From assembly GCF_000455825.1 (NCBI RefSeq), contig NZ_ATAO01000112.1:1-64000 (forward strand): a stretch of 64,000 nucleotides of DNA, written 5' to 3'. The notes under the pieces were generated by a model that saw only the letters and a list, made by a program, of their open reading frames with translations, made no database searches and had not been told where the DNA came from. Numbering within the stretch: the stretch's first letter is position 1; each line of letters starts with the position of its first letter. Below are positions 1 to 64,000 of the stretch, one piece after another. Source of the DNA: Microbacterium maritypicum MF109 (lineage in GTDB: Bacteria; Actinomycetota; Actinomycetes; Actinomycetales; Microbacteriaceae). The position numbers and the translations under genes were made by a program.

Positions 1-26
1 GCGCCCTTCGCGCGATTCGAGCGCGG

Positions 27-932
27 TCAGTGCTCAGCGGCCAGCAGCGACTGGATGATGCCGACCGCCGCGAGCTGACCGGCAGCCGCGGCCAGCAGCA
101 CTGAGGCCATGGGCCCGGGAAGGGTCGCGCGGTGCGCGAGGTCGCCTGCAGCGAAGACGCCGGGGCGCGAGGTGCGTCCGAACTCGTCGATCTCGATGCA
201 CCCGGAGTCGAGCATTCCCAGTCCGAGCTGGGCGGCGAACGGCGACCGCTGGCGCATCTCCCCGGCGGAGATGAAGACGCCGTCGACGACGCTCTCGTCG
301 GTGTCCGTGTGAACGCGGACACCTCCGTCGACCTTCTCGACGGAGGTGACCGGCGTGCGGCGCACCTGCGCGCCTTTCGCCTCGAGAGTTCGGACCTCGT
401 CGTCTGCGAACTCCTCCCCGACGGGTACGACGGTGATGTTCCCGGCGATCCGACCCAACAGGCCGATGAGGTGCTCGGCCCGAGGTGCGGCGCCGATGAT
501 GGCGATGTCCCTGCCGGCATGCTCGTGTCCGTCGCAGAACGGGCAGCTGAAGGCGAATGTGCCCCACAGGTCGTGCAGCCCCGGGACATCGGGAAGATCG
601 TCGGCGACGCCCGTGGCGAGGACGACCCGACGGCCCTCCGCGACGGTGCCGTCGGACACGCCCACGACGAACGCGCCCTCGACGCCCGAGACGCTCGTTG
701 CCGCCGCGTCGCGGATCTCCACGTCGTCGTACTCCGCGAGCTCGGCGCGGGCGGTCGCGCGCAGCTCCGACGGTGGCATCCCGTCCGCGCCGATCATGTT
801 GTGCATGTGCAGGACGGTGCCGTTGCGGTACTCGCCCGAATCCAGGAGCAGAGTCGAGCGGTGCATCCGTCCGAGGGTCAGGGCGGCCTGGAGTCCTGCC
901 GGTCCTGCGCCGATCACGATGGCGTCGTACAT
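27..932 (-). CDS. Thioredoxin-reductase-like NAD(P)/FAD-dependent oxidoreductase
   Basis: This cytoplasmic flavoprotein of 301 aa resembles low-molecular-weight thioredoxin reductases. A Rossmann FAD-binding GAGPAG motif lies at residues 8-13, a redox CPFC pair at 130-133 and a C-terminal GD motif (AAGDLA) for the FAD pyrophosphate. The frame is open further upstream to 983, but the ATG at 932 has a GGAAGG ribosome site and puts the FAD motif at the usual distance from the N terminus. The gene is divergent from a MerR regulator, and the palindrome at 976-997 lies in its upstream region, so MerR control is likely. The electron acceptor is not evident: no thioredoxin gene is adjacent, and it may be a TrxB paralogue acting on another disulfide. 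Confidence 0.88.
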   Translation of the reverse strand: MYDAIVIGAGPAGLQAALTLGRMHRSTLLLDSGEYRNGTVLHMHNMIGADGMPPSELRATARAELAEYDDVEIRDAAATSVSGVEGAFVVGVSDGTVAEGRRVVLATGVADDLPDVPGLHDLWGTFAFSCPFCDGHEHAGRDIAIIGAAPRAEHLIGLLGRIAGNITVVPVGEEFADDEVRTLEAKGAQVRRTPVTSVEKVDGGVRVHTDTDESVVDGVFISAGEMRQRSPFAAQLGLGMLDSGCIEIDEFGRTSRPGVFAAGDLAHRATLPGPMASVLLAAAAGQLAAVGIIQSLLAAEH

Positions 933-975
933 GGGGGTCCTTCCGGTGGCGGGGTTGCTTTCCCCGTCAGTCTGT

Positions 976-997
976 GACTTCATGTCAACATGAAGTC
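976..997. promoter_or_regulatory. Perfect palindrome, probable MerR operator
   Basis: Ten-base arms (GACTTCATGT at 976-985 and ACATGAAGTC at 988-997) flank a CA spacer. The merR start codon at 990-992 is inside the right arm. Dyads of this size between divergent genes are typical MerR-family binding sites. On the minus strand the centre contains TTGACA, a possible -35 for the reductase gene. The role is inferred. Confidence 0.65.
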
Positions 998-1394
998 AAG
1001 CGATGCGCACCCCTGGTCCGTCGGCGATGTGGCCGAGCGCTTCGAGCTGCCGACGAACGTGCTGCGGCACTGGGAGTCGGTGGGGCTGCTCACTCCTCCG
1101 CGCGACTCCTCAGGGCGGCGGCGCTACGGCGAGGATGAGGTCGTGCGCATCGCCGTGATCCAGCGCAGCAAGGCAGCGGGGATGAGCCTCGAACAGATCG
1201 CGGTGCTGCTCGACGACGGGAGCGCCGGGCGGCACCAGGTGTTGCAGCAGCACCTGGACGACATCGATCGCCGTATGGAGGAGATGCGTCGATCGCGCGA
1301 GATGACCGAGCACGCGATGGGCTGCCGCGCGCACGACATCGCCACCTGCCCGCGTTTCCGCGCGGGTGTGGACGACGTCCTGGCGCGCTTCTGA
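990..1394 (+). CDS. MerR-family transcriptional regulator
   Basis: This 134 aa DNA-binding regulator has an N-terminal winged helix-turn-helix (residues about 9-45, with the VLRHWE and LLTPPR segments of the family), followed by a coiled-coil dimerisation helix and a C-terminal tail. The tail holds two cysteines in a C-x7-C arrangement (CRAHDIATC), which could sense thiol redox state or a metal. It is divergent from the flavoprotein gene and its start codon lies within the shared palindrome, which suggests autoregulation. No ribosome site precedes the ATG. The inducer is not known from sequence. Confidence 0.85.
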   Translation: MKSSDAHPWSVGDVAERFELPTNVLRHWESVGLLTPPRDSSGRRRYGEDEVVRIAVIQRSKAAGMSLEQIAVLLDDGSAGRHQVLQQHLDDIDRRMEEMRRSREMTEHAMGCRAHDIATCPRFRAGVDDVLARF

Positions 1395-1444
1395 TGGGCC
1401 TCCGAAGGGTGCTCGTTTCCGGCTCGCGCATAGGAAGCTCTGCG

Positions 1445-1450
1445 TAAACT
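1445..1450 (+). promoter_or_regulatory. -10 box for the ResA gene (leaderless)
   Basis: TAAACT ends 7 nt before the GTG start at 1458, with no ribosome site between them. Confidence 0.5.
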
Positions 1451-1457
1451 CGGAGTC

Positions 1458-2108
1458 GTGCCAAGCGAATCGACGGTCCGTCCGATCCGCAGCGGCCGCT
1501 CCTCCCGCACACGGCGCTCGCGCCGTGCGGTCGGTGCCGCGCTCGCTGCGGTGCTCGCCATCGGTCTGAGCGCCTGCGCTCCCGATCCGGTCAGCGAATC
1601 GTTCCTGAACGGCGAGAACACCGGTTATGTCGCCGCTGACGGCGCGATCGTCGAGATCCCGGTCTCCGAGCGCGGTGAACCCGTCGTCTTCAGCGGAGTG
1701 ACCGAGAAGGGCGAGGAGTTCGACAGCGCCGACATCGCCGGACAGGTCGCGGTCGTCAACTTCTGGTACGCCGGCTGCGCGCCGTGCCGCCTCGAAGCAG
1801 CCGATCTGGAAGGTGTCTGGCAGGACTTCCGCGATCAGGACGTCGCGTTCATCGGCATCAACACCCGTGACCAGGCGGACACGGCAGTGGCCTTCGCGAA
1901 CGAGTACGGCGTCACGTACCCGAGCCTGATCGACGTCGACACCGCCCAGGCCAAGCTCGCCTTCGCGAAGGAGACGCCGATCGCCGCGACGCCGACGACC
2001 CTCGTGCTCGACAAGCAGGGCCGGGTCGCCGCGCGCATCATCGGCCCGATCGACGGCAAGTCGATCCTCTCCACGCTCGTCAAGGACGCCCTCGCGGAGA
2101 CGTCGTGA
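1458..2108 (+). CDS. resA: ResA/TlpA-like thiol-disulfide oxidoreductase lipoprotein
   Basis: This is an extracytoplasmic thioredoxin-fold reductant for apocytochrome c heme-binding cysteines (System II). The protein has 216 aa with an Arg-rich N terminus, a hydrophobic segment and a lipobox ending LSAC (Cys40), so it is membrane-anchored. The redox site is the CAPC at residues 107-110 in a W-x-x-x-C-x-x-C context, and a cis-Pro segment (AATPTTLVLD) follows. It is first in the block resA-ccdA-resB-ccsB. CcdA next door would supply its reducing equivalents. The GTG start is chosen from the -10 box placement. Confidence 0.9.
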   Translation: MPSESTVRPIRSGRSSRTRRSRRAVGAALAAVLAIGLSACAPDPVSESFLNGENTGYVAADGAIVEIPVSERGEPVVFSGVTEKGEEFDSADIAGQVAVVNFWYAGCAPCRLEAADLEGVWQDFRDQDVAFIGINTRDQADTAVAFANEYGVTYPSLIDVDTAQAKLAFAKETPIAATPTTLVLDKQGRVAARIIGPIDGKSILSTLVKDALAETS

Positions 2109-2124
2109 CCACCCGGGGAACGTC

Positions 2125-2910
2125 GTGAATCCCGAAGCGATCATCGGATCCGGGGCCCTCTGGATCGCGATCCCGGTGGCGATGCTCGCGGGACTCGTCT
2201 CGTTCCTCTCCCCGTGCGTGCTGCCTCTCGTCCCCGGTTACCTCGGCTTCCTCGGCGGTGCCGTCGCTCCTCGGTCGACCGCTGCTGCCGGTGCGGAAGG
2301 TCAGACGACGACGCAGACCACCGAAACCGCGACGCGGGGGCGACTCGTCGGGGGCGTGCTGCTGTTCATCCTCGGGTTCACGATCGTCTTCATCCTCTAC
2401 ACCGTGCTCGGCGGAACGGCCGGGGTCTTCCTGCTGCAGTGGGGCGACCTCATCACCCGCATCCTGGGCGTGGTCATCATCGGGATGGGCCTCGTGTTCC
2501 TCGGCCTCTTCGGCTTCGCGCAGAAGGAGTTCCGCTTCCACGTCGACTCCAAGGCGGGGATCGTCGGTGCGCCGCTCCTCGGGGTGGCGCTCGGGATCGG
2601 CTGGGCACCGTGCATGGGGCCGACGCTCGCGGCCATCCTCGCCCTCTCCTTCAACGCCGGCGATCCGGTGCGCGCAGGTTTCCTCGGCCTGGCCTATTCG
2701 CTGGGCCTCGGGATCCCGTTCCTGCTCGTCGCCCTCGGCTTCGGCTGGGCGACGAAAGCGGTCGGCTTCCTCCGCCGCCACGTCCGGGTCGTCAACATCG
2801 TCGGCGGCGTGATGCTGATCCTGCTGGGCATCCTGATGGTGACCGGCCTCTGGACCGACATCATGTCGCGCCTGACGGCGGTGATCGGAAGTGTCATCCT
2901 CCCGCTCTGA
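2125..2910 (+). CDS. ccdA: CcdA-type cytochrome c biogenesis transmembrane protein
   Basis: This polytopic membrane protein passes electrons from cytoplasmic thioredoxin to the extracytoplasmic ResA-type lipoprotein. It has 261 aa and about six membrane segments. The two family cysteines are visible: Cys31 in LSPCVLPL and Cys163 in GWAPCMGP. A Thr/Ala-rich loop of about 25 residues after the first helix is the only unusual part. The GTG start lies 16 nt after the resA stop, and the 3' end overlaps the proposed resB start at 2891. Confidence 0.92.
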   Translation: MNPEAIIGSGALWIAIPVAMLAGLVSFLSPCVLPLVPGYLGFLGGAVAPRSTAAAGAEGQTTTQTTETATRGRLVGGVLLFILGFTIVFILYTVLGGTAGVFLLQWGDLITRILGVVIIGMGLVFLGLFGFAQKEFRFHVDSKAGIVGAPLLGVALGIGWAPCMGPTLAAILALSFNAGDPVRAGFLGLAYSLGLGIPFLLVALGFGWATKAVGFLRRHVRVVNIVGGVMLILLGILMVTGLWTDIMSRLTAVIGSVILPL

Positions 2911-4747
2911 TCGCTCCACGACGTCCACCAGCTCCGACAAGAACCCCCGCACTGAGAAGGCCATGACCAAGAACAAGGGTGCCGCGAACAGCGACTCCAG
3001 CGATCCGCTCCGCCCGTCCGACCACGTCGACGGCGACGACTCGATCACCCAGCCGCGGCTGGGGTTCGTCGGCTGGCTGCGCTGGGGTTGGCGTCAGCTG
3101 ACCTCGATGCGCACGGCGCTCGTCCTGCTGCTCGTGCTCGCGATCGCCGCGATCCCCGGCTCGATCTTCCCGCAGCGGATGGCCGACCCGAACGGCGTCA
3201 CGCAGTGGGAGCGCGACAACCCCGACCTCTTCCCGGTGCTCGACGGGCTGAAGCTGTTCGATGTGTACCTGTCGCCGTGGTTCTCGGCGATCTACCTGCT
3301 GCTGTTCGCCTCGCTCGTCGGGTGTGTGATCCCGCGCATCAAGCACCACGCCAAGGCACTGCGCGCGCGTCCGCCGCGCACTCCCGCTCGACTGCAGCGA
3401 CTCGAGGACTACCGTGCCGTCACGCGCGATCCCGCTGTGGACTCCGGAACCAAGACGGGTGATGCGGAAGCGGAGGCGGTCGCGTCCATCGACGTCGCGA
3501 CGAAACAGCTGAAGGCCCTCGGTTACCGGGTGGAGCGCTACGACCGCGGACGCACGTTCTCAGTCTCCGCCGAGCGCGGCTACTGGCGCGAGACCGGCAA
3601 CCTGATCTTCCACCTCGCCCTCGTGGGCGTGCTCGTCACGGTCGGCATCGGCGGCGGCTTCTCGTACACCGGTCAGCGCGTGCTGGTGGAGGGGGAGACG
3701 TTCGCCAACACGCTCCTCGACTACGACTCGATGAACCGCGGTCGCTTCGTGGGTGACGATGCGTTCGCCCCGTACTCGATGCGCCTCGACTCGTTCGATG
3801 TGACGTATCAGCCGTTCGGCGAGCCCGGCTCCGGACAGGCCGGCGACTTCTCCGCCAACGTCACGGTGCAGGAGAACGGGGAGGAGCGCACGGGGTCCGT
3901 CAAGGTCAACGAGCCGCTCGGGGTGGCCGATGACGACGTCTTCCTGCTCGGCAACGGCTACGCGCCGACCGTGACCGTGCGCGACCCCGAAGGCAATGTG
4001 GTGTTCACGAACAGCACCCCGTTCCTCCCTCAGGACAACAACATGACCTCGCTGGGCGTGCTCAAGGTGCCGGACGGGCTGGCCGAGCAGGTCGGCCTGG
4101 TCGGGTTCTTCTACCCGACGACGGGTGTGCTCGAGAGCGGCGCGTTCTTCTCCGCGTACGGCGACCTCACGAACCCGACGCTCACGCTCGACGTGTACAC
4201 GGGCGACCTCGGCATCAACGAGGGCGTGCCGCGCTCGGTCTACGTGCTCGACACCACCGGGATGACAAAGCTCACCGGCCGCACCACCGACGTGAAGTCG
4301 ATCGAGCTCGCCCCCGGACAGACCGCGCAGCTGCCCAACGGCCTCGGCTCGGTGACCTTCGAGGACGAGTCGCCGGCCGGCGCGACGGATGCCTCTGAGT
4401 CGGTGAAGCGTTTCGCCTCGCTGCAGATCCACCGCGACGAGTCCGGAGTGTGGGTGCTCGGCTTCGCGCTGCTCGCCCTCGGCGGCCTCATGATCGCGCT
4501 GTTCGTTCCGCGCCGACGCGTGTGGGTCAAGGCCACGGCGCACGATGGCGAGATCGCCCTCGAGTACGCGGCCCTCGCGCGAGGGGAAGACCCGACGCTC
4601 GCGGCAGCCGTGGAAGACCTCGTCGCCGGTCACGCCCGACTGCTCGATGCGGCCGGGGGCACCACGGCGCGCCCACCGATCGATGATCCCGCGGACGAGT
4701 CCGCCGAGCCGGAAGCCCCGGCAACCGACACCCGGAAAGTAGACTGA
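2891..4747 (+). CDS. resB: ResB family cytochrome c biogenesis protein
   Basis: ResB forms the heme-handling and ligation complex with CcsB on the outer face of the membrane. The protein has 618 aa: a hydrophilic N terminus, three membrane helices (about residues 75-95, 120-140 and 245-265), a large extracytoplasmic domain to about residue 530, a fourth helix near 535-555 and an acidic tail. Two starts are possible. The GTG at 2891 overlaps ccdA by 20 nt. The ATG at 2963 (residue 25) follows GAGAAGG but only 2 nt away. Neither changes the membrane core. ccsB follows almost directly. Confidence 0.9.
   Translation: MSSSRSDRSTTSTSSDKNPRTEKAMTKNKGAANSDSSDPLRPSDHVDGDDSITQPRLGFVGWLRWGWRQLTSMRTALVLLLVLAIAAIPGSIFPQRMADPNGVTQWERDNPDLFPVLDGLKLFDVYLSPWFSAIYLLLFASLVGCVIPRIKHHAKALRARPPRTPARLQRLEDYRAVTRDPAVDSGTKTGDAEAEAVASIDVATKQLKALGYRVERYDRGRTFSVSAERGYWRETGNLIFHLALVGVLVTVGIGGGFSYTGQRVLVEGETFANTLLDYDSMNRGRFVGDDAFAPYSMRLDSFDVTYQPFGEPGSGQAGDFSANVTVQENGEERTGSVKVNEPLGVADDDVFLLGNGYAPTVTVRDPEGNVVFTNSTPFLPQDNNMTSLGVLKVPDGLAEQVGLVGFFYPTTGVLESGAFFSAYGDLTNPTLTLDVYTGDLGINEGVPRSVYVLDTTGMTKLTGRTTDVKSIELAPGQTAQLPNGLGSVTFEDESPAGATDASESVKRFASLQIHRDESGVWVLGFALLALGGLMIALFVPRRRVWVKATAHDGEIALEYAALARGEDPTLAAAVEDLVAGHARLLDAAGGTTARPPIDDPADESAEPEAPATDTRKVD
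4740..4745 (+). promoter_or_regulatory. -10 box for ccsB (internal, leaderless)
   Basis: TAGACT overlaps the last codons and stop of resB and ends 6 nt before the ccsB ATG. An extra internal promoter for ccsB is inferred. Confidence 0.45.
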
Positions 4748-4751
4748 CACC

Positions 4752-5726
4752 ATGCTCGAGCTCAACGTGATCTCGCCGGTCCTGCTCTGGACGGCGATCG
4801 CGATCTACGCGGCGGCCTTCGTGGCGTACGCCTTCGATCTCGCGCGGCGCTCGCAGGCGACGGCCGATGCGCAGAACGTGCGCGAGTCGGTGCTCGTCGG
4901 GGCCGGTGGCGGCAGCATCACCGCATCCACCGGCGCTCCCGTGGCAGACGCCGCTCCGCAGCGATACGTGATGGCCCGGATCGGCACCTCCCTGACCGTG
5001 CTCGGTTTCCTCTTCCACCTCGCCGCCGCGGTCACCCGTGGCATCGCGGCAGGCCGGGTGCCGTGGGCCAACCTGTACGAGTTCGCGATGATGGGCACGC
5101 TGCTCATCATCGCGGTGTACCTCGTCGTGCTCACTCGCATCGACCTGCGCTTCCTCGGTACCTTCATCACCGGCCTCGTCGTGGTGCTGCTCGGCCTCGG
5201 TGCGACGAACTTCTACGTCGATGTCTCGCCGCTGATGGACCCGCTGAAGAGTGTGTGGCTCGTCATCCACGTGTTCGTGGCCTCGGTCGCGACGGCGTTC
5301 TTCGCCCTCGCATTCGCCCTGTCGGTGATCCAGCTGATGCAGTCGCGACGTGAGCGACTTCTCGGCGAAGGCGCGAAGAAGACCGGGCCCGGCTTCCTCC
5401 GTACCTTCCCGAACGCCGTGCGCCTGGAGAGCCTGGCGTACATGTTCACCATCATCGGCTTCATCCTCTGGACCTTCACGCTCATCGCGGGGTCCATCTG
5501 GGCCTACTACGCCTGGAGCCGCTTCTGGGGCTTCGACGTCAAGGAGACCTGGACCTTCGTGATCTGGGTCATCTACGCCGGATACATCCACGCCCGTGCG
5601 ACGCGCGGCTGGCGCGGCAACCCCTCGGCCTGGCTGGCGATCGTCGGGTTCTCCGCTGTGATCTTCAACTTCACGATCGTGAACGTCTTCTTCAAGGGCC
5701 TGCACGCCTACTCCGGCCTGAGCTGA
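4752..5726 (+). CDS. ccsB: CcsB/CcsA heme export and ligation protein
   Basis: This is the integral membrane partner of ResB that presents heme for covalent attachment to apocytochrome c. It has 324 aa and about eight membrane segments. The tryptophan-rich WWD-type signature, here SRFWGFDVKETW (about residues 256-267), is followed by IHARATRGWRG, as in the CcsA family. An Ala/Val-rich stretch of about 30 residues follows the first helix. It completes a four-gene System II set, and the sequence then runs into a hairpin at 5744. Confidence 0.93.
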   Translation: MLELNVISPVLLWTAIAIYAAAFVAYAFDLARRSQATADAQNVRESVLVGAGGGSITASTGAPVADAAPQRYVMARIGTSLTVLGFLFHLAAAVTRGIAAGRVPWANLYEFAMMGTLLIIAVYLVVLTRIDLRFLGTFITGLVVVLLGLGATNFYVDVSPLMDPLKSVWLVIHVFVASVATAFFALAFALSVIQLMQSRRERLLGEGAKKTGPGFLRTFPNAVRLESLAYMFTIIGFILWTFTLIAGSIWAYYAWSRFWGFDVKETWTFVIWVIYAGYIHARATRGWRGNPSAWLAIVGFSAVIFNFTIVNVFFKGLHAYSGLS

Positions 5727-5743
5727 GCCTGCCTCCGGCTGCG

Positions 5744-5820
5744 AAAACGGAGACCTCCCGGCTCCGTCCCGGCGCGTCTGAACAAGACACGCGGGGCGGG
5801 GTGCGGGAGGTCTCTGTTTT
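5744..5820. terminator. Bidirectional terminator-like palindrome, copy 1
   Basis: Seventeen-base arms at 5744-5760 and 5804-5820 pair with one G-U. They begin AAAACGGAGACC and end GGTCTCTGTTTT, so each strand has a T-run after the stem. It lies between the convergent ccsB and 2H phosphoesterase genes. The core CCCGGCGCGTC is shared with copy 2 at 6471-6546. Confidence 0.7.
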
Positions 5821-5846
5821 GGCCGAGGGGCGAGCTGGGCCGAGGA

Positions 5847-6437
5847 TCAGCCGCCGAGAGGGAGGACCTCGGCGTGCTCGATGCCGTCTTCGTACCAGAC
5901 CAGCTCTGCTTCGGCGATGACCTCGGTGGGCGCGGATGAGAGCGGGCGGACCTCGGCTTTCGCGAATCGCGACCAGTCGGCCGCGTCGAGAGTCTTGCCG
6001 TAGAGCACCGACAGGTGGAACGTCCAGTCGGCCAGCGGGAGTTCGCCGAGGCGGCGGTAGTCCGTGGCGTCCAGCGCGGCAGTCAGGGTCGAGTACGCCG
6101 AGACGAGCGAGGCACTCCGGGCGAGGCGCACGATCAGGATCTGCCAGGGCAGGGGGAACTCGTCGACGGCCTCGGCGCTCACCTCGATCGGTTCCTGCCG
6201 TGCCGCCCAGGTGCGGATCAGCGCGGTGAGTTCCTCGCGCCGCTCGGGCTCAAAGAACCCCCGGAGCGTGACGTGTCCGGTGTGCGGACGCCGCGCCGGG
6301 ATGACGAGGCGATCGAGCGCGGTCTCCTGGATCTCCCGATAGACCTCGGCGACCGCACCGGTGGGCCGGAGCACGAGGTACTGCTGCCCCTCGAGGCTCG
6401 CGAGTTGGTCGGGGGTGTCCATGAACGGTCGACGCAT
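5847..6437 (-). CDS. 2H phosphoesterase superfamily protein (2'-5' RNA ligase-like)
   Basis: This 196 aa protein has the two H-x-T/S motifs that define the 2H superfamily: H55-V-T and H141-L-S, each in a beta-strand context (HVTLRGFF and FHLSVLYG). Members hydrolyse or ligate 2',5' or cyclic phosphodiesters. The exact substrate cannot be read from sequence. The ATG at 6437 has a TAGGAT box 6 nt upstream and no ribosome site, so a leaderless start is likely. It is a single-gene unit flanked on both sides by related palindromic terminators. Confidence 0.75.
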   Translation of the reverse strand: MRRPFMDTPDQLASLEGQQYLVLRPTGAVAEVYREIQETALDRLVIPARRPHTGHVTLRGFFEPERREELTALIRTWAARQEPIEVSAEAVDEFPLPWQILIVRLARSASLVSAYSTLTAALDATDYRRLGELPLADWTFHLSVLYGKTLDAADWSRFAKAEVRPLSSAPTEVIAEAELVWYEDGIEHAEVLPLGG

Positions 6438-6443
6438 GTCAGG

Positions 6444-6449
6444 ATCCTA
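6444..6449 (-). promoter_or_regulatory. -10 box for the 2H phosphoesterase gene
   Basis: On the minus strand TAGGAT ends 6 nt before the ATG at 6437. Confidence 0.5.
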
Positions 6450-6470
6450 GGTCGCGGGCGACGCATGCCG

Positions 6471-6546
6471 AAACGGAGACGGTCACAGGCGCGGCCCGGC
6501 GCGTCATGCGTCGACGCGCCGGGCCGGGCACTGGTGGTCTCCGTTT
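6471..6546. terminator. Bidirectional terminator-like palindrome, copy 2
   Basis: Outer arms AAACGGAGAC (6471-6480) and GTCTCCGTTT (6537-6546) enclose an inner GC-rich stem (6491-6505 with 6513-6527, 14 of 15 paired). It lies downstream of the YhgE/Pip gene on the minus strand. Outer arms and core match copy 1. Confidence 0.7.
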
Positions 6547-6568
6547 TGGCAGGGAGGTGCGGACGACG

Positions 6569-8449
6569 TCAGGCCGTGGCGAGGACCGCCTTGGCCGAGG
6601 TCGTGCGTCGCAACGTCACCGCGAGCGTCGTGGCCACGAGCGACAGGACGCCCCAGACCACGAGTGCCGCGACCGCGGAACCGCTCGGCGTGATCAGACC
6701 CGCGAAGGCCGGAGCCGTCGGGAGGGCGGCCCCGATGCCAGCCAGCCAGTCCGGCACGGTCGAGATCAGGCCGGTCGCGACCGCGAGCACTCCGACGAGG
6801 GCGGAGATCCAGCGTCCGACGCCCCCGAACAGGGCGACGAGGGCCTGGTTCACGGCGGCGAACACCACACCGGCGAGCACGGCCGTGCCCGCGAACGCCC
6901 ACCAGGTGCCGGCGTCATAGCTCGCCACGATCTGCACGATCAGCGACACCAGGAGGCCCTGAGCCGCACCGACCAGCGCGGCCGGGGCGAAGGCCCGCAG
7001 CGCGAGAGTAGCGGATGACCGGCGCGAGGTGAGGGTGCGAGCGGTGTGCGCACGCATCACCACGAACGACGCGAGACCGCCGAACCAGAGCACGACCGCC
7101 GCGAGCAGCGGGATCGCCGTCGGGCCGAAGATGGTGTTCATCGACGAGTTCGACGACACCGGGTCGGCGATCACCGAGGCGAGCGACTTCGACTCGGTGT
7201 CGCTGAACGAGGGCAGGGAATCGGATGCCGTGCGCAGCCCGCCTGCGAGGTCACCTGTGCCGGTCGCCAGGGTGTCGAGCCCGGTGGTCAGTTCGGTGGC
7301 TCCGTCGGCGAGGGCGGTCGCTCCGCCGGAGAGCTGGGTCGCGCCGGAGGCGAGGCCGCGGGCGCCGGTGGCCGACGCTCCGATGCCCTGGTCGGCGAGC
7401 TGGGTGAGTCCGGACGACAGCTGTGTGGCGCCGGCGCCGGCCTGGGCCATCTGGGGTGCGATGGCTCCGGGGAGCGCTGAGAGCTGCCGAACACCGGCAT
7501 CGGTCTTCGCTGCCCCCGTTGCCAAGGCAGTCAACTGGTCGCAGTATGCCGCGGTCATGACCAGAGGATCGCAGTTGTCCGCAAGCGCTTTGATCCCTGC
7601 CGCGAGCTGCGTGGTGCCATCCGCGAGTGCGAGCGCACCAGGCGCTTGCTTCTGCAACTCCACCGCACCGGCCGTCAGCCCCGATCCGATCTGCGCCGCG
7701 CCGGCCGCAGCCTCACGCGTCTTGCCCGCGATCGTGTCGAGCCCGGAGGCGAGCGACGATGCACCCGTCCCGAGCTCACCCGCACCGGAGGCCAGCTTCG
7801 TGGCACCCTCCGGGATCGCTGCCGCTCCGGTGGCGGCATCGCGCGCGCCGTTCGCGAGCTTCACGGCGCCGTCTGCCGCCTCGCCGATCTGGTCGCCGAT
7901 CGTGGTGAATCCGACGAGGATGTTCTCGGTCGTCGCCTCGGAGAGCATCGTGCCCATGGTCGAGGCGGCGACGTTCGCGATCTGGCCCGTGATGAGGTCG
8001 TCGGCGACGAGGCCGTCTTCCGGCGTGGTCACTTCGATGGTGGCCTGCTCGGCCTTTCCTCCGCCGTCGGAGATCGCGGTACCGGCCGAGGTGGCGGCGG
8101 ACGAGAAGTCTTCCGGGATCGTGATGACGGCCTGGTAGGAGCCGTCGGCGAGACCGTCGGCAGCGTCGTCCTTGTTCGAGATCACCCACGTGAGGTTCGA
8201 ATCGAGGTCGTCCGACCCCTCCACGAGACCCGAAGCGAGCTGGCGTCCGAGGGGAGTCATCTGACCGTCGATGGTCACGGGCTCGTCGAGGTTGACGATG
8301 GCCGCGGTCATCGAGTCCAGGCGTTCGGTCGGGTTCTGCAGCGCCGCGACGAGGATGCCGCCGACCGCAGCCGGCAGCAGCAGTACGCCGAGGATGGTCA
8401 GCCAGGTGATGGGCTTGCGGGAGCGCGCGCGCTCGATGGGGAGGGTCAT
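6569..8449 (-). CDS. YhgE/Pip family membrane protein
   Basis: This 626 aa protein has the architecture of the YhgE/Pip (phage infection protein) family. One N-terminal helix (about residues 14-38) precedes a long extracytoplasmic region rich in heptad-like G-A-x-x-L-A-x-G repeats that predict coiled coil (about 190-400). Five to six membrane helices close the C terminus. It starts with an ATGA overlap at the stop of the MMPL gene, so the two are co-translated and probably form one export machine for lipid-like or cell-envelope substrates. The substrate is unknown. The long upstream frame extension to 9061 is antisense-like shadow coding and was not used. Confidence 0.82.
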   Translation of the reverse strand: MTLPIERARSRKPITWLTILGVLLLPAAVGGILVAALQNPTERLDSMTAAIVNLDEPVTIDGQMTPLGRQLASGLVEGSDDLDSNLTWVISNKDDAADGLADGSYQAVITIPEDFSSAATSAGTAISDGGGKAEQATIEVTTPEDGLVADDLITGQIANVAASTMGTMLSEATTENILVGFTTIGDQIGEAADGAVKLANGARDAATGAAAIPEGATKLASGAGELGTGASSLASGLDTIAGKTREAAAGAAQIGSGLTAGAVELQKQAPGALALADGTTQLAAGIKALADNCDPLVMTAAYCDQLTALATGAAKTDAGVRQLSALPGAIAPQMAQAGAGATQLSSGLTQLADQGIGASATGARGLASGATQLSGGATALADGATELTTGLDTLATGTGDLAGGLRTASDSLPSFSDTESKSLASVIADPVSSNSSMNTIFGPTAIPLLAAVVLWFGGLASFVVMRAHTARTLTSRRSSATLALRAFAPAALVGAAQGLLVSLIVQIVASYDAGTWWAFAGTAVLAGVVFAAVNQALVALFGGVGRWISALVGVLAVATGLISTVPDWLAGIGAALPTAPAFAGLITPSGSAVAALVVWGVLSLVATTLAVTLRRTTSAKAVLATA

Positions 8450-11247
8450 GCGGTCACCTCGGTGCAATCTGCGGTACTCCGGCGAGGAGCACGCGTGTCG
8501 AGAGTCTGGGGGTCGGGCCATCCGGCCTCGGCGAGGACGGCCCGTGCCGAGTCGGCATCGGAGGCGGTGGCGAACACCGCGAGCGTGCGGGAGGCCGCGG
8601 CATCGCGCAGCATGGCCGTCGCCTGGTCGCGCTGGCCACCTGCCAGGCGGTCGAGTCCGTCGATCACGACGATCTGCGACTTCCCACGGAGCGCTTCGGA
8701 GAGGTCGCCGAGTGCGGCATCCGCGTCGTCGACCAGCACGCAGCCGACGTGCGCGCGCACCCAGGCCGCACGACCGGGGAGCAGGTGTCCCGCGACGCGG
8801 AGCTTCCCGTCCGTCGGCACGAGGCGTCCGGCGACCGTGAGGGCCAGGGCCCGACGAGCCCGCAGATCGCCGCCCGTCGCGATGACCGCACCGCCCTCGG
8901 CGATGCGCATCGACAGGCCCTCGACGAGCGGCGCATCTGCGCTGATCTCGAGGTCGTCGGCCGCGACGACCGATCCGTCGCCGGGCCAGGCGGCCAGGTG
9001 GCGTTCGCGTTCGACCGCCTCGCCTTCGACGTCGACGCGGGGGAGGATCTTCTCCAGCCAACGCGGGAGCTCCCAGGCACGCTCGCCCAGGATCGCCATG
9101 AGGGCGGGGATCAGCGTCATGCGCACCAGGAAGGCGTCGAATGCGATACCGGCGGCGAGGCCGAGTGCGATCGGTTTGAGCGAGGAGTCGCCCTCGGGGA
9201 CGAACGCGACGAAGACCGCGAACATGATGAGCCCGGCCGCGGTGACGACCTTCGCCGAGCCGGTGAAGCCGCTGCGCACGGCCCGGAGCGCGGCGGCCCG
9301 CCGGGTGGCACGGTTCGGGCTCGTCGCGTCCTTGTCATGCACGAAGTCCTCGCGCATGCGGGAGACCAGGAACACCTGGTAGTCCATCGCGAGACCGAAC
9401 AGCACGCCCATCAGGATGATCGGCATGAAGCTGATGATCGGCCCGACCTTGGCGACGTGCAACAGATCGGCGAACCAGCCCCACTCGAACACCGCCCCCA
9501 CCACGCCGAAGGCGGCGACGATCGACAGCAGGTAGCCCACGGCGGCGGTGATCGGCACCCAGAGCGAGCGGAACACGATGGTCAGCAGGATCAGCGAGAG
9601 GCCGATCACGAAGATGCCGAACGGCAGGAGCGCGTTCCCGAGCTGGTCGGAGATGTCGATGCCGACGGCTGTGAACCCGGTGACCTTGAGGTCGATGCCG
9701 AACTCGTCGAGCCATTCGTCGTGATGGCTGCGCAGCTCGCGCACGAGATCGGCGGTCGCCGGGTCGTCGGGGGCGGTCTCCGGGATGATCTGCACGATAC
9801 CGGTGTCGGCCGTCTCGTTCGGCGTCGCGAGGGCGACCTCCTTGACGCCGGGGACCTTCGCCACGGCGTCGCCGAGATCTTCCATCAGGGTGAGCGGATC
9901 GGTGGAGGTGACGATCGTGCCGGTGAGGATCAGTGGACCGTTGAAGCCGGGGCCGAACTGCTCCCCGACGAGGTCGTAGTTCTGGCGGGCCTCGGAGTCC
10001 TTCGGGAGCACACCGGCATTCGGCAGCGCGAGGTCGAGGCTCAGCGCGGGAACGGCCACGATCCCGAGTCCCAGGACGACGGCGAGAGAAACCAGCACGG
10101 GGTGCTTCATGACGCCGCCGACCCAGCGGGCGCTGCCCTTCACCGGGGCGACGACGTCCTTCGGCTCCTCCGACGCGTCGGAGGCGGTGCTCTTCTTCGC
10201 CTTCGACGCCTTGACCTTCTTCGGGCGGCCGACGACCCTGCCCTTCATGAAGCCGAGCAGAGCCGGGGTGAGGGTCACGGCGATCGCCACGGCGACGGCG
10301 ACCGCGGCGGAGGCGGCGATGCCCATCGTGGTCAGGAACGGGATACCCGCGAAGCCGAGGCCGATCAGCGCGATGAGCACAGTGACGCCCGCGAACACGA
10401 CAGCGGAGCCTGCGGTTCCGACGGCGCGCGAGGCGGACTCCTCCGGGTCCACGCCCGCGCGCACCTGATCCTGATGTCGAGCCATGATGAACAGCGCGTA
10501 GTCGATGCCGACCGCGAGCCCGAGCATGAGCGCCAGCAGCGGGGTGGTCGAGGAGACGGTCGCGAACGCGGTCGCGGTGAAGATGCCGGCCATCGAGATG
10601 CCGACGCCGAGGATCGCGGTGAGCAGGGGGAGGCCCGCCACCACGAATGAGCGGAACGTGACGATCAGCACGAGCAGGGCGATGAGCAGTCCGACCGCTT
10701 CGGTGAGGGTGACGCCGGGGATGGAGATCGCGAAGAGGTCGCCGCCGAGGGAGGTCTGCGAGCCCGCGGGGAGCTCGGCGTCGAGGTCGCTCACGACCGA
10801 ACGCAGCGCATCCTTCGTCTCGTCCGAGACGTCGGTGGACTCGCCGTCGAACTGCACGCGCACGATGGCGGCGGTGTCGTCGTCGTTGATCATGCCCTTG
10901 ACCATCTCGTCGTACGGCGAGGTGGCCGCGAGAACACCGTCGAGGTCGCTCAGCTCGTCGACCGCGCCCTCGATGTCGTCCCGGTACTCGTCATCCGTGA
11001 TCTTGTCGCCGTCGGCCGCGACCACGATGAACTGCGCGTTCGTGCCGCTCACCTGCGGGAACGAGCGGGAGAGCTGCTCGAGCCCCGCCTGCGACTCCGT
11101 ACCGGGGATGGAGAACGTGTTGTCGGTTCCCGCGCCCAGCACGAGCGCTCCGGCGCCGGCGATGCCGAGCGCGAGCAGCCAGGACACGAGGACCCGCCAC
11201 GGGTGCCGGAAGGACCAGCGTCCGAGCGAGGACAGGAGTGTGGACAC
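8446..11247 (-). CDS. MMPL/RND exporter with a C-terminal ABC-ATPase-like domain
   Basis: This 933 aa inner-membrane exporter has the RND/MMPL layout: helix 1 near residues 15-35, an extracytoplasmic domain, five helices, a cytoplasmic Lys/Ser linker (about 355-385), then the same pattern repeated. The last ~200 residues are unusual. They look like an ABC nucleotide-binding domain (glsmriaeGGAV start, LVPTDGKLRVAG strand pair, Walker-B-like IVVIDGLDRL). The P-loop, however, is replaced by ATGGDLRARRAL, so nucleotide binding is doubtful. The GTG start at 11247 has a GGAGGAA site. The open frame upstream would run through the operators. It is divergent from the TetR gene and coupled to the YhgE/Pip gene. 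Confidence 0.85.
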   Translation of the reverse strand: MSTLLSSLGRWSFRHPWRVLVSWLLALGIAGAGALVLGAGTDNTFSIPGTESQAGLEQLSRSFPQVSGTNAQFIVVAADGDKITDDEYRDDIEGAVDELSDLDGVLAATSPYDEMVKGMINDDDTAAIVRVQFDGESTDVSDETKDALRSVVSDLDAELPAGSQTSLGGDLFAISIPGVTLTEAVGLLIALLVLIVTFRSFVVAGLPLLTAILGVGISMAGIFTATAFATVSSTTPLLALMLGLAVGIDYALFIMARHQDQVRAGVDPEESASRAVGTAGSAVVFAGVTVLIALIGLGFAGIPFLTTMGIAASAAVAVAVAIAVTLTPALLGFMKGRVVGRPKKVKASKAKKSTASDASEEPKDVVAPVKGSARWVGGVMKHPVLVSLAVVLGLGIVAVPALSLDLALPNAGVLPKDSEARQNYDLVGEQFGPGFNGPLILTGTIVTSTDPLTLMEDLGDAVAKVPGVKEVALATPNETADTGIVQIIPETAPDDPATADLVRELRSHHDEWLDEFGIDLKVTGFTAVGIDISDQLGNALLPFGIFVIGLSLILLTIVFRSLWVPITAAVGYLLSIVAAFGVVGAVFEWGWFADLLHVAKVGPIISFMPIILMGVLFGLAMDYQVFLVSRMREDFVHDKDATSPNRATRRAAALRAVRSGFTGSAKVVTAAGLIMFAVFVAFVPEGDSSLKPIALGLAAGIAFDAFLVRMTLIPALMAILGERAWELPRWLEKILPRVDVEGEAVERERHLAAWPGDGSVVAADDLEISADAPLVEGLSMRIAEGGAVIATGGDLRARRALALTVAGRLVPTDGKLRVAGHLLPGRAAWVRAHVGCVLVDDADAALGDLSEALRGKSQIVVIDGLDRLAGGQRDQATAMLRDAAASRTLAVFATASDADSARAVLAEAGWPDPQTLDTRAPRRSTADCTEVTA

Positions 11248-11271
11248 GCGTTCCTCCGAGGGGTGCGGGGT

Positions 11272-11289
11272 GGATACACAGGTGTATCC
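11272..11289. promoter_or_regulatory. TetR-type operator palindrome 1
   Basis: GGATACAC and GTGTATCC are perfect 8-base arms around AG, upstream of the MMPL start and the divergent TetR gene. Confidence 0.7.
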
Positions 11290-11290
11290 A

Positions 11291-11304
11291 ATACATAGAT
11301 GTAT
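11291..11304. promoter_or_regulatory. TetR-type operator palindrome 2
   Basis: ATACAT and ATGTAT flank AG, with the same half-site as palindrome 1 (TACAY-AG-RTGTA). The centres are 17 bp apart, a spacing that suits two repressor dimers on nearby faces of the helix. Confidence 0.65.
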
Positions 11305-11378
11305 CGTAAGGTGACCCGCCCGGCCAAGCCTGTGTGCGGGGTGTGAATCATGCGAGAGTGAAGGGTCAGGAGGTTTCG

Positions 11379-12002
11379 ATGTCGACACCCGCAACCCGCA
11401 GCCGCGAGAACACGCGAGCCCGCCTGCTCGAGGCGGCGGCGCAGGTCTTCGCCGAAGTCGGGCTCGATGGAGCGTCGGTGGAGGCCGTCTGCGAGCGTGC
11501 CGGTTTCACCCGCGGTGCGTTCTACTCGAACTTCGAGTCCAAGGACGAGCTGTTTCTCATGCTCGCCGCCAGCGTCTCCGAGGTGCGCGTGAACGCGGTG
11601 CGCACCCGCGTGGAGGAGCTGACGGCCGCCGGTGCCCTGGTCGAGGGGTGCGATCCGATCGACCTCGTGCAGCAGATCATGGAGCTCGGCGGAGACGATC
11701 GTCTCGGTGTCATGCTGCTCAGCGAGATCCGTATCCGTGCACTGCGCGACGCGAGGTTCGGCGAGGCCTACCTCACGCAGGAGCGCGAGATGGTCTCGAG
11801 CATCGCGCAGATCGTCGACGACATCGTCACCGCCGGCCTGCTGCGCCTTCGCCTGCCGGCCGAGACGGCTGCCCGCATGCTCATGATCATCTGGGAGGGC
11901 ATGACCGTGCGCGGCGCCATGGCGGGCCAGGATGACGCCCAGCTGCGGCACTCCGGTGGCGAAGAGCTCGGTCGTCTGGTGCAGCTGCTCATCGAGCAGT
12001 AG
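11379..12002 (+). CDS. TetR-family transcriptional repressor
   Basis: This 207 aa regulator has the canonical N-terminal helix-turn-helix (ARLLEAAAQVFAE then GFTRGAFYSNF, residues about 10-55) and an all-helical ligand-binding domain. The ATG at 11379 follows AGGAGG with 6 nt spacing. The frame is open to 11334 but nothing supports that start. It is divergent from the MMPL gene across two palindromes of the same half-site, so repression of the exporter operon and of itself is the natural reading. The ligand is unknown. Confidence 0.9.
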   Translation: MSTPATRSRENTRARLLEAAAQVFAEVGLDGASVEAVCERAGFTRGAFYSNFESKDELFLMLAASVSEVRVNAVRTRVEELTAAGALVEGCDPIDLVQQIMELGGDDRLGVMLLSEIRIRALRDARFGEAYLTQEREMVSSIAQIVDDIVTAGLLRLRLPAETAARMLMIIWEGMTVRGAMAGQDDAQLRHSGGEELGRLVQLLIEQ

Positions 12003-12044
12003 TCCGCAGGTTCGCCGGGGTGGAGGTGGAGGGGTCCACCCCGC

Positions 12045-13028
12045 TCAGCGCGCGCTGTTCGAGAGCTCGTAGTGGCAGCGGGCGAGTCGGGCGAACCACC
12101 ACTCGCGACGCTCGTCCGAGGCGGCGAGACGGTTGAGGGACTCGGCATCGGGCGTCACGCGGCGGACCGGGATCGTGCCGTCGACGGGACGCAGGTCCGC
12201 CACGTCGTCGAGGAAGAGCGACGCCGTGCCGAGCCCGCAGTCGTAGTCGAGCGACGGGAGCGCGGCAGCGAGTGCGGCCCCCTGTGACAGGCCGACCGCC
12301 GTGTCCAGCGCACTGGAGACCACGACGGGCAACCCCGCGGCGGTGACGATCTGCAGGGCGTGGGTGATGCCGCCCAGCGGCTGGGCCTTGATCACGAGCA
12401 GATCCGCAGCAGAGGCACGTGCGACCGCGAGCGGGTCGGTCGACTTGCGCACGCTCTCGTCGGCCGCCACCGGGATGCCCATGTACTTCACGCGCCGGCG
12501 CAGTTCCGCCAGCTCCGGCACCGTCGCGCACGGCTGTTCCACGTACTCCAGGTCGTATTCGCCGAGCGCGTGCACCGCGTGCTCGGCCTCGTCGACGTTC
12601 CACGCGCCGTTCGCGTCGACGCGGACGCGTCCCTCCGGCCCCATGACCTCCCGCACGGCGCGCACTCGCGCCACGTCGTCGGCCAGGGTCTGGCCCGGTT
12701 CGGCGACCTTGACCTTGGCCGTGCGGCATCCGGGGAACCGTGCCAGCAGCTCGGGCACGCGCGCCGCATCGATCGCCGGCACCGTGGCGTTCACGCCGAC
12801 CCGGTCGCGCAGCGGCTCCGGCTGCGCACGCCACGCATAGTCGATCGCGGCGGCGAGCCACGTCGCCGCCTCCGCATCCTCGTACTCCACGAACGGGGAG
12901 AACTCCGCCCACCCTTCCGGCCCCTCGAAGAGCAGGGCCTCCCGCACGTCCACGCCACGGAAGCGGCTGTGCATCGGGAGGGCGACGACCCTGGCCGAGT
13001 CGAGCAGGTCTGCGAGTGGCGGGATCAT
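12045..13028 (-). CDS. menC: o-Succinylbenzoate synthase
   Basis: MenC dehydrates SHCHC to o-succinylbenzoate in menaquinone synthesis and belongs to the enolase superfamily. The 327 aa protein shows the acid/base Lys in KVKVAEPG, metal ligands in RVDANGAWN, VEQPC and AADES, and the second Lys in IKAQPLGG. The ATG at 13028 was chosen over an upstream in-frame Met at 13067 because it matches the family N terminus. menB and menE lie 2.5 kb away on the other strand. menD and menF are not in the window. Confidence 0.9.
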   Translation of the reverse strand: MIPPLADLLDSARVVALPMHSRFRGVDVREALLFEGPEGWAEFSPFVEYEDAEAATWLAAAIDYAWRAQPEPLRDRVGVNATVPAIDAARVPELLARFPGCRTAKVKVAEPGQTLADDVARVRAVREVMGPEGRVRVDANGAWNVDEAEHAVHALGEYDLEYVEQPCATVPELAELRRRVKYMGIPVAADESVRKSTDPLAVARASAADLLVIKAQPLGGITHALQIVTAAGLPVVVSSALDTAVGLSQGAALAAALPSLDYDCGLGTASLFLDDVADLRPVDGTIPVRRVTPDAESLNRLAASDERREWWFARLARCHYELSNSAR

Positions 13029-13068
13029 GTGCCCATTCTGTCCCCGCGGAGTCTCTGAGCGCCGCACG

Positions 13069-14088
13069 TCAGGCCAGGTGTTTCTGCAACTCGCCCATCC
13101 GCTCGGTGGGGGCGAACCCGAGCAGGGTGTTGACGGCGAGCATGTGGGCGTTCGACTCGGCGTTGTAGGTGTAGACCGCCCGTGCCTGCGGCGCCGCGTG
13201 CTGCAGCAGGCGGAGATTGGCGATCTTCACCGCGGTGCCGAGGCGGTGGCCGCGATCCGAGCGACGTACGAGTGTTCCCCACTGGTAGGCGTTGCCGTCG
13301 TCCCCCGACACGACCAGCTGGGTGTAGGCGACCGCCTCGCCCTGTGGGTCGAGGGCGATCGTGCCGATCGACAGACGGTTCTGCCGGATGAGGAGGTCCT
13401 CGTGCTCGCGGATGCTCTCCACATCGGGCTTCGCGGGTTCGATGTCGAGATCGCCGCTGGGCGCTTCGGTGTCGATCGAGGCATCGAGGATCGCCCAGCC
13501 TTCGACGACATCATCCGGTACCGGCCCGACCCAGCTGCGGATCGTGTAGCCCTGGATCGCGGCGGCGATGTCGGCGTCGATGCCGTCGAGCACTGTCGGC
13601 GCGACAGGAAGTGCGAGCCTGTTCTGCACATCGCCGAGCGCGAGCGCGTAGCCGTGTCGACGAGCGAACTCCCGGCCAGGGTCGCCGGAACCGTCGGAGC
13701 CGAGCTCGTACCGCCACGAGGTGTCGCCCTGCGCGGTGGTGCGTCCGGCGGCCGCGGCTTCGCTTTCGAGGAACGCGAGGGCGGCGGACCCGACTCCGCG
13801 CCGTCGGTGCGCGAGGGGCACATCGATGTCGACGTAGGCGACGTGCGTGTTGTCCTTCAGTGGGAGGGTGAGGCCCGCGGCACCCACGACGAGGCCGTCG
13901 TCGTGCAGCAGGAAGGCGCGCCGCTCGTTGACCCGTGACTCCTGCTGCAGCTCGCTGCGGGTCTCCTCCCGGGACCAGACGGGGATGTCGTCCCCGCGGT
14001 CTGCGCGCTCGGCGGACGCATAGGCGTCCCACCAGGCATCCACCGCAGCGGCGTCGAACGGGTCGATGCGCGTGATCTCGAGCGTCAT
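13069..14088 (-). CDS. GNAT acetyltransferase with tandem domains
   Basis: This 339 aa protein has two GNAT-like halves, as in mycothiol-synthase-related enzymes. The N-terminal half holds HRRRGVGSAAL (about residues 96-106), a clear acetyl-CoA pyrophosphate loop. The C-terminal half holds SDRGHRLGTAVK with the same role. The acceptor substrate is not known. The ATG at 14088 sits 6 nt after a TACCGT box on the minus strand and also has a weak GGAG. It neighbours menC but has no evident link to menaquinone. Confidence 0.8.
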   Translation of the reverse strand: MTLEITRIDPFDAAAVDAWWDAYASAERADRGDDIPVWSREETRSELQQESRVNERRAFLLHDDGLVVGAAGLTLPLKDNTHVAYVDIDVPLAHRRRGVGSAALAFLESEAAAAGRTTAQGDTSWRYELGSDGSGDPGREFARRHGYALALGDVQNRLALPVAPTVLDGIDADIAAAIQGYTIRSWVGPVPDDVVEGWAILDASIDTEAPSGDLDIEPAKPDVESIREHEDLLIRQNRLSIGTIALDPQGEAVAYTQLVVSGDDGNAYQWGTLVRRSDRGHRLGTAVKIANLRLLQHAAPQARAVYTYNAESNAHMLAVNTLLGFAPTERMGELQKHLA

Positions 14089-14094
14089 GTCTCC

Positions 14095-14100
14095 ACGGTA
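14095..14100 (-). promoter_or_regulatory. -10 box for the GNAT gene
   Basis: TACCGT on the minus strand ends 6 nt before the ATG at 14088. Confidence 0.4.
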
Positions 14101-14170
14101 CTTTCCCGCCTCGACACTCTCCCGTCTCGATGCTCTCTCGTCTCGCCTTGGATCGCGCATAAATGTGTGA

Positions 14171-14200
14171 TTGACAATGGTGTGTGACGCACAGTAATGT
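14171..14200 (+). promoter_or_regulatory. Promoter of the PadR gene (leaderless)
   Basis: A consensus -35 TTGACA (14171-14176), an 18 nt spacer and -10 TAATGT (14195-14200) end 7 nt before the ATG at 14208. Confidence 0.7.
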
Positions 14201-14207
14201 GATCGTC

Positions 14208-14540
14208 ATGAACGAGACGCTCGACACGCACCTGCAGGAACTGCGGCGCGGCACCGTGGTGCTCGCCTGCCTGCAGCTGCTGCGCACGCCGGGGTACGGC
14301 TATTCGCTGCTCGAGCAGCTCGAGCAGCGCGGCTTCGCTACCGACGCGAACACCCTCTATCCGCTGCTCCGCCGCCTGGAGAAGCAGGAGTACCTCACGA
14401 GCGAGTGGAACACCGACGAGGCGCGGCCCCGCAAGTTCTACCGCACCTCCGACGCCGGCATCCGCCTCGCCGACACCCTCACCGACGAATGGCGATCACT
14501 CACCATCGCGATCGCGTCCCTCACCGCAGAGGAGAACTGA
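14208..14540 (+). CDS. PadR-family transcriptional regulator
   Basis: This 110 aa winged-helix regulator of the PadR type has conserved GYGYSLLEQL, NTLYPLLRRLE and WNTDEARPRKFYR segments. The ATG at 14208 is chosen because the consensus promoter leaves no room for the upstream in-frame start at 14184. The next gene starts 1 nt after the stop and encodes a HAAS-domain membrane protein. PadR/HAAS pairs form small autoregulated envelope-stress modules, and the inducer here is unknown. Confidence 0.9.
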   Translation: MNETLDTHLQELRRGTVVLACLQLLRTPGYGYSLLEQLEQRGFATDANTLYPLLRRLEKQEYLTSEWNTDEARPRKFYRTSDAGIRLADTLTDEWRSLTIAIASLTAEEN

Positions 14541-14541
14541 C

Positions 14542-15546
14542 ATGACCACGACGTTCACACTCACCGAGCGCTACATCAGCGCGACGATCCGCAGTCTGCG
14601 CCCCGACGCCCAAGCCGACGTCCGCGCTGAGCTCGAGGCCTCCATCGCCGACGCGATCGAGGCCAGGGTCGAGCAGGGGGAAGCGCCGGAGTCGGCAGAG
14701 CGCGCAGTGCTCACCGAACTCGGCGACCCGGGAATCCTGGCCGCAGGCTACGCGGATCGCCCGCTCTACCTCATCGGGCCGCGCTTCTACTTGACCTGGT
14801 GGCGGCTGCTCAAGCTGCTGCTGATGATCGTTCCCGTCTGCGTTCTGGGCGGCGTCGCGCTGGGACAGACCATCTCCAACGCCCCCGTCGGGGAGATCAT
14901 CTCGACCTCGATCCTCGCGACCGGTGGTGCGATCCTGCACATCTGCTTCTGGACCACGCTCGTGTTCGTCATCCTCGAGCGCTCGAACAGCACGACCGCG
15001 ATCGAGAAGTGGGATCTGGATCAGCTGCCGGAGCCGACAGAGAAGGGAGTGGGGCGGAGTGAGCTGATCGCCTCGCTCGTCTTCCTCGGCATCGCGATCG
15101 GTGCTCTCCTCTGGGATCGCTTCCGTGGTTTCGTCCACGTCGACGGCGGGGCGTTGCCGATCTTGAATCCGCAGTTGTGGCCGTGGGGGATCGGCGTCCT
15201 GTTACTGCTCATCGTCGCGGAGGCGGTGTTCGCCGTCGTCCTCTACCGCAGGGGACGCTGGAGCACCGGACTGGCCGTGGTGAACACGGTGCTCGCCGTC
15301 GCGTTCCTCGCCTGGGTTCTCGTCCTGCTGCTGACCGGTGACCTGGTGAATCCGGAGTTCCTCGCGCAGATCACCGCAGCAGGCGGGGAGGAGTTCGCGT
15401 CAGGGCAGGCGGAGTCGGCCGACGAAGGCGGGGTGTTCCGCATCCTCGCCGTCCTGTTGGGGTTCGGCATCGCGGTGGGCGTCGGTTGGGACATCGTCGA
15501 CGGCTGGATGAAGACCTGGCGGGCGCGGCGTGGGCGCGAGGAATAG
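14542..15546 (+). CDS. HAAS/permease-prefix domain membrane protein
   Basis: This 334 aa protein has an N-terminal cytoplasmic HAAS-type (permease prefix) domain of about 75 residues (TERYISATIRSLRP to LGDPGILAAGYADRP). Seven or so hydrophobic helices follow. Such proteins are usually encoded beside a PadR regulator, as here, and may transmit a membrane signal to it. No enzymatic motif is visible. The 3' end (stop 15544-15546) overlaps the -10 box of menB. Confidence 0.75.
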   Translation: MTTTFTLTERYISATIRSLRPDAQADVRAELEASIADAIEARVEQGEAPESAERAVLTELGDPGILAAGYADRPLYLIGPRFYLTWWRLLKLLLMIVPVCVLGGVALGQTISNAPVGEIISTSILATGGAILHICFWTTLVFVILERSNSTTAIEKWDLDQLPEPTEKGVGRSELIASLVFLGIAIGALLWDRFRGFVHVDGGALPILNPQLWPWGIGVLLLLIVAEAVFAVVLYRRGRWSTGLAVVNTVLAVAFLAWVLVLLLTGDLVNPEFLAQITAAGGEEFASGQAESADEGGVFRILAVLLGFGIAVGVGWDIVDGWMKTWRARRGREE

Positions 15547-15549
15547 GCT
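15544..15549 (+). promoter_or_regulatory. -10 box for menB (leaderless)
   Basis: TAGGCT ends 7 nt before the GTG at 15557 and overlaps the stop codon of the preceding gene. Confidence 0.5.
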
Positions 15550-15556
15550 GGATGCC

Positions 15557-16477
15557 GTGACCACCGCCTTCGTCTCCGATCTGTTCGACCCGGCCGAATG
15601 GGTGCTCGCGCCCGGGGCGGAGGACTACACCGACATCACCGCTCACGTCTCGCGAGACGGCGGTGTCGCACGCATCGCGTTCAACCGGCCGGAGGTGCGC
15701 AACGCCTTCCGTCCGCACACCGTCGACGAGCTCTATCGCGCACTCGACATCGCCCGGCAGGATGCGCGCATCGGCGCGGTGCTGCTCACGGGAAACGGAC
15801 CGAGCCCGAAGGACGGCGGCTGGGCGTTCTGCTCCGGCGGCGACCAGCGCATCCGCGGTCGTGACGGGTACAAGTACTCCGACGCGGAGACGGCGATCGT
15901 CGACGGGGCGAGCCGCGCAGCGGTCGGCCGCCTGCACATCCTCGAAGTGCAGCGCCTCATCCGCTTCATGCCCAAGGTCGTCATCGCGGTGGTACCGGGA
16001 TGGGCTGCCGGTGGCGGACATTCCCTGCACGTGGTGTGCGATCTCACCATCGCCTCGGCCGAAGAGGCGCGCTTCAAGCAGACCGATGCGGATGTCGGCA
16101 GCTTCGACGCCGGCTACGGCTCGGCGTACATGGCCCGTCAGACCGGTCAGAAGTTCGCCCGTGAGGTGTTCTTCCTCGCCGAGGAGTACTCGGCGCAGCG
16201 TGCCTACGAGATGGGCGCCGTGAACCGGGTGGTGCCGCATGCCGAGCTCGAGCGCGAGGCGCTGAAGATGGCGCGCACCGTACTCACGAAATCTCCCACG
16301 GCGATCCGCATGTTGAAGTTCGCCTTCAACGCGGTCGACGACGGATTGGTCGGCCAGCAGGTCTTCGCGGGGGAGGCCACCCGCCTCGCCTACGGCACCG
16401 ACGAAGCCGTCGAGGGCCGCGACTCGTTCCTCGAGAAGCGCGACCCGGACTGGTCGTCCTTCCCCTGGCACTACTGA
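15557..16477 (+). CDS. menB: 1,4-Dihydroxy-2-naphthoyl-CoA synthase
   Basis: MenB closes the second ring of menaquinone from o-succinylbenzoyl-CoA. The 306 aa crotonase-fold protein shows NRPEVRNAFRP, CSGGDQRIRG, the oxyanion-hole segment GWAAGGGHSLHVVCD and the MenB-specific DVGSFDAGYGSAYMAR. The GTG at 15557 was preferred over the ATG at 15530 because of the -10 box position. menE follows after 28 nt. Confidence 0.94.
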   Translation: MTTAFVSDLFDPAEWVLAPGAEDYTDITAHVSRDGGVARIAFNRPEVRNAFRPHTVDELYRALDIARQDARIGAVLLTGNGPSPKDGGWAFCSGGDQRIRGRDGYKYSDAETAIVDGASRAAVGRLHILEVQRLIRFMPKVVIAVVPGWAAGGGHSLHVVCDLTIASAEEARFKQTDADVGSFDAGYGSAYMARQTGQKFAREVFFLAEEYSAQRAYEMGAVNRVVPHAELEREALKMARTVLTKSPTAIRMLKFAFNAVDDGLVGQQVFAGEATRLAYGTDEAVEGRDSFLEKRDPDWSSFPWHY

Positions 16478-16505
16478 CCAGGGCAGCCCAGAGTCGGAGA
16501 CGCGC

Positions 16506-17660
16506 ATGACCGCCCTGATCCCCACGGATGCCGAAGATCCGGTTCGCCTGCGAGAGGCCCTGCAGCGCGCGCTCGACGGCGGTCCGGCGCTGGGGCTCGG
16601 GATGGTGACCGGCGCCCCGGAGGACGTGGCGGACGGCCTCGCCGCCGTGATCGCGACCTCGGGGTCGAGTGGGGTGCCGAAGCGGGTCGCGCTCAGCGGG
16701 GAGGCCCTGCGGGCGAGCGCCGAGGCCACGGCCGCGCGGATCGGGAGCGGTCGCTGGCTGCTCGCCCTTCCCGCCGGCTACGTGGCGGGACTGCAGGTGC
16801 TGGTCCGCTCGATCCTCGCGGACACGCAGCCCGCGCGGATCGAGGGCCGCTTCTCGCCGACATCGTTCGCCGAGGCGACCCTCGAGATGCTGCGGCCATC
16901 GCCAGGGGCCGGGGTCCCGGAGCTGTTCACGTCGCTCGTCCCGGCGCAGGTCGCGACTCTGCTCGACGCCGCGGACGACACCGCCGTCCGTGCCGCATTG
17001 ACGGCCTACCGGGCGATCCTGGTGGGCGGGCAATCGCTCCCCGAACCGTTGCGCGAGCGTGCCGCCGATCTGGGGGTGCGTCTGGTGCGCACCTACGGTT
17101 CGACCGAGACCAGCGGCGGCTGCGTCTACGACGGCGTTCCTCTCGACACGGTCGGCGTGCGCACGGTCGACGGCGAGCTGCGTATCGCGGGCCCCATGCT
17201 CGCCGAGGGATACCTCGGTGACGGATCGCTGACCGCGCGTACGTTCGTGCGCGACGAGCACGGCATCCGCTGGTACCGGACCGGGGATCTCGGTCTCGTC
17301 GAAGACGGTGTCGTCCGGGTGCACGGCCGTGCCGACAACGTGATCGTGTCCGGAGGGATCAACATCTCGCTCGATCGTGTCGAGCGGGTCGTCCGCCGGA
17401 TCGCGGGGCTGCACGAGGCGGTGGTGGTCGGCGTGGAGGACGAGCGCTGGGGCGAGGCGTCCGTGATCGTCGCGGCCCGGGGCGAGGTGCTGCGTCGCAG
17501 CGAGTCGGAGCAGCTCGCGCAGGCGCGCGACGCGGTCGAGGACGAACTCGGCAAGCATGCCCGACCGGCTCGTCTGATCATGGTGGACGAGATCGAGGTG
17601 CTGTCCTCCGGCAAACCCGACCGCGAGGCCATCCGCCGCATGGTCGCGCAGCTGCACTGA
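16506..17660 (+). CDS. menE: o-Succinylbenzoate-CoA ligase
   Basis: MenE activates o-succinylbenzoate with ATP and CoA, supplying the MenB substrate. The 384 aa adenylate-forming enzyme has the P-loop-like ATSGSSGVPKRV (about residues 55-66), a YGSTETSGG motif, a YRTGDLG hinge and the catalytic Lys in SSGKPDREA near the C terminus. It is shorter than many ANL enzymes but normal for actinobacterial MenE. It forms one unit with menB. Confidence 0.92.
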   Translation: MTALIPTDAEDPVRLREALQRALDGGPALGLGMVTGAPEDVADGLAAVIATSGSSGVPKRVALSGEALRASAEATAARIGSGRWLLALPAGYVAGLQVLVRSILADTQPARIEGRFSPTSFAEATLEMLRPSPGAGVPELFTSLVPAQVATLLDAADDTAVRAALTAYRAILVGGQSLPEPLRERAADLGVRLVRTYGSTETSGGCVYDGVPLDTVGVRTVDGELRIAGPMLAEGYLGDGSLTARTFVRDEHGIRWYRTGDLGLVEDGVVRVHGRADNVIVSGGINISLDRVERVVRRIAGLHEAVVVGVEDERWGEASVIVAARGEVLRRSESEQLAQARDAVEDELGKHARPARLIMVDEIEVLSSGKPDREAIRRMVAQLH

Positions 17661-17673
17661 GGGCGGGCTCTGC

Positions 17674-17679
17674 CAGACT
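17674..17679 (+). promoter_or_regulatory. -10 box for the methyltransferase gene
   Basis: CAGACT ends 7 nt before the ATG at 17687. It is weaker than the TANNNT boxes elsewhere. Confidence 0.35.
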
Positions 17680-17686
17680 GAACCGC

Positions 17687-18478
17687 ATGGCCTCGTACAC
17701 GCATGGACATCACGAATCCGTCCTCCGCTCGCACAACGTGCGCGACATCGCGAACTCGGCCGCGTACCTCCGCCCCCACCTCACGTCCACGACCCGCCTT
17801 CTCGATGTCGGCGCGGGCCCCGGCAGCATCACGGTCGACTTCGCCGGCATCGTCGCGCACGTGACCGCGACCGAGATCGACGAGGATGCGCTGTCGCTCT
17901 CCCAGGGACTCGCGGCCGACCGGGGCCTGACGAATCTCGACTTCTCGGTCGAGGACGTGCACGCACTGGGCTTCGCCGACGACTCCTTCGACGTCGTGCA
18001 CGCACATCAGGTGCTGCAGCACGTCGGCGACCCGGTGCAGGCATTTCGGGAGATGCGCCGCGTCACTGTTCCCGGCGGGATCGTCGCCGCGCGCGATGCC
18101 GACTACGCGGGCTTCCTCTGGTTCCCCGTGCTGCCCGAGCTCGACCGCTGGCTGGCGCTGTACCGTGCGGCCGCACGAGCCAACGGCGGCGAGCCGGATG
18201 CCGGTCGCCGTCTGCTGTCCTGGGCGCGGGCCGCAGGCTTCACCGATATCACCGCGACGGCCTCCACCTGGTGCTACGCGTCACCCGCCGAGCGCGCCTG
18301 GTGGGGTGGGATGTGGGCCGACCGCATCCTCGAATCCGCCCTCGCGCGGCAGCTCGTCGACAGCGACATGGCCACGCGCGCCGATCTGCAGGAGATCAGC
18401 GATGCGTGGAGGCGCTGGGCCGACGACGGCGACGGCTGGTATCTGGTGCCGCACGGCGAGATCCTCGCCCGCGCCTGA
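17687..18478 (+). CDS. Class I SAM-dependent methyltransferase
   Basis: This 263 aa Rossmann methyltransferase has SAM motif I as LLDVGAGPGSIT (about residues 38-49), an acidic post-I residue in TATEIDED, and FDVVHAHQVLQHV as motif IV. The layout matches UbiE/arsenite-type small-molecule methyltransferases. It lies after menB-menE, but it is not recognisably the demethylmenaquinone methyltransferase MenG, so a quinone role is only a possibility. Confidence 0.82.
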   Translation: MASYTHGHHESVLRSHNVRDIANSAAYLRPHLTSTTRLLDVGAGPGSITVDFAGIVAHVTATEIDEDALSLSQGLAADRGLTNLDFSVEDVHALGFADDSFDVVHAHQVLQHVGDPVQAFREMRRVTVPGGIVAARDADYAGFLWFPVLPELDRWLALYRAAARANGGEPDAGRRLLSWARAAGFTDITATASTWCYASPAERAWWGGMWADRILESALARQLVDSDMATRADLQEISDAWRRWADDGDGWYLVPHGEILARA

Positions 18479-18510
18479 CGGACGCGGATACATCCCACGA
18501 CGGATGCCGG

Positions 18511-18527
18511 CGCGAGGGCCCCTCGCG
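18511..18527 (+). promoter_or_regulatory. Hairpin overlapping the spacer of the kinase promoter
   Basis: CGCGAGG and CCTCGCG are perfect 7-base arms around GCC and abut the TAGCGT box. It could be an operator or the terminator of the upstream gene. Confidence 0.35.
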
Positions 18528-18533
18528 TAGCGT
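18528..18533 (+). promoter_or_regulatory. -10 box for the histidine kinase gene
   Basis: TAGCGT ends 6 nt before the GTG at 18540. Confidence 0.5.
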
Positions 18534-18539
18534 GGGGGA

Positions 18540-19718
18540 GTGATCCGCCCGCTCTCTCGTACGGCGCTGACCCTCGACATCGTCGGGGCGGCGCTGCTCT
18601 TCCTCGTGCTCGTGCCGATGTCGCTGGTGTTCTACGGGCCCGGAACGGGGAACACCGCGATCGGGGGAGCAGCGGTCGCTGGCATCGTCATCGCGAGCGT
18701 CCTGATGTCGGGCGGCGTCGCCATCGGCCGGCTCGCCCCCGGGTGGGCGCTCGTTGCCGCATGGGCCGGCGCCGTGCTGCAGATGCTCTCCGGGTTCGGA
18801 CCGTTGCCGATCGACATCGCGATCCTGCTCGTGCTGTACGCCACCTCCGCCTGGGGCACACGCCGCGTGCTCTGGTGGGGATTCGGTTCGGCGCTGTTCG
18901 GCGGCCTGGTCGCTGCCGTGTTCATGGTCATCGTCAACGGCGTCGCCTTCGGCACGGGCAGCGGGTGGGAGAAGGTCAGCGCGGGCACACTGCTGCTCGT
19001 CGTCTCCGTCATGGCGCTCGGGTTCGCCTGGGTGTGCGGGCTGCTGTGGCGCGTCGTCCTGCGCGCTCGCCGCACCCGGTCGGCCCAGCTGCAGGCGGAG
19101 TCGCTCGCCGCGGAGGAGCAGGAGCGGGTGCGGATCGCGCGCGACATGCACGATGTGGTCGCCCACTCGCTCGCGGTGGTGATCGCGCAGGCCGACGGGG
19201 CCAGGTACGCGGCCGCGGTGAAGCCCGAACTCGCGACCGAGGCGCTCGGCACCATCGCCCAGACGGCGCGTGGCGCCTTGAGCGACGTGCGGATGCTGCT
19301 CACACAGCTACGGCACCGGCAGGGCGACGGCCCGCAGCCCACGCTCGCCGACCTCGAAGCGCTGTTCTCGCAGGTGCGGCAGGCCGGAATCGAACCGCGG
19401 GTCACCGTCGACCCGATGCCGCCGGGGGAGCCGCCGGCGGCCATCCAGCTCGCGGTCTACCGCATCCTGCAGGAAGCGCTCACGAACGCGATCCGGCATG
19501 GGGACGGCGCGGTCGACGTGCACCTCGCCTGGCTCGCGGACCGCGTCGACGTCGATGTGCGCAACACCGTCACGGGGGAAGCGACGGTGTCTCCCGGCGG
19601 GCACGGTGTCATCGGCATGCGCGAGCGTGCGCAGCTCGTCGGCGGTAGTCTGCAAGCCGAGCGCCGAGGGGCACAGTTCGTCGTCCACGCCACGCTCCCG
19701 ATCGGAGTCTCCGAATGA
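18540..19718 (+). CDS. NarL-type sensor histidine kinase
   Basis: This 392 aa membrane sensor has four to five membrane helices in residues 1-180, then a HisKA_3 dimerisation domain with His204 in RDMHDVVAHSLAV, and an ATPase domain with an N-box-like EALTNAIRHG and a G-box GVIGMRERAQLVGG. The large input is intramembrane with almost no external loop, as in kinases that sense envelope stress. The stop overlaps the response regulator start (ATGA), so kinase and regulator are coupled. The ABC transporter downstream is the likely target. Confidence 0.92.
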   Translation: MIRPLSRTALTLDIVGAALLFLVLVPMSLVFYGPGTGNTAIGGAAVAGIVIASVLMSGGVAIGRLAPGWALVAAWAGAVLQMLSGFGPLPIDIAILLVLYATSAWGTRRVLWWGFGSALFGGLVAAVFMVIVNGVAFGTGSGWEKVSAGTLLLVVSVMALGFAWVCGLLWRVVLRARRTRSAQLQAESLAAEEQERVRIARDMHDVVAHSLAVVIAQADGARYAAAVKPELATEALGTIAQTARGALSDVRMLLTQLRHRQGDGPQPTLADLEALFSQVRQAGIEPRVTVDPMPPGEPPAAIQLAVYRILQEALTNAIRHGDGAVDVHLAWLADRVDVDVRNTVTGEATVSPGGHGVIGMRERAQLVGGSLQAERRGAQFVVHATLPIGVSE

Positions 19719-20350
19719 TCAGAGTCGTGCTCGTCGACGACCAGGCGCTCTTCCGTGCCGGGATCCGCATGCTCGTCGCCTCCCAGCCCGACCTCGAAGT
19801 CGTCGGAGAAGCCGGCGACGGCAAGGAGGCGCTCGAGGTCGTCCGCACGACCCGGCCCGACGTGGTGCTGATGGACATCCGGATGCCGGTCATGGACGGG
19901 CTCACGGCGACCGCCGAGATCCTGGCACGCCCGGAACCGCCGCGCGTCGTCATGCTCACGACGTTCGACCTCGACGAAGCGGCGGCACGGGCCATCCGGC
20001 AGGGCGCGAGCGGCTTCCTCCTCAAGGATGCCGATCCGGAGTTCCTGCTCGCCGCGATCCGCACGGTGCACTCGGGCTCGAGCGTGATCGCCGCCGCCGC
20101 GACACGCGACCTGTTCGAGCACTTCGCCGAAGCACCCAAGCCCGTGCCGCCGCAGTACGCCGACCTCACGGACCGCGAGCGGGAGATCTTCGCGCTCGCC
20201 GCCCGGGGGCTCTCGAACGCCGAGATCGCCGGCCGGGAGTACCTGAGCGAGGCGACCGTGAAGACCCACATCAGCCGCATCCTCAGCAAGCTCGCGCTGC
20301 GCGACCGCGTACAGCTGGTGGTCTTCGCGTTCGAGCACGGCCTCGCCTGA
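19715..20350 (+). CDS. LuxR/NarL-family response regulator
   Basis: This 211 aa regulator has a receiver domain with acidic residues Asp8-Asp9, phospho-acceptor Asp54 (VVLMDIRMP) and Lys in FLLKDAD. Its LuxR-type helix-turn-helix is at about residues 147-205 (LTDREREIFALAARGLSNAEIA). It is coupled to the kinase by an ATGA overlap and lies 103 nt upstream of an ABC transporter gene. Confidence 0.94.
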   Translation: MIRVVLVDDQALFRAGIRMLVASQPDLEVVGEAGDGKEALEVVRTTRPDVVLMDIRMPVMDGLTATAEILARPEPPRVVMLTTFDLDEAAARAIRQGASGFLLKDADPEFLLAAIRTVHSGSSVIAAAATRDLFEHFAEAPKPVPPQYADLTDREREIFALAARGLSNAEIAGREYLSEATVKTHISRILSKLALRDRVQLVVFAFEHGLA

Positions 20351-20440
20351 ACGCCGTTCCGCGGGCGGAGTCCGCGGATCATCCTTGCGATGTATGCGGA
20401 AGGGTCCCCGGGAGCGATGACCGGCGAGGTACCGCGGAAA

Positions 20441-20446
20441 TAGCGT
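20441..20446 (+). promoter_or_regulatory. -10 box for the ABC transporter operon
   Basis: TAGCGT ends 7 nt before the ATG at 20454. The 20351-20440 stretch is the place to look for a response regulator site. Confidence 0.5.
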
Positions 20447-20453
20447 CGGATGC

Positions 20454-21215
20454 ATGGAGATCACGACCACCGACCTGGGGCTCGCCGCCCGCGTCCAGCA
20501 CCTGAAGAAGACCTACGGCTCCGGTGAGGGCACCGTCCATGCGCTGGACGACGTCAGCGTCGGCATCCGCCGCGGACAGTTCACCGCCATCATGGGGCCA
20601 TCGGGCTCCGGCAAGTCCACCCTGATGCACATCATGGCGGGGCTCGACAGCCCCACCGAGGGACGGGCCTGGATCGGTGACACCGAGATCACAGGTCTCG
20701 GCGACATCGATCTGACGATCCTCCGGCGTCGACGGGTCGGCTTCATCTTCCAGGCCTTCAACCTCGTGCCGACGCTCGACGCTCTCGGCAACATCATGCT
20801 GCCGTTCGAGCTCGACGGTCGTCGTCCGAGCGCGATCGAGAGGGCGCGCATCGACGGACTGATCGAGACGCTCGGGCTCGGCTCGCGTCTCTCTCACCGC
20901 CCGCATCAGCTGTCCGGCGGGCAGCAGCAGCGTGTGGCGATCGCCCGAGCCCTGGCCACGGCACCGGATCTGGTGTTCGCGGACGAGCCCACGGGCAACC
21001 TCGACTCGAAGACCGGACGCGAGGTGCTGCGTCTGCTCGCCACCGCGAGCCGTGAGCACGGCCAGTCCATCGCGATGGTCACGCACGACGCGATCGCCGC
21101 GAGTCATGCCGACCGCGTGCTCTACCTCGGTGACGGGCGCATCGTCGCCGACCACCCGCGTCAGACCGCAGAAGAGATCTCGGCCTACATGCTCGCCGCC
21201 GAGGTGGCAGCGTGA
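20454..21215 (+). CDS. ABC transporter ATP-binding protein (MacB/LolD type)
   Basis: This 253 aa ATPase has Walker [10 protein letters not shown] at residues 48-56, signature LSGGQQQR, Walker [13 protein letters not shown] and an H-loop His in VTHD. The DEPTGNLD form is typical of ATPases that pair with FtsX-like permeases. The partner permease starts inside its last codons (GTGA overlap at 21212). With the two-component system upstream this resembles peptide-antibiotic resistance or lipoprotein-handling modules. Confidence 0.93.
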
Positions 21216-22672
21216 CCGCCGTCGCCACGGTCGTCCCCGAGACCCGCGCGACCGGTCCTCGACTGGCCTGGCTGCGAGACCGGGGGATGGGCGCGAGCGT
21301 CCTGGTCGCCGCGCTGTCCGCCGCGTTCGGAGTGCTCCTGGTCGAGATCACGGCCTACATCGGCGCCGTGCTGCAGGCCGATCCCTTCATCGGCGACAGC
21401 GGGACGCTCGCCTTCGTCGTCGCACTGCTGTCGGTACTGCTGACGGTCGTCGCGATGTACGTCGCCGCGATCGTCACCGCGAACACCTTCTCGACGATCA
21501 TCGCCGGACGCACCCGTCAGATCGCGCTCATGCGTCTGATCGGGGCGACCGCGCGCTCGCAGCGGGCTCAGGTCGGGAAGCAGGGGCTCGTCGTCGGGCT
21601 TCTCGGCGCGGCGGTCGGCATGCTCGCGGGTCTCGTGCTCGCGGTCGTCGGGGTGCAGGTCGGCGGGCAGCTGATCGCCAACGCCCCGACCGACTTCTCC
21701 CTCGCGCAGCCGTTCGTGGCGCTGCCGGCGATCGGCGTCGCCCTCACGACCTGGGCGGCGGCATGGGCGGGTTCCCGCCGTGTGCTGTCGGTCACGCCTC
21801 TGCAGGCGCTCGGCGGGTCTGTCGAGCGCACGCACGATGATGTCTCCGGCACGCCGGGTCGGCACATCGGCGCCTGGGTGCTGCTCGTCGCCGGTGCCGC
21901 GCTCCTCGTGGGCGGGGTGCTGATCGGTCTCGTCACGCCGCTCGGGGTCGTCGTCGCCTTCTTCGGCGGTGTGCTCTCCTTCACGGGGCTCGCGCTCGGA
22001 TCCGTTCTGTTCATGCCGCCGGTGCTGCGCCTGGTGGGGCGGATGTTCGGATCGAGCGCGACGGCTCGTCTCGCGGCCGAGAATGCGCTGCGCTACCCGG
22101 AACGCTCGTCGAGGATGGCGATCGGCGTGGTCATGGGCGTGACCTTGGTGACGATGTTCGCCGTGGCCCTCGAGTCGGCCAAGCGGCTGATGATGAGCCA
22201 GACCACCGGAGAGGTTCCTGCGGCGTTCTTCGCCCCGATGGACGCTTTCGCGGCGGTGATGATGGTGCTGGTCGCCGTCTCGGCCGTGATCGCGGCGGTC
22301 GGGCTCGTGAACCTGCTCACTATCGGCGTGGTGCAGCGTCGTCGCGAACTGGGGCTGCTGCGCTCGATCGGGCTGTCCAATCGCCAGGTGCGACGGATGG
22401 TGCTGCTCGAGGCGACCCACATCACGGTCGCCGCGACGCTGACGGGACTCGTGCTGGGCGTGGTGTACGGCTGGATCGCCGCGCAGTCGCTGCTCGGATC
22501 GGTGCCGACCCTGCCGGACTTCGTTCCCGCGGGACTCATCGCTCCGCAGATCCCGTGGATCCCCGTCGCCATCATCGTCGTCGCGACGGCGGTGCTGACG
22601 CTGGTGGCGGCGGCGACGCCCACCCGACTGGCGACCAGGGTGGCCCCGGTCGAGGCGCTCGCGGCGGACTGA
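21212..22672 (+). CDS. FtsX-like ABC transporter permease
   Basis: This 486 aa permease has about eight membrane helices in two repeats. Each repeat carries an FtsX core (ALMRLIGATARSQRAQ about residue 105 and ELGLLRSIGLSNRQVRR about residue 380). The first large loop is short, unlike MacB with its long periplasmic domain. It acts with the preceding ATPase. Its substrate is unknown; antimicrobial peptides or lipids are inferred from context. Confidence 0.9.
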   Translation: MTAVATVVPETRATGPRLAWLRDRGMGASVLVAALSAAFGVLLVEITAYIGAVLQADPFIGDSGTLAFVVALLSVLLTVVAMYVAAIVTANTFSTIIAGRTRQIALMRLIGATARSQRAQVGKQGLVVGLLGAAVGMLAGLVLAVVGVQVGGQLIANAPTDFSLAQPFVALPAIGVALTTWAAAWAGSRRVLSVTPLQALGGSVERTHDDVSGTPGRHIGAWVLLVAGAALLVGGVLIGLVTPLGVVVAFFGGVLSFTGLALGSVLFMPPVLRLVGRMFGSSATARLAAENALRYPERSSRMAIGVVMGVTLVTMFAVALESAKRLMMSQTTGEVPAAFFAPMDAFAAVMMVLVAVSAVIAAVGLVNLLTIGVVQRRRELGLLRSIGLSNRQVRRMVLLEATHITVAATLTGLVLGVVYGWIAAQSLLGSVPTLPDFVPAGLIAPQIPWIPVAIIVVATAVLTLVAAATPTRLATRVAPVEALAAD

Positions 22673-22678
22673 CGCCTC

Positions 22679-22684
22679 TAGGCT
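22679..22684 (+). promoter_or_regulatory. -10 box for the ComB-like gene
   Basis: TAGGCT ends 6 nt before the ATG at 22691. Confidence 0.5.
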
Positions 22685-22690
22685 TGTCGG

Positions 22691-23350
22691 ATGCCGTCGC
22701 CGTTCGATCAGTCCACCTACCAGGTCCGCCTCGACTGGGGCACCGCGGGTCTCGCCCGCCTCGCCGATGCCGACGTCGTCGTGGTCGTCGATGTGCTGCG
22801 GTTCTCCTCCACGGTCATCGATGCCACGGCGTCCGGCTCTGCGGTCGCGCTCGCGGAGGCGGAGGGGTGGTCGCGGAACGGGGCGGCCGTCGTCGCTGCG
22901 GCTCCCTCCGAGGCGACGGTGCTCGTCGGCGGCATCCGCAACGCGGCGGCCGTCGCACGGGCCGTGCAGACCATCCAGGAGCGACGGCAGGCACGCACCT
23001 CTGTCGCGGTGATCGCGGCCGGCGAGCTGGATGAGGCGGGTGCGCTGCGGTTCGCCGTCGAGGATCAGCTCGGGGCCGGTGCGATCGTCTCGGCGCTCTC
23101 GGATCGGGGTATCGATCACACGGCTCCGGACGCCGCGGTCGCCGCCGAGGGCTTCCACGCCCTGCGCGGCGCGGTGCGGCACATGATCGGTGCGAGCGGA
23201 TCCGGCCGTGAGCTCGCCGCCGGCGTCGTCGCGACCGCCCGCATCGAAGCATCGGGTCTGATTCCGACCTCCGTGGCGGATGCCGCCGTCCTCGATGCGG
23301 TCGACGTCGTCCCGGTGCTCCACGAGGGATCGTTCGTCCGCTTCGACTGA
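22691..23350 (+). CDS. ComB-like 2-phosphosulfolactate phosphatase family protein
   Basis: This 219 aa protein matches the ComB fold: a VVVVVDVLRFSSTV strand near residue 27, VLVGGIRNAAAV near 78 and a VIAAGELDEAGALRFAVED segment. ComB hydrolyses 2-phosphosulfolactate in coenzyme M synthesis. Actinobacteria of this kind are not expected to make coenzyme M and no other CoM gene is nearby, so the real substrate is probably a different phosphate ester. It is a single-gene unit. Confidence 0.8.
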   Translation: MPSPFDQSTYQVRLDWGTAGLARLADADVVVVVDVLRFSSTVIDATASGSAVALAEAEGWSRNGAAVVAAAPSEATVLVGGIRNAAAVARAVQTIQERRQARTSVAVIAAGELDEAGALRFAVEDQLGAGAIVSALSDRGIDHTAPDAAVAAEGFHALRGAVRHMIGASGSGRELAAGVVATARIEASGLIPTSVADAAVLDAVDVVPVLHEGSFVRFD

Positions 23351-23476
23351 TGCGCATGCCCACCCCGTTCGGAGGATTTCTCCCCGACGGGCGGACGCGC
23401 GGCCGCAGGACATCCTCCCGACACGGAGATCTCCGCCGGTCACCGCGGGGCAGGCGCCGACACGGCCGTGGGCACG

Positions 23477-23482
23477 TAGGGT
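23477..23482 (+). promoter_or_regulatory. -10 box for the DUF3054 gene
   Basis: TAGGGT ends 6 nt before the ATG at 23489. Confidence 0.5.
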
Positions 23483-23488
23483 CGTGGC

Positions 23489-23974
23489 ATGAGGTACCTT
23501 CCCGCTGTCGTCGTCGATGTCGTGCTCGTGCTGATCTTCGCCGCGATCGGTCGCGCGTCCCACGATGAGAACCCTGCGGGTTTCCTGCTCACGGCATGGC
23601 CGTTCCTGATCGCTCTGCTCGTGGGCCATCTCCTCGCCGCGCTGCTGCCCGGCCGACCCCGTCGTCCCTGGTCGCTGCCATGGGGCGCAGTGGTGTGGGT
23701 CGTCACGGTCGCGGGTGGGATGCTCATCCGTGTGCTCAGCGGCGACACGGCGGAGCTGCCGTTCATCATCGTGGCGACGCTCGTGCTCGGGGCGTTCCTG
23801 GTCGGTTGGCGCGCGATCGCAGCCCTGCTGCGTCGTCGGCGCAGCGCTGCCGATGTGACCGTGGAATCCGGCGCGGCGGTCGATTCCGGCGCAGTGGTCG
23901 ATTCCGGCGCGGCCGTCGAACCCGGCGCAGCACTGACGACCGATGCGGAGAGCCGCGACGAGCCGAAGGGCTGA
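23489..23974 (+). CDS. DUF3054 family membrane protein
   Basis: This 161 aa protein has four membrane helices (residues about 5-20, 33-50, 66-86 and 93-113), with the GRASHDE and WPFLIALLVGH motifs of DUF3054. Function is unknown. The tail after residue 125 is a low-complexity array of four six-residue units of the type VDSGAA, encoded by an 18-bp tandem repeat. The tail is unlikely to be part of the core fold and may vary in copy number between strains. Confidence 0.78.
   Translation: MRYLPAVVVDVVLVLIFAAIGRASHDENPAGFLLTAWPFLIALLVGHLLAALLPGRPRRPWSLPWGAVVWVVTVAGGMLIRVLSGDTAELPFIIVATLVLGAFLVGWRAIAALLRRRRSAADVTVESGAAVDSGAVVDSGAAVEPGAALTTDAESRDEPKG
23863..23934 (+). repeat. 18-bp tandem repeat in the DUF3054 gene
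   Basis: About four imperfect units of the type GTCGATTCCGGCGCGGCG encode the V-D/E-S-G-A-A tail. Confidence 0.65.
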
Positions 23975-23981
23975 GCCGCGG

Positions 23982-24470
23982 TCAGCGCGGCATCTGCGCG
24001 GCGAGGCGCACGTCGGTCGAGATCTCCCGTCGGGTCCAGGCGAAGAGATGGCGGGAGTCGAATGTGCGCGAGCACCGGGCGCACGATGTCGGTCTCGTCG
24101 GGCGGCGGTGCCGGTAGGTGACGTGACCTGCGGGGCAGCTGCCCACCCAGGGAGCGAGCTCCTCGGCCGTCTCACCGTGGTGGGTGGTTCCCCCGACGTA
24201 GCCGAGATCACGGGCGACGCGCTTCCACGCGGGACCATGCGCAGCGGCGTGACCGGCGAGGGCGTGCGCGACCTCATGCAGCAGCACCTGATGGATGTCG
24301 TCGTCTTCGAAGCGTGCGGCGAGATAGCGGGACACGGTGATGCGCTTCTTCGTGTAGTCGCACTGCCCGGCCCGCCGCTTGGCGTTGTCGAAGCCGAACG
24401 ACCAGCTGTCGTCGAGGTGCAGCGTGATCAGTGCTTCGCCCCAGACGCGCACACGGTCGAGTTCCGCCAT
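23982..24470 (-). CDS. SprT-like zinc metallopeptidase
   Basis: This 162 aa protein has the gluzincin-type HEVAHALAGH (His65, Glu66, His69) with further His residues downstream as the likely third ligand. A C-terminal ribbon (CPAGH ... CARC) may bind a second zinc. SprT/Spartan relatives act on protein-DNA crosslinks, but the bacterial role is poorly defined. The ATG at 24470 is leaderless by its -10 box. It is convergent with the DUF3054 gene. Confidence 0.8.
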   Translation of the reverse strand: MAELDRVRVWGEALITLHLDDSWSFGFDNAKRRAGQCDYTKKRITVSRYLAARFEDDDIHQVLLHEVAHALAGHAAAHGPAWKRVARDLGYVGGTTHHGETAEELAPWVGSCPAGHVTYRHRRPTRPTSCARCSRTFDSRHLFAWTRREISTDVRLAAQMPR

Positions 24471-24476
24471 GCGATC

Positions 24477-24482
24477 AGGCTA
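24477..24482 (-). promoter_or_regulatory. -10 box for the SprT-like gene
   Basis: TAGCCT on the minus strand ends 6 nt before the ATG at 24470. Confidence 0.5.
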
Positions 24483-24516
24483 AGCCATGCCGCCGACATC
24501 GCGGTGGCACGAAGAC

Positions 24517-25044
24517 TCAGCCCGCGATGAGCTGCGGCGGGCGGCGCCGCTCGACAGCCTCGATGGCCAGGAGCGCCGTCTCGAGCTCGCGGTCTTCCGC
24601 ACCCGACTCACGCCGGAGGAACAACGACTGCTTGAAGCTCTCCCTGGCGGTCTCGTAGTCGCCTGCGTCGTAGGCGTTCTTGCCGTGGTGCTGGTACGCG
24701 AACGCGGCGATCGACAGCCAGCGCTGCCCCTCCGCCTCGGTCGCGCAGGTCGAGAGCTCCTGTTCGGCTGCGGCGTGCGCGCCCCGATACTGCAGGATCG
24801 TGGCGTGCAGCACGCGGGCGCGCAGAACGTCCTTCCGGGTGCCGGCCATGCGCGCCTGACGCACCGTCTCATCGGCCAGCGCGAGCGCCTCGTCGAGGCG
24901 GTCGAGCACTTTCAGCAGCCACACGCGCTCCAGCAGAGCGGGCAGACTGCGCTGCGAATCGATCTCCGCGAGTCGTGCCTCGCACTCATCGAGATCGACC
25001 TTCTCGCGGAGGGTGTCCTGGTCGTATCCCCGGATCAAACTCAT
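24517..25044 (-). CDS. Conserved helical (TPR-like) protein of unknown function
   Basis: This 175 aa soluble protein is predicted almost entirely helical. Repeats such as ALLERVWLLKVLDRLDEALALADETV and AFAYQHHGKNAYDAGDYETARESFKQSL have the A-x-x-G-x-Y spacing of tetratricopeptide repeats. The ATG at 25044 has a GAAGGAG site. The frame extension to 25140 is not supported. It probably mediates protein contacts. Specific partners are not evident. Confidence 0.72.
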   Translation of the reverse strand: MSLIRGYDQDTLREKVDLDECEARLAEIDSQRSLPALLERVWLLKVLDRLDEALALADETVRQARMAGTRKDVLRARVLHATILQYRGAHAAAEQELSTCATEAEGQRWLSIAAFAYQHHGKNAYDAGDYETARESFKQSLFLRRESGAEDRELETALLAIEAVERRRPPQLIAG

Positions 25045-25201
25045 TGCTCTCCTTCCGCAGCGTCCCCCACCAGTCTGCCTTCCGGTGACGGGGTCGTCGG
25101 GGCGGCGCGCCCTGGTCTCCGCATCCTCTCTGCGACACACGGCGCCCCGGCGCTGCTGTCACCGATCGTGCCTCTCCTCGGACGCCGGAGACGCTCGTGG
25201 C

Positions 25202-26062
25202 TCAGCGCAGGAAGAGCGAGGCGTCGGGTCGCGGGGAGGCGATGGCGTCGGCGTCGGTCACGATCCGCGCCCCGTGGAGGAAGGCGTCCGCCTCGGCGCC
25301 CTGCGCGATCTTCGCGGGGTGGGGACCGGCGGCCAGGATGCGCGGCAGCCATTCCGTCGGCAGGGGAGCGGCCGAGGCCGCGACGACGAGGTTGCCGAAC
25401 CGCCGGCCCTTGAGCACCTGTGTGTCGGCGAGGATGCCGATCTCGGGGAGCACGTCTGCGATGGTCGCGGCCTGTCGGCGGGCGAAGGCGAGACCGGGGC
25501 CGTCGGCGACGTTGACGAGGAGCACGCCGCCGGGCGCGAGCAGCTCCGCGAGCTCACGGTAGAACTCGACGCTGGTGAGGTGGGCGGGCGTCTGGGCTCC
25601 GGAGTACACGTCGGAGACGACGAGGTCGCAGCTGGCCTGCAGTCCGCTCGGCAGCTTCGCCACGCCTTCGCGGGCATCGCCGATCCTGATCCGGATCGGC
25701 GCGCCCTTCGGCAGGGGAAGGTGCTCCCGCACCAGCTGAGCCAGCGGGGCCTCGAGCTCGATCACCTGCTGGCGCGAACCGGGACGCGTGCTCTCGATAT
25801 AGCGCGGGATCGTCAGGGCGCCGGCTCCGAGGTGCACGGCGGTCAGCGGGCCGGGCGGCAGCTGGTCGATCACCGCCCCCATGCGCACGATGTACTCGAA
25901 GTGCAGGTGCGTCGGGTCGTCCAGATCGACGTGCGACTGCGGCGTGCCGTCGACGATCAGCTCGAAGCCGCTCGTGAACTCCGACGGGATGATGCTGGCG
26001 ATTCCGCCGTGATCCAACCGGACCTGGGGATGCTCGGTGTCGCGCGATCTCGTCCGGCCCAT
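25202..26062 (-). CDS. Spermidine-synthase-like methyltransferase-fold protein
   Basis: This 286 aa Rossmann protein is similar in order to spermidine synthases: an N-terminal beta domain with HLHFEYIVRM, motif I AVHLGAGALTIPRYI and an acidic VVSDVYSGAQTPAH loop. The aminopropyl-transfer DxxE/D set is not complete, so spermidine synthesis is not assured. It may be one of the fused-type actinobacterial homologues of unknown function. The ATG at 26062 fits the TAGGCT box better than the GTG at 26068. Confidence 0.78.
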   Translation of the reverse strand: MGRTRSRDTEHPQVRLDHGGIASIIPSEFTSGFELIVDGTPQSHVDLDDPTHLHFEYIVRMGAVIDQLPPGPLTAVHLGAGALTIPRYIESTRPGSRQQVIELEAPLAQLVREHLPLPKGAPIRIRIGDAREGVAKLPSGLQASCDLVVSDVYSGAQTPAHLTSVEFYRELAELLAPGGVLLVNVADGPGLAFARRQAATIADVLPEIGILADTQVLKGRRFGNLVVAASAAPLPTEWLPRILAAGPHPAKIAQGAEADAFLHGARIVTDADAIASPRPDASLFLR

Positions 26063-26069
26063 GGGCACG

Positions 26070-26075
26070 AGCCTA
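26070..26075 (-). promoter_or_regulatory. -10 box for the spermidine-synthase-like gene
   Basis: TAGGCT on the minus strand ends 7 nt before the ATG at 26062. Confidence 0.5.
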
Positions 26076-26092
26076 CGCGCTGGCGATGCGGC

Positions 26093-27379
26093 TCAGCGCT
26101 GCTTGCCGTTCGCGCACGTCTCCTGCTCCGCCGTCTGGCCGGAGATGGCCGAGTCGAGCGTCGCACGGGGCGCCGGGGCGTCGGTCGCCGGGGCGTCGGT
26201 GGTCGGGGCGTCGGTGGTCGGAGGGTCGGTCGCGGGAACCTCGGGGGCGGTTCCCGGCGCGGGCTCCACGAGCTCGACGCCTCCGTTGTTGCTGACGTCC
26301 CCGGTGAGCTGCACGGGCTGCCCGGCCTTCAACGCGTCCCAGATGCTGGCCGCGGCGTCCCGGTTCGGGACGACGCGGTCGGAGTCGTCTGGATCGGCGA
26401 ACACCGGATACTGCAGGAAGACGAATTCGGAGAACGGCACGTCCTTGATCGAGAGGGCGAGCTGTGCGAGTCGGACGGGGTTGCCCAACTCGTCGCTGGG
26501 GTCGATGTTGTCGACGATCGTGTCAGCGAGCCCGAGCACCTTCCCCGGGTCGGAGAGCACCTCGTCGCTCATGATCTTCTTCACCAGGCGCGACATGTAC
26601 TGCTGCTGGTTCGACACGCGCGCCATGTCGCTCTCGTCACCCACGCCGTGCCGTGTGCGGATGAACTGCAGTGCCTCGTAGCCGGAGACCGTGCGCAGTC
26701 CCGGCTCCCAGTCGATCGACGTGTGCTCGTCGCGGATGCCCTCGCCGCCGATGCACACCTCGACCCCGCCGATGGCGTCGGTGACCTCCATCACCCCGTC
26801 GAAGTCGATCTTCGCGGCGAAGGGGATCTCGATGCCGGTGAGCTCGGTGACGCTCTTCGCCACACACGACATCCCGGCGTTCTGATAGATCGAGTTGATC
26901 TGCGACTTGCTCGTCTCCGAGGCGACTGATCCGTCTTCCCTGGTGCACTCGGGTGTGGGGATCATGAGGTCGCGCGGGAGCGAGACGACCGTGACGTTGC
27001 GGGGCTCGGCCGACACGTGCACGAGCAGGTTCACGTCGTTGAGGATCCCCCCGTCGGCCTCCGAGCATCGCGCGGCGAGGAGCCCTGTCGACACCTCACC
27101 GCACTCGTCGGTCCCGATGATGAGCATGCTGAACTCGCCGGGGTACGCGCTGATCGAGGGCGGCTCGACCTCGGGCGCCCCTTCCAGGGTGACGGCGCCC
27201 TCATTGAAGCGGTTGAAGTAGTCGGTCACGACGAAGGCAGCGACCGCGATCGCGGAGACGAGCACGATGCCCAGGGTGATGCCGGCGATCTTCAGGATTC
27301 CTCTGGCGGGCCGGCGGGAGGGGAGCGTCGCGTGGCGGGCGACCGTCGAACGGTCCTTGTCAGGGGTGCGGCGAACCAT
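26093..27379 (-). CDS. LytR-CpsA-Psr (LCP) family cell-wall ligase
   Basis: LCP proteins transfer polyprenyl-phosphate-linked glycopolymers onto peptidoglycan outside the membrane. The 428 aa protein has a basic N terminus, one helix (about residues 28-52) and an LCP domain beginning FSMLIIGTDE. Conserved acidic and Arg residues lie in NDVNLLVHVS and VVSLPRDLMIP. The C-terminal 60 residues are a T-D-A-P repeat tail encoded by GC-rich direct repeats (about 26165-26240), probably a wall-spanning linker. The ATG at 27379 is leaderless by its -10 box. Confidence 0.9.
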   Translation of the reverse strand: MVRRTPDKDRSTVARHATLPSRRPARGILKIAGITLGIVLVSAIAVAAFVVTDYFNRFNEGAVTLEGAPEVEPPSISAYPGEFSMLIIGTDECGEVSTGLLAARCSEADGGILNDVNLLVHVSAEPRNVTVVSLPRDLMIPTPECTREDGSVASETSKSQINSIYQNAGMSCVAKSVTELTGIEIPFAAKIDFDGVMEVTDAIGGVEVCIGGEGIRDEHTSIDWEPGLRTVSGYEALQFIRTRHGVGDESDMARVSNQQQYMSRLVKKIMSDEVLSDPGKVLGLADTIVDNIDPSDELGNPVRLAQLALSIKDVPFSEFVFLQYPVFADPDDSDRVVPNRDAAASIWDALKAGQPVQLTGDVSNNGGVELVEPAPGTAPEVPATDPPTTDAPTTDAPATDAPAPRATLDSAISGQTAEQETCANGKQR

Positions 27380-27385
27380 CCGGGG

Positions 27386-27391
27386 AGCCTA
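27386..27391 (-). promoter_or_regulatory. -10 box for the LCP gene
   Basis: TAGGCT on the minus strand ends 6 nt before the ATG at 27379. Confidence 0.5.
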
Positions 27392-27437
27392 CCGGGAGAA
27401 GCTGATGTTACGGCCGCATGACGATTGTGAGAGGAAC

Positions 27438-27466
27438 TTGCAGGTAATTAGTTAGTCGTGGATACT
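27438..27466 (+). promoter_or_regulatory. Promoter of the amino-sugar ABC operon
   Basis: -35 TTGCAG (27438-27443), a 17 nt spacer and -10 GATACT (27461-27466) lie in an AT-richer stretch. The transcript would have a leader of about 57 nt with an AGAGGAG ribosome site. GTTAG and CTAAC flank the -10 region as a possible weak dyad. Confidence 0.5.
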
Positions 27467-27529
27467 TTTTCCTAACCCCCGGTGAGTACCCGATGCTTGC
27501 CAGGACTTTTCAAAGAGGAGATCCCCGCA

Positions 27530-28819
27530 ATGCACAAGCGCATTCTCTCGGCCGTGGCGCTCGGCGCCGTGGCCACGCTCGCCCTCGCCGGTTGCGCCGG
27601 CGGCAGCGACACCGGCTCCACCGACGGCAAGGGTCAGGAACTCACCGTCTGGATCATGAAGGGCACGAACCCCGATGCCTCCGCCTTCTACGACAAGGTG
27701 TCCGACGCCTTCGAGAAGGAGACCGGCGCGACGGTCAAGATCGAGGAGATCCAGTGGGCTGACGCCCACGACCGCTTCGTGACCTCCATCGCCGGCGACA
27801 CGACCCCCGACATCGCCGAGACCGGCACCACCTGGACCGCCGAGTTCGCCGACGCTGGTGCGCTCGAGCCGCTCGACGAGTACGTCGATGCCGAGAAGGG
27901 CCTCCGCGACGACCTCGTCGAGGGCCTCGAGGTCGCCGGCACCTACGACGGCGAGCTGTACGGCATGCCGTGGTACGCGGGCGTCCGCTCGCTCGTCTAC
28001 CGCGCCGACGTGTTCGAGGAGCTCGGACTCGAGGCTCCGAAGACGTGGGACGACATCGTGGCTGCGGGCGACGCCATCAAGGCCGCCAAGCCCGACATGC
28101 TCCCCTTCCCGGTCCCGGGCGACGCCGAATTCCAGGTCTACCCCTGGGTCTGGGGCGCCGGCGGCGAGATCGCGACGAAGGACGGCAAGACCTGGACCAG
28201 CGAGCTGGACAGCACGGAGTCGCAGGCCGGCATCGAGTTCTACACCGGCCTGGCCACCGAGCACGGCTTCTCCTCCGCGGGTGCGACCACCTGGAAGGAG
28301 ACCGACCTCCGTGACGCGTTCACCCAGGGCAACGTCGCCATGATGCTCTCGGGTTCGTGGACGCCGAAGTCGCTCGTCGAGGCGAACCCCGACCTCGAGG
28401 GCAAGATCGGCGCGGCCGTCATCCCGGGCGAAGACGGTGGCATCGCTCCGTCCGTGCTCGGCGGATCGCACCTCTCGGTCTTCAACACGACCAAGAACGC
28501 CGACCTGGCGTGGGAGTTCGTCAAGCTCATGACCACCGGCGAGTTCGCCGAGCAGTGGTCGAACGAGACCGGCTACTTCCCGGGCGTCCAGTCCGCGATG
28601 GAAGAGGCACTGGCCTCGACCGACCCGCTGGTCGCACCGTTCGCCGAGCAGATGGTCGACGGCGGAGCATCCGTTCCGGTCACCCCGAACTTCGGCGCCG
28701 TGCAGGCGAAGAAGACGACCAACTCCATGATCCAGGCCATCCTCAGCGGACAGAAGGACGTCGCGACCGCGACGAAGGACGCCGCCGCCGAGATGACCGA
28801 ACTCCTCAACCAGAAGTAA
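27530..28819 (+). CDS. Sugar ABC transporter substrate-binding lipoprotein
   Basis: This 429 aa family-1 binding protein has a lipobox LALAGC (Cys22) and the typical ELTVWIMKG first strand, then a bilobed fold with WAGVRSLVYRAD-like hinge segments. The ATG at 27530 follows AGAGGAG. Two permeases, a NagZ-like GH3 enzyme and an RpiR regulator follow in the same direction, which points to amino sugars or chito/muro-oligosaccharides. The ligand itself is not readable from sequence. Confidence 0.92.
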   Translation: MHKRILSAVALGAVATLALAGCAGGSDTGSTDGKGQELTVWIMKGTNPDASAFYDKVSDAFEKETGATVKIEEIQWADAHDRFVTSIAGDTTPDIAETGTTWTAEFADAGALEPLDEYVDAEKGLRDDLVEGLEVAGTYDGELYGMPWYAGVRSLVYRADVFEELGLEAPKTWDDIVAAGDAIKAAKPDMLPFPVPGDAEFQVYPWVWGAGGEIATKDGKTWTSELDSTESQAGIEFYTGLATEHGFSSAGATTWKETDLRDAFTQGNVAMMLSGSWTPKSLVEANPDLEGKIGAAVIPGEDGGIAPSVLGGSHLSVFNTTKNADLAWEFVKLMTTGEFAEQWSNETGYFPGVQSAMEEALASTDPLVAPFAEQMVDGGASVPVTPNFGAVQAKKTTNSMIQAILSGQKDVATATKDAAAEMTELLNQK

Positions 28820-28834
28820 GGAAGCATCCCTTCC

Positions 28835-29809
28835 ATGTCGATGGTGCAAGCGCCACTGCCGGCCACGAAGGCGGAGTCCACCTCCGCCTCCGTGGCCGGC
28901 GGCCGGAAGCGACGCGGTCTCTCGATCGTCGCGGCCCGCCCCTGGCTCCTTCTCGCGCCCGGGCTGGCCATCCTCGCGGTGCTCATGCTCTGGCCGCTCG
29001 TCCAGGTGTTCATCTACTCGCTGCAGGACTACGGTCTGCGCGAGATCAACACCGGTGAGAACAACTGGATCGGTCTCGACAACTACGTCGAGGCGCTCAC
29101 CAACCCGACCCTCTGGACGGTGGTGCTGCCCAACACCGTCGGGTTCGCCGCCGTGGCCGTATTCGTCACGGTCGCCGTCGGCACGCTCGTCGCACTCCTG
29201 CTCGCACGCCTCGGCACCACCTGGCGCGTCATCGTCTCCAGCTGCATCATGGTCGCCTGGGCGATGCCCGCCGTGACCGGAACCTATGTCTGGACCTTCA
29301 TCTTCGACGCCGACCGCGGCATCTTCAACACGGTGCTGCGTGACCTCGGTCTCATGGACGACCCGGTGAACTGGTTCACCAACCAGTGGTCGTTCTACGC
29401 CATCGTGCTCCTCAACGTGGTGCACCACGGCTTCCCGTTCGTCGCCATCACGGTGCTGGCCGGCCTGCTCGGTGTCTCGAAGGAGATGCTCGAGGCCGCC
29501 GCTCTCGACGGTGCCGGCGCCTGGCGTCGATTCTGGAAGATCATCTTCCCCACGCTCAAGCCCGTCTTCTCGGTCGTGATCATCCTGTCGACCATCTGGG
29601 ACTTCAAGGTCTTCGCGCAGGTGTACCTGATGCCCGGCGGTGGGGGTGGCAACCGTCAGGTGCTCAACCTCGGCGTCTGGTCGTATGTGGAGTCCTTCGG
29701 CCAGAACCGCTATGGCTTCGGTGCGGCGCTCGCCGTGCTGCTCACGCTGGTGCTGATCGGCATCACGATCGTCTACATCCGCTCCCTCATGAAGGAGGAC
29801 GAGCTGTGA
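28835..29809 (+). CDS. Sugar ABC transporter permease (MalF/UgpA type)
   Basis: This 324 aa protein has six membrane helices after a cytoplasmic N terminus of about 40 residues. The EAA loop for ATPase contact is EMLEAAALDGAGAWRRFWKIIFP (about residues 215-237). It forms a heterodimer with the next gene, whose start overlaps its stop (GTGA). No ATPase gene is in the operon. Confidence 0.93.
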   Translation: MSMVQAPLPATKAESTSASVAGGRKRRGLSIVAARPWLLLAPGLAILAVLMLWPLVQVFIYSLQDYGLREINTGENNWIGLDNYVEALTNPTLWTVVLPNTVGFAAVAVFVTVAVGTLVALLLARLGTTWRVIVSSCIMVAWAMPAVTGTYVWTFIFDADRGIFNTVLRDLGLMDDPVNWFTNQWSFYAIVLLNVVHHGFPFVAITVLAGLLGVSKEMLEAAALDGAGAWRRFWKIIFPTLKPVFSVVIILSTIWDFKVFAQVYLMPGGGGGNRQVLNLGVWSYVESFGQNRYGFGAALAVLLTLVLIGITIVYIRSLMKEDEL

Positions 29810-30639
29810 ACCCGCGCCCGAGGCTCCGCTCCCGCATCGGAATCGGGATCGCGGTCGCCGCCGTCCTGATCTTCACGCTGTTCCCCGTCTACTGGATGGT
29901 CTCCAGCGCATTCGACGGCAAGGCGTCCAGCGGTGGCCAGTCACTGCTCCCGCAGGAGTTCACGTGGGACAACTTCGCCTTCGTGCTCACCGACGGCGGA
30001 TTCGGCACCTACCTGCGCAACTCGGCGATCGTGGCGCTCGTCACGGTCCTCGTGAGCGCGCTCGTGTGCCTGCTCGCCGCGGTCGCGGTCGCGCGCTTCA
30101 AGTTCAAGTTCCGCACCACGATCCTGATGATGATCCTGATCGTGCAGATGGTGCCGCTCGAGGCGCTCGTCATCCCGCTCTTCCTCCAGGTGAAGAGCCT
30201 CGGTCTGCTCAACAGCATCCTCGGCCTGATGGTCGTGTACGTCGCACTGTCGCTCGCGTTCGGCATCTGGATGCTCCGCGGCTTCGTCGCCGCCGTCCCG
30301 GTCGAGCTCGAGGAGGCCGCGTACATCGACGGCGCGAGCTGGTGGCGCATGTTCCGATCGGTGCTGCTGCCGCTGGTGATGCCCGGCCTCGTGGCGACCA
30401 GCATCTTCAGCTTCATCACCGCGTGGAACGAGTTCATCTTCGCGATGACCATCCTGGGCGCGCAGACCGACCAGTACACGGTCTCCATCGGTCTGAAGTC
30501 GTTCTTCGGCCTGCACTCCAACGACTGGGGCAGCATCATGGCCGCGTCGACGATCATCACCGTGCCCGTCATGATCTTCTTCGTGCTGGTGCAGCGCAAG
30601 CTCGCCTCCGGCATGGTGGCGGGAGCGGTGAAGGGATGA
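29806..30639 (+). CDS. Sugar ABC transporter permease (MalG/UgpE type)
   Basis: This 277 aa inner-membrane protein has six helices and the EAA motif ELEEAAYIDGASWWRMFRSVLLP near residues 166-188. The GTG at 29806 overlaps the stop of the first permease, and its own stop overlaps the GH3 start (ATGA). A longer open frame to the left is a shadow of the first permease. Confidence 0.93.
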   Translation: MNPRPRLRSRIGIGIAVAAVLIFTLFPVYWMVSSAFDGKASSGGQSLLPQEFTWDNFAFVLTDGGFGTYLRNSAIVALVTVLVSALVCLLAAVAVARFKFKFRTTILMMILIVQMVPLEALVIPLFLQVKSLGLLNSILGLMVVYVALSLAFGIWMLRGFVAAVPVELEEAAYIDGASWWRMFRSVLLPLVMPGLVATSIFSFITAWNEFIFAMTILGAQTDQYTVSIGLKSFFGLHSNDWGSIMAASTIITVPVMIFFVLVQRKLASGMVAGAVKG

Positions 30640-32147
30640 CCGACGACCTCGAACGCCTCGCGAACGGCGTGCTGTGGCCGGGCTTCTTCGGCACGGAAGC
30701 CCCGGAGTGGCTCCGCGACGAGCTGCGCGACGGACTGGCCGGGGTCGTGTACTTCGGTCAGAACGTCGGCGCGGGTCTTCCCGCCCTCAGCGCCGCGATC
30801 CTCGACGCGAACCCCGACGCCCTGATCGGCATCGACGAGGAGGGCGGCAGCGTCACCCGGCTCGAGTCCGCCACGGGCTCGACGGTTCCGGGTGCCGCCC
30901 AGCTCGGTCTGCTCGACGACCTCGTCGCGTCGGAGAAGACCGGCGCCGAACTCGCGCGTCGGGTGCGCGCCGTCGGGGCCAACGTGGTGCTCGGTCCGGT
31001 CGCCGACGTCAACACCGATCCTCGCAACCCGGTGATCGGCGTGCGGGCCTTCGGCGCTGACGAGGCGCTCGTCTCACGGCACGTGGTGGCGACGATCGAC
31101 GGCATCCAGGACGGGGCGGTGGCCGCCTGCGTCAAGCATTTCCCGGGCCACGGCGACACCCACATGGACTCGCACCACGCGCTCCCCGAGATCACTCTGG
31201 ATCTCGACGAGTTCGAACGGGTGCACCTCGAACCGTTCCGCGCTGCGGTCGATGCCGGCGTCGACGCGGTCATGACCGCGCACATCGTGGTTCCGGCGTG
31301 GGGCGAGCAGCCCGCCACCCTCAACCCGCGCGTGCTCGGCATGCTGCGCGACTGGGGCTACGACGGCGTCATCATCACGGACGCCCTCGACATGGCCGCG
31401 ATTCGTGAGACGGTCGGACTCGGCGGGGGAGCAGCCCAGGCGCTCGCTGCCGGCGCAGACCTCCTCTGCATCGGCAACCCGACGAATCCGGGCGATGCCG
31501 CTCTTCCCGACCAGGACGAGCAGGACTTCCGCGCCGCCAGAGACGGGATCGTCGCCGCGCTGCGCGACGGTTCGCTCTCGCGGGCGCGTGTCGAGGAGGC
31601 GGCAGCCAGGGTCGCATCCCTCGCCGCCAGGCTCCGCGTCGCTGCGGAGCAGACGCACGAGCCGATCGAGCCCTTCGACGCGGCGGAGATCGTGCGCCGC
31701 GTGGTGACCGTCTCCGGCGACGCCCCGCAGGCGACGTCCGAACTCGCCGTCATCGACGCACGTCGACGCTCGACGCTCGCCGTCGACAGCGCGGGGTCGT
31801 ACGTCGCGAGTGCGCTGGCCGGAGATGGCCTGCGGGTGCGCCTCGACGTGGCATCCGCCCCGGTCTCCGAACAGGACCGCGTGATCGACGAGGTCTCCGC
31901 AGCCGCAGGCACGACGGTGCTGCTGATCGATCGTCCCGACACGGACGCCGCGCAGCGTGCACTCGTCGAGCGTGCCGCTGTGCGTGATCCTCGTGCGGTG
32001 GTCGTCAACGTCGGCCTCCCCACGGCGAATCCGCTGCCGCTGCCGACGATCGAGGTCGCCGCAGCCAGTAGGCTCGGTGCGCAGACGGCGCGTGAAGCAC
32101 TCCTGGGGCGGTTCCCGGTGCAGCAGAGGATGACCAGCGCCGGCTGA
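30636..32147 (+). CDS. nagZ: GH3 beta-N-acetylglucosaminidase (NagZ-like)
   Basis: This 503 aa glycoside hydrolase family 3 enzyme removes terminal GlcNAc from chito- or muropeptide sugars in the cytoplasm. It lacks a signal peptide. NagZ hallmarks are IDEEGG (66-71), KHFPGHGDT (167-175) with the Asp/His acid-base pair continuing into DSHH, and nucleophile Asp249 in IITDALDM. The C-terminal ~170 residues form a second alpha/beta domain, longer than single-domain Gram-negative NagZ. It is coupled to the permease by ATGA, so imported oligosaccharides are probably its substrate. Confidence 0.9.
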   Translation: MTDDLERLANGVLWPGFFGTEAPEWLRDELRDGLAGVVYFGQNVGAGLPALSAAILDANPDALIGIDEEGGSVTRLESATGSTVPGAAQLGLLDDLVASEKTGAELARRVRAVGANVVLGPVADVNTDPRNPVIGVRAFGADEALVSRHVVATIDGIQDGAVAACVKHFPGHGDTHMDSHHALPEITLDLDEFERVHLEPFRAAVDAGVDAVMTAHIVVPAWGEQPATLNPRVLGMLRDWGYDGVIITDALDMAAIRETVGLGGGAAQALAAGADLLCIGNPTNPGDAALPDQDEQDFRAARDGIVAALRDGSLSRARVEEAAARVASLAARLRVAAEQTHEPIEPFDAAEIVRRVVTVSGDAPQATSELAVIDARRRSTLAVDSAGSYVASALAGDGLRVRLDVASAPVSEQDRVIDEVSAAAGTTVLLIDRPDTDAAQRALVERAAVRDPRAVVVNVGLPTANPLPLPTIEVAAASRLGAQTAREALLGRFPVQQRMTSAG

Positions 32148-32162
32148 GACGGGATTCCCTCC

Positions 32163-33029
32163 ATGGACGACGACGTTCTCGCTCGGGTGCGGCGCTCACT
32201 TCCCAAGGTGAGCGCCGCCGAAGCGCGCGTCGCGGAGACGATCCTGGGAGACCCGACACTCGTCGTCGACCTGGCGATCAACGATCTCGCCCAGCTCTGC
32301 CGCACGTCGCTGTCGACGGTCGCCCGGTACGCCCAGGCGCTCGGATACAGCGGGTACCGGGAGCTCAGGGTCGCAGTCGCCCGCGCGGTCACCCTGGAAC
32401 AGGCGCAGCAGGCCCGGTTCGGTCTGGACACCACGGCGATCGATCCCGACGACGGTCCAGCGGCGATCGCCGCCAAGCTCGCTGCGCAGGAGATCGACGC
32501 CATCGAGAAGACCGCCCTGGCGCTCGACCCCCTCGCCCTCGATCGGGTCGCCCGCGCCGTGGTCGACGCGCGGCACATCGACCTCTTCGGTCAGGCGGCG
32601 TCGTCGCTGACGGCGCAGGACCTGCAATTGAAGCTGTCACGTATCGGATGCTCCGTGTCGCACTCGGCGGACCCGCATCTCGCGGTCACGACGGCTTCGC
32701 TGCGGACTGCCGACGATGTGGCGATCGCGTTCTCCCACGGCGGAGAGACCGCGGAGACGCTGCGTGCCCTCGAAGTCGCGCGCGATGCCGGAGCCCTCAC
32801 CGTGGCGGTCACCAGCGCACCGGACTCGCCGCTGGCGCTCGCAGCCGATGTCGTGCTGCTCACGCACGCGCACGAATCGCCGTTCCGGATGGCCGCGATG
32901 TCGAGCCGCATCGCTCAGCTCGCGCTCGTCGACGTGCTGTTCGTGCGTGTCGTGCAGCACCGCGGCGAACCGGTTGCGGTCTCGCTTCAGCGGACCCACG
33001 ACGCCGTTCCCACACGACGCCGCACCTGA
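32163..33029 (+). CDS. RpiR/MurR-type transcriptional regulator
   Basis: This 288 aa regulator has an N-terminal RpiR helix-turn-helix (residues about 1-75, with DLAQLCRTSLSTVARYAQALGYSGYRELR) and a C-terminal SIS domain (about 120-260) that binds phosphosugars, including HGGETAETLRAL. MurR of this family senses MurNAc-6-phosphate and others sense GlcN-6-P. As last gene of the operon it probably controls the operon promoter near 27438. Confidence 0.9.
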   Translation: MDDDVLARVRRSLPKVSAAEARVAETILGDPTLVVDLAINDLAQLCRTSLSTVARYAQALGYSGYRELRVAVARAVTLEQAQQARFGLDTTAIDPDDGPAAIAAKLAAQEIDAIEKTALALDPLALDRVARAVVDARHIDLFGQAASSLTAQDLQLKLSRIGCSVSHSADPHLAVTTASLRTADDVAIAFSHGGETAETLRALEVARDAGALTVAVTSAPDSPLALAADVVLLTHAHESPFRMAAMSSRIAQLALVDVLFVRVVQHRGEPVAVSLQRTHDAVPTRRRT

Positions 33030-33131
33030 TGATCGGTATCCGCCTCGTCGGGCGGAGGCCGCTGCGTGAGGCGGAGTTGTGGGCGTAGCTGTTCCTCCCC
33101 GCGGGGATCTCTCCGTCCGCGGCGACGCGCC

Positions 33132-34052
33132 TCAGTCCACGTGATCGCGCGTGCTCACCAGGGCACGCGTCGCGATGCGGTGCCCTCGGGCGACGCTCCC
33201 CGCCAGCGACAGGCCGGTGAGGATCCCGGCGAGGAAGCCGGCCGCGAAGGCATCTCCGGCCCCGATGGTCTCCACCACGGGTGCGTCCAGCGCGTCGCTC
33301 TCGGCGGTCTCCGTGCGGTCGAACGCCACGGCCCCGCTCGAATCGGTGACGAGCAGATACCGCGGCTCAGGGAAGAGTGCTCGCAGCTGCTGCGGATCGC
33401 TCGTCCCGAACACGGCTTCCGCGTCGGGCCTGGTGCAGAACACGACGTCGGCCCGGCGTGCGAAGTCGGAGACGATCCTCCTGCCCTCCGCCTCGCGGCC
33501 GCGCCAGAGCGCCGGTCGCCAGTTCAGGTCGAAGCTGAGCAGCCGGTCGGATCGTCGATCCGCGAACAGGGCCTCCTGGGCCGCGAGCGCCGAGGCAGAG
33601 AGCGCCGGCGTGATGCCCGAGGTATGCACGAGTGCGGCATCGGCGAGGAGGGCGGATGCCGCCGGTGTGGTCAGCGTCTGCGGTGAGAGGGCTGCGGCGG
33701 CGGAGCCGGCACGGTAATAGTGCATGGTGCCGTCGACCGCTCCGTCGTCACGGGCCGAGAGTTCTTTCACGTAGAGGCCGGTGGGCGCGTCGCCGTCGAC
33801 TTCGACCGCGGAGGCGTCGACGTCATGGGCGTGCAACTCGGCGAGGAGGAAGCGTCCGAATCCGTCGTCGCCCACACGGGAGAGGACCGAGGTGCGAATG
33901 CCCGCCGAGGCCAGGGCGATCGCGGTGTTCCACTCGGCGCCCGCGAGGGAGCGGTGGAAGGTCCGGCAGTCCTCGAGCGGACCGGCGGTGGCGGCGACGA
34001 GGGCGACCATGCCCTCGCCGAAGCAGACGGCGAGCGGGGTGGTGTCTGGCAC
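33132..34052 (-). CDS. PfkB-family sugar kinase (2-keto-3-deoxygluconate kinase-like)
   Basis: This 306 aa ribokinase-fold enzyme has an N-terminal GEGMVAL strand, a G-A-E-W-N substrate segment (LAGAEWNTAIALA), SRVGDDGFGRFLL and the C-terminal signature ETIGAGDAFAAGFLAG with the catalytic Asp. The order resembles KdgK, which phosphorylates 2-keto-3-deoxygluconate, but sugar specificity is uncertain. The GTG at 34052 is chosen because a TAGTGT box lies 7 nt upstream. It is divergent from the peptide ABC operon. Confidence 0.85.
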   Translation of the reverse strand: MPDTTPLAVCFGEGMVALVAATAGPLEDCRTFHRSLAGAEWNTAIALASAGIRTSVLSRVGDDGFGRFLLAELHAHDVDASAVEVDGDAPTGLYVKELSARDDGAVDGTMHYYRAGSAAAALSPQTLTTPAASALLADAALVHTSGITPALSASALAAQEALFADRRSDRLLSFDLNWRPALWRGREAEGRRIVSDFARRADVVFCTRPDAEAVFGTSDPQQLRALFPEPRYLLVTDSSGAVAFDRTETAESDALDAPVVETIGAGDAFAAGFLAGILTGLSLAGSVARGHRIATRALVSTRDHVD

Positions 34053-34059
34053 GATCTGG

Positions 34060-34065
34060 ACACTA
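34060..34065 (-). promoter_or_regulatory. -10 box for the PfkB kinase gene
   Basis: TAGTGT on the minus strand ends 7 nt before the GTG at 34052. Confidence 0.45.
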
Positions 34066-34113
34066 CCGGATCGGTGCGGGCTGCGCCGATATCGGATTGC
34101 AACATGGATGCGT

Positions 34114-34142
34114 TTGGCATCTGAGGATCTGCTGGGTACCGT
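34114..34142 (+). promoter_or_regulatory. Candidate promoter of the peptide ABC operon
   Basis: TTGGCA (34114-34119), a 17 nt spacer and TACCGT (34137-34142). The -10 match is weak. Confidence 0.3.
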
Positions 34143-34157
34143 CGAGTCATCACCGTC

Positions 34158-34179
34158 CCCGAGGCGAAGAAGCCTCGGG
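34158..34179 (+). promoter_or_regulatory. Hairpin in the leader of the peptide ABC operon
   Basis: CCCGAGGC and GCCTCGGG are perfect 8-base arms around GAAGAA, ending 36 nt before the start codon. There is no T-run, so mRNA protection or attenuation rather than termination is more likely. Confidence 0.4.
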
Positions 34180-34215
34180 ACGCGCAACGAAGCGCCCGAC
34201 AGGGAAGGTCACACA

Positions 34216-35889
34216 ATGCACCAATCAGTCAAGCGTCGGCGAGGACTCATCGCCGTAACCGGAGCCACGATCGCTGCGCTCGCCCTCGCGGGCTGTGTCG
34301 CCAGCGAGCGTGGTGACGAAGGGTCTGAAGGTTCCGGCGACGTCGACGGCACGTTCGTCTTCGCCGCCTCCTCCGACCCGGCGAGTCTCGACCCCGCCTT
34401 CGCGCAGGACGGCGAGAGCTTCCGCGTCTCGCGTCAGATCTTCGAAGGTCTCGTCGGCACCGAGCCCGGTACCGCCGACCCGGCACCGCTCCTCGCCGAG
34501 TCGTGGGAGTCGTCCGAGGACGGCATGTCCCATACCTTCGAGCTGAAGAAAGACGTCACGTTCCAGGACGGCACGCCGTTCAACGCCGAGGCCGTCTGCG
34601 TGAACTTCGACCGCTGGTTCAACTGGACAGGGCTCGCCGCGTCCGAGGCCTTCGGCTACTACTACAACAAGCTCTTCAAGGGGTACGCCTCGAACGCGGC
34701 GGATGCCGTGTACAAGTCCTGCACCCCCGACGGCGAGAACTCGGTCACGATCGAGCTGAACAAGCCGTTCGCCGGCTTCGTCGCCTCGCTCTCGCTGCCG
34801 GCCTTCGCCATGCAGAGCCCCTCGGCGATGCAGGAGTTCGGCGCGGATGAGGTCAGCGGCTCCGCCGAGGCCCCGCAGCTCTCCGAGTATGCGATGGGTC
34901 ACCCCGTCGGCACCGGGCCCTACGCCTTCGAGGAATGGGCACCGGGCGAGCAGGTCACGCTCAAGTCCTATGACGGGTACTGGGGAGACAAGGGACAGGT
35001 CGACGAGATCATCTTCCGCACGATCGACGACCCGACCGCTCGCCGCCAGGCGCTCGAGTCCGGATCGATCGACGGCTACGACCTGGTCGGCCCCGCTGAT
35101 ACCAAGGCGCTCGAGGACGACGGCTTCACCATGGTGTCGCGTCCGCCGTTCACGATCCTCTACCTCGCCTTCAACCAGGCGGTCCCGGAGCTGCAGGACC
35201 CGAAGGTCCGTGAGGCCCTCTCGTACGCGGTCGACAAGGATGCGCTGATCAGCCAGGTGCTGCCGGAGGGCACGCAGAAGGCGATCGAGTTCGTGCCCGA
35301 GGTCGTCAACGGCTACAACCCCGATGTCACGACCTACGACTACGACCCCGAGAAGGCGAAGTCGCTGCTGGCCGAGGCGGGCTACACCGAGGCGAACCCG
35401 TTGAAGCTCACCTTCAACTACCCGGTCAACGTCTCGCGTCCCTACATGCCGGACCCCGAGCAGATCTTCACGGTGCTGTCGTCCCAGCTCTCCGAGGTCG
35501 GCGTCGAGACCACCCCGGTCTCGGAGGAGTGGGTCGAGTACCTCGACCGCACCACCGGCACCTCGGACCACGGCATCCATCTGCTCGGTTGGACCGGCGA
35601 CTACAACGACACCGACAACTTCGTCGGCGTCTTCTTCGGCCAGCAGAGCTCCGAGTGGGGCTTCGACAACCCCGAGCTGTTCCAGAAGTTGAACGAGGCG
35701 CGCGGCGTCTCCAACCTCGAGGACCAGACGGCGCTCTACGAGGAGATCAACGAGATGGTCGCCCAGTTCATCCCGGGCGTCCCGCTCGCGCACCCGGCGC
35801 CGACCCTGGCGTTCGACCCGCGCGTGAAGAGCTATCCCGCCAGCCCGGTGAACGACGAGGTCTTCACGGACATCGTCCTCACCAAGTAG
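34216..35889 (+). CDS. Family-5 oligopeptide ABC substrate-binding lipoprotein
   Basis: This 557 aa lipoprotein (lipobox LALAGC, Cys27) has the SBP_bac_5 layout: TFVFAASSDPASLDPAF at the N terminus, GTGPYAFEEWAPGEQVTLK in mid-protein and a large three-domain fold. It binds di- or oligopeptides (or nickel/opine-type ligands in relatives) outside the membrane. A GC-rich stem-loop separates it from the permease genes and may let the binding protein be made in excess. Confidence 0.92.
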   Translation: MHQSVKRRRGLIAVTGATIAALALAGCVASERGDEGSEGSGDVDGTFVFAASSDPASLDPAFAQDGESFRVSRQIFEGLVGTEPGTADPAPLLAESWESSEDGMSHTFELKKDVTFQDGTPFNAEAVCVNFDRWFNWTGLAASEAFGYYYNKLFKGYASNAADAVYKSCTPDGENSVTIELNKPFAGFVASLSLPAFAMQSPSAMQEFGADEVSGSAEAPQLSEYAMGHPVGTGPYAFEEWAPGEQVTLKSYDGYWGDKGQVDEIIFRTIDDPTARRQALESGSIDGYDLVGPADTKALEDDGFTMVSRPPFTILYLAFNQAVPELQDPKVREALSYAVDKDALISQVLPEGTQKAIEFVPEVVNGYNPDVTTYDYDPEKAKSLLAEAGYTEANPLKLTFNYPVNVSRPYMPDPEQIFTVLSSQLSEVGVETTPVSEEWVEYLDRTTGTSDHGIHLLGWTGDYNDTDNFVGVFFGQQSSEWGFDNPELFQKLNEARGVSNLEDQTALYEEINEMVAQFIPGVPLAHPAPTLAFDPRVKSYPASPVNDEVFTDIVLTK

Positions 35890-35914
35890 GCCTGACCACC
35901 TGATACGACGCTCT

Positions 35915-35943
35915 CCCGGTCCCGCGCATTCAGCGGGACCGGG
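35915..35943 (+). promoter_or_regulatory. Intergenic stem-loop between binding protein and permeases
   Basis: CCCGGTCCCGC (35915-35925) and GCGGGACCGGG (35933-35943) are perfect 11-base arms with a 7 nt loop. No T-run follows, so partial termination or 3'-end protection of the binding-protein mRNA is the likely role. Confidence 0.55.
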
Positions 35944-35977
35944 GGAACGGCGTACCTTCTGATCGACGGAGATCTTC

Positions 35978-36982
35978 GTGCTGCGCACCATCGGCAGGCG
36001 ACTGCTGTTCCTCATCCCCACCCTGTTCGGGCTCAGCATCCTGCTGTTCGCCTGGGTCAGGGCCCTCCCCGGCGGCCCCGCGGTCGCCCTGCTCGGCGAG
36101 AAGGCCACACCCGAGGCCGTCGCGAGAGTCAACGAGCTCTACGGCTTCGACAAGCCCCTCATCGAGCAGTACTTCATCTGGATCGGACGCCTCCTGCAGG
36201 GAGACTTCGGCACCTCCATCCAGACCAACCGACCGGTGACGGAGGAGTTCCTCCGCCGGTTCCCCGCGACGCTGGAGCTGAGCGTCATGGCGCTCATCTT
36301 CGCGGTGGGCATCGGCATCCCGCTGGGGTACTGGGCCGCCCGCCGCCACGGGAAGTTCACCGACCACGCGTCGGTGGTGCTGAGCCTGATCGGCATCACC
36401 ATCCCGGTGTTCTTCCTCGCGTTCATCCTGAAGTACGTCTTCGCGGTGCAATTGGGATGGCTGCCGTCGGACGGGCGCCAGAATCCACGAATAGACGCGA
36501 CCCATCCCACCGGGTTCTATGTGTGGGACGGCATCATCACCGGCGAGTTCGATGCCGCATGGGATGCGATCCTGCACCTGATCCTCCCGGCGCTCGCGCT
36601 CGGCACCATCCCGCTCGCGATCATCGTCCGCATCACCAGGGCCAGCGTCCTGGAAGTGCAGAACGCCGACTACGTGCGCACCGGCCGCGCGAAGGGTGTC
36701 GGATCGCCGACGTTGCGGAACCGCTTCATCCTGCGCAACGCCATGCTCCCGGTGATCACCACGATCGGCCTGCAGACCGGGCTCCTGATCTCGGGGGCGG
36801 TGCTCACCGAGACGGTGTTCGCCTTCCCCGGAATCGGCTCGTTCCTGGCGAGAGCGATCTTCACCAGGGACTTCCCGGTCCTCCAGGGTTTCATCATCTT
36901 CATCGCGATCGCGTACGCGCTGATCAACCTGGCGGTCGATGTCTCCTACAGCTTCATCGACCCGAGAGTGAGGGTGCAGTGA
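35978..36982 (+). CDS. dppB: Oligopeptide ABC permease DppB/OppB type
   Basis: This 334 aa permease has an N-terminal helix, a long external loop and five further helices. The EAA loop is DYVRTGRAKGVGSPTLRNRFILRNA (about 228-252), and the GLLISGAVLTETVFAFPGIG segment is typical of OppB/DppB. The GTG start at 35978 has a GGAGAT site upstream. The stop overlaps the ATG of a 12-codon mini-ORF that leads to dppC. Confidence 0.93.
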   Translation: MLRTIGRRLLFLIPTLFGLSILLFAWVRALPGGPAVALLGEKATPEAVARVNELYGFDKPLIEQYFIWIGRLLQGDFGTSIQTNRPVTEEFLRRFPATLELSVMALIFAVGIGIPLGYWAARRHGKFTDHASVVLSLIGITIPVFFLAFILKYVFAVQLGWLPSDGRQNPRIDATHPTGFYVWDGIITGEFDAAWDAILHLILPALALGTIPLAIIVRITRASVLEVQNADYVRTGRAKGVGSPTLRNRFILRNAMLPVITTIGLQTGLLISGAVLTETVFAFPGIGSFLARAIFTRDFPVLQGFIIFIAIAYALINLAVDVSYSFIDPRVRVQ

Positions 36983-37020
36983 TGTCCCTCCCCATCGTCC
37001 GAAAGGAGGCGGTCGCATGA
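36982..37020 (+). CDS. Twelve-residue coupling mini-ORF between dppB and dppC
   Basis: The ATG at 36982 overlaps the dppB stop (TGATG). The TGA at 37018-37020 overlaps the dppC ATG (ATGA). The peptide would be MSLPIVRKEAVA. The AAAGGAGG ribosome site for dppC lies inside it. Translational coupling is inferred; the peptide itself need not be functional. Confidence 0.4.
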   Translation: MSLPIVRKEAVA

Positions 37021-37982
37021 CCATCGCGCTCCCGCCCGCCCAGGGCCCCTCCGCGGAGAGCGGCGGCAGCATCGACACCGTCGCCATCGCCCAGGCCGAT
37101 CTGAAGAACGGCTCCGGCGGCTTCTGGCGGGACGTGTTCCGCCGCCTCCGCCGAAACCCGACGGCATGGATCGGCGCGGCCATCGTGGTGGCGTTCCTGC
37201 TCATCGCCGCGCTCGCGCCCCTGATCGCTCCCTACCCGGAGACGGCGCTGCCGGGTGCGAAGTACATCACGCCGACCTACATCCCGGGACCGGGGGAGCT
37301 GCCGCAGTTCCCGCTGGGCCTCGACCGCTTCGGCGGCGACGTGCTGTCCAAGCTCATCTGGGGCGCGCAGGCGTCTCTTATGATCGGGGTCATCTCCACG
37401 GCGATGGGCCTGGTCGGCGGCATGATCCTCGGCCTGCTCGCCGGCACGTTCGGCGGCTGGGTCGACACGCTCATCATGCGCATCGTCGACATCATCCTCT
37501 CGGTGCCGAACCTGCTGCTGGCGGTGTCGATCGCCGCGATCCTCGGGCAGACCCCGTTCGCCATCATGATCGCGATCGGGGCCTCCCAGGTGCCGATCTT
37601 CGCCCGGCTGCTGCGCGCCTCCATGCTGCAGCAGCGCTCCAGCGACTACGTGCTCTCGGCGCAGACGCTCGGTCTGGGTCGCGGCAAGATCACCATGTCG
37701 CACGTGCTGCCGAACGCGATCGGACCCGTGATCGTTCAGGGCACCCTGACGCTCGCCACCGCGGTCATCGATGCGGCGGCGCTGTCGTTCCTCGGCCTCG
37801 GCGGCGGACGGCCCGAGACGGCGGAGTGGGGGCGCATGCTCACCTACGCGCAGGCCGAGCTCGCCATCGCGCCCTGGCTCGCCTTCCTCCCCGGTATCTG
37901 CATCGCCGTCACGGCGCTCGGCTTCACCCTGCTGGGTGAAGCGCTGCGCGAGGCGATGGACCCCCGGACGAGGGCGCGATGA
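37017..37982 (+). CDS. dppC: Oligopeptide ABC permease DppC/OppC type
   Basis: This 321 aa partner of DppB has a cytoplasmic N terminus of about 50 residues, then six helices. The motif FRRLRRNPTAWIGAAIV and the EAA loop DYVLSAQTLGLGRGKITMSHVLPN are characteristic of OppC/DppC. A strong AAAGGAGG lies 7 nt upstream. The stop overlaps a possible ATG of the ATPase gene. Confidence 0.93.
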   Translation: MTIALPPAQGPSAESGGSIDTVAIAQADLKNGSGGFWRDVFRRLRRNPTAWIGAAIVVAFLLIAALAPLIAPYPETALPGAKYITPTYIPGPGELPQFPLGLDRFGGDVLSKLIWGAQASLMIGVISTAMGLVGGMILGLLAGTFGGWVDTLIMRIVDIILSVPNLLLAVSIAAILGQTPFAIMIAIGASQVPIFARLLRASMLQQRSSDYVLSAQTLGLGRGKITMSHVLPNAIGPVIVQGTLTLATAVIDAAALSFLGLGGGRPETAEWGRMLTYAQAELAIAPWLAFLPGICIAVTALGFTLLGEALREAMDPRTRAR

Positions 37983-39697
37983 ACGCGCGGGACGACGGTG
38001 CCGTGAGCGCCGCGAAGGAGAAGCAGATGTCGACCGAACCGTTGCTGTCGGTCCAGGGACTGGCCGTGGACTTCGCCACCATGGACGGCGTCGTGCACGC
38101 CGTCGAAGGCGTCGACCTCGAGATCCGTCCCGGCGAGACCGTCGCGATCGTGGGGGAGTCCGGCTCGGGCAAGTCCACCACCGCGATGGCCATCATCGGA
38201 CTGCTCGCCGGGGGAGGCCGGATCGCGTCCGGCAGCATCCGGCTCGACGGCAAGGAGATCTCGCGGTCACCCGAGCACGAACTGCGCACGATCCGCGGTC
38301 GTGACATCGGTCTCGTGCCGCAGGACCCGATGTCGAACCTGAACCCGGTGGCGAAGATCGGCACGCAGGTGGCGGAGACGCTGCTCGCGCATGGCCTCGC
38401 CACCCGACAGAACGTGCAGGCGAAGGTGGTCGAGGCGCTGACCGCCGCGGGCCTTCCCGATCCGGCGCGGCGGGCGAAGCAGTACCCGCACGAGTTCTCC
38501 GGCGGCATGCGCCAGCGTGCGCTCATCGCGATCGGTCTGGCGTGCAAGCCGCGACTGCTGATCGCCGACGAGCCCACCAGCGCGCTCGACGTCACGGTGC
38601 AGCAGACGATCCTCGATCAGATCGGGCAGATGACGCGCGAGCTGGGCACGGCGGTGCTGCTCATCACGCACGACCTGGGCCTCGCCGCCGAGCGTGCGGA
38701 GCGGGTGATCGTGATGCACCGCGGCAAGGTGGTGGAGCAGGGCGATGCGCGCCAGATCCTGGAGGACCCGCAGCATCCGTACACGCAGTCGCTCGTGAAG
38801 GCGGCCCCGTCCGTCGCGGCGGCACGCCTGCGACCCGAGGCCTTCCGGACCCGGGAACGGGCGGCCGATGCCGTCGCTGCTGCCGATGCCGTCGTCGAGG
38901 CGGCCCCCGCGGACAACATCGTCGAGATCGAGAATCTCACCAAGGTGTACCCGGTGCGGGGCCGCGGCGAGGATTTCGTGGCCGTCGACGACGTGTCGCT
39001 GGTGATCCCGCGCGGGGAGACGGTCGCGATCGTGGGCGAGTCGGGTTCCGGCAAGACCACGACCGCGCGGATGCTGCTGAAGGTGATCGAGCCGACGAGC
39101 GGGCTGATCCGCTACGAGGGCAAGGACATCGCGTCGCTGAGCCGGGCGGAGACGAAGGAGTTCCGGCAGCAGGTGCAGCCGATCTTCCAGGATCCGTACT
39201 CGAGCCTGAACCCGATGTTCACGATCGAGCGCCTGATCGCCGAGCCGCTGGAGTTCTACAAGCGGGGGAGCGGCGCCGATCGGCGCAAGCGCGTGCGGCA
39301 GCTGCTCGACGACGTGGCCCTGCCGCAGTCGATGCTGCGGCGGTATCCGTCCGAGCTGTCCGGCGGCCAGCGACAGCGTGTCGCGATCGCACGGGCTCTC
39401 GCCCTCTCGCCGGATCTGATCGTCTGCGACGAGCCGGTGTCGGCGCTGGACGTGCTGGTGCAAGACCAGATCCTGAAGCTGCTCGGCGACCTGCAGCGGG
39501 AGTACGGCCTGAGCTACCTGTTCATCTCGCACGACCTCGCGGTGGTGCGGCTGATCAGCGACTACGTGTGCGTCATGAAGGACGGCAGGCTCGTGGAGGC
39601 GGCGACGTCGGAGGAGATCTTCACGAATCCCCGTGACCCGTACACGCGGCGTCTGCTGGCGTCGATCCCCGGCAACGAGCTGGGCATCGCGTCCTGA
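37979..39697 (+). CDS. Fused DppD-DppF type ABC ATPase
   Basis: This 572 aa protein has two complete nucleotide-binding domains joined by an Ala-rich linker (about residues 285-320). Each has its Walker A (GESGSGKST, GESGSGKTT), signature (FSGGMRQR, LSGGQRQR) and Walker B (LLIADEPTSALD, LIVCDEPVSALD). It powers the preceding permeases. Two starts are possible: the ATG at 37979 (ATGA overlap with dppC) or the ATG at 38027, which has a better GAAGGAG site. The first domain begins after residue 17 in either case. Confidence 0.92.
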   Translation: MNARDDGAVSAAKEKQMSTEPLLSVQGLAVDFATMDGVVHAVEGVDLEIRPGETVAIVGESGSGKSTTAMAIIGLLAGGGRIASGSIRLDGKEISRSPEHELRTIRGRDIGLVPQDPMSNLNPVAKIGTQVAETLLAHGLATRQNVQAKVVEALTAAGLPDPARRAKQYPHEFSGGMRQRALIAIGLACKPRLLIADEPTSALDVTVQQTILDQIGQMTRELGTAVLLITHDLGLAAERAERVIVMHRGKVVEQGDARQILEDPQHPYTQSLVKAAPSVAAARLRPEAFRTRERAADAVAAADAVVEAAPADNIVEIENLTKVYPVRGRGEDFVAVDDVSLVIPRGETVAIVGESGSGKTTTARMLLKVIEPTSGLIRYEGKDIASLSRAETKEFRQQVQPIFQDPYSSLNPMFTIERLIAEPLEFYKRGSGADRRKRVRQLLDDVALPQSMLRRYPSELSGGQRQRVAIARALALSPDLIVCDEPVSALDVLVQDQILKLLGDLQREYGLSYLFISHDLAVVRLISDYVCVMKDGRLVEAATSEEIFTNPRDPYTRRLLASIPGNELGIAS

Positions 39698-39706
39698 GAT
39701 CACCTC

Positions 39707-39749
39707 CTCCGATCGCCGGGCCGCATGTGTTCCGGTCCGGCGATCGGAG
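39707..39749 (+). terminator. Terminator hairpin of the peptide ABC operon
   Basis: Thirteen-base perfect arms (39707-39719 with 39737-39749) extend by three more pairs, one of them G-U, to leave an 11 nt loop. No T-run follows, as is common in high-GC Actinobacteria. Confidence 0.65.
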
Positions 39750-39788
39750 ACTCATACCGCAGCTTCCGAGATTGGTCAAGGACTGCGC

Positions 39789-39817
39789 TTGCCATGTCGC
39801 ATAATCGTGCGTATAGT
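39789..39817 (+). promoter_or_regulatory. rpoBC promoter
   Basis: -35 TTGCCA (39789-39794), an exact 17 nt spacer and -10 TATAGT (39812-39817) give a strong vegetative promoter. The transcript would start near 39824 with a leader of about 120 nt. Confidence 0.72.
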
Positions 39818-39942
39818 TAGTAGTTGCGCTCGTTTCTCCCTGCCCTCATATGGTGGTCGGCATCTGTCGAGTTCCCGGGCGCACACTCCACCTGACGACA
39901 AAGGAATCGAGAAGCCCTGCGGGGCTCACGGAGGTTATTCCC

Positions 39943-43446
<3,504 letters not shown>

Positions 43447-43454
43447 TCCTTCGG

Positions 43455-43480
43455 GGGCCCGGGACACGCGTTCCGGGCCC
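43455..43480 (+). promoter_or_regulatory. Stem-loop in the rpoB-rpoC gap
   Basis: GGGCCCGG and CCGGGCCC are perfect 8-base arms with a 10 nt loop, without a T-run. It may be a processing or partial-termination site. Confidence 0.45.
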
Positions 43481-43525
43481 ACCGAAGCAGACTTCTCAAA
43501 AAGAATTTCCGACACAGGAGAACTA

Positions 43526-47401
<3,876 letters not shown>

Positions 47402-47435
47402 TCGAGGCGAGAGCCGCAGTACTGAGTACTGAATG

Positions 47436-47476
47436 ACGCAGAAGGCCCCAGGCGACTCGCCTGGGGCCTTCTGCGT
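47436..47476 (+). terminator. rpoBC terminator hairpin
   Basis: Twenty-base perfect inverted repeat (47436-47455 with 47457-47476) containing AGAAGGCCCCAGGCG, starting 35 nt after the rpoC stop. There is no T-run after it. It could act on both strands. Confidence 0.75.
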
Positions 47477-47499
47477 GCCCGGCGGTGTGCGACGTGGCG

Positions 47500-47558
47500 C
47501 GAGTGCACGGGAAGCTGCCGAGCGCACGGGTGACGTGTGTCGCCGAGCCGTGCACTCG
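47500..47558. repeat. Intergenic inverted repeat with GTGCACGG units
   Basis: CGAGTGCACGG (47500-47510) and CCGTGCACTCG (47548-47558) are perfect 11-base arms separated by 37 nt. Partial copies GCGCACGG and CCGTGCAG lie within and just after. The region 47402-47613 has no supported gene. Confidence 0.6.
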
Positions 47559-47613
47559 TCGAGAAGCCGTGCAGTCGGCGGAGGATCCTGACACGCGCGG
47601 AGCGCGTTGGACG

Positions 47614-47748
47614 TCAGCCGAAGATGTGCTCCACGATGCTCGAGGTGTAACCGGTCGGCGCGAGGTTCGTGTAGCGCGTGTCGATGAGCACATCGCGAAC
47701 GACGAGGAGGAGGAACGCGGCGGCAGCGCCGGCGAGTCGGGGCTTCAT
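47614..47748 (-). CDS. Possible small membrane protein, 44 aa
   Basis: From ATG 47748 the frame encodes one hydrophobic helix (AGAAAAFLLLVVRDVL, about residues 6-21) and a polar tail with YTNLAPTGYTSSIVEHIF. A weak GTGGAC precedes the start. The frame is open further upstream but overlaps the divergent kinase gene. Its 3' end lies 137 nt from the rpoBC terminator. No family is recognised, and this is a moderate call based on composition. Confidence 0.4.
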   Translation of the reverse strand: MKPRLAGAAAAFLLLVVRDVLIDTRYTNLAPTGYTSSIVEHIFG

Positions 47749-47823
47749 GTCCACACCGTACTGCTCGTCGGCGGCGCGACGGGAGAGGAACGCGATGCAG
47801 CCCGTCGGTGCACGGCGCCACGA

Positions 47824-47829
47824 TAGTGT
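47824..47829 (+). promoter_or_regulatory. -10 box for the PfkB kinase gene at 47836
   Basis: TAGTGT ends 6 nt before the GTG at 47836. Confidence 0.5.
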
Positions 47830-47835
47830 CGGCGG

Positions 47836-48765
47836 GTGAGCAATCAGACTTCTTCCGCCGGTTCCGTTGTCGTGATCGGCGATGCCTTGATCGATGAGAT
47901 CCGCGACGATTCCGGCGTCCGCGAGCTCGTGGGCGGTGCGGCACTCAACGTCGCCGTCGGACTGCGGCGGCTGGGAGTCGAGACGACGCTGATCGCCATG
48001 GTCGGGGAGGACGAGGCAGGCGCGCACATCCGCGAGTACCTGTCCGACCACGGTGTGCGCCTGATAGGGAGTGAGGCCCCCCTCGGCTCGTCCCGCGCGA
48101 TCGTGCAGCGGGCGGCCGACGGCGAACCGCAGTACGTCTTCAACGAGGCCGCCCAGAGACGCAGCATCCGATACTCCGACGACGCTCGTCAGGCGATCGC
48201 CGACGCCGGGCTCGTCGCGATCAGCTGCTTCCCCTTCGATGAGCCGGCGGAGGTCGACGCACTGCGCGATGCCCTGGGAGACGCACGCGTCGCGATCGAT
48301 CCCAACCCGCGCGCCGGGATGCTCAGCGACCGGGAGGAGTTCGTCCGCGGATTCGAACAGCTCGTGGCTTCGGCTGCCATCGTCAAGGTCGGTGCGGATG
48401 ATGCGGCGATCCTCTACGACGGTGACCTCGACGCGCTGCGTGCGCGCCTGCGGGACCTCGGTGCTGCGGCTGTCCTCGCGACCGCGGGTGCCGACGGCGC
48501 CACGATCGACGCGGATGCCGGCATCGTCTCCGCCCCCATCGCGCAGCTTCCCGGCGCGGTGATCGACACCGTCGGCGCGGGGGATGCGACTCTCGCCGCC
48601 GTCGCAGAGGGCCTGGTCACAGCGTCTCCGTCCGACCTGGGGGAGTGGCGCGCACTGCTGCTGCGCGCGATGGATGTCGCCGCCGCGACCTGTCGCGCAG
48701 AGGGCGGACTCCTGCGGACGCCCGAGTCGCTGGAGGCGTCCGGTCGCGGCGTGAGCGGCAGCTGA
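47836..48765 (+). CDS. PfkB-family carbohydrate kinase (fructokinase/ribokinase-like)
   Basis: This 309 aa kinase opens with VVVIGDALIDEI and VGGAALNVAVGLRRLG, the PfkB N-terminal substrate motif. It carries TLIAMVGEDEAGAHIREYL and ends with the ATP-binding AVIDTVGAGDATLAAVAEG, with the catalytic Asp in GAGD. Fructose or a related ketose is the commonest substrate for this pattern but is not proven. It is a single-gene unit followed by tRNA-Tyr. Confidence 0.87.
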   Translation: MSNQTSSAGSVVVIGDALIDEIRDDSGVRELVGGAALNVAVGLRRLGVETTLIAMVGEDEAGAHIREYLSDHGVRLIGSEAPLGSSRAIVQRAADGEPQYVFNEAAQRRSIRYSDDARQAIADAGLVAISCFPFDEPAEVDALRDALGDARVAIDPNPRAGMLSDREEFVRGFEQLVASAAIVKVGADDAAILYDGDLDALRARLRDLGAAAVLATAGADGATIDADAGIVSAPIAQLPGAVIDTVGAGDATLAAVAEGLVTASPSDLGEWRALLLRAMDVAAATCRAEGGLLRTPESLEASGRGVSGS

Positions 48766-48774
48766 CGGTCCGAT

Positions 48775-48803
48775 TTCTTGCACCCGCCTCCGACAGGTAT
48801 GCT
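48775..48803 (+). promoter_or_regulatory. tRNA-Tyr promoter
   Basis: TTCTTG (48775-48780), a 17 nt spacer and TATGCT (48798-48803), about 48 nt before the mature tRNA. Confidence 0.55.
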
Positions 48804-48851
48804 TGTCTCTCGTGCCCCCGGTTGGCTGTCGAAGTCGGACGGGTGCGCTCT

Positions 48852-48936
48852 GGCGAGTTACCCAAGCGGCCAAAGGGATCTGACTGTAAATCAGACTGCT
48901 CTGCATTCGGGGGTTCGAATCCCTCACTCGCCACCA
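48852..48936 (+). tRNA. tRNA-Tyr (GTA)
   Basis: Acceptor GGCGAGT pairs with ACTCGCC, the anticodon stem TCTGA/TCAGA frames loop CTGTAAA with anticodon GTA at 48886-48888, and a long class II variable arm is present. The T loop is TTCGAAT. CCA is encoded at 48934-48936. Confidence 0.95.
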
Positions 48937-49086
48937 TCACCTCCGCGGAAGACTGCGGAAATCCGAGGGCCCACGCGATCACCGCGGGGGCCTTCTCTCA
49001 TCCCCGCCTCCCGGATGTCGCCACCATGAATATGGTGGTCACATGCTCCAGACGATCCGCGCCCGCGTCGACCTCGGAGAGCGACC

Positions 49087-49722
49087 ATGAGCGCCCCCGC
49101 CGGGTGGTACACCGATGACCAGGGTGCGACGCGATGGTGGGACGGATCCCGATGGGATGGCGAGGCGCCGACCCCCGTGACGTCGGGAGAGTCCCCGTCG
49201 GTCCCGGAGGGAACGAGCGCGAACACCGTATGGGTGTGGCTGATCGTGCTCCTCCCGGTGCTCAGCGCGATCGCCGCCATCGGATACCTGGTGCAGATGC
49301 AGCAGGGGATGTTCGACATGCTCGCCGTCGTCCCGCTGGACGGCTCGTCGTCTCTCGACGTGGAGAGATTCATCGCCGCGGAGATCAACGCCTTCCTCAC
49401 GCCGTGGTACCTGGTCCTGACGCTGTCGGGCTGGACGATCTACGGGCTCTCCGTCTGGTTCGCCGCCCTCGATGCCCGCGAGCTCGCCGGCCGAGGGTTC
49501 TCCCGACCTTTCCCCTGGGCGTGGACCTTCTTGTCCTCTCTCGTCTACGTGATCGGTCGTCATGTCGTGGTCCGTCGACGGGGAGGACGGGGGTCGACAC
49601 CGCTGATCGTGATGATCGCCATCCAGGTCGTCTTTCTTCTCGCGGCGTCCGTCTGGGCATCGGTGTTCGCGGCTCAGCTGTTCGAGACGGTCTTCTCGAT
49701 GGTCACGATGCGGCGGATGTGA
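49087..49722 (+). CDS. DUF2510 membrane protein
   Basis: This 211 aa protein has an N-terminal DUF2510 motif (PAGWYTDDQGATRWWDGSRWDG, residues 4-25), a module common in actinobacterial membrane proteins. Four hydrophobic helices follow (about 52-72, 100-125, 150-165 and 175-200). The ATG has a GGAGAG site. Function is unknown; the WYxD/RWWDG module may bind partner proteins at the membrane. Confidence 0.78.
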   Translation: MSAPAGWYTDDQGATRWWDGSRWDGEAPTPVTSGESPSVPEGTSANTVWVWLIVLLPVLSAIAAIGYLVQMQQGMFDMLAVVPLDGSSSLDVERFIAAEINAFLTPWYLVLTLSGWTIYGLSVWFAALDARELAGRGFSRPFPWAWTFLSSLVYVIGRHVVVRRRGGRGSTPLIVMIAIQVVFLLAASVWASVFAAQLFETVFSMVTMRRM

Positions 49723-49749
49723 CGTGGCCCCGCGAGTGCGAACGGTTCA

Positions 49750-49755
49750 TAGACT
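49750..49755 (+). promoter_or_regulatory. -10 box for the FBP-domain gene
   Basis: TAGACT ends 6 nt before the ATG at 49762. Confidence 0.5.
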
Positions 49756-49761
49756 GGACTG

Positions 49762-50253
49762 ATGCGACCGCTCACCGAAGCCGAAGTCCGGGCCTCGTTC
49801 GTCAATGCGGATGCCGACGAACTGCGCCTCATGGAGATGCCGCACGACTTCCTCCTCGTCGACTGGGACTATCTCGACTTCTTCGCCTGGCAGGATCCCG
49901 GCGCGAGTCGCCGTGGCTATGTGCTGATCCCGCACGACGAGGAGATCGTCGGTATCGTGCTGCGCGCGACGGATCCCGGACGTGCGCGTTCGGGCATGTG
50001 CAACATCTGTCACACGATGCAGCCCGGCAATCAGGTCGCGCTCCTCTCCGCACGTCGGGCGGGGGAGGCGGGGAAGCGCGGCGACTCGTTCGGCACCTAC
50101 ATGTGCGCCGACCTCTCCTGCCACGAGAACGTGCGTCTCGCCCACCCGCTCGCACCGAACGAGGTCAGGACTCCGGGGCAGGTCGACTTCCGCCTCGACG
50201 GCACGCGTCGCCGAATGGAGAGCTTCGTCTCGCAGGTCTGGGAGCGGGTCTGA
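49762..50253 (+). CDS. FBP-type treble-clef zinc-finger protein
   Basis: This 163 aa protein resembles the C-terminal treble-clef domain of EF-G-binding (FusB-type, FBP) proteins. It has C-N-I-C near residue 78 (SGMCNICHTMQPG) and C-x4-C near residue 115 (YMCADLSCHENVRL), which would hold one zinc. FusB proteins rescue EF-G stalled by fusidic acid. Stand-alone homologues are widespread in Actinobacteria, and a resistance role here is only an inference. Confidence 0.78.
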   Translation: MRPLTEAEVRASFVNADADELRLMEMPHDFLLVDWDYLDFFAWQDPGASRRGYVLIPHDEEIVGIVLRATDPGRARSGMCNICHTMQPGNQVALLSARRAGEAGKRGDSFGTYMCADLSCHENVRLAHPLAPNEVRTPGQVDFRLDGTRRRMESFVSQVWERV

Positions 50254-50299
50254 TCGCGGTTACGCTGGTCCCACACGTCCTGCGCTCGAAGGAGAAGCC

Positions 50300-51100
50300 A
50301 TGAGTGATGCCATCCTGTTCGCCGTCGAAGAGGGAATGGCACGGCTGACGCTGAACCGCCCCGCTCGCCTCAACGCCTTCAACGCCGACCTCGCACACGC
50401 CTGGAAGGACGCGACGGCCGAGGCGACGTCGAGATCCGATGTGAAGGCGATCCTGATCGATGCCGTCGGCCCCGCTTTCTGCGCCGGGGGCGATGTGATC
50501 GACATGGCGACGACGATGGGGGCTTCCGGCGCAGAGATCACCGCTCTCGCCGAGGTCATCAACACCGGCATCCGCTCGTTGACGGAATCGGCGGTGCCTG
50601 TCGTCGCCGCTGCCCACGGCACCACGGCCGGCGGTGGTCTGGGGATTCTGCTGTGCAGCGACTATGCCGTGGTCGGCTCGCGATCGAAGCTCGGCAGCCT
50701 CTACGCGAACATCGGTCTGACTCCGGATCTGTCAGTCTCCGCTCAGCTCGCCCGTGCCGTCGGTCAGCGCCGTGCCCTGCAGCTCGTGCTGCAGGATCGA
50801 CTGCTGTCGTCGGTGGAGGCTGTGGAGTGGGGTCTCGTCGCCGAGGCCGTCGAAGGTGCGGACGCCGTCTCCGAGGCGGAACTGGTGCGTGCTCGCGGCG
50901 AGGTGATCGCGCGATTCTGGTTGGCGGGCGCTGCAGACGCCTACGGCCAGGCGAAGCGGCTGGTGCGATCGCAGCCGGAGCGCACGTTCGTCGAGCAGCT
51001 GAGTGAAGAGGCGCGTTCGATCGGAGCAGCCCTGGAGACGCCGGATGCGCAGGCCAGAGTCGCAGCCTTCGCCGCAGCATCGGCGAAGAAGGCCGGCTGA
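50300..51100 (+). CDS. Enoyl-CoA hydratase/isomerase family protein
   Basis: This 266 aa crotonase-fold protein has LTLNRPARLNAFN at the N terminus, the oxyanion-hole CAGGDVIDMA and AAHGTTAGGGLGILLCSD. The position of the second catalytic Glu in classical hydratases is not clearly Glu (YANIGLTPDLSVS), so isomerase or other crotonase chemistry is possible. The ATG at 50300 follows AAGGAG. No beta-oxidation partner is adjacent. Confidence 0.85.
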   Translation: MSDAILFAVEEGMARLTLNRPARLNAFNADLAHAWKDATAEATSRSDVKAILIDAVGPAFCAGGDVIDMATTMGASGAEITALAEVINTGIRSLTESAVPVVAAAHGTTAGGGLGILLCSDYAVVGSRSKLGSLYANIGLTPDLSVSAQLARAVGQRRALQLVLQDRLLSSVEAVEWGLVAEAVEGADAVSEAELVRARGEVIARFWLAGAADAYGQAKRLVRSQPERTFVEQLSEEARSIGAALETPDAQARVAAFAAASAKKAG

Positions 51101-51217
51101 CCTCTCCTCCACAGAGGCAGAGATCGAGAAAGGTCTTTGGCGACGAGGGCGGCGCCCGTGGCATCTGCGGGCGCGCGTGGCAGGATGAAGGCATCGCCGC
51201 ACGACGAGAGGATCGCC

Positions 51218-52252
51218 ATGTCCCAGCCGGACATCACCACGCATCAGACGCAGGGTGAGAAGAAGAACATGTCGCTGCTCATCAGGGGTTCCCTGTGGAT
51301 CGCCATCGGGGCCCTGATCGCCGCGGCGCTCGTGTGCGTCATCTGGGTGCTCATCGGCGATCAAGATGGTCTGATCGGCCGGGCGTTCCTCACGATCCTG
51401 CTGCTCGCAGCGTTCGCCGGCATCGCGATCCTCGAAGCCGGTCTCGCGCCGAACCGTCCCGACTGGCTCCAGTTGGCGAGCATGGTGAGCTGGATCGTCG
51501 CGCTCCTCGTCGGAGCCGTGAAGATCTGGCTGCCGGAAGACGGCTTCTACTTCGGTGCCGAGCGCTTCTTCCAGCTGCTCCTCGTGATCGGCATCCTTCA
51601 GCTCGCCCTGCTGCACGTGCGCCTGTTCACTCCCGCGGCGCAGCGATACGTCACAACATTCACGCGGGTCATCTACATCGTCACGATCACGTTCCTCGCT
51701 GGCCTCGTCGGCATGCTCGTGTTCTTCCTGGCCTTCCCGAACACGTTCCACTACGGCGAGCTCTACTGGCGCATCGTGGTCGCGCTGACGATCCTGGTGG
51801 CCGTCGGCACGACGCTGATCCCACTGCTGAACGCGCTCTTCGCTCCCAAGAAGAAGACGCCCGCCGATCGCGCTGTGGCATCGCCGCCGTCCTGGCCCAC
51901 CTACGCAGACGGCATCACCCCGCTCCCGGCGCTTCCCGACGCATCGCCCGACTGGAACGCCTACTACACGGGGCACCCGACCGTCGTGCCGCCGCAGCAG
52001 GCGCTCGCCGCAGCACCGGTCTCGAGTTTTCCGGTCGCGCCCCAGCCCACATCGCCACAGCCCACATCGCCACAGCCCACATCGCCACAGCCCGCTGCTC
52101 CGCAGTTCACGCAACCGGTCGCCTCGCCGCAGGTGGCTCCGGGAGAGCATCCGGTGCCACCGGCGCCGGCCGCGCAGCCGACGGCTCCTCCGCAGGAGAC
52201 CTTGCCGGCCTTCCCGCCGCCTCCCCCCGCCCCGCAGCGGCCTGCCCAGTGA
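51218..52252 (+). CDS. Membrane protein with Pro-rich repeat tail
   Basis: This 344 aa protein has six or seven hydrophobic helices in residues 25-205. A cytoplasmic or external tail rich in Pro, Gln, Thr and Ser follows, including three perfect P-T-S-P-Q units. The ATG at 51218 is the first supported start; the open frame to 51137 lacks support. The last codon overlaps the GTG of the next gene (GTGA), so the two are co-translated. No known family is recognised. Confidence 0.72.
   Translation: MSQPDITTHQTQGEKKNMSLLIRGSLWIAIGALIAAALVCVIWVLIGDQDGLIGRAFLTILLLAAFAGIAILEAGLAPNRPDWLQLASMVSWIVALLVGAVKIWLPEDGFYFGAERFFQLLLVIGILQLALLHVRLFTPAAQRYVTTFTRVIYIVTITFLAGLVGMLVFFLAFPNTFHYGELYWRIVVALTILVAVGTTLIPLLNALFAPKKKTPADRAVASPPSWPTYADGITPLPALPDASPDWNAYYTGHPTVVPPQQALAAAPVSSFPVAPQPTSPQPTSPQPTSPQPAAPQFTQPVASPQVAPGEHPVPPAPAAQPTAPPQETLPAFPPPPPAPQRPAQ
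52046..52090 (+). repeat. 15-bp tandem repeat, three copies
   Basis: Three identical units CCCACATCGCCACAG encode P-T-S-P-Q. Perfect identity suggests recent slippage or expansion. Confidence 0.85.
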
Positions 52253-53043
52253 CACTCGAACTCGAGCTCCTCGAGCTCGCGAGCGAGATCGCGGAAGAAG
52301 CCGGACGGCTCGCGCGCACGCGTCGACAGGAGGGGGTGCGTCTGGCGGCCACCAAGTCGTCGCTGGCCGATATCGTCACCGAAGCCGATCGAGAGGTCGA
52401 GGCGCTCATCCGCGAACGCCTTCGGGCTGCGAGGGCCGACGACGGTTTCCTGGGGGAGGAGACCGGTGCCGAGGTCGGCAGCAGCGGGATTACGTGGGTC
52501 GTCGATCCGATCGACGGCACCGTCAACTATGCATACGGCATCCCGGCGTACAACGTGAGCATCGCCGCCGTCCGCGGCGATCCCGATCCGGAGACCTGGG
52601 AAGCACTCGCCGGTGCGGTCAACGCCCCCGCGCTCGGCGAGATGTTCACGGCCGCCCGCGGCCAGGGCGCATGGTCGAACGGCGACCGTCTCGAGGTGAC
52701 CGGAGAGACCCCGGCCGGAGCGCTGCTCGCCACGGGGTTCGGCTACGACCCGACCACGCACGAGGGTGACATCGCCACCGTGGGGCGGGTGATGCCGATG
52801 GCCCGGGATCTGAGACGCATGGGAGCCGCAGCACTCGACCTCGCCTTCGTCGCGGCGGGGCGACTGGACGGATACTTCGAGCGGGGGCTTCGTCCGTGGG
52901 ACTTCGCCGCCGGTGCCCTCCTCGTCGAAGAAGCGGGTGGTGTGGTGTCGCGCATCGACATCGACTCCCCACGTCCGATGCTGCTCGCGGGCGGGGTGGA
53001 AGTGCACTCGCGACTGCGCGCCATCCTCGACCAGAAACATTGA
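52249..53043 (+). CDS. Inositol monophosphatase family protein
   Basis: This 264 aa Mg2+-dependent phosphatase shows GEETGAE near residue 66 and WVVDPIDGTVNYA (about 83-95) with the metal-binding Asp/Ile/Asp/Gly/Thr. A second acidic motif RPWDFAAGALLVEEAGG lies near the C terminus. Candidate substrates are inositol-1-phosphate, histidinol phosphate or 3'-phosphoadenosine compounds. The GTG start overlaps the upstream stop. Confidence 0.9.
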   Translation: MTLELELLELASEIAEEAGRLARTRRQEGVRLAATKSSLADIVTEADREVEALIRERLRAARADDGFLGEETGAEVGSSGITWVVDPIDGTVNYAYGIPAYNVSIAAVRGDPDPETWEALAGAVNAPALGEMFTAARGQGAWSNGDRLEVTGETPAGALLATGFGYDPTTHEGDIATVGRVMPMARDLRRMGAAALDLAFVAAGRLDGYFERGLRPWDFAAGALLVEEAGGVVSRIDIDSPRPMLLAGGVEVHSRLRAILDQKH

Positions 53044-53164
53044 ACGATTCATGGCATTCCCAGACTGATCAAGATATGGTTTATGCGATCGTTACTTTCG
53101 CCACCCGAAGGTGAAAGTCAAAGTTTGCGCCCCCCGAGCTTGACGCACGACCGAGAGAACCGCT

Positions 53165-54373
53165 TTGCCCTTCGAGACTTCCCAGGCTGCCTCTGCGCCC
53201 ACGCGCCGGTCCAGCCGACTCCGCACTGCGGCCTCTGAGGCCCCCGCGGCGGGACCGACGGCACCCATCTCTGCCGCCGAATCCGCCGCCGCGCCCACTG
53301 CCGCCGCCCCCACTGCCGCGGTCGACGCCACAGCCGTCGCCCTGGCTGCTGTCGCCCCGCTTTCCCGGCGTGCCGCCCGCCAGCGCCCCACGGCCGACGA
53401 TGTCGCCGCCGAGCCGCTGGTCGAGCCCTTCATCGCTCCGAACCCGGAGCCGATCATCGCCGATGTTCCCGATGTGCCCGGCGACGACGCCGACGCGTTC
53501 GAGCGTGCGTCCCGCGCGTTCCGTGCGACCGGTCCCGTTCCCACCGTCTCCGCAGCCGACCGTGCGCGGGCGCAGTCGGCGCGCGCCTCCGACGACGAGC
53601 CCGTCGCCTCCGTGCATGTGGCCGCCCGTCGTCCCCGCAACATCCGCAAGGCTGTGACTCTCAGCGCGACTGTCGGGGTGATGAGCCTCGCCGGTCTCCT
53701 CGCGGTGTCCATGACGCTCCCCGCCGAGGCGGTCGCCGGCGTGCAGGGTGCTTCGGCGGCATCGATGTCGCTGGTGTCGTCCTCCGCCGAAGAAGCGAAG
53801 GACACGGCCGAGGGTGAGATCCAGGCGTTCGTCGCGCCATCCGGTGTCGAGAGCGAGGCGCTCACCCGCGCCGATGACTTCAGCACGGTCTCGCTCGCCG
53901 AGGTCGCCGCGGAGCAGGGCATCAACTATTCGGGCGAGATCTTCACGAACGACCCCGACGCCGCGATCCAGTGGCCGTTCCTCGTCGGCGTGGGCATGAG
54001 CTACGGCTACGGCATGCGCAGCGGCCGCCTCCATGAGGGCATCGACTTCGTGCCGGGCAACGGCGCGCCGATCCAGGCCATCGCCGACGGCACGGTCCGC
54101 ATCGCGACCGAACAGGGCGGTGCCTTCGGTGTCACGGTCTACATCGACCACGTCATCGATGGCCAGGTCATCACGAGCCACTACTCGCACATGCAGTACG
54201 GGTCTCTGAACGTCAAGGCCGGCGACACGGTGACGGTCGGCACTGTCGTCGGCAAGACCGGAAACACGGGCCGTTCCTACGGCGCCCACCTGCACTTCGA
54301 GCTCATCGTCAACGGATCGACCATCGACCCGATGCCGTGGCTCAAGGAGAACGCGGGTCGAACGTCGTACTGA
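53165..54373 (+). CDS. M23-family (LytM-type) peptidoglycan endopeptidase
   Basis: This 402 aa protein has a long, charged cytoplasmic N terminus (about 160 residues, Ala/Pro/Arg-rich), one membrane helix (about 170-190), a linker and a C-terminal LytM domain. His290 and Asp294 (HEGID) and His375/His377 (HLHFE) are the zinc and catalytic residues, so the domain should be active. It would cleave cross-links outside the cell. The start is a TTG at 53165 with GAGAGAA upstream. A later start is possible because the N terminus is poorly conserved. Confidence 0.85.
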   Translation: MPFETSQAASAPTRRSSRLRTAASEAPAAGPTAPISAAESAAAPTAAAPTAAVDATAVALAAVAPLSRRAARQRPTADDVAAEPLVEPFIAPNPEPIIADVPDVPGDDADAFERASRAFRATGPVPTVSAADRARAQSARASDDEPVASVHVAARRPRNIRKAVTLSATVGVMSLAGLLAVSMTLPAEAVAGVQGASAASMSLVSSSAEEAKDTAEGEIQAFVAPSGVESEALTRADDFSTVSLAEVAAEQGINYSGEIFTNDPDAAIQWPFLVGVGMSYGYGMRSGRLHEGIDFVPGNGAPIQAIADGTVRIATEQGGAFGVTVYIDHVIDGQVITSHYSHMQYGSLNVKAGDTVTVGTVVGKTGNTGRSYGAHLHFELIVNGSTIDPMPWLKENAGRTSY

Positions 54374-54383
54374 CCGGCTCGAT

Positions 54384-54413
54384 TTCATGAGGACGCCACA
54401 GTGATGGTATTCT
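54384..54413 (+). promoter_or_regulatory. Promoter of the tRNA-Thr/tRNA-Met unit
   Basis: TTCATG (54384-54389), an 18 nt spacer and TATTCT (54408-54413), about 28 nt before tRNA-Thr. Confidence 0.45.
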
Positions 54414-54441
54414 CGTACGGTTGCCCCGCGAGGGGCAGCAC

Positions 54442-54513
54442 GCCCCGATAGCTCAGTGGCAGAGCACTTCCATGGTAAGGAAGGGGTCGTCAGTTCAATC
54501 CTGACTCGGGGCT
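54442..54513 (+). tRNA. tRNA-Thr (GGT)
   Basis: Acceptor GCCCCGA pairs with TCGGGGC. The anticodon stem CTTCC/GGAAG frames loop ATGGTAA with anticodon GGT at 54474-54476. The T loop is TTCAATC. CCA is not encoded. Confidence 0.95.
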
Positions 54514-54548
54514 CGCAAGCATTCTTCTCACGCGGACGGATGCCTCGC

Positions 54549-54622
54549 GGCAGGGTAGCTCAGCTGGTTAGAGCGCACGACTCATAATCGTGAGGTCGCG
54601 GGTTCAAGCCCCGCTCCTGCTA
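54549..54622 (+). tRNA. tRNA-Met (CAT), probable integration target
   Basis: Acceptor GGCAGGG pairs with TCCTGCT with G-U pairs at both ends. The anticodon loop has CAT within GACTCATAATC, the elongator-Met pattern. The T stem is GCGGG/CCCGC. CCA is not encoded. The mobile element's atypical sequence starts directly after it. Confidence 0.92.
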
Positions 54623-54632
54623 CAGATCAAGA

Positions 54633-54654
54633 CCCTCGGATTTCCGGGGGTTTT
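54633..54654 (+). terminator. Intrinsic terminator after tRNA-Met
   Basis: CCCTCGGA (54633-54640) pairs with TCCGGGGG (54643-54650), followed by TTTT. The loop is only TT in the fully paired form. Confidence 0.75.
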
Positions 54655-54695
54655 GTCGTATCCGGGGCGATGGCTGGCGCAGCGCAGGGGAGGGC

Positions 54696-54715
54696 TGTGC
54701 CGGTTTTGTGCCGGT
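54696..54715 (+). repeat. TGTGCCGGT direct repeat near tRNA-Met
   Basis: TGTGCCGGT occurs at 54696-54704 and 54707-54715, an 11-bp period of about one helix turn. Such repeats near attachment sites can be integrase arm-binding sites. This is inference. Confidence 0.45.
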
Positions 54716-54794
54716 AGCAGTCGCGATGAGGGGTGCAACCCCGTCCGAATCTAGGGATGCAGCTCGTTCCGCCCACCGAGAGAAAACCCTCATC

Positions 54795-54830
54795 ATCGGC
54801 GTTACCGATTGAATATCACACAACGCCGAT
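54795..54830. promoter_or_regulatory. Inverted repeat upstream of the frameshifted gene
   Basis: ATCGGCGTT (54795-54803) and AACGCCGAT (54822-54830) are perfect 9-base arms with an 18 nt spacer. TAGGCT at 54830-54835 is a plausible -10, so this may be an operator. It is otherwise unexplained. Confidence 0.45.
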
Positions 54831-54875
54831 AGGCTACGAGTGCCCAGCGAGGAAGCTGGTAGGAGCGGGGTCGAT

Positions 54876-55491
54876 ATGTCGTCAGCAGTACAACAGCTAC
54901 TACCCGAACACAACAGCTCATGCGAGCGAGCGCGGTTATCCGCCTGCAACTGCTTCTGTCACGGCGCTGGTCATCAACTTGACCTCATCAAGCGGGCAGT
55001 GACTTGCACCTCCACTGGTGAAAACAACATCGGCCAGCTCCTCGCTGATCTTGAAGGTGTGTACGGCGGGTTTCATTCCAGTCTGCGTGACGGAGTCCCT
55101 GAAGCTCGACGAAAAGTTCCAGAAGATCTTGCACAGCTCGACCTCAATCGCGGTCGCGGCGCAACATGGGTAGAGACGCTGATTCTCGATGAGGCACTTC
55201 ACGCTGCGTTTGTCGGTGTGGCTCGGGCTAGCGTCTCGCTAAGCAACTCTGAGCGGGAGAGTCGGAAGGCGTTCGTGATTCGGCTATACGAAGGCGCACT
55301 CCCTATCGTGGGTGGAGATGTGGAAACACACAATATCTGCGATGGACATCTCTGGTGCAGCGTGCTTGCAGAAGCGAACGACCCCCGTGCGCAGACTGCT
55401 ACGCCGAGCGGGAACCAAGCCCCTCCTCATGGTCGAATCGCGTACCCTCGTAGCCGTCAAGCGCGTATTCCACTGCGATTGGCCGCGGTGA
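54876..55491 (+). pseudogene. Frameshifted cargo gene with a C-x-C-x-C-x-G-x-x-H motif
   Basis: From ATG 54876 (AGGAG 11 nt upstream) the frame gives a Cys/His cluster, S-A-C-N-C-F-C-H-G-A-G-H at residues 25-36, then a globular helical region to about residue 170 (ending HLWCSVLAEAND). After the five-C run at 55382-55386 this frame becomes Arg/Pro/Ser-rich and loses protein character. The +1 frame instead continues as PVRRLLRRAGTKPLLMVESR and stops at 55489-55491. One extra C would explain this: a disrupted gene of about 205 codons, a sequencing error or a slippage site. The family is not identified. The motif suggests metal binding. Confidence 0.55.
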
Positions 55492-55512
55492 GATCACGCG
55501 GTCTGGCCCATG

Positions 55513-55629
55513 TTAGGTCAGCGGTCGGTTCGAGTACACCGGTTCCGGGTGCGAGTGAGATCGTTCACCTGCTGGGCACAGCCACTTGCCCCGACCTTTG
55601 GCATCACCCCGCTGCCGTGCGTCATTCAT
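55513..55629 (-). CDS. Possible 38-residue ORF with a strong ribosome site
   Basis: A minus-strand ATG at 55629 is preceded by GAAGGAG at 4-5 nt, and the frame runs 38 codons to TAA at 55513. The peptide is basic and low in hydrophobics (starts MNDARQRGDAKGRGKW). There is no recognisable family. It may be the decayed start of a longer gene. The rest of 55492-55815 holds nothing I can support. Confidence 0.25.
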   Translation of the reverse strand: MNDARQRGDAKGRGKWLCPAGERSHSHPEPVYSNRPLT

Positions 55630-55815
55630 TGCTCTCCTTCGTTGCGGCATCTACCTGGGCGCCCGCGGGCACAACGACCCTCGCATCTCGGTCTCAACTT
55701 GGCGTTCTTGAAGAACGGTGGGAGAAGCGTGGAAACTGGTGAACTTGGCTCGGAGAGGCGCAGGGGACGGCTGCTCCGCTAGTAGTAGGTGAGGAAGCTG
55801 CGCAGACGGACGAAT

Positions 55816-56052
55816 CTACGGGCTGTCAGCGGCGTGGACGTCGGGGCAGTCCGCGAGACAGCATCCGCAGATCGGGTGTTCGTGCGTCCCCATGTCGGCC
55901 TCGTTCGGGCACTCGCAGTCCGGGCATGCGCAGCGAGTGCCCAGCGCTGGATGTCCGAGTTTGGCGCGCTCGGCATCAGTGAGGTCGGCGCTGACCACCA
56001 CGAGGTGCGTCTCGCCGTCGAGCGTGACGTAGGTAGCTTCTTGATTTGGCAT
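55816..56052 (-). CDS. Cys-rich small protein, probable zinc binder
   Basis: This 78 aa protein has a C-x-C-x2-C-x-C cluster (CACPDCEC, about residues 41-48) and a second cluster HPICGCCLADCPDVH (about 58-72). That makes seven or eight Cys plus His residues in 35 residues, suited to one or two zinc ions. The first 40 residues contain a beta-rich YVTLDGETHLVVVSADLTDAER segment. It is encoded on the element between the frameshifted gene and the GIY-YIG-like gene. No known family is assigned. Confidence 0.65.
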   Translation of the reverse strand: MPNQEATYVTLDGETHLVVVSADLTDAERAKLGHPALGTRCACPDCECPNEADMGTHEHPICGCCLADCPDVHAADSP

Positions 56053-56181
56053 AACGGATCAGGATACGCGATGTCGTCGCGGTGCAGAGGGAGAAAGCTG
56101 TTTTTGCCGATAGCTCCCGATAGTTCGCTTCATTTATCGGCAACTATATGGACCGTCAGTCCTCGTACGGCGGCGAAGTCG

Positions 56182-56889
56182 TCAGGCCCAGGCTCCTCGA
56201 TACGCGATCGGAAGCTCATCGTTTAGGGACTTGAGTATCTCGCGGAACGGCGGCAGCGAGACACTATCGCTCCAGAACTCGGTTGCTCCCGCCCACTGCG
56301 CGATCCAGAGAGGCGGCTCTGCGCGGGCTGCATCGACCCGGACGAGACATTCGCTTTCGAGCAGCCGCGCAAGGGTCCGGTTCTTCACTCGGACCGTGTC
56401 AAGGACGATGCCGCCAGCTTGCGCCAGTGCTTGGGGGCGGCTTGTCGATGCTTTCGAGATGCCGACCTTGTACAGTCCCGGCTCCTCAAAATGTATGAGG
56501 TAGACGACGCACTCCTGGTTATCCTCGACCTCGAAGTCCAACATGTCCCACGCATGCCGAAGGTACATCTTGATCTGTCGCGATTGATCTTCCGAGGAAG
56601 GCTTCGTGAGTTGACCCGTCCGGCGAAAGGCAACGGACAGATCGTCGTATCGAGGATCGGGGCGACGCCACGCCGCGAGCCAACTCCTTGCCTGGAGCCT
56701 TGTGGGATGTCCCGACCACCAACCTTCTCCGGGCGTGCGTGCGGCGTCGGGGAGGGCGCACCCGAGGATGGCTTCGATCTCGACGAAGCTCAGCAAGACC
56801 TCCTCCGCTTCCTCGTGGGTACGCAGGTAGTCGTACAGCGGCGCGTATGGCCCCATCTGCACCTCGTGGTGATCTCGCAGCGCCATCAC
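56182..56889 (-). CDS. DUF7662-like/GIY-YIG-like fusion protein, coupled to the integrase
   Basis: This 235 aa protein seems to have two modules. The first (about residues 15-75) has YAPLYDYLRTH, SFVEIEAILGCALPDAAR, a WW pair at 57-58 and an Ala-rich ARSWLAAW, the pattern I associate with DUF7662. The second (about 127-190) resembles a GIY-YIG nuclease core: Y130-L-I, Y140-K-V-G143, Arg151 and Glu178/Glu180. The ATG overlaps the integrase TGA (ATGA), so it is co-translated with the integrase. DNA cleavage linked to integration, or defence against competing DNA, are possibilities. Family assignment is from memory of the motifs. Confidence 0.6.
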   Translation of the reverse strand: MMALRDHHEVQMGPYAPLYDYLRTHEEAEEVLLSFVEIEAILGCALPDAARTPGEGWWSGHPTRLQARSWLAAWRRPDPRYDDLSVAFRRTGQLTKPSSEDQSRQIKMYLRHAWDMLDFEVEDNQECVVYLIHFEEPGLYKVGISKASTSRPQALAQAGGIVLDTVRVKNRTLARLLESECLVRVDAARAEPPLWIAQWAGATEFWSDSVSLPPFREILKSLNDELPIAYRGAWA

Positions 56890-58007
56890 TCTGTTCCCAT
56901 CAGTTTGTCGAGCGCGCCGTTCGCGCGGACCGCTGCATCAGATCTTGCCCGGCTGTATCGCTCCGTGACCTGCATCGAGGAATGCCCGAGGATCGCCTGG
57001 ACGTCGTTCGCAGCAGCGCCAGCATCGAAGAGCAGGGTCGCGAGTGTGTGGCGAAGGTCATGGATGCGCAGATCAGGGCGATCGAGTCGATTCCTCAGCT
57101 CGTCCCAGTCGACGGCCCGGCGAACATTCGATGTGTTGAGCCGGCCGCCGTTCGGGCCTGTGAACACCAGCTCGTTCCGTCCGAGACTTGCAACCCTGCG
57201 AACGATGATCGAGCGCAGAGCGGAGGGCAGCGGCACAGTACGTTCCTTGTGACTCTTTGGCGATTGTTCGCGCACTCTGCCACCGCCAGCAGGCGAGAAG
57301 CTACGCCGGACATGGATAACACCGTGCGCCAGATCGACGTCGCCCACCCTCAACGCGCTTGCCTCGCCGGCACGCATGCCCGTGTACACCAAGGCCGCCA
57401 GATAGTCGCGGTGAGGCCCCTCATCGACAGAGTCGAGCATCGTTGCAACCTCGGACAGCGTCAGTGCCCGTGAACGAAAGCTGGACGGGCGTTCGCCTCG
57501 TGGACGCCTCGCCAACCGCACCGGATTCACTCCGATGATCTCTGCACGCGCAGCGCCCTCGAGTAGCCGACTGAGCACAGCCAGGGCGTCATTGCGGGTG
57601 GACGCCGATCCGCTCCATCCCGTTATCGCGTCGTCCACATCACTCACCCCGATGGACTCGATCTTTCGATGGCCAAGCCACGGCTGCACTCGGAGTCGCC
57701 ACCCACGTTCGTACGCCGCGGTCGTCGCGGGGCGTAGTCCTTCTGTAAGCGACGGCCAATGCCGAACCTGCCAAGCATTCAGCGTCATCCCGTCGGCGCG
57801 CACCTGCGAACGCATCTCGCTACGGATCTTCTTCGCTTCGCCGAGCGTGTCCACGAGGTAGCTCCGCTCTCGGTCTTCTCCGTTGAGGCCGGTAGCCCAC
57901 ACGCGGACCTGATACTTGTTGCGGTCCGCACGATAGCGAATGCCCTCGGGCAGCGGCTTGCGGGTCTTGGGATCGATCCGCGCGCTACTGGAGGCCACGA
58001 GTGCCAC
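56886..58007 (-). CDS. int: Tyrosine-family integrase
   Basis: The integrase mediates site-specific insertion and excision of the element. The 373 aa protein has an N-terminal arm-binding region (about 25-65), a core-binding SAM-like domain (about 75-165) and a catalytic domain. The catalytic domain has Arg212 (TGMRAGEA), a likely Lys near 254, His316-x-x-Arg319 (HDLRH), His342 (LGHSS) and nucleophile Tyr351 (TERYSRA). All catalytic positions are present. It starts within the excisionase 3' end and its stop overlaps the next gene's start. Confidence 0.95.
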   Translation of the reverse strand: MALVASSSARIDPKTRKPLPEGIRYRADRNKYQVRVWATGLNGEDRERSYLVDTLGEAKKIRSEMRSQVRADGMTLNAWQVRHWPSLTEGLRPATTAAYERGWRLRVQPWLGHRKIESIGVSDVDDAITGWSGSASTRNDALAVLSRLLEGAARAEIIGVNPVRLARRPRGERPSSFRSRALTLSEVATMLDSVDEGPHRDYLAALVYTGMRAGEASALRVGDVDLAHGVIHVRRSFSPAGGGRVREQSPKSHKERTVPLPSALRSIIVRRVASLGRNELVFTGPNGGRLNTSNVRRAVDWDELRNRLDRPDLRIHDLRHTLATLLFDAGAAANDVQAILGHSSMQVTERYSRARSDAAVRANGALDKLMGTE

Positions 58008-58221
58008 CCGCGTCGAGGAAGGTTTCGATTGTTGACAGCCTCCACAGCATGTGCTTGCCCATGTGCGCGTCAGGAAACGGGACCCGTGCCTGTCGTCGCA
58101 ACGAATCGAACGTCGAGAGAGGCACGCGGCAGCGGGCAGCCACCTCCCGGCGAGTCAGGTACTTGTCCTCGACGGCCTCTGACTCAGCAGTGTTTTCGAC
58201 CAGCTCAAGTTGTTTACGCAT
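57985..58221 (-). CDS. xis: Excisionase-type helix-turn-helix protein
   Basis: This 78 aa protein has a MerR-like winged-helix motif (YLTRREVAARCRVPLSTFDSLRRQ, about residues 20-43) and an ExW-type wing (GKHMLWRLSTIETFLDAG), as in AICE and phage Xis/AlpA proteins. It would bend DNA at the attachment site and favour excision. The ATG at 58221 has GAGAGGAAAG upstream. The initiator stop lies just inside its first codons, so expression is coupled to rep. Confidence 0.85.
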   Translation of the reverse strand: MRKQLELVENTAESEAVEDKYLTRREVAARCRVPLSTFDSLRRQARVPFPDAHMGKHMLWRLSTIETFLDAGGTRGLQ

Positions 58222-59575
58222 CACTCTTTCCTCTCTGAGATTCGAACCGCACCCGTCGTGCGTCTCGCCATTCACGTGCGGCGCGGGCGGCTTCGATCGC
58301 GAGAGCCCGGTCACCCTCATTCCGCCAGCCCATTCCCGCAAAGCTCCATGAGCCCACTACCAGCACCTCGTCGACGTCGTAGCCTTCCTCTTTGGCTCGT
58401 TCCACGGTGCGTGCCAAGCGCCAAGCGCGACGGGCTCCTCGGAGCGAGCCAAGTGTCACCGAGTACCGGCGCGACTTCGAGGAGAAGTGTCCACGGAAGC
58501 CCAGCATGTGCGACCACTTCCTGAGCAGCGCGTAGGGGCCCTCCGGACCGTTCTCCTCGGCAATCAGCTCAGCGGTGGCCTTGATCACTTTCACGTGCGG
58601 GCGGTCACGGCTCCCGCTACTGAGATCCTCCGTCGCCTTGGTGGCGTACTTTGCGATGTATGCCGCTACGGCTCGGTCAGAGAGCGTGCCGTCGAGCCCC
58701 TCACGACGAACGATCGGTTGAACATCGATCTGCGCACCCCACCGGAGAACCCGAGCGGATGCCTCTCCACGCACCGCCGGAGTCTCATACACGACTCGAC
58801 GCGACGACTTCCGAACCGCAGCGATGAGACATGCTTCGGTCACTTGGTCCGGGGCAGGCGGGAACTGTTCTGTCGGGCTAACGCCGTCGAGCCGAATGAT
58901 CGCGTGAAAGTGCACCGCTCCGCGTCGCTGAAACTCCGCCACTTTGGCGAACTGGACCCGTACGATCTCCGCAGCGGCTCTCTGAGTCATCCCGAGCTCG
59001 TAAGCCAGCTGCCGCCGGAGCTGAATGGTGAACCGCCTCCACAGCTCGGGTGCAAAGTACTGCCACACGACGTGGCCAACGTAGTCATAGCATTCCTCGC
59101 ACAGCGGCTCGCCGAGGAGTCCGTCGTCGTCATCGTGATTGCAGAAGCACCCGCGCGGCTTGCCATGAACGCAGGTGCCACGTCTCCGCGAACCAGCCAG
59201 AGAGTGGACGGCACCGAAAGACGGAGCGGTGAGTGTGACGAACGCCATCGGGTGTTCGCCTACCCCTTCGGGAACCCCTTTCATCCCACCCGCAGCGCCA
59301 GCCATGATCATGTGCCACGTATCGCCCTTGTACTCGTGGCTGCAGGATTCGCAGCGACGGGCGCGACGGTTTCCGCATCTCGTGTATGAGATGCGGTCAG
59401 GTTGCGTCTCCGCCACGAACTCACGGATCACCTCACCGGTCTGCGGATTCATCGTGGCCGACGAGCCGGTGAGTCGAACCGGGTTGGAGCAGAATCCAAC
59501 GCGTGCCGCGCCCGCCATCCATTGATCGAACTCGGAGCTTCGCAACCGCGCGGCTACGGCCTCAGCGATACTCAA
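58214..59575 (-). CDS. RepSA-like HUH replication initiator
   Basis: This 453 aa initiator belongs to rolling-circle AICE replicases. It shows a zinc-type cluster (CGNRRARRCESCSHEY), a second cluster with PLCEECYDY, and the HUH metal motif in VHFHAIIRLDG. A Tyr that could attack DNA lies in AAYIAKYATKATED. The start is taken as the TTG at 59575 with CGGAGG 6 nt upstream. A TTG at 59596 is also open. It overlaps the upstream small gene by 14 nt. Confidence 0.87.
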   Translation of the reverse strand: MSIAEAVAARLRSSEFDQWMAGAARVGFCSNPVRLTGSSATMNPQTGEVIREFVAETQPDRISYTRCGNRRARRCESCSHEYKGDTWHMIMAGAAGGMKGVPEGVGEHPMAFVTLTAPSFGAVHSLAGSRRRGTCVHGKPRGCFCNHDDDDGLLGEPLCEECYDYVGHVVWQYFAPELWRRFTIQLRRQLAYELGMTQRAAAEIVRVQFAKVAEFQRRGAVHFHAIIRLDGVSPTEQFPPAPDQVTEACLIAAVRKSSRRVVYETPAVRGEASARVLRWGAQIDVQPIVRREGLDGTLSDRAVAAYIAKYATKATEDLSSGSRDRPHVKVIKATAELIAEENGPEGPYALLRKWSHMLGFRGHFSSKSRRYSVTLGSLRGARRAWRLARTVERAKEEGYDVDEVLVVGSWSFAGMGWRNEGDRALAIEAARAAREWRDARRVRFESQRGKSDA

Positions 59576-59936
59576 CGTCGACCTCCGTGGGCACAACGCA
59601 CGAGAGTGGAGTGCGCGTCAGCGGGTCGATAGACAGCGGGCGACAGACTCTGTTATCGAGCCCATCGGATTGCTGCTGGTCCTGCCAGGCGATGATCTGC
59701 GCATCAGAGCACGCAGGATTCGCGATGCGTACGTCGACCGAATCCTCATCGGCAACGGCCGGAACCTCACCCTGCGGGAACCACAGATTGCAGGGGGAGG
59801 GCTGCCTGTCTGGTGTATCCGATGAAGCGGTCGTGGATGCCGTTCCGAGTGTGTAACCGGCAGCGGCACCTAGACCGAGCAGGAGCGCTGCTCCCATAAT
59901 CGACGCGCCGAGAACGGCGACTGTTCTCTTGTTCAT
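59562..59936 (-). CDS. Small membrane-anchored protein of the transfer operon
   Basis: This 124 aa protein has an N-terminal helix (about residues 7-30, GASIMGAALLLGLGAAAGY) and an extracytoplasmic domain with four cysteines (CNLWFP, NPACSD, RVCRPL, LSCVVP), probably two disulfides. It lies between the translocase and the initiator with overlaps on both sides. Position in the operon suggests an accessory role in transfer, but the function is unknown. Confidence 0.65.
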   Translation of the reverse strand: MNKRTVAVLGASIMGAALLLGLGAAAGYTLGTASTTASSDTPDRQPSPCNLWFPQGEVPAVADEDSVDVRIANPACSDAQIIAWQDQQQSDGLDNRVCRPLSIDPLTRTPLSCVVPTEVDVEYR

Positions 59937-61336
59937 GATTCTTCTCCTGATCTGTTCGTTGCATTCGACCGTGATGCTCGCGGACGCCGTGCCCCTGGAG
60001 CAGCTACCTGCTCGACGACCTCGACAGGGCGTGGACGCGGGGTGGCAAACGTCTCAGCTGCTTCCCTGATCTGCGCGTCAGTCGCGAAGGCTGCCCGCAC
60101 ACGCACCGGAGGCCCTGTTTCGGGAAGCACGTACGCGACTCCAGGCGTAGACGGCGAGATCTCGTGACACATCGCACCCGCTGCAACTGCCCCGTCGCCA
60201 AGAACCATGGCCGTCTCGGTGCGGTCACGGAGCCTGAGCCCTACGGTCTGTGTGAACAGGCCCCGCGCCGGGAGCGTCTCCTTGCGGGGATCCTGCAAGC
60301 ACGCGAAGACGATGAATCCCACCGCCCGTCCTTGGGATGCGAGCGTCGCGATTGCGGCATTCGCGCGGCGGAGCATGTCTCGATCGGTTTCGTACGATGT
60401 CAACGCTGCAAGCTCATCGATCAGCACGATCACGGTCGGGCTGTCGACCGAGGCGACGTGCTGCCTGGTCACCCCTGCAAGCTGGCGCGCTCGTATCTGC
60501 ATCTGCGCGACAGCGTCTTCCAAGAGCGCTACGGAATGCGCTGCATCGTCTGCGAACCGCGTGAGCAGACGGCGGCCCATCGCAAGCTCCATGCCACCCT
60601 TGCGGTCGATGCCCCAAACTTCGATGAGGCCGGAGTGGATGGGCTGCGCCAGTCCCAGTAGAAGGCCCCACACGAGCGAGGCTTTACCGCTGCCGGATGA
60701 CCCCGCGACCAACGTGTGTGGGCCGAGCGGGAGCCGCCAATCGTGACCACCTTCCGACACGCCCATCAGAACTGATCTGCCGTCCCAGTTGCTGCCGAGC
60801 TGAAGCGCGAACGAACGTGCCAGCACGTCGACGTAGTCGATCCGCAACGCGAGCGCCCCGATCTGCTGGCCTTCTACGGCAACTCGAACGGCGTTGAAGG
60901 CCTCAGCGATGCGCCCTGTCGCCGCGACAAGATCCTCCCGCGCCAGTCCCGGAGGCATCGCAACGGGAAGGAGGCACGTCCATCCATCCCATTGCGGCTG
61001 CCCCGCGCCGGACACGAGGGGATTCCCCGCGATGTCCTTGACCTCTAGCCGGAGGTTGCGGGCCAGGGCAGGCCATGACGCCAAGATCCGTGCGCCCATC
61101 TGCTCTTGCCACCGCCGGTGCAACACGGTGTCCAGATCACGCGCTGCAAGAAGGCGGCGCAACACGACCACTGCGAACGCGCCCACCACCAGCCAGTTGA
61201 CGAGCTGGCCGACGAATGGCACCGCGCTGAAGAGCCCGAGGACTATGAGCATTGGGACTAGCCACCATCCGCGACGCCACAGGCGCGGCAACTCACCAGC
61301 CCAGTACGCGCGTTCGATCCGCCATGACCAGTCCAT
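59933..61336 (-). CDS. FtsK/SpoIIIE-type DNA translocase (TraSA/TraB-like)
   Basis: This single-protein conjugation motor moves double-stranded DNA in AICEs. The 467 aa protein has two N-terminal helices (about 24-58), a linker and an FtsK-type ATPase with Walker A GSSGSGKAS at 212-220 and Walker B VIVLIDELAAL near 305. The arginine-rich GLRLRDRTETAMVLG segment matches the family. A C-terminal DNA-binding gamma domain is not obvious beyond a basic Arg-rich tail. The ATG overlaps the preceding stop by one base. Confidence 0.92.
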   Translation of the reverse strand: MDWSWRIERAYWAGELPRLWRRGWWLVPMLIVLGLFSAVPFVGQLVNWLVVGAFAVVVLRRLLAARDLDTVLHRRWQEQMGARILASWPALARNLRLEVKDIAGNPLVSGAGQPQWDGWTCLLPVAMPPGLAREDLVAATGRIAEAFNAVRVAVEGQQIGALALRIDYVDVLARSFALQLGSNWDGRSVLMGVSEGGHDWRLPLGPHTLVAGSSGSGKASLVWGLLLGLAQPIHSGLIEVWGIDRKGGMELAMGRRLLTRFADDAAHSVALLEDAVAQMQIRARQLAGVTRQHVASVDSPTVIVLIDELAALTSYETDRDMLRRANAAIATLASQGRAVGFIVFACLQDPRKETLPARGLFTQTVGLRLRDRTETAMVLGDGAVAAGAMCHEISPSTPGVAYVLPETGPPVRVRAAFATDAQIREAAETFATPRPRPVEVVEQVAAPGARRPRASRSNATNRSGEES

Positions 61337-61734
61337 CAGTCGTTGCTCCTCGGCTTGCCTGCGGGCTTCATTTCGCGAGCGCGGAGTGAGAACGCAACGC
61401 GCGGACGCCCACCGTTCTCCTTGACATACGGAGTGACTGAAAGACCGTCGAAAAAGACCGGGCGGAAGGGGAGCCCGTTGGCCTCCGGCGGTGCCGCAGG
61501 TTCCGCGATGCTCGCGATCTTGACTGTGACCTCGTTCTGTCCCTTGCGGGCCTCAGGGTCTGCGTCGATCACGCGCACCTGCCAGAGCGGGTGCCCGGTG
61601 TTCTTGTCCAGATCCTGTCCCTGCCGTTCTCCGTCATCGGACCACTTCGCGACGGGCTCGACCTCGCCGACCATGAACGCTCCACGAGGGAAGTACGCCT
61701 CGAAGCTGACCGGGATTCCTGACTGCAGTGCCAT
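61336..61734 (-). CDS. AICE conserved hypothetical protein upstream of the translocase
   Basis: This 132 aa protein is beta-rich with repeated V-x-V strands (PLWQVRVIDADPEARKGQNEVTVKI) and a basic tail. That arrangement resembles small DNA-binding OB-like or ssDNA-coating proteins, but no diagnostic motif is present. It is the first gene of the minus-strand transfer operon, with an AAGGAATG ribosome site, and is coupled to the translocase by TGATG. Its consistent position beside Tra in such elements suggests a transfer or replication function. Confidence 0.65.
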   Translation of the reverse strand: MALQSGIPVSFEAYFPRGAFMVGEVEPVAKWSDDGERQGQDLDKNTGHPLWQVRVIDADPEARKGQNEVTVKIASIAEPAAPPEANGLPFRPVFFDGLSVTPYVKENGGRPRVAFSLRAREMKPAGKPRSND

Positions 61735-61853
61735 TGCTCATTCCTTTCAGTTGGTGATGCTTTATCTCTGTACGGAAGACTGCACGTCAGTACGGGTTTT
61801 AGTCAATGTTCGGTTTTTGTCTTTTTCTAGTCATGTACTCCTTACGGCAACGG

Positions 61854-61870
61854 GCCTATCTCGGATAGGC
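61854..61870. promoter_or_regulatory. Palindrome in the divergent promoter region
   Basis: GCCTATC (61854-61860) and GATAGGC (61864-61870) are perfect 7-base arms around TCG. The right arm overlaps the TAGGCT -10 box, so a repressor site controlling the rightward gene is plausible. Confidence 0.5.
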
Positions 61871-61871
61871 T
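61866..61871 (+). promoter_or_regulatory. -10 box for the rightward operon (leaderless mini-ORF)
   Basis: TAGGCT ends 7 nt before the ATG at 61879, the start of a five-codon ORF. Confidence 0.5.
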
Positions 61872-61878
61872 GTCGAGC

Positions 61879-61896
61879 ATGGAGGTTGTGCGATGA
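61879..61896 (+). CDS. Five-codon leader ORF (MEVVR)
   Basis: ATG at 61879, TGA at 61894-61896, overlapping the ATG at 61893 (ATGA). The ORF contains the GGAGG site for the downstream gene. This would be a leaderless coupling peptide, analogous to the dppB-dppC mini-ORF. Function is inferred only. Confidence 0.4.
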   Translation: MEVVR

Positions 61897-62501
61897 GTGA
61901 ACTGTCCGCGCTACCCGTGTGGGGCGTCGTGCCGCTACCGGTCGCCGCCGTTCTTCAGCGACTGAAAACCAAGGCGGCAGATGCTGTCAACGCCATGGAC
62001 GCGGCGCAGGTCACTAGCGGCACGCCGCAGAACCACGACGAAGCGTTCTTGAAGATGTCCGCAGCGGCTGAGGCGGCGGATCGGGCGACTCGCGACTACC
62101 GGAGTGTGTTCAATGCCTACGCTCACAGGTTCCACAAGCCGAAGCCGCCCATTGGCGAACTTGCCGCTATGCAGGGCACCATCACTCAGTCGTTCGCTTC
62201 TCGCTACACGGCGAAGACGGTCGGCGCGATCGAGGCTCTTCTTTCACCGGCCCCGGACCTTGATGCCATCCGGCTTGGCATCCGCGCGCTTGGGTTCAAC
62301 GACCTTCGGGGCATCTCGCCCGAGCTGGACCGTCAACTTGCTCTGGCGGAAGCCGACGCCAAGTTTGTCCCGTGGAAGCCGGTGCCAGACGCATTCGGGC
62401 GCTACTCCGTAGTTGGCAGTGCGGCTGATCAGTCTCTCGGTGATCTCAGCTTCGACCTGACACGCAAGGTCTCGTCTCCCGAGGCGGTAGCGGAGCTGTG
62501 A
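61893..62501 (+). CDS. Element-encoded protein of unknown function
   Basis: This 202 aa soluble protein is predicted helical in residues 15-80 (LQRLKTKAADAVNAMDAAQ then AAEAADRATRDYRSVFNAY) with a later mixed region containing WKPVPDAFGRYSVVGS. No signal peptide, membrane helix or known motif is visible. It is the first gene right of the divergent promoter, so its expression is probably separate from the transfer operon. It may be a regulator or immunity protein, but there is no direct support. Confidence 0.6.
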   Translation: MSELSALPVWGVVPLPVAAVLQRLKTKAADAVNAMDAAQVTSGTPQNHDEAFLKMSAAAEAADRATRDYRSVFNAYAHRFHKPKPPIGELAAMQGTITQSFASRYTAKTVGAIEALLSPAPDLDAIRLGIRALGFNDLRGISPELDRQLALAEADAKFVPWKPVPDAFGRYSVVGSAADQSLGDLSFDLTRKVSSPEAVAEL

Positions 62502-62756
62502 GAACTTTCTTTACTCGTTCAAGGCCGACCTAGCGGCCGGCTGCGCCACCTGCGGTGCGTCCGGTCCTCGCTCCGCTGCGGTCCGGGCGCTCCTCGGGGG
62601 CGCGCACCGCGAGAGAAGCGGCCATCGAGTGTGACGACCGCGACTTCATCCTGCGGCCACGCCGGGGACAGAGCGTCTAGCACGCCTTCGGGGCGCTGTC
62701 AGTCGCGGGTGGTAGTGTTGGGCTGAGTTGACGAGCTAGCCGGAGGGGAGGGCCAA
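62502..62756. other. GC-rich intergenic region, possible cis-acting transfer site
   Basis: These 255 bases contain no supported gene. GC-rich imperfect inverted repeats lie in 62545-62615 (for example GCGTCCGG and CCGGGCGC). AICE double-strand transfer needs a small cis locus (clt) and this is a candidate. TAGTGT near 62712 could be a -10 for the downstream pair. Confidence 0.3.
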
Positions 62757-63350
62757 GTGACATCTGTATTTGACGTAGCCGCTGAGCTCCTTGAGCGCGG
62801 CGGCGGCACGATGGAAACCGTCAAACTGCAGAAGCTCTGCTTCTATGCTTTCGGCTGGTATGCGCGTCTGACCGCCGAACCGCTCTTCGGCGAGAAGTTT
62901 TATGCGATGCAGTACGGTCCGGTCGTCGGCGAGTTGCTCAGCGCGCATGCCAAGCTCAAGCGGATCGATCAGACCGCGATCAGCGTTCAACGGGATGTTC
63001 GCGGAGACGATTCCGCAGAACTGGACAGCTACAAGTCGGCGGTTATCGACGCCGTGTGGCTGGCATACGGTCGTGAATCTTCGTGGGATCTAGTTGAGCG
63101 CACGCACGACGAGCAAGTTTGGATCGACGCGTGGGAATCGCGACACGAAGGTGCTCTTCGAGGCGACTTGTATCAGTCGGCCCTTATTGAATACTTCCTT
63201 GATCGTCCCCTCGAGGCTGGCGAGAAAGTTATGCTCCCCCCTGCAATGGTCTCTCGTGCACCATTTGCCGAACTCTCCACAATTGAGAAAGACGCGAAGG
63301 TGCACGCGTCGTTCGTTGATTCTGTCCGCACGTTCACTTTCGCAAGGTGA
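62757..63350 (+). CDS. Panacea-domain (SocA/DUF4065) antitoxin-like protein
   Basis: This 197 aa protein begins with the Panacea pattern: FDVAAELLERGGGTMETVKLQKLCFYAFGW, then PLFGEKFYAMQYGPVVGELLSAH (residues about 4-62). Panacea proteins are antitoxins that neutralise many unrelated toxins. The GTG at 62757 follows GGAGGGG. Its stop overlaps the GNAT start (GTGA), the antitoxin-first order of type II modules. The C-terminal half has no second domain that I recognise and is probably the toxin-contact region. Confidence 0.82.
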   Translation: MTSVFDVAAELLERGGGTMETVKLQKLCFYAFGWYARLTAEPLFGEKFYAMQYGPVVGELLSAHAKLKRIDQTAISVQRDVRGDDSAELDSYKSAVIDAVWLAYGRESSWDLVERTHDEQVWIDAWESRHEGALRGDLYQSALIEYFLDRPLEAGEKVMLPPAMVSRAPFAELSTIEKDAKVHASFVDSVRTFTFAR

Positions 63351-63934
63351 GTGCACAGTTCGCACCCTTCCTCGCCGGGAAGGGCCTAAGCCTTCGTCGC
63401 CTTGACGATGAGCACTACACCGACTTCTTCGATTGTGGGCACGACGAAGCGATGTCGTCATGGTTCTGCAACACCGCGCGAAACTGGCAGGCCGAAGACA
63501 TGTGCGCGGTGTGGGTATTGTCACCCGCTGACAACGAAAGCGATCCTCTTGGATTCTTCACGTTGTCCGCCCACCAGATCATCCCGGGAAACATCGCGCG
63601 CAACGACAAGGCGACTGATCCCGAAAATCGGCGCTGGGCGAACAACCTGCGACAGCCATACCCAGCACAGCTTCTTGGCAAATTCGCGCTCGACCGAAGC
63701 CAACACGGAAAAGGCCTTGGGAAGATGTTGATGCTGAGCGTGTATGCGAAACATCTGGAAGCCGCCGATGCCGCAGGAGCAAAGTACTTGGTCCTCGACG
63801 CCAGGGAAGATCGCTTGGTCCGTTACTACACCGATGAATACGGCTTTGTCCGTTCTGGGTTTGCCGGTGAGGTAGCTCAGATGTACCGACCCACTGCGAT
63901 CATCCGGGAAGAGCTGCGCCTTACCTGCGAGTAG
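63347..63934 (+). CDS. GNAT acetyltransferase, probable toxin of the Panacea pair
   Basis: This 195 aa GNAT has the acetyl-CoA pyrophosphate loop GKGLG (121-125) in an ALDRSQHGKGLGKMLM context and a Tyr-rich RYYTDEYGF (159-167). That is the position of the catalytic Tyr in TacT/AtaT-type toxins that acetylate aminoacyl-tRNA. The GTG start overlaps the antitoxin stop. Pairing with Panacea rather than the usual ribbon-helix-helix antitoxin is unusual. The substrate is inferred by analogy; an ordinary N-acetyltransferase remains possible. Beyond 63934 I see no gene to the window edge. Confidence 0.78.
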   Translation: MSAQFAPFLAGKGLSLRRLDDEHYTDFFDCGHDEAMSSWFCNTARNWQAEDMCAVWVLSPADNESDPLGFFTLSAHQIIPGNIARNDKATDPENRRWANNLRQPYPAQLLGKFALDRSQHGKGLGKMLMLSVYAKHLEAADAAGAKYLVLDAREDRLVRYYTDEYGFVRSGFAGEVAQMYRPTAIIREELRLTCE

Positions 63935-64000
63935 GAAGTTCTCAGGCAGTTCGCGACGAAGTGAGTACACCACTCGTGTTGGCTCTGTTCAGCGCTTCGA

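Follow-up and report, generated by a model that had tools for sequence, protein, structure and literature searches.

The window, i.e. the entire 64,000-nucleotide stretch that was analyzed, contains an open reading frame for an MMPL exporter whose C-terminal region descends from an ABC-type nucleotide-binding domain (NBD), as judged from profile comparisons, a tree and a structure model. The MMPL pump probably carries this degenerate NBD (pseudo-NBD) as an adaptor for a YhgE/Pip family membrane protein encoded immediately downstream; the docking of YhgE, the transfer of energy and the nature of the substrates are the parts of this reading that we infer. Computed support comes from the NBD fold and ancestry of the tail, its loss of catalytic motifs, gene linkage and purifying selection. 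A description of an MMPL-NBD fusion was not found among the papers listed in searches of the open-access literature on YhgE, MMPL and RND/ABC fusions.

The exporter gene is on the minus strand at positions 8446–11247. It starts with GTG and encodes a 933 amino acid protein that includes the C-terminal pseudo-NBD. The protein displays a Pfam match to PF03176 in two stretches (E-value = 3.8e-81) and thus belongs to the MMPL family. The yhgE/pip gene (TIGR03061, PF12698) follows on the same strand at positions 6569–8449, and the stop codon of the MMPL gene and the ATG of yhgE share 4 bases (ATGA). A TetR-family regulator (PF00440, E-value = 4.6e-15) is encoded on the plus strand at positions 11379–12002, divergent from the MMPL gene and separated from it by 131 bp. 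This arrangement is common: 109 of the 137 fused loci in which the upstream sequence is long enough (drawn in part from the best 80 of 545 named loci) have a TetR gene no more than 800 bp upstream, and 82 of the 109 are in divergent orientation. Among the matches listed from named genomes, the closest tail is that of Microbacterium sp. MYb66 (90%). Elsewhere in the window, the segment at positions 54001–64000 has a G+C content of 0.60–0.64, and the remainder one of 0.65–0.72; the low G+C segment is possibly acquired DNA.

The MMPL core has Asp-Tyr motifs in both halves (IDYALF and MDYQVF). Such pairs form the proton relay of MmpL3. Both halves contain them in 135 of 139 fused MMPLs (drawn in part from the best 80 of 545 named loci); in the remaining 4 the match spans only 344–504 residues and the first half is absent from the open reading frame. 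Since the Asp-Tyr pairs are kept and the ATPase motifs are lost (see below), the proton-driven side of the protein looks intact and the ATP side gone.

The C-terminal tail and ABC nucleotide-binding domains

The MMPL core is followed by a linker (positions 8980–9087, minus strand), which carries a conserved LPxxDxEGE motif in alignments of related tails. A close form of this motif, LPNVDVEGA, is present in an MMPL that has no tail (L240). The last ~170 residues (positions 8476–8979, minus strand) correspond to residues 37–204 of the structure model and display a degenerate ABC NBD fold, as seen in the AlphaFold2 model, its VIA-align matches and a two-piece profile match. The preliminary description had proposed that residues ~735–933 follow the order of an ABC NBD, with a replaced P-loop and a Walker-B-like strand. 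These residues map to positions 8449–9050, and the profile, the model and the tree are in agreement with the proposal. The sequence ATGGDLRARRAL is present in place of Walker A at positions 8845–8880 (minus strand; sequence and family counts), and VVIDG, a Walker B remnant, is at positions 8656–8670 (minus strand), where the Asp is kept and Gly takes the place of the catalytic Glu. One correction is that the helical subdomain is lost as well as the P-loop.

Taken by itself, the window tail gives no Pfam match at an E-value of 1 or less, and its NCBIfam matches are weak, the top three being ABC ATPases (NodI, E-value = 0.0013). For the profile and the structure model an alignment of 70 tails was used (A3; 69 of the 77 tails listed, plus that of the window). 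A search of the PDB with the A3 profile yielded 164 distinct sequences with an E-value of 0.01 or less (best E-value = 1.4e-8); of the 60 matches listed out of these 164, 59 are ABC proteins and the other is a designed TIM barrel. The two alignments displayed, both with EcfA, are in two pieces: positions 42–124 align with chain residues 5–90, and positions 125–187 with residues 144–206 (the second piece by itself has an i-Evalue of 1.5). The tail profile skips EcfA residues 91–143, which we take to be the Q-loop, the helical subdomain and the signature. The break in the alignments thus points to the absence of this stretch from the tail.

Structure prediction, which had been proposed as a check, gave an AlphaFold2 model of the tail with a mean pLDDT of 90 and a pTM of 0.82. 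The model matches ABC ATPases and not an unrelated fold. All 50 Foldseek matches listed are ABC proteins (best E-value = 1.1e-9), and all VIA-align matches listed are ABC-type ATPases or transporters; the alignment with 4yer_A has a Z-score of 17.9 over 160 residues at 2.4 Å. When ten whole genomes were scanned, the A3 profile also weakly picked up many other open reading frames over its NBD columns, and several of these in the genome of the window coincide with PF00005 matches (for example on contigs C2 at ~15.3 kb, C13 at ~76.7 kb and C206 at ~433.8 kb). PF00005 (cut-off 25) was also compared with four other fused tails: L120 passes with 39.4 bits and L036 just passes with 25.4, L121 is under the cut-off with 21.6 bits and L055 shows no match. 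These comparisons indicate that the tail of the window MMPL is of ABC NBD descent.

Motif counts were made on 137 unique fused tails (including those from the best 80 of 545 named loci), 23 free-standing NBDs and a reference set of 15 ordinary ABC ATPases, 13 of which are from the genome of the window (out of 30 ABC loci) and 2 from other loci. The ordinary ABCs all have the Walker A Lys, Q-loop Gln, SGG, Walker B Asp and catalytic Glu (15/15), and 14 have the H-loop His. The Q-loop Gln is found in none of the 137 fused tails and in none of the 23 free NBDs. The catalytic Glu after Walker B is present in 3 fused tails and the H-loop His in 2; neither occurs in a free NBD. The signature motif is at its proper place in none of the 137 fused tails, and the sole SGG[QEM] string (L162) falls after Walker B. 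An intact Walker A (GxxxxGK[ST]) is seen in 11 of the 137; the window tail and 126 of the 137 have no intact P-loop. The segment between the Q-loop and the signature is 9 residues or fewer in 102 fused tails, 10–54 residues in 7 and at least 55 in 28.

The decay of the motifs takes two forms. In the clade to which the window belongs the helical subdomain has been lost, with GxxxxGKS surviving in a few members (L036, L044); another clade, with L055 and L046 among its members, has the helical subdomain with a shortened P-loop. Judged by its motifs, the tail in the window does not qualify as a functional ABC ATPase (Walker A, Q-loop, LSGGQ, Glu, His). The tail had been described as apparently catalytically dead, and its lack of the Walker A Lys, the Q-loop, the signature and the catalytic Glu is consistent with this.

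Free-standing relatives and the origin of the fusion

The nearest relatives of the tail, i.e. the free-standing proteins that score best, have their genes immediately before other YhgE genes. This was found in all 20 loci examined, 13 of which were chosen without reference to YhgE and 7 for a close YhgE match. No match to the MMPL model is present in these 20 loci (L140–L159), nor was a three-gene layout with separate MMPL, NBD and YhgE genes, as might precede a fusion, seen among them. Because the free NBDs adjoin YhgE without an MMPL in 20/20 loci, the NBD family appears to track YhgE and not MMPL.

The free NBDs are themselves already degenerate: besides the missing Q-loop Gln, catalytic Glu and H-loop His, SGG is found in 0/23. 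The helical subdomain (53–86 residues) is kept in 23/23. The P-loop reads GxxxxG[KR][ST] in 15 of the 23 and the strict GxxxxGK[ST] in 5. Three of the five free NBDs scanned pass the Pfam ABC_tran model, and the AETEQRP type (L241, L251) has no Pfam match. The genome of the window has another YhgE gene (L241:3983–6519, contig C195) that follows this second, well-conserved type of free NBD-like protein, whose P-loop region is AETEQRPTVLGL. The same pairing of an NBD-like gene with YhgE is seen in six more loci in other genomes (L248, L249, L251 and L253–L255).

Residues that tie the fused tails to the YhgE-partner NBDs and set both apart from ordinary ABCs include Arg809 and Asp867. Arg809 (P0001 numbering) is present in 132/137 fused tails and 23/23 free NBDs, and in none of the 15 ordinary ABCs (L in 12, I in 2, M in 1). 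Asp867 (P0001 numbering) is present in 106/137 fused tails and 21/23 free NBDs, and again in none of the 15 (T in 10, L in 3, F in 2). A further residue, P825, is near-invariant in the fused tails (135/137).

A tree of 93 rows, rooted on the ordinary ABCs (which are few), splits the YhgE-type NBDs from the ordinary ABCs with a support of 97. All 55 fused rows fall into a single group with a moderate support of 85, nested inside the free NBDs, and the earliest branches among them, L120 and L122, both have Walker A and the helical subdomain. The tree excludes 15 fused rows that were judged to be fast or odd, 3 short fragments, and the near-duplicates that a k-mer filter removed. L169, where a frameshift splits the tail, and L232, which is at a contig end, were left out of the tail sets; L236 is a contig-edge fragment. 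A YhgE-partner NBD is the most likely source of the fused NBD. The simplest reading of the tree, with moderate confidence, is a single fusion followed by erosion.

Linkage of the tail with YhgE, and the YhgE protein

Fused loci were chosen by tail similarity and not by the presence of YhgE. They comprise 139 fused open reading frames (138 distinct proteins) from the family of the window, 12 other families of its class and named genomes. In the first set (the window, 40 loci of the same family and 20 from the twelve other families) YhgE is directly downstream on the same strand in 61/61. The named loci are the best 80 of 545 confirmed in a scan with the tail alignment, and 78 of these have an unbroken fused open reading frame; YhgE is downstream in 76 of the 78, and the other two (L225, L232) stop at a contig edge. 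Whether the fusion always precedes a YhgE/Pip gene had been raised as a question in the preliminary description: it does so in 137 of the 139 fused open reading frames (including those of the best 80 of 545 named loci), and the other two are contig ends.

In ten genomes, MMPLs with a tail are beside YhgE in 11/11 cases and tailless MMPLs in 0/16 (tallied by hand, with AcrB-size, SecD/F-size or weak RND matches left out by judgement). As these genomes were picked for carrying the fusion and the earlier set already covers most of the 11, the new information is the 0/16. One candidate exception, L240, was considered as a tailed MMPL without YhgE and was rejected: its C-terminal extension fails to match the tail model. 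The presence of YhgE next door in nearly every relative examined suggests that a dead motor domain is now a connector between two pump types.

Twelve further YhgE loci were also inspected. An NBD-like gene is directly upstream in 7, and none was found beside YhgE in the other 5 (L242, L250, L252, L256, L257). One of these, L242:5829–10900 in the genome of the window (contig C217), is a tandem pair of YhgE genes with no NBD-like neighbor found. Two irregular loci are also recorded. On the chromosome of Microbacterium sp. Se63.02b (L169:3706–8608) the tail is divided over two reading frames, which may reflect either a broken fusion or an error in the sequence; in Microbacterium yannicii PS01 (L217:6308–8513) the YhgE gene is in two overlapping frames.

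The YhgE protein of the window scores 105.3 bits with TIGR03061, over the cut-off of 96.15, and is thus a member of the YhgE/Pip family. With TIGR03062 it scores 50.3 bits, under the cut-off of 102.2, and with the EsaA N-terminal model 43.6 bits, under the cut-off of 122. It also matches PF12698 (ABC2_membrane_3) with 46.4 bits, over the cut-off of 31.6. In the structure model (pLDDT 82, pTM 0.54), helices as long as 111 residues lie between the presumed first and second membrane helices. By VIA-align the membrane part aligns with ABCG16 over 178 residues (Z-score 15.8, 2.7 Å), and Foldseek gave no match for the model with an E-value of 0.001 or less. YhgE thus appears to have an ABC-2/type V-like membrane fold, an assignment that rests on PF12698 and on VIA-align, where helical proteins can score high by chance.

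In ABC-2 membrane domains, an NBD normally sits on a cytosolic loop. A tail of NBD ancestry whose coding sequence immediately precedes yhgE is therefore in keeping with a docking role. The corresponding loop of YhgE was placed between the second and third membrane helices (model residues ~466–479). A test of whether this predicted coupling loop has diverged together with the loss of the helical subdomain was negative (ratio 1.21 vs 1.20, p = 0.65).

A further idea was that tailless MMPLs have a coiled coil of their own where tailed ones rely on that of YhgE. It was only partly borne out: three of the six tailless MMPLs scanned (L240, L244, L246) have coiled-coil-type model matches and the other three have none, and the xxxLxxG repeat model is listed for none of the six. 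The coiled-coil-like stretches in L240:4829–7723, L244:4328–6874 and L246:2998–6393 weakly match the YhgE model as well as coiled-coil-type models.

Possible role of the tail and its relationship to known systems

The proposed system is a TetR-associated operon in which a proton-driven MMPL/RND exporter with a C-terminal pseudo-NBD is followed at once by YhgE/Pip, with its ABC-2/type V-like membrane fold and a long coiled coil that would point outward. The ancestor of the pseudo-NBD would be a free-standing, degenerate NBD of the kind paired with YhgE elsewhere in Actinobacteria. It would have been fused once to MMPL, after which some lines presumably lost the P-loop and others the helical subdomain. 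The present-day tail would no longer work with ATP; most likely it would be an adaptor through which YhgE is held or gated on the MMPL pump, and the MMPL proton relay would drive export through the MMPL-YhgE pair. Other MMPLs have hydrophobic or lipid-like substrates, and those of this pair are probably similar. In a more specific form, which is possible but rather doubtful, YhgE would be held and driven by the proton-powered RND pump via the dead NBD, and the coiled coil of YhgE would be a conduit through the cell wall; an ABC scaffold would then run on proton motive force in place of ATP.

Some observations count against an adaptor, the negative co-divergence result among them. A coupling helix normally docks near the helical subdomain of an NBD, and an ABC-like contact might be weaker once that subdomain is lost. 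Nor is such an NBD always required by YhgE, as none was found beside it in 5 of the 12 further loci. The tail also evolves faster than the pump, as would be expected of a decaying part: in eight comparisons, all of which share the window gene, dN/dS is 0.17–0.48 for the tail and 0.04–0.18 for the core, and the tail value is the higher in 8/8.

This last result bears on the reading that the tail is an evolutionary leftover, useless and decaying after the fusion and kept mainly because its frame runs into the yhgE start. The progressive loss of motifs, which differs between clades, and the 4-base overlap of the two genes in the window are also in its favor. The same dN/dS values, however, suggest that the tail is under purifying selection, and the fold is confidently predicted; the tail is retained in many families with near-invariant residues (R809 in 132/137, P825 in 135/137), so that a mere leftover is unlikely. 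It had been asked whether the tail is absent from orthologs or of random composition. Homologues are found across the family and beyond, which, together with the dN/dS values, indicates more than chance. A random C-terminal extension can be dismissed, as the tail is conserved, confidently folded and under selection.

The tail could also regulate MMPL itself (assembly, turnover), in which case the link to YhgE would be a shared substrate or regulon only. The tail is covalently part of MMPL and TetR neighbors are common, but its free relatives adjoin YhgE without an MMPL model match in all 20 loci (L140–L159), and such a role is improbable. A nucleotide sensor that binds without hydrolyzing, with the gating of MMPL or YhgE set by the energy state, is very improbable: GxxxxGK[ST] is kept in 11/137 fused tails and 5/23 free NBDs (GxxxxG[KR][ST] in 15/23), but as the window tail and 126 of the 137 have no intact P-loop, nucleotide sensing would be at best ancestral or lineage-specific.

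If an adaptor role for the tail is correct, the system would join two transporter superfamilies that usually draw on different sources of energy. To our knowledge, little is known of YhgE/Pip function beyond phage reception and type VIIb secretion; the family would gain a concrete partner and a testable role. The series from L120, in which the P-loop is kept, to the window, with neither P-loop nor helical subdomain, would show the change of a motor domain into a connector. As the free YhgE-partner NBDs examined are also degenerate, Actinobacteria may commonly use ABC-type membrane domains in an ATP-independent way.

The relationship to known systems can be summarized as follows. With the ABC_tran NBD (PF00005) the window tail has in common the RecA-like and beta subdomain fold, the strand order and the Walker B Asp; it differs by the absence of a working P-loop, the Q-loop, the helical subdomain, LSGGQ and the catalytic Glu, and by its covalent attachment to an RND pump. 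The free-standing degenerate NBD before YhgE/Pip in Actinobacteria shares the GR, LP and D signatures and the gene order with the fused tail, but it is a separate gene, keeps the helical subdomain and has a Walker A of the GxxxxG[KR][ST] type in 15/23. MmpL3 and MmpL4-5 exporters have the MMPL core and DY motifs in common with the window protein, which scores far below the cut-off of the MmpL3 and actII models (NCBIfam); a C-terminal pseudo-NBD or a YhgE partner for MmpL3 or MmpL4-5 was not found described in the open-access literature searched.

For YhgE/Pip proteins, including EsaA/YueB of type VIIb secretion, the likeness is in the downstream gene, which is over the cut-off with TIGR03061 and under it with the EsaA model. 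A slight hint on function comes from Saccharopolyspora hirsuta, where F1721_04135 (YhgE) and F1721_04140 (MMPL), with neighboring locus tags, are up 3.82- and 3.33-fold, respectively, with cholesterol (PMC9782250); the fusion is present in a Saccharopolyspora relative (L209). YhgE and YueB are described as paralogues whose predicted domains are the same (PMC3701619), and the YukC pseudokinase is reported to bind YueB in B. subtilis (PMC9600267). YukC-YueB is a parallel for a pseudo-enzyme that is paired with the YhgE/YueB membrane family; the pseudo-enzyme there is a pseudokinase, whereas in the window it is an ABC NBD fused to MMPL.
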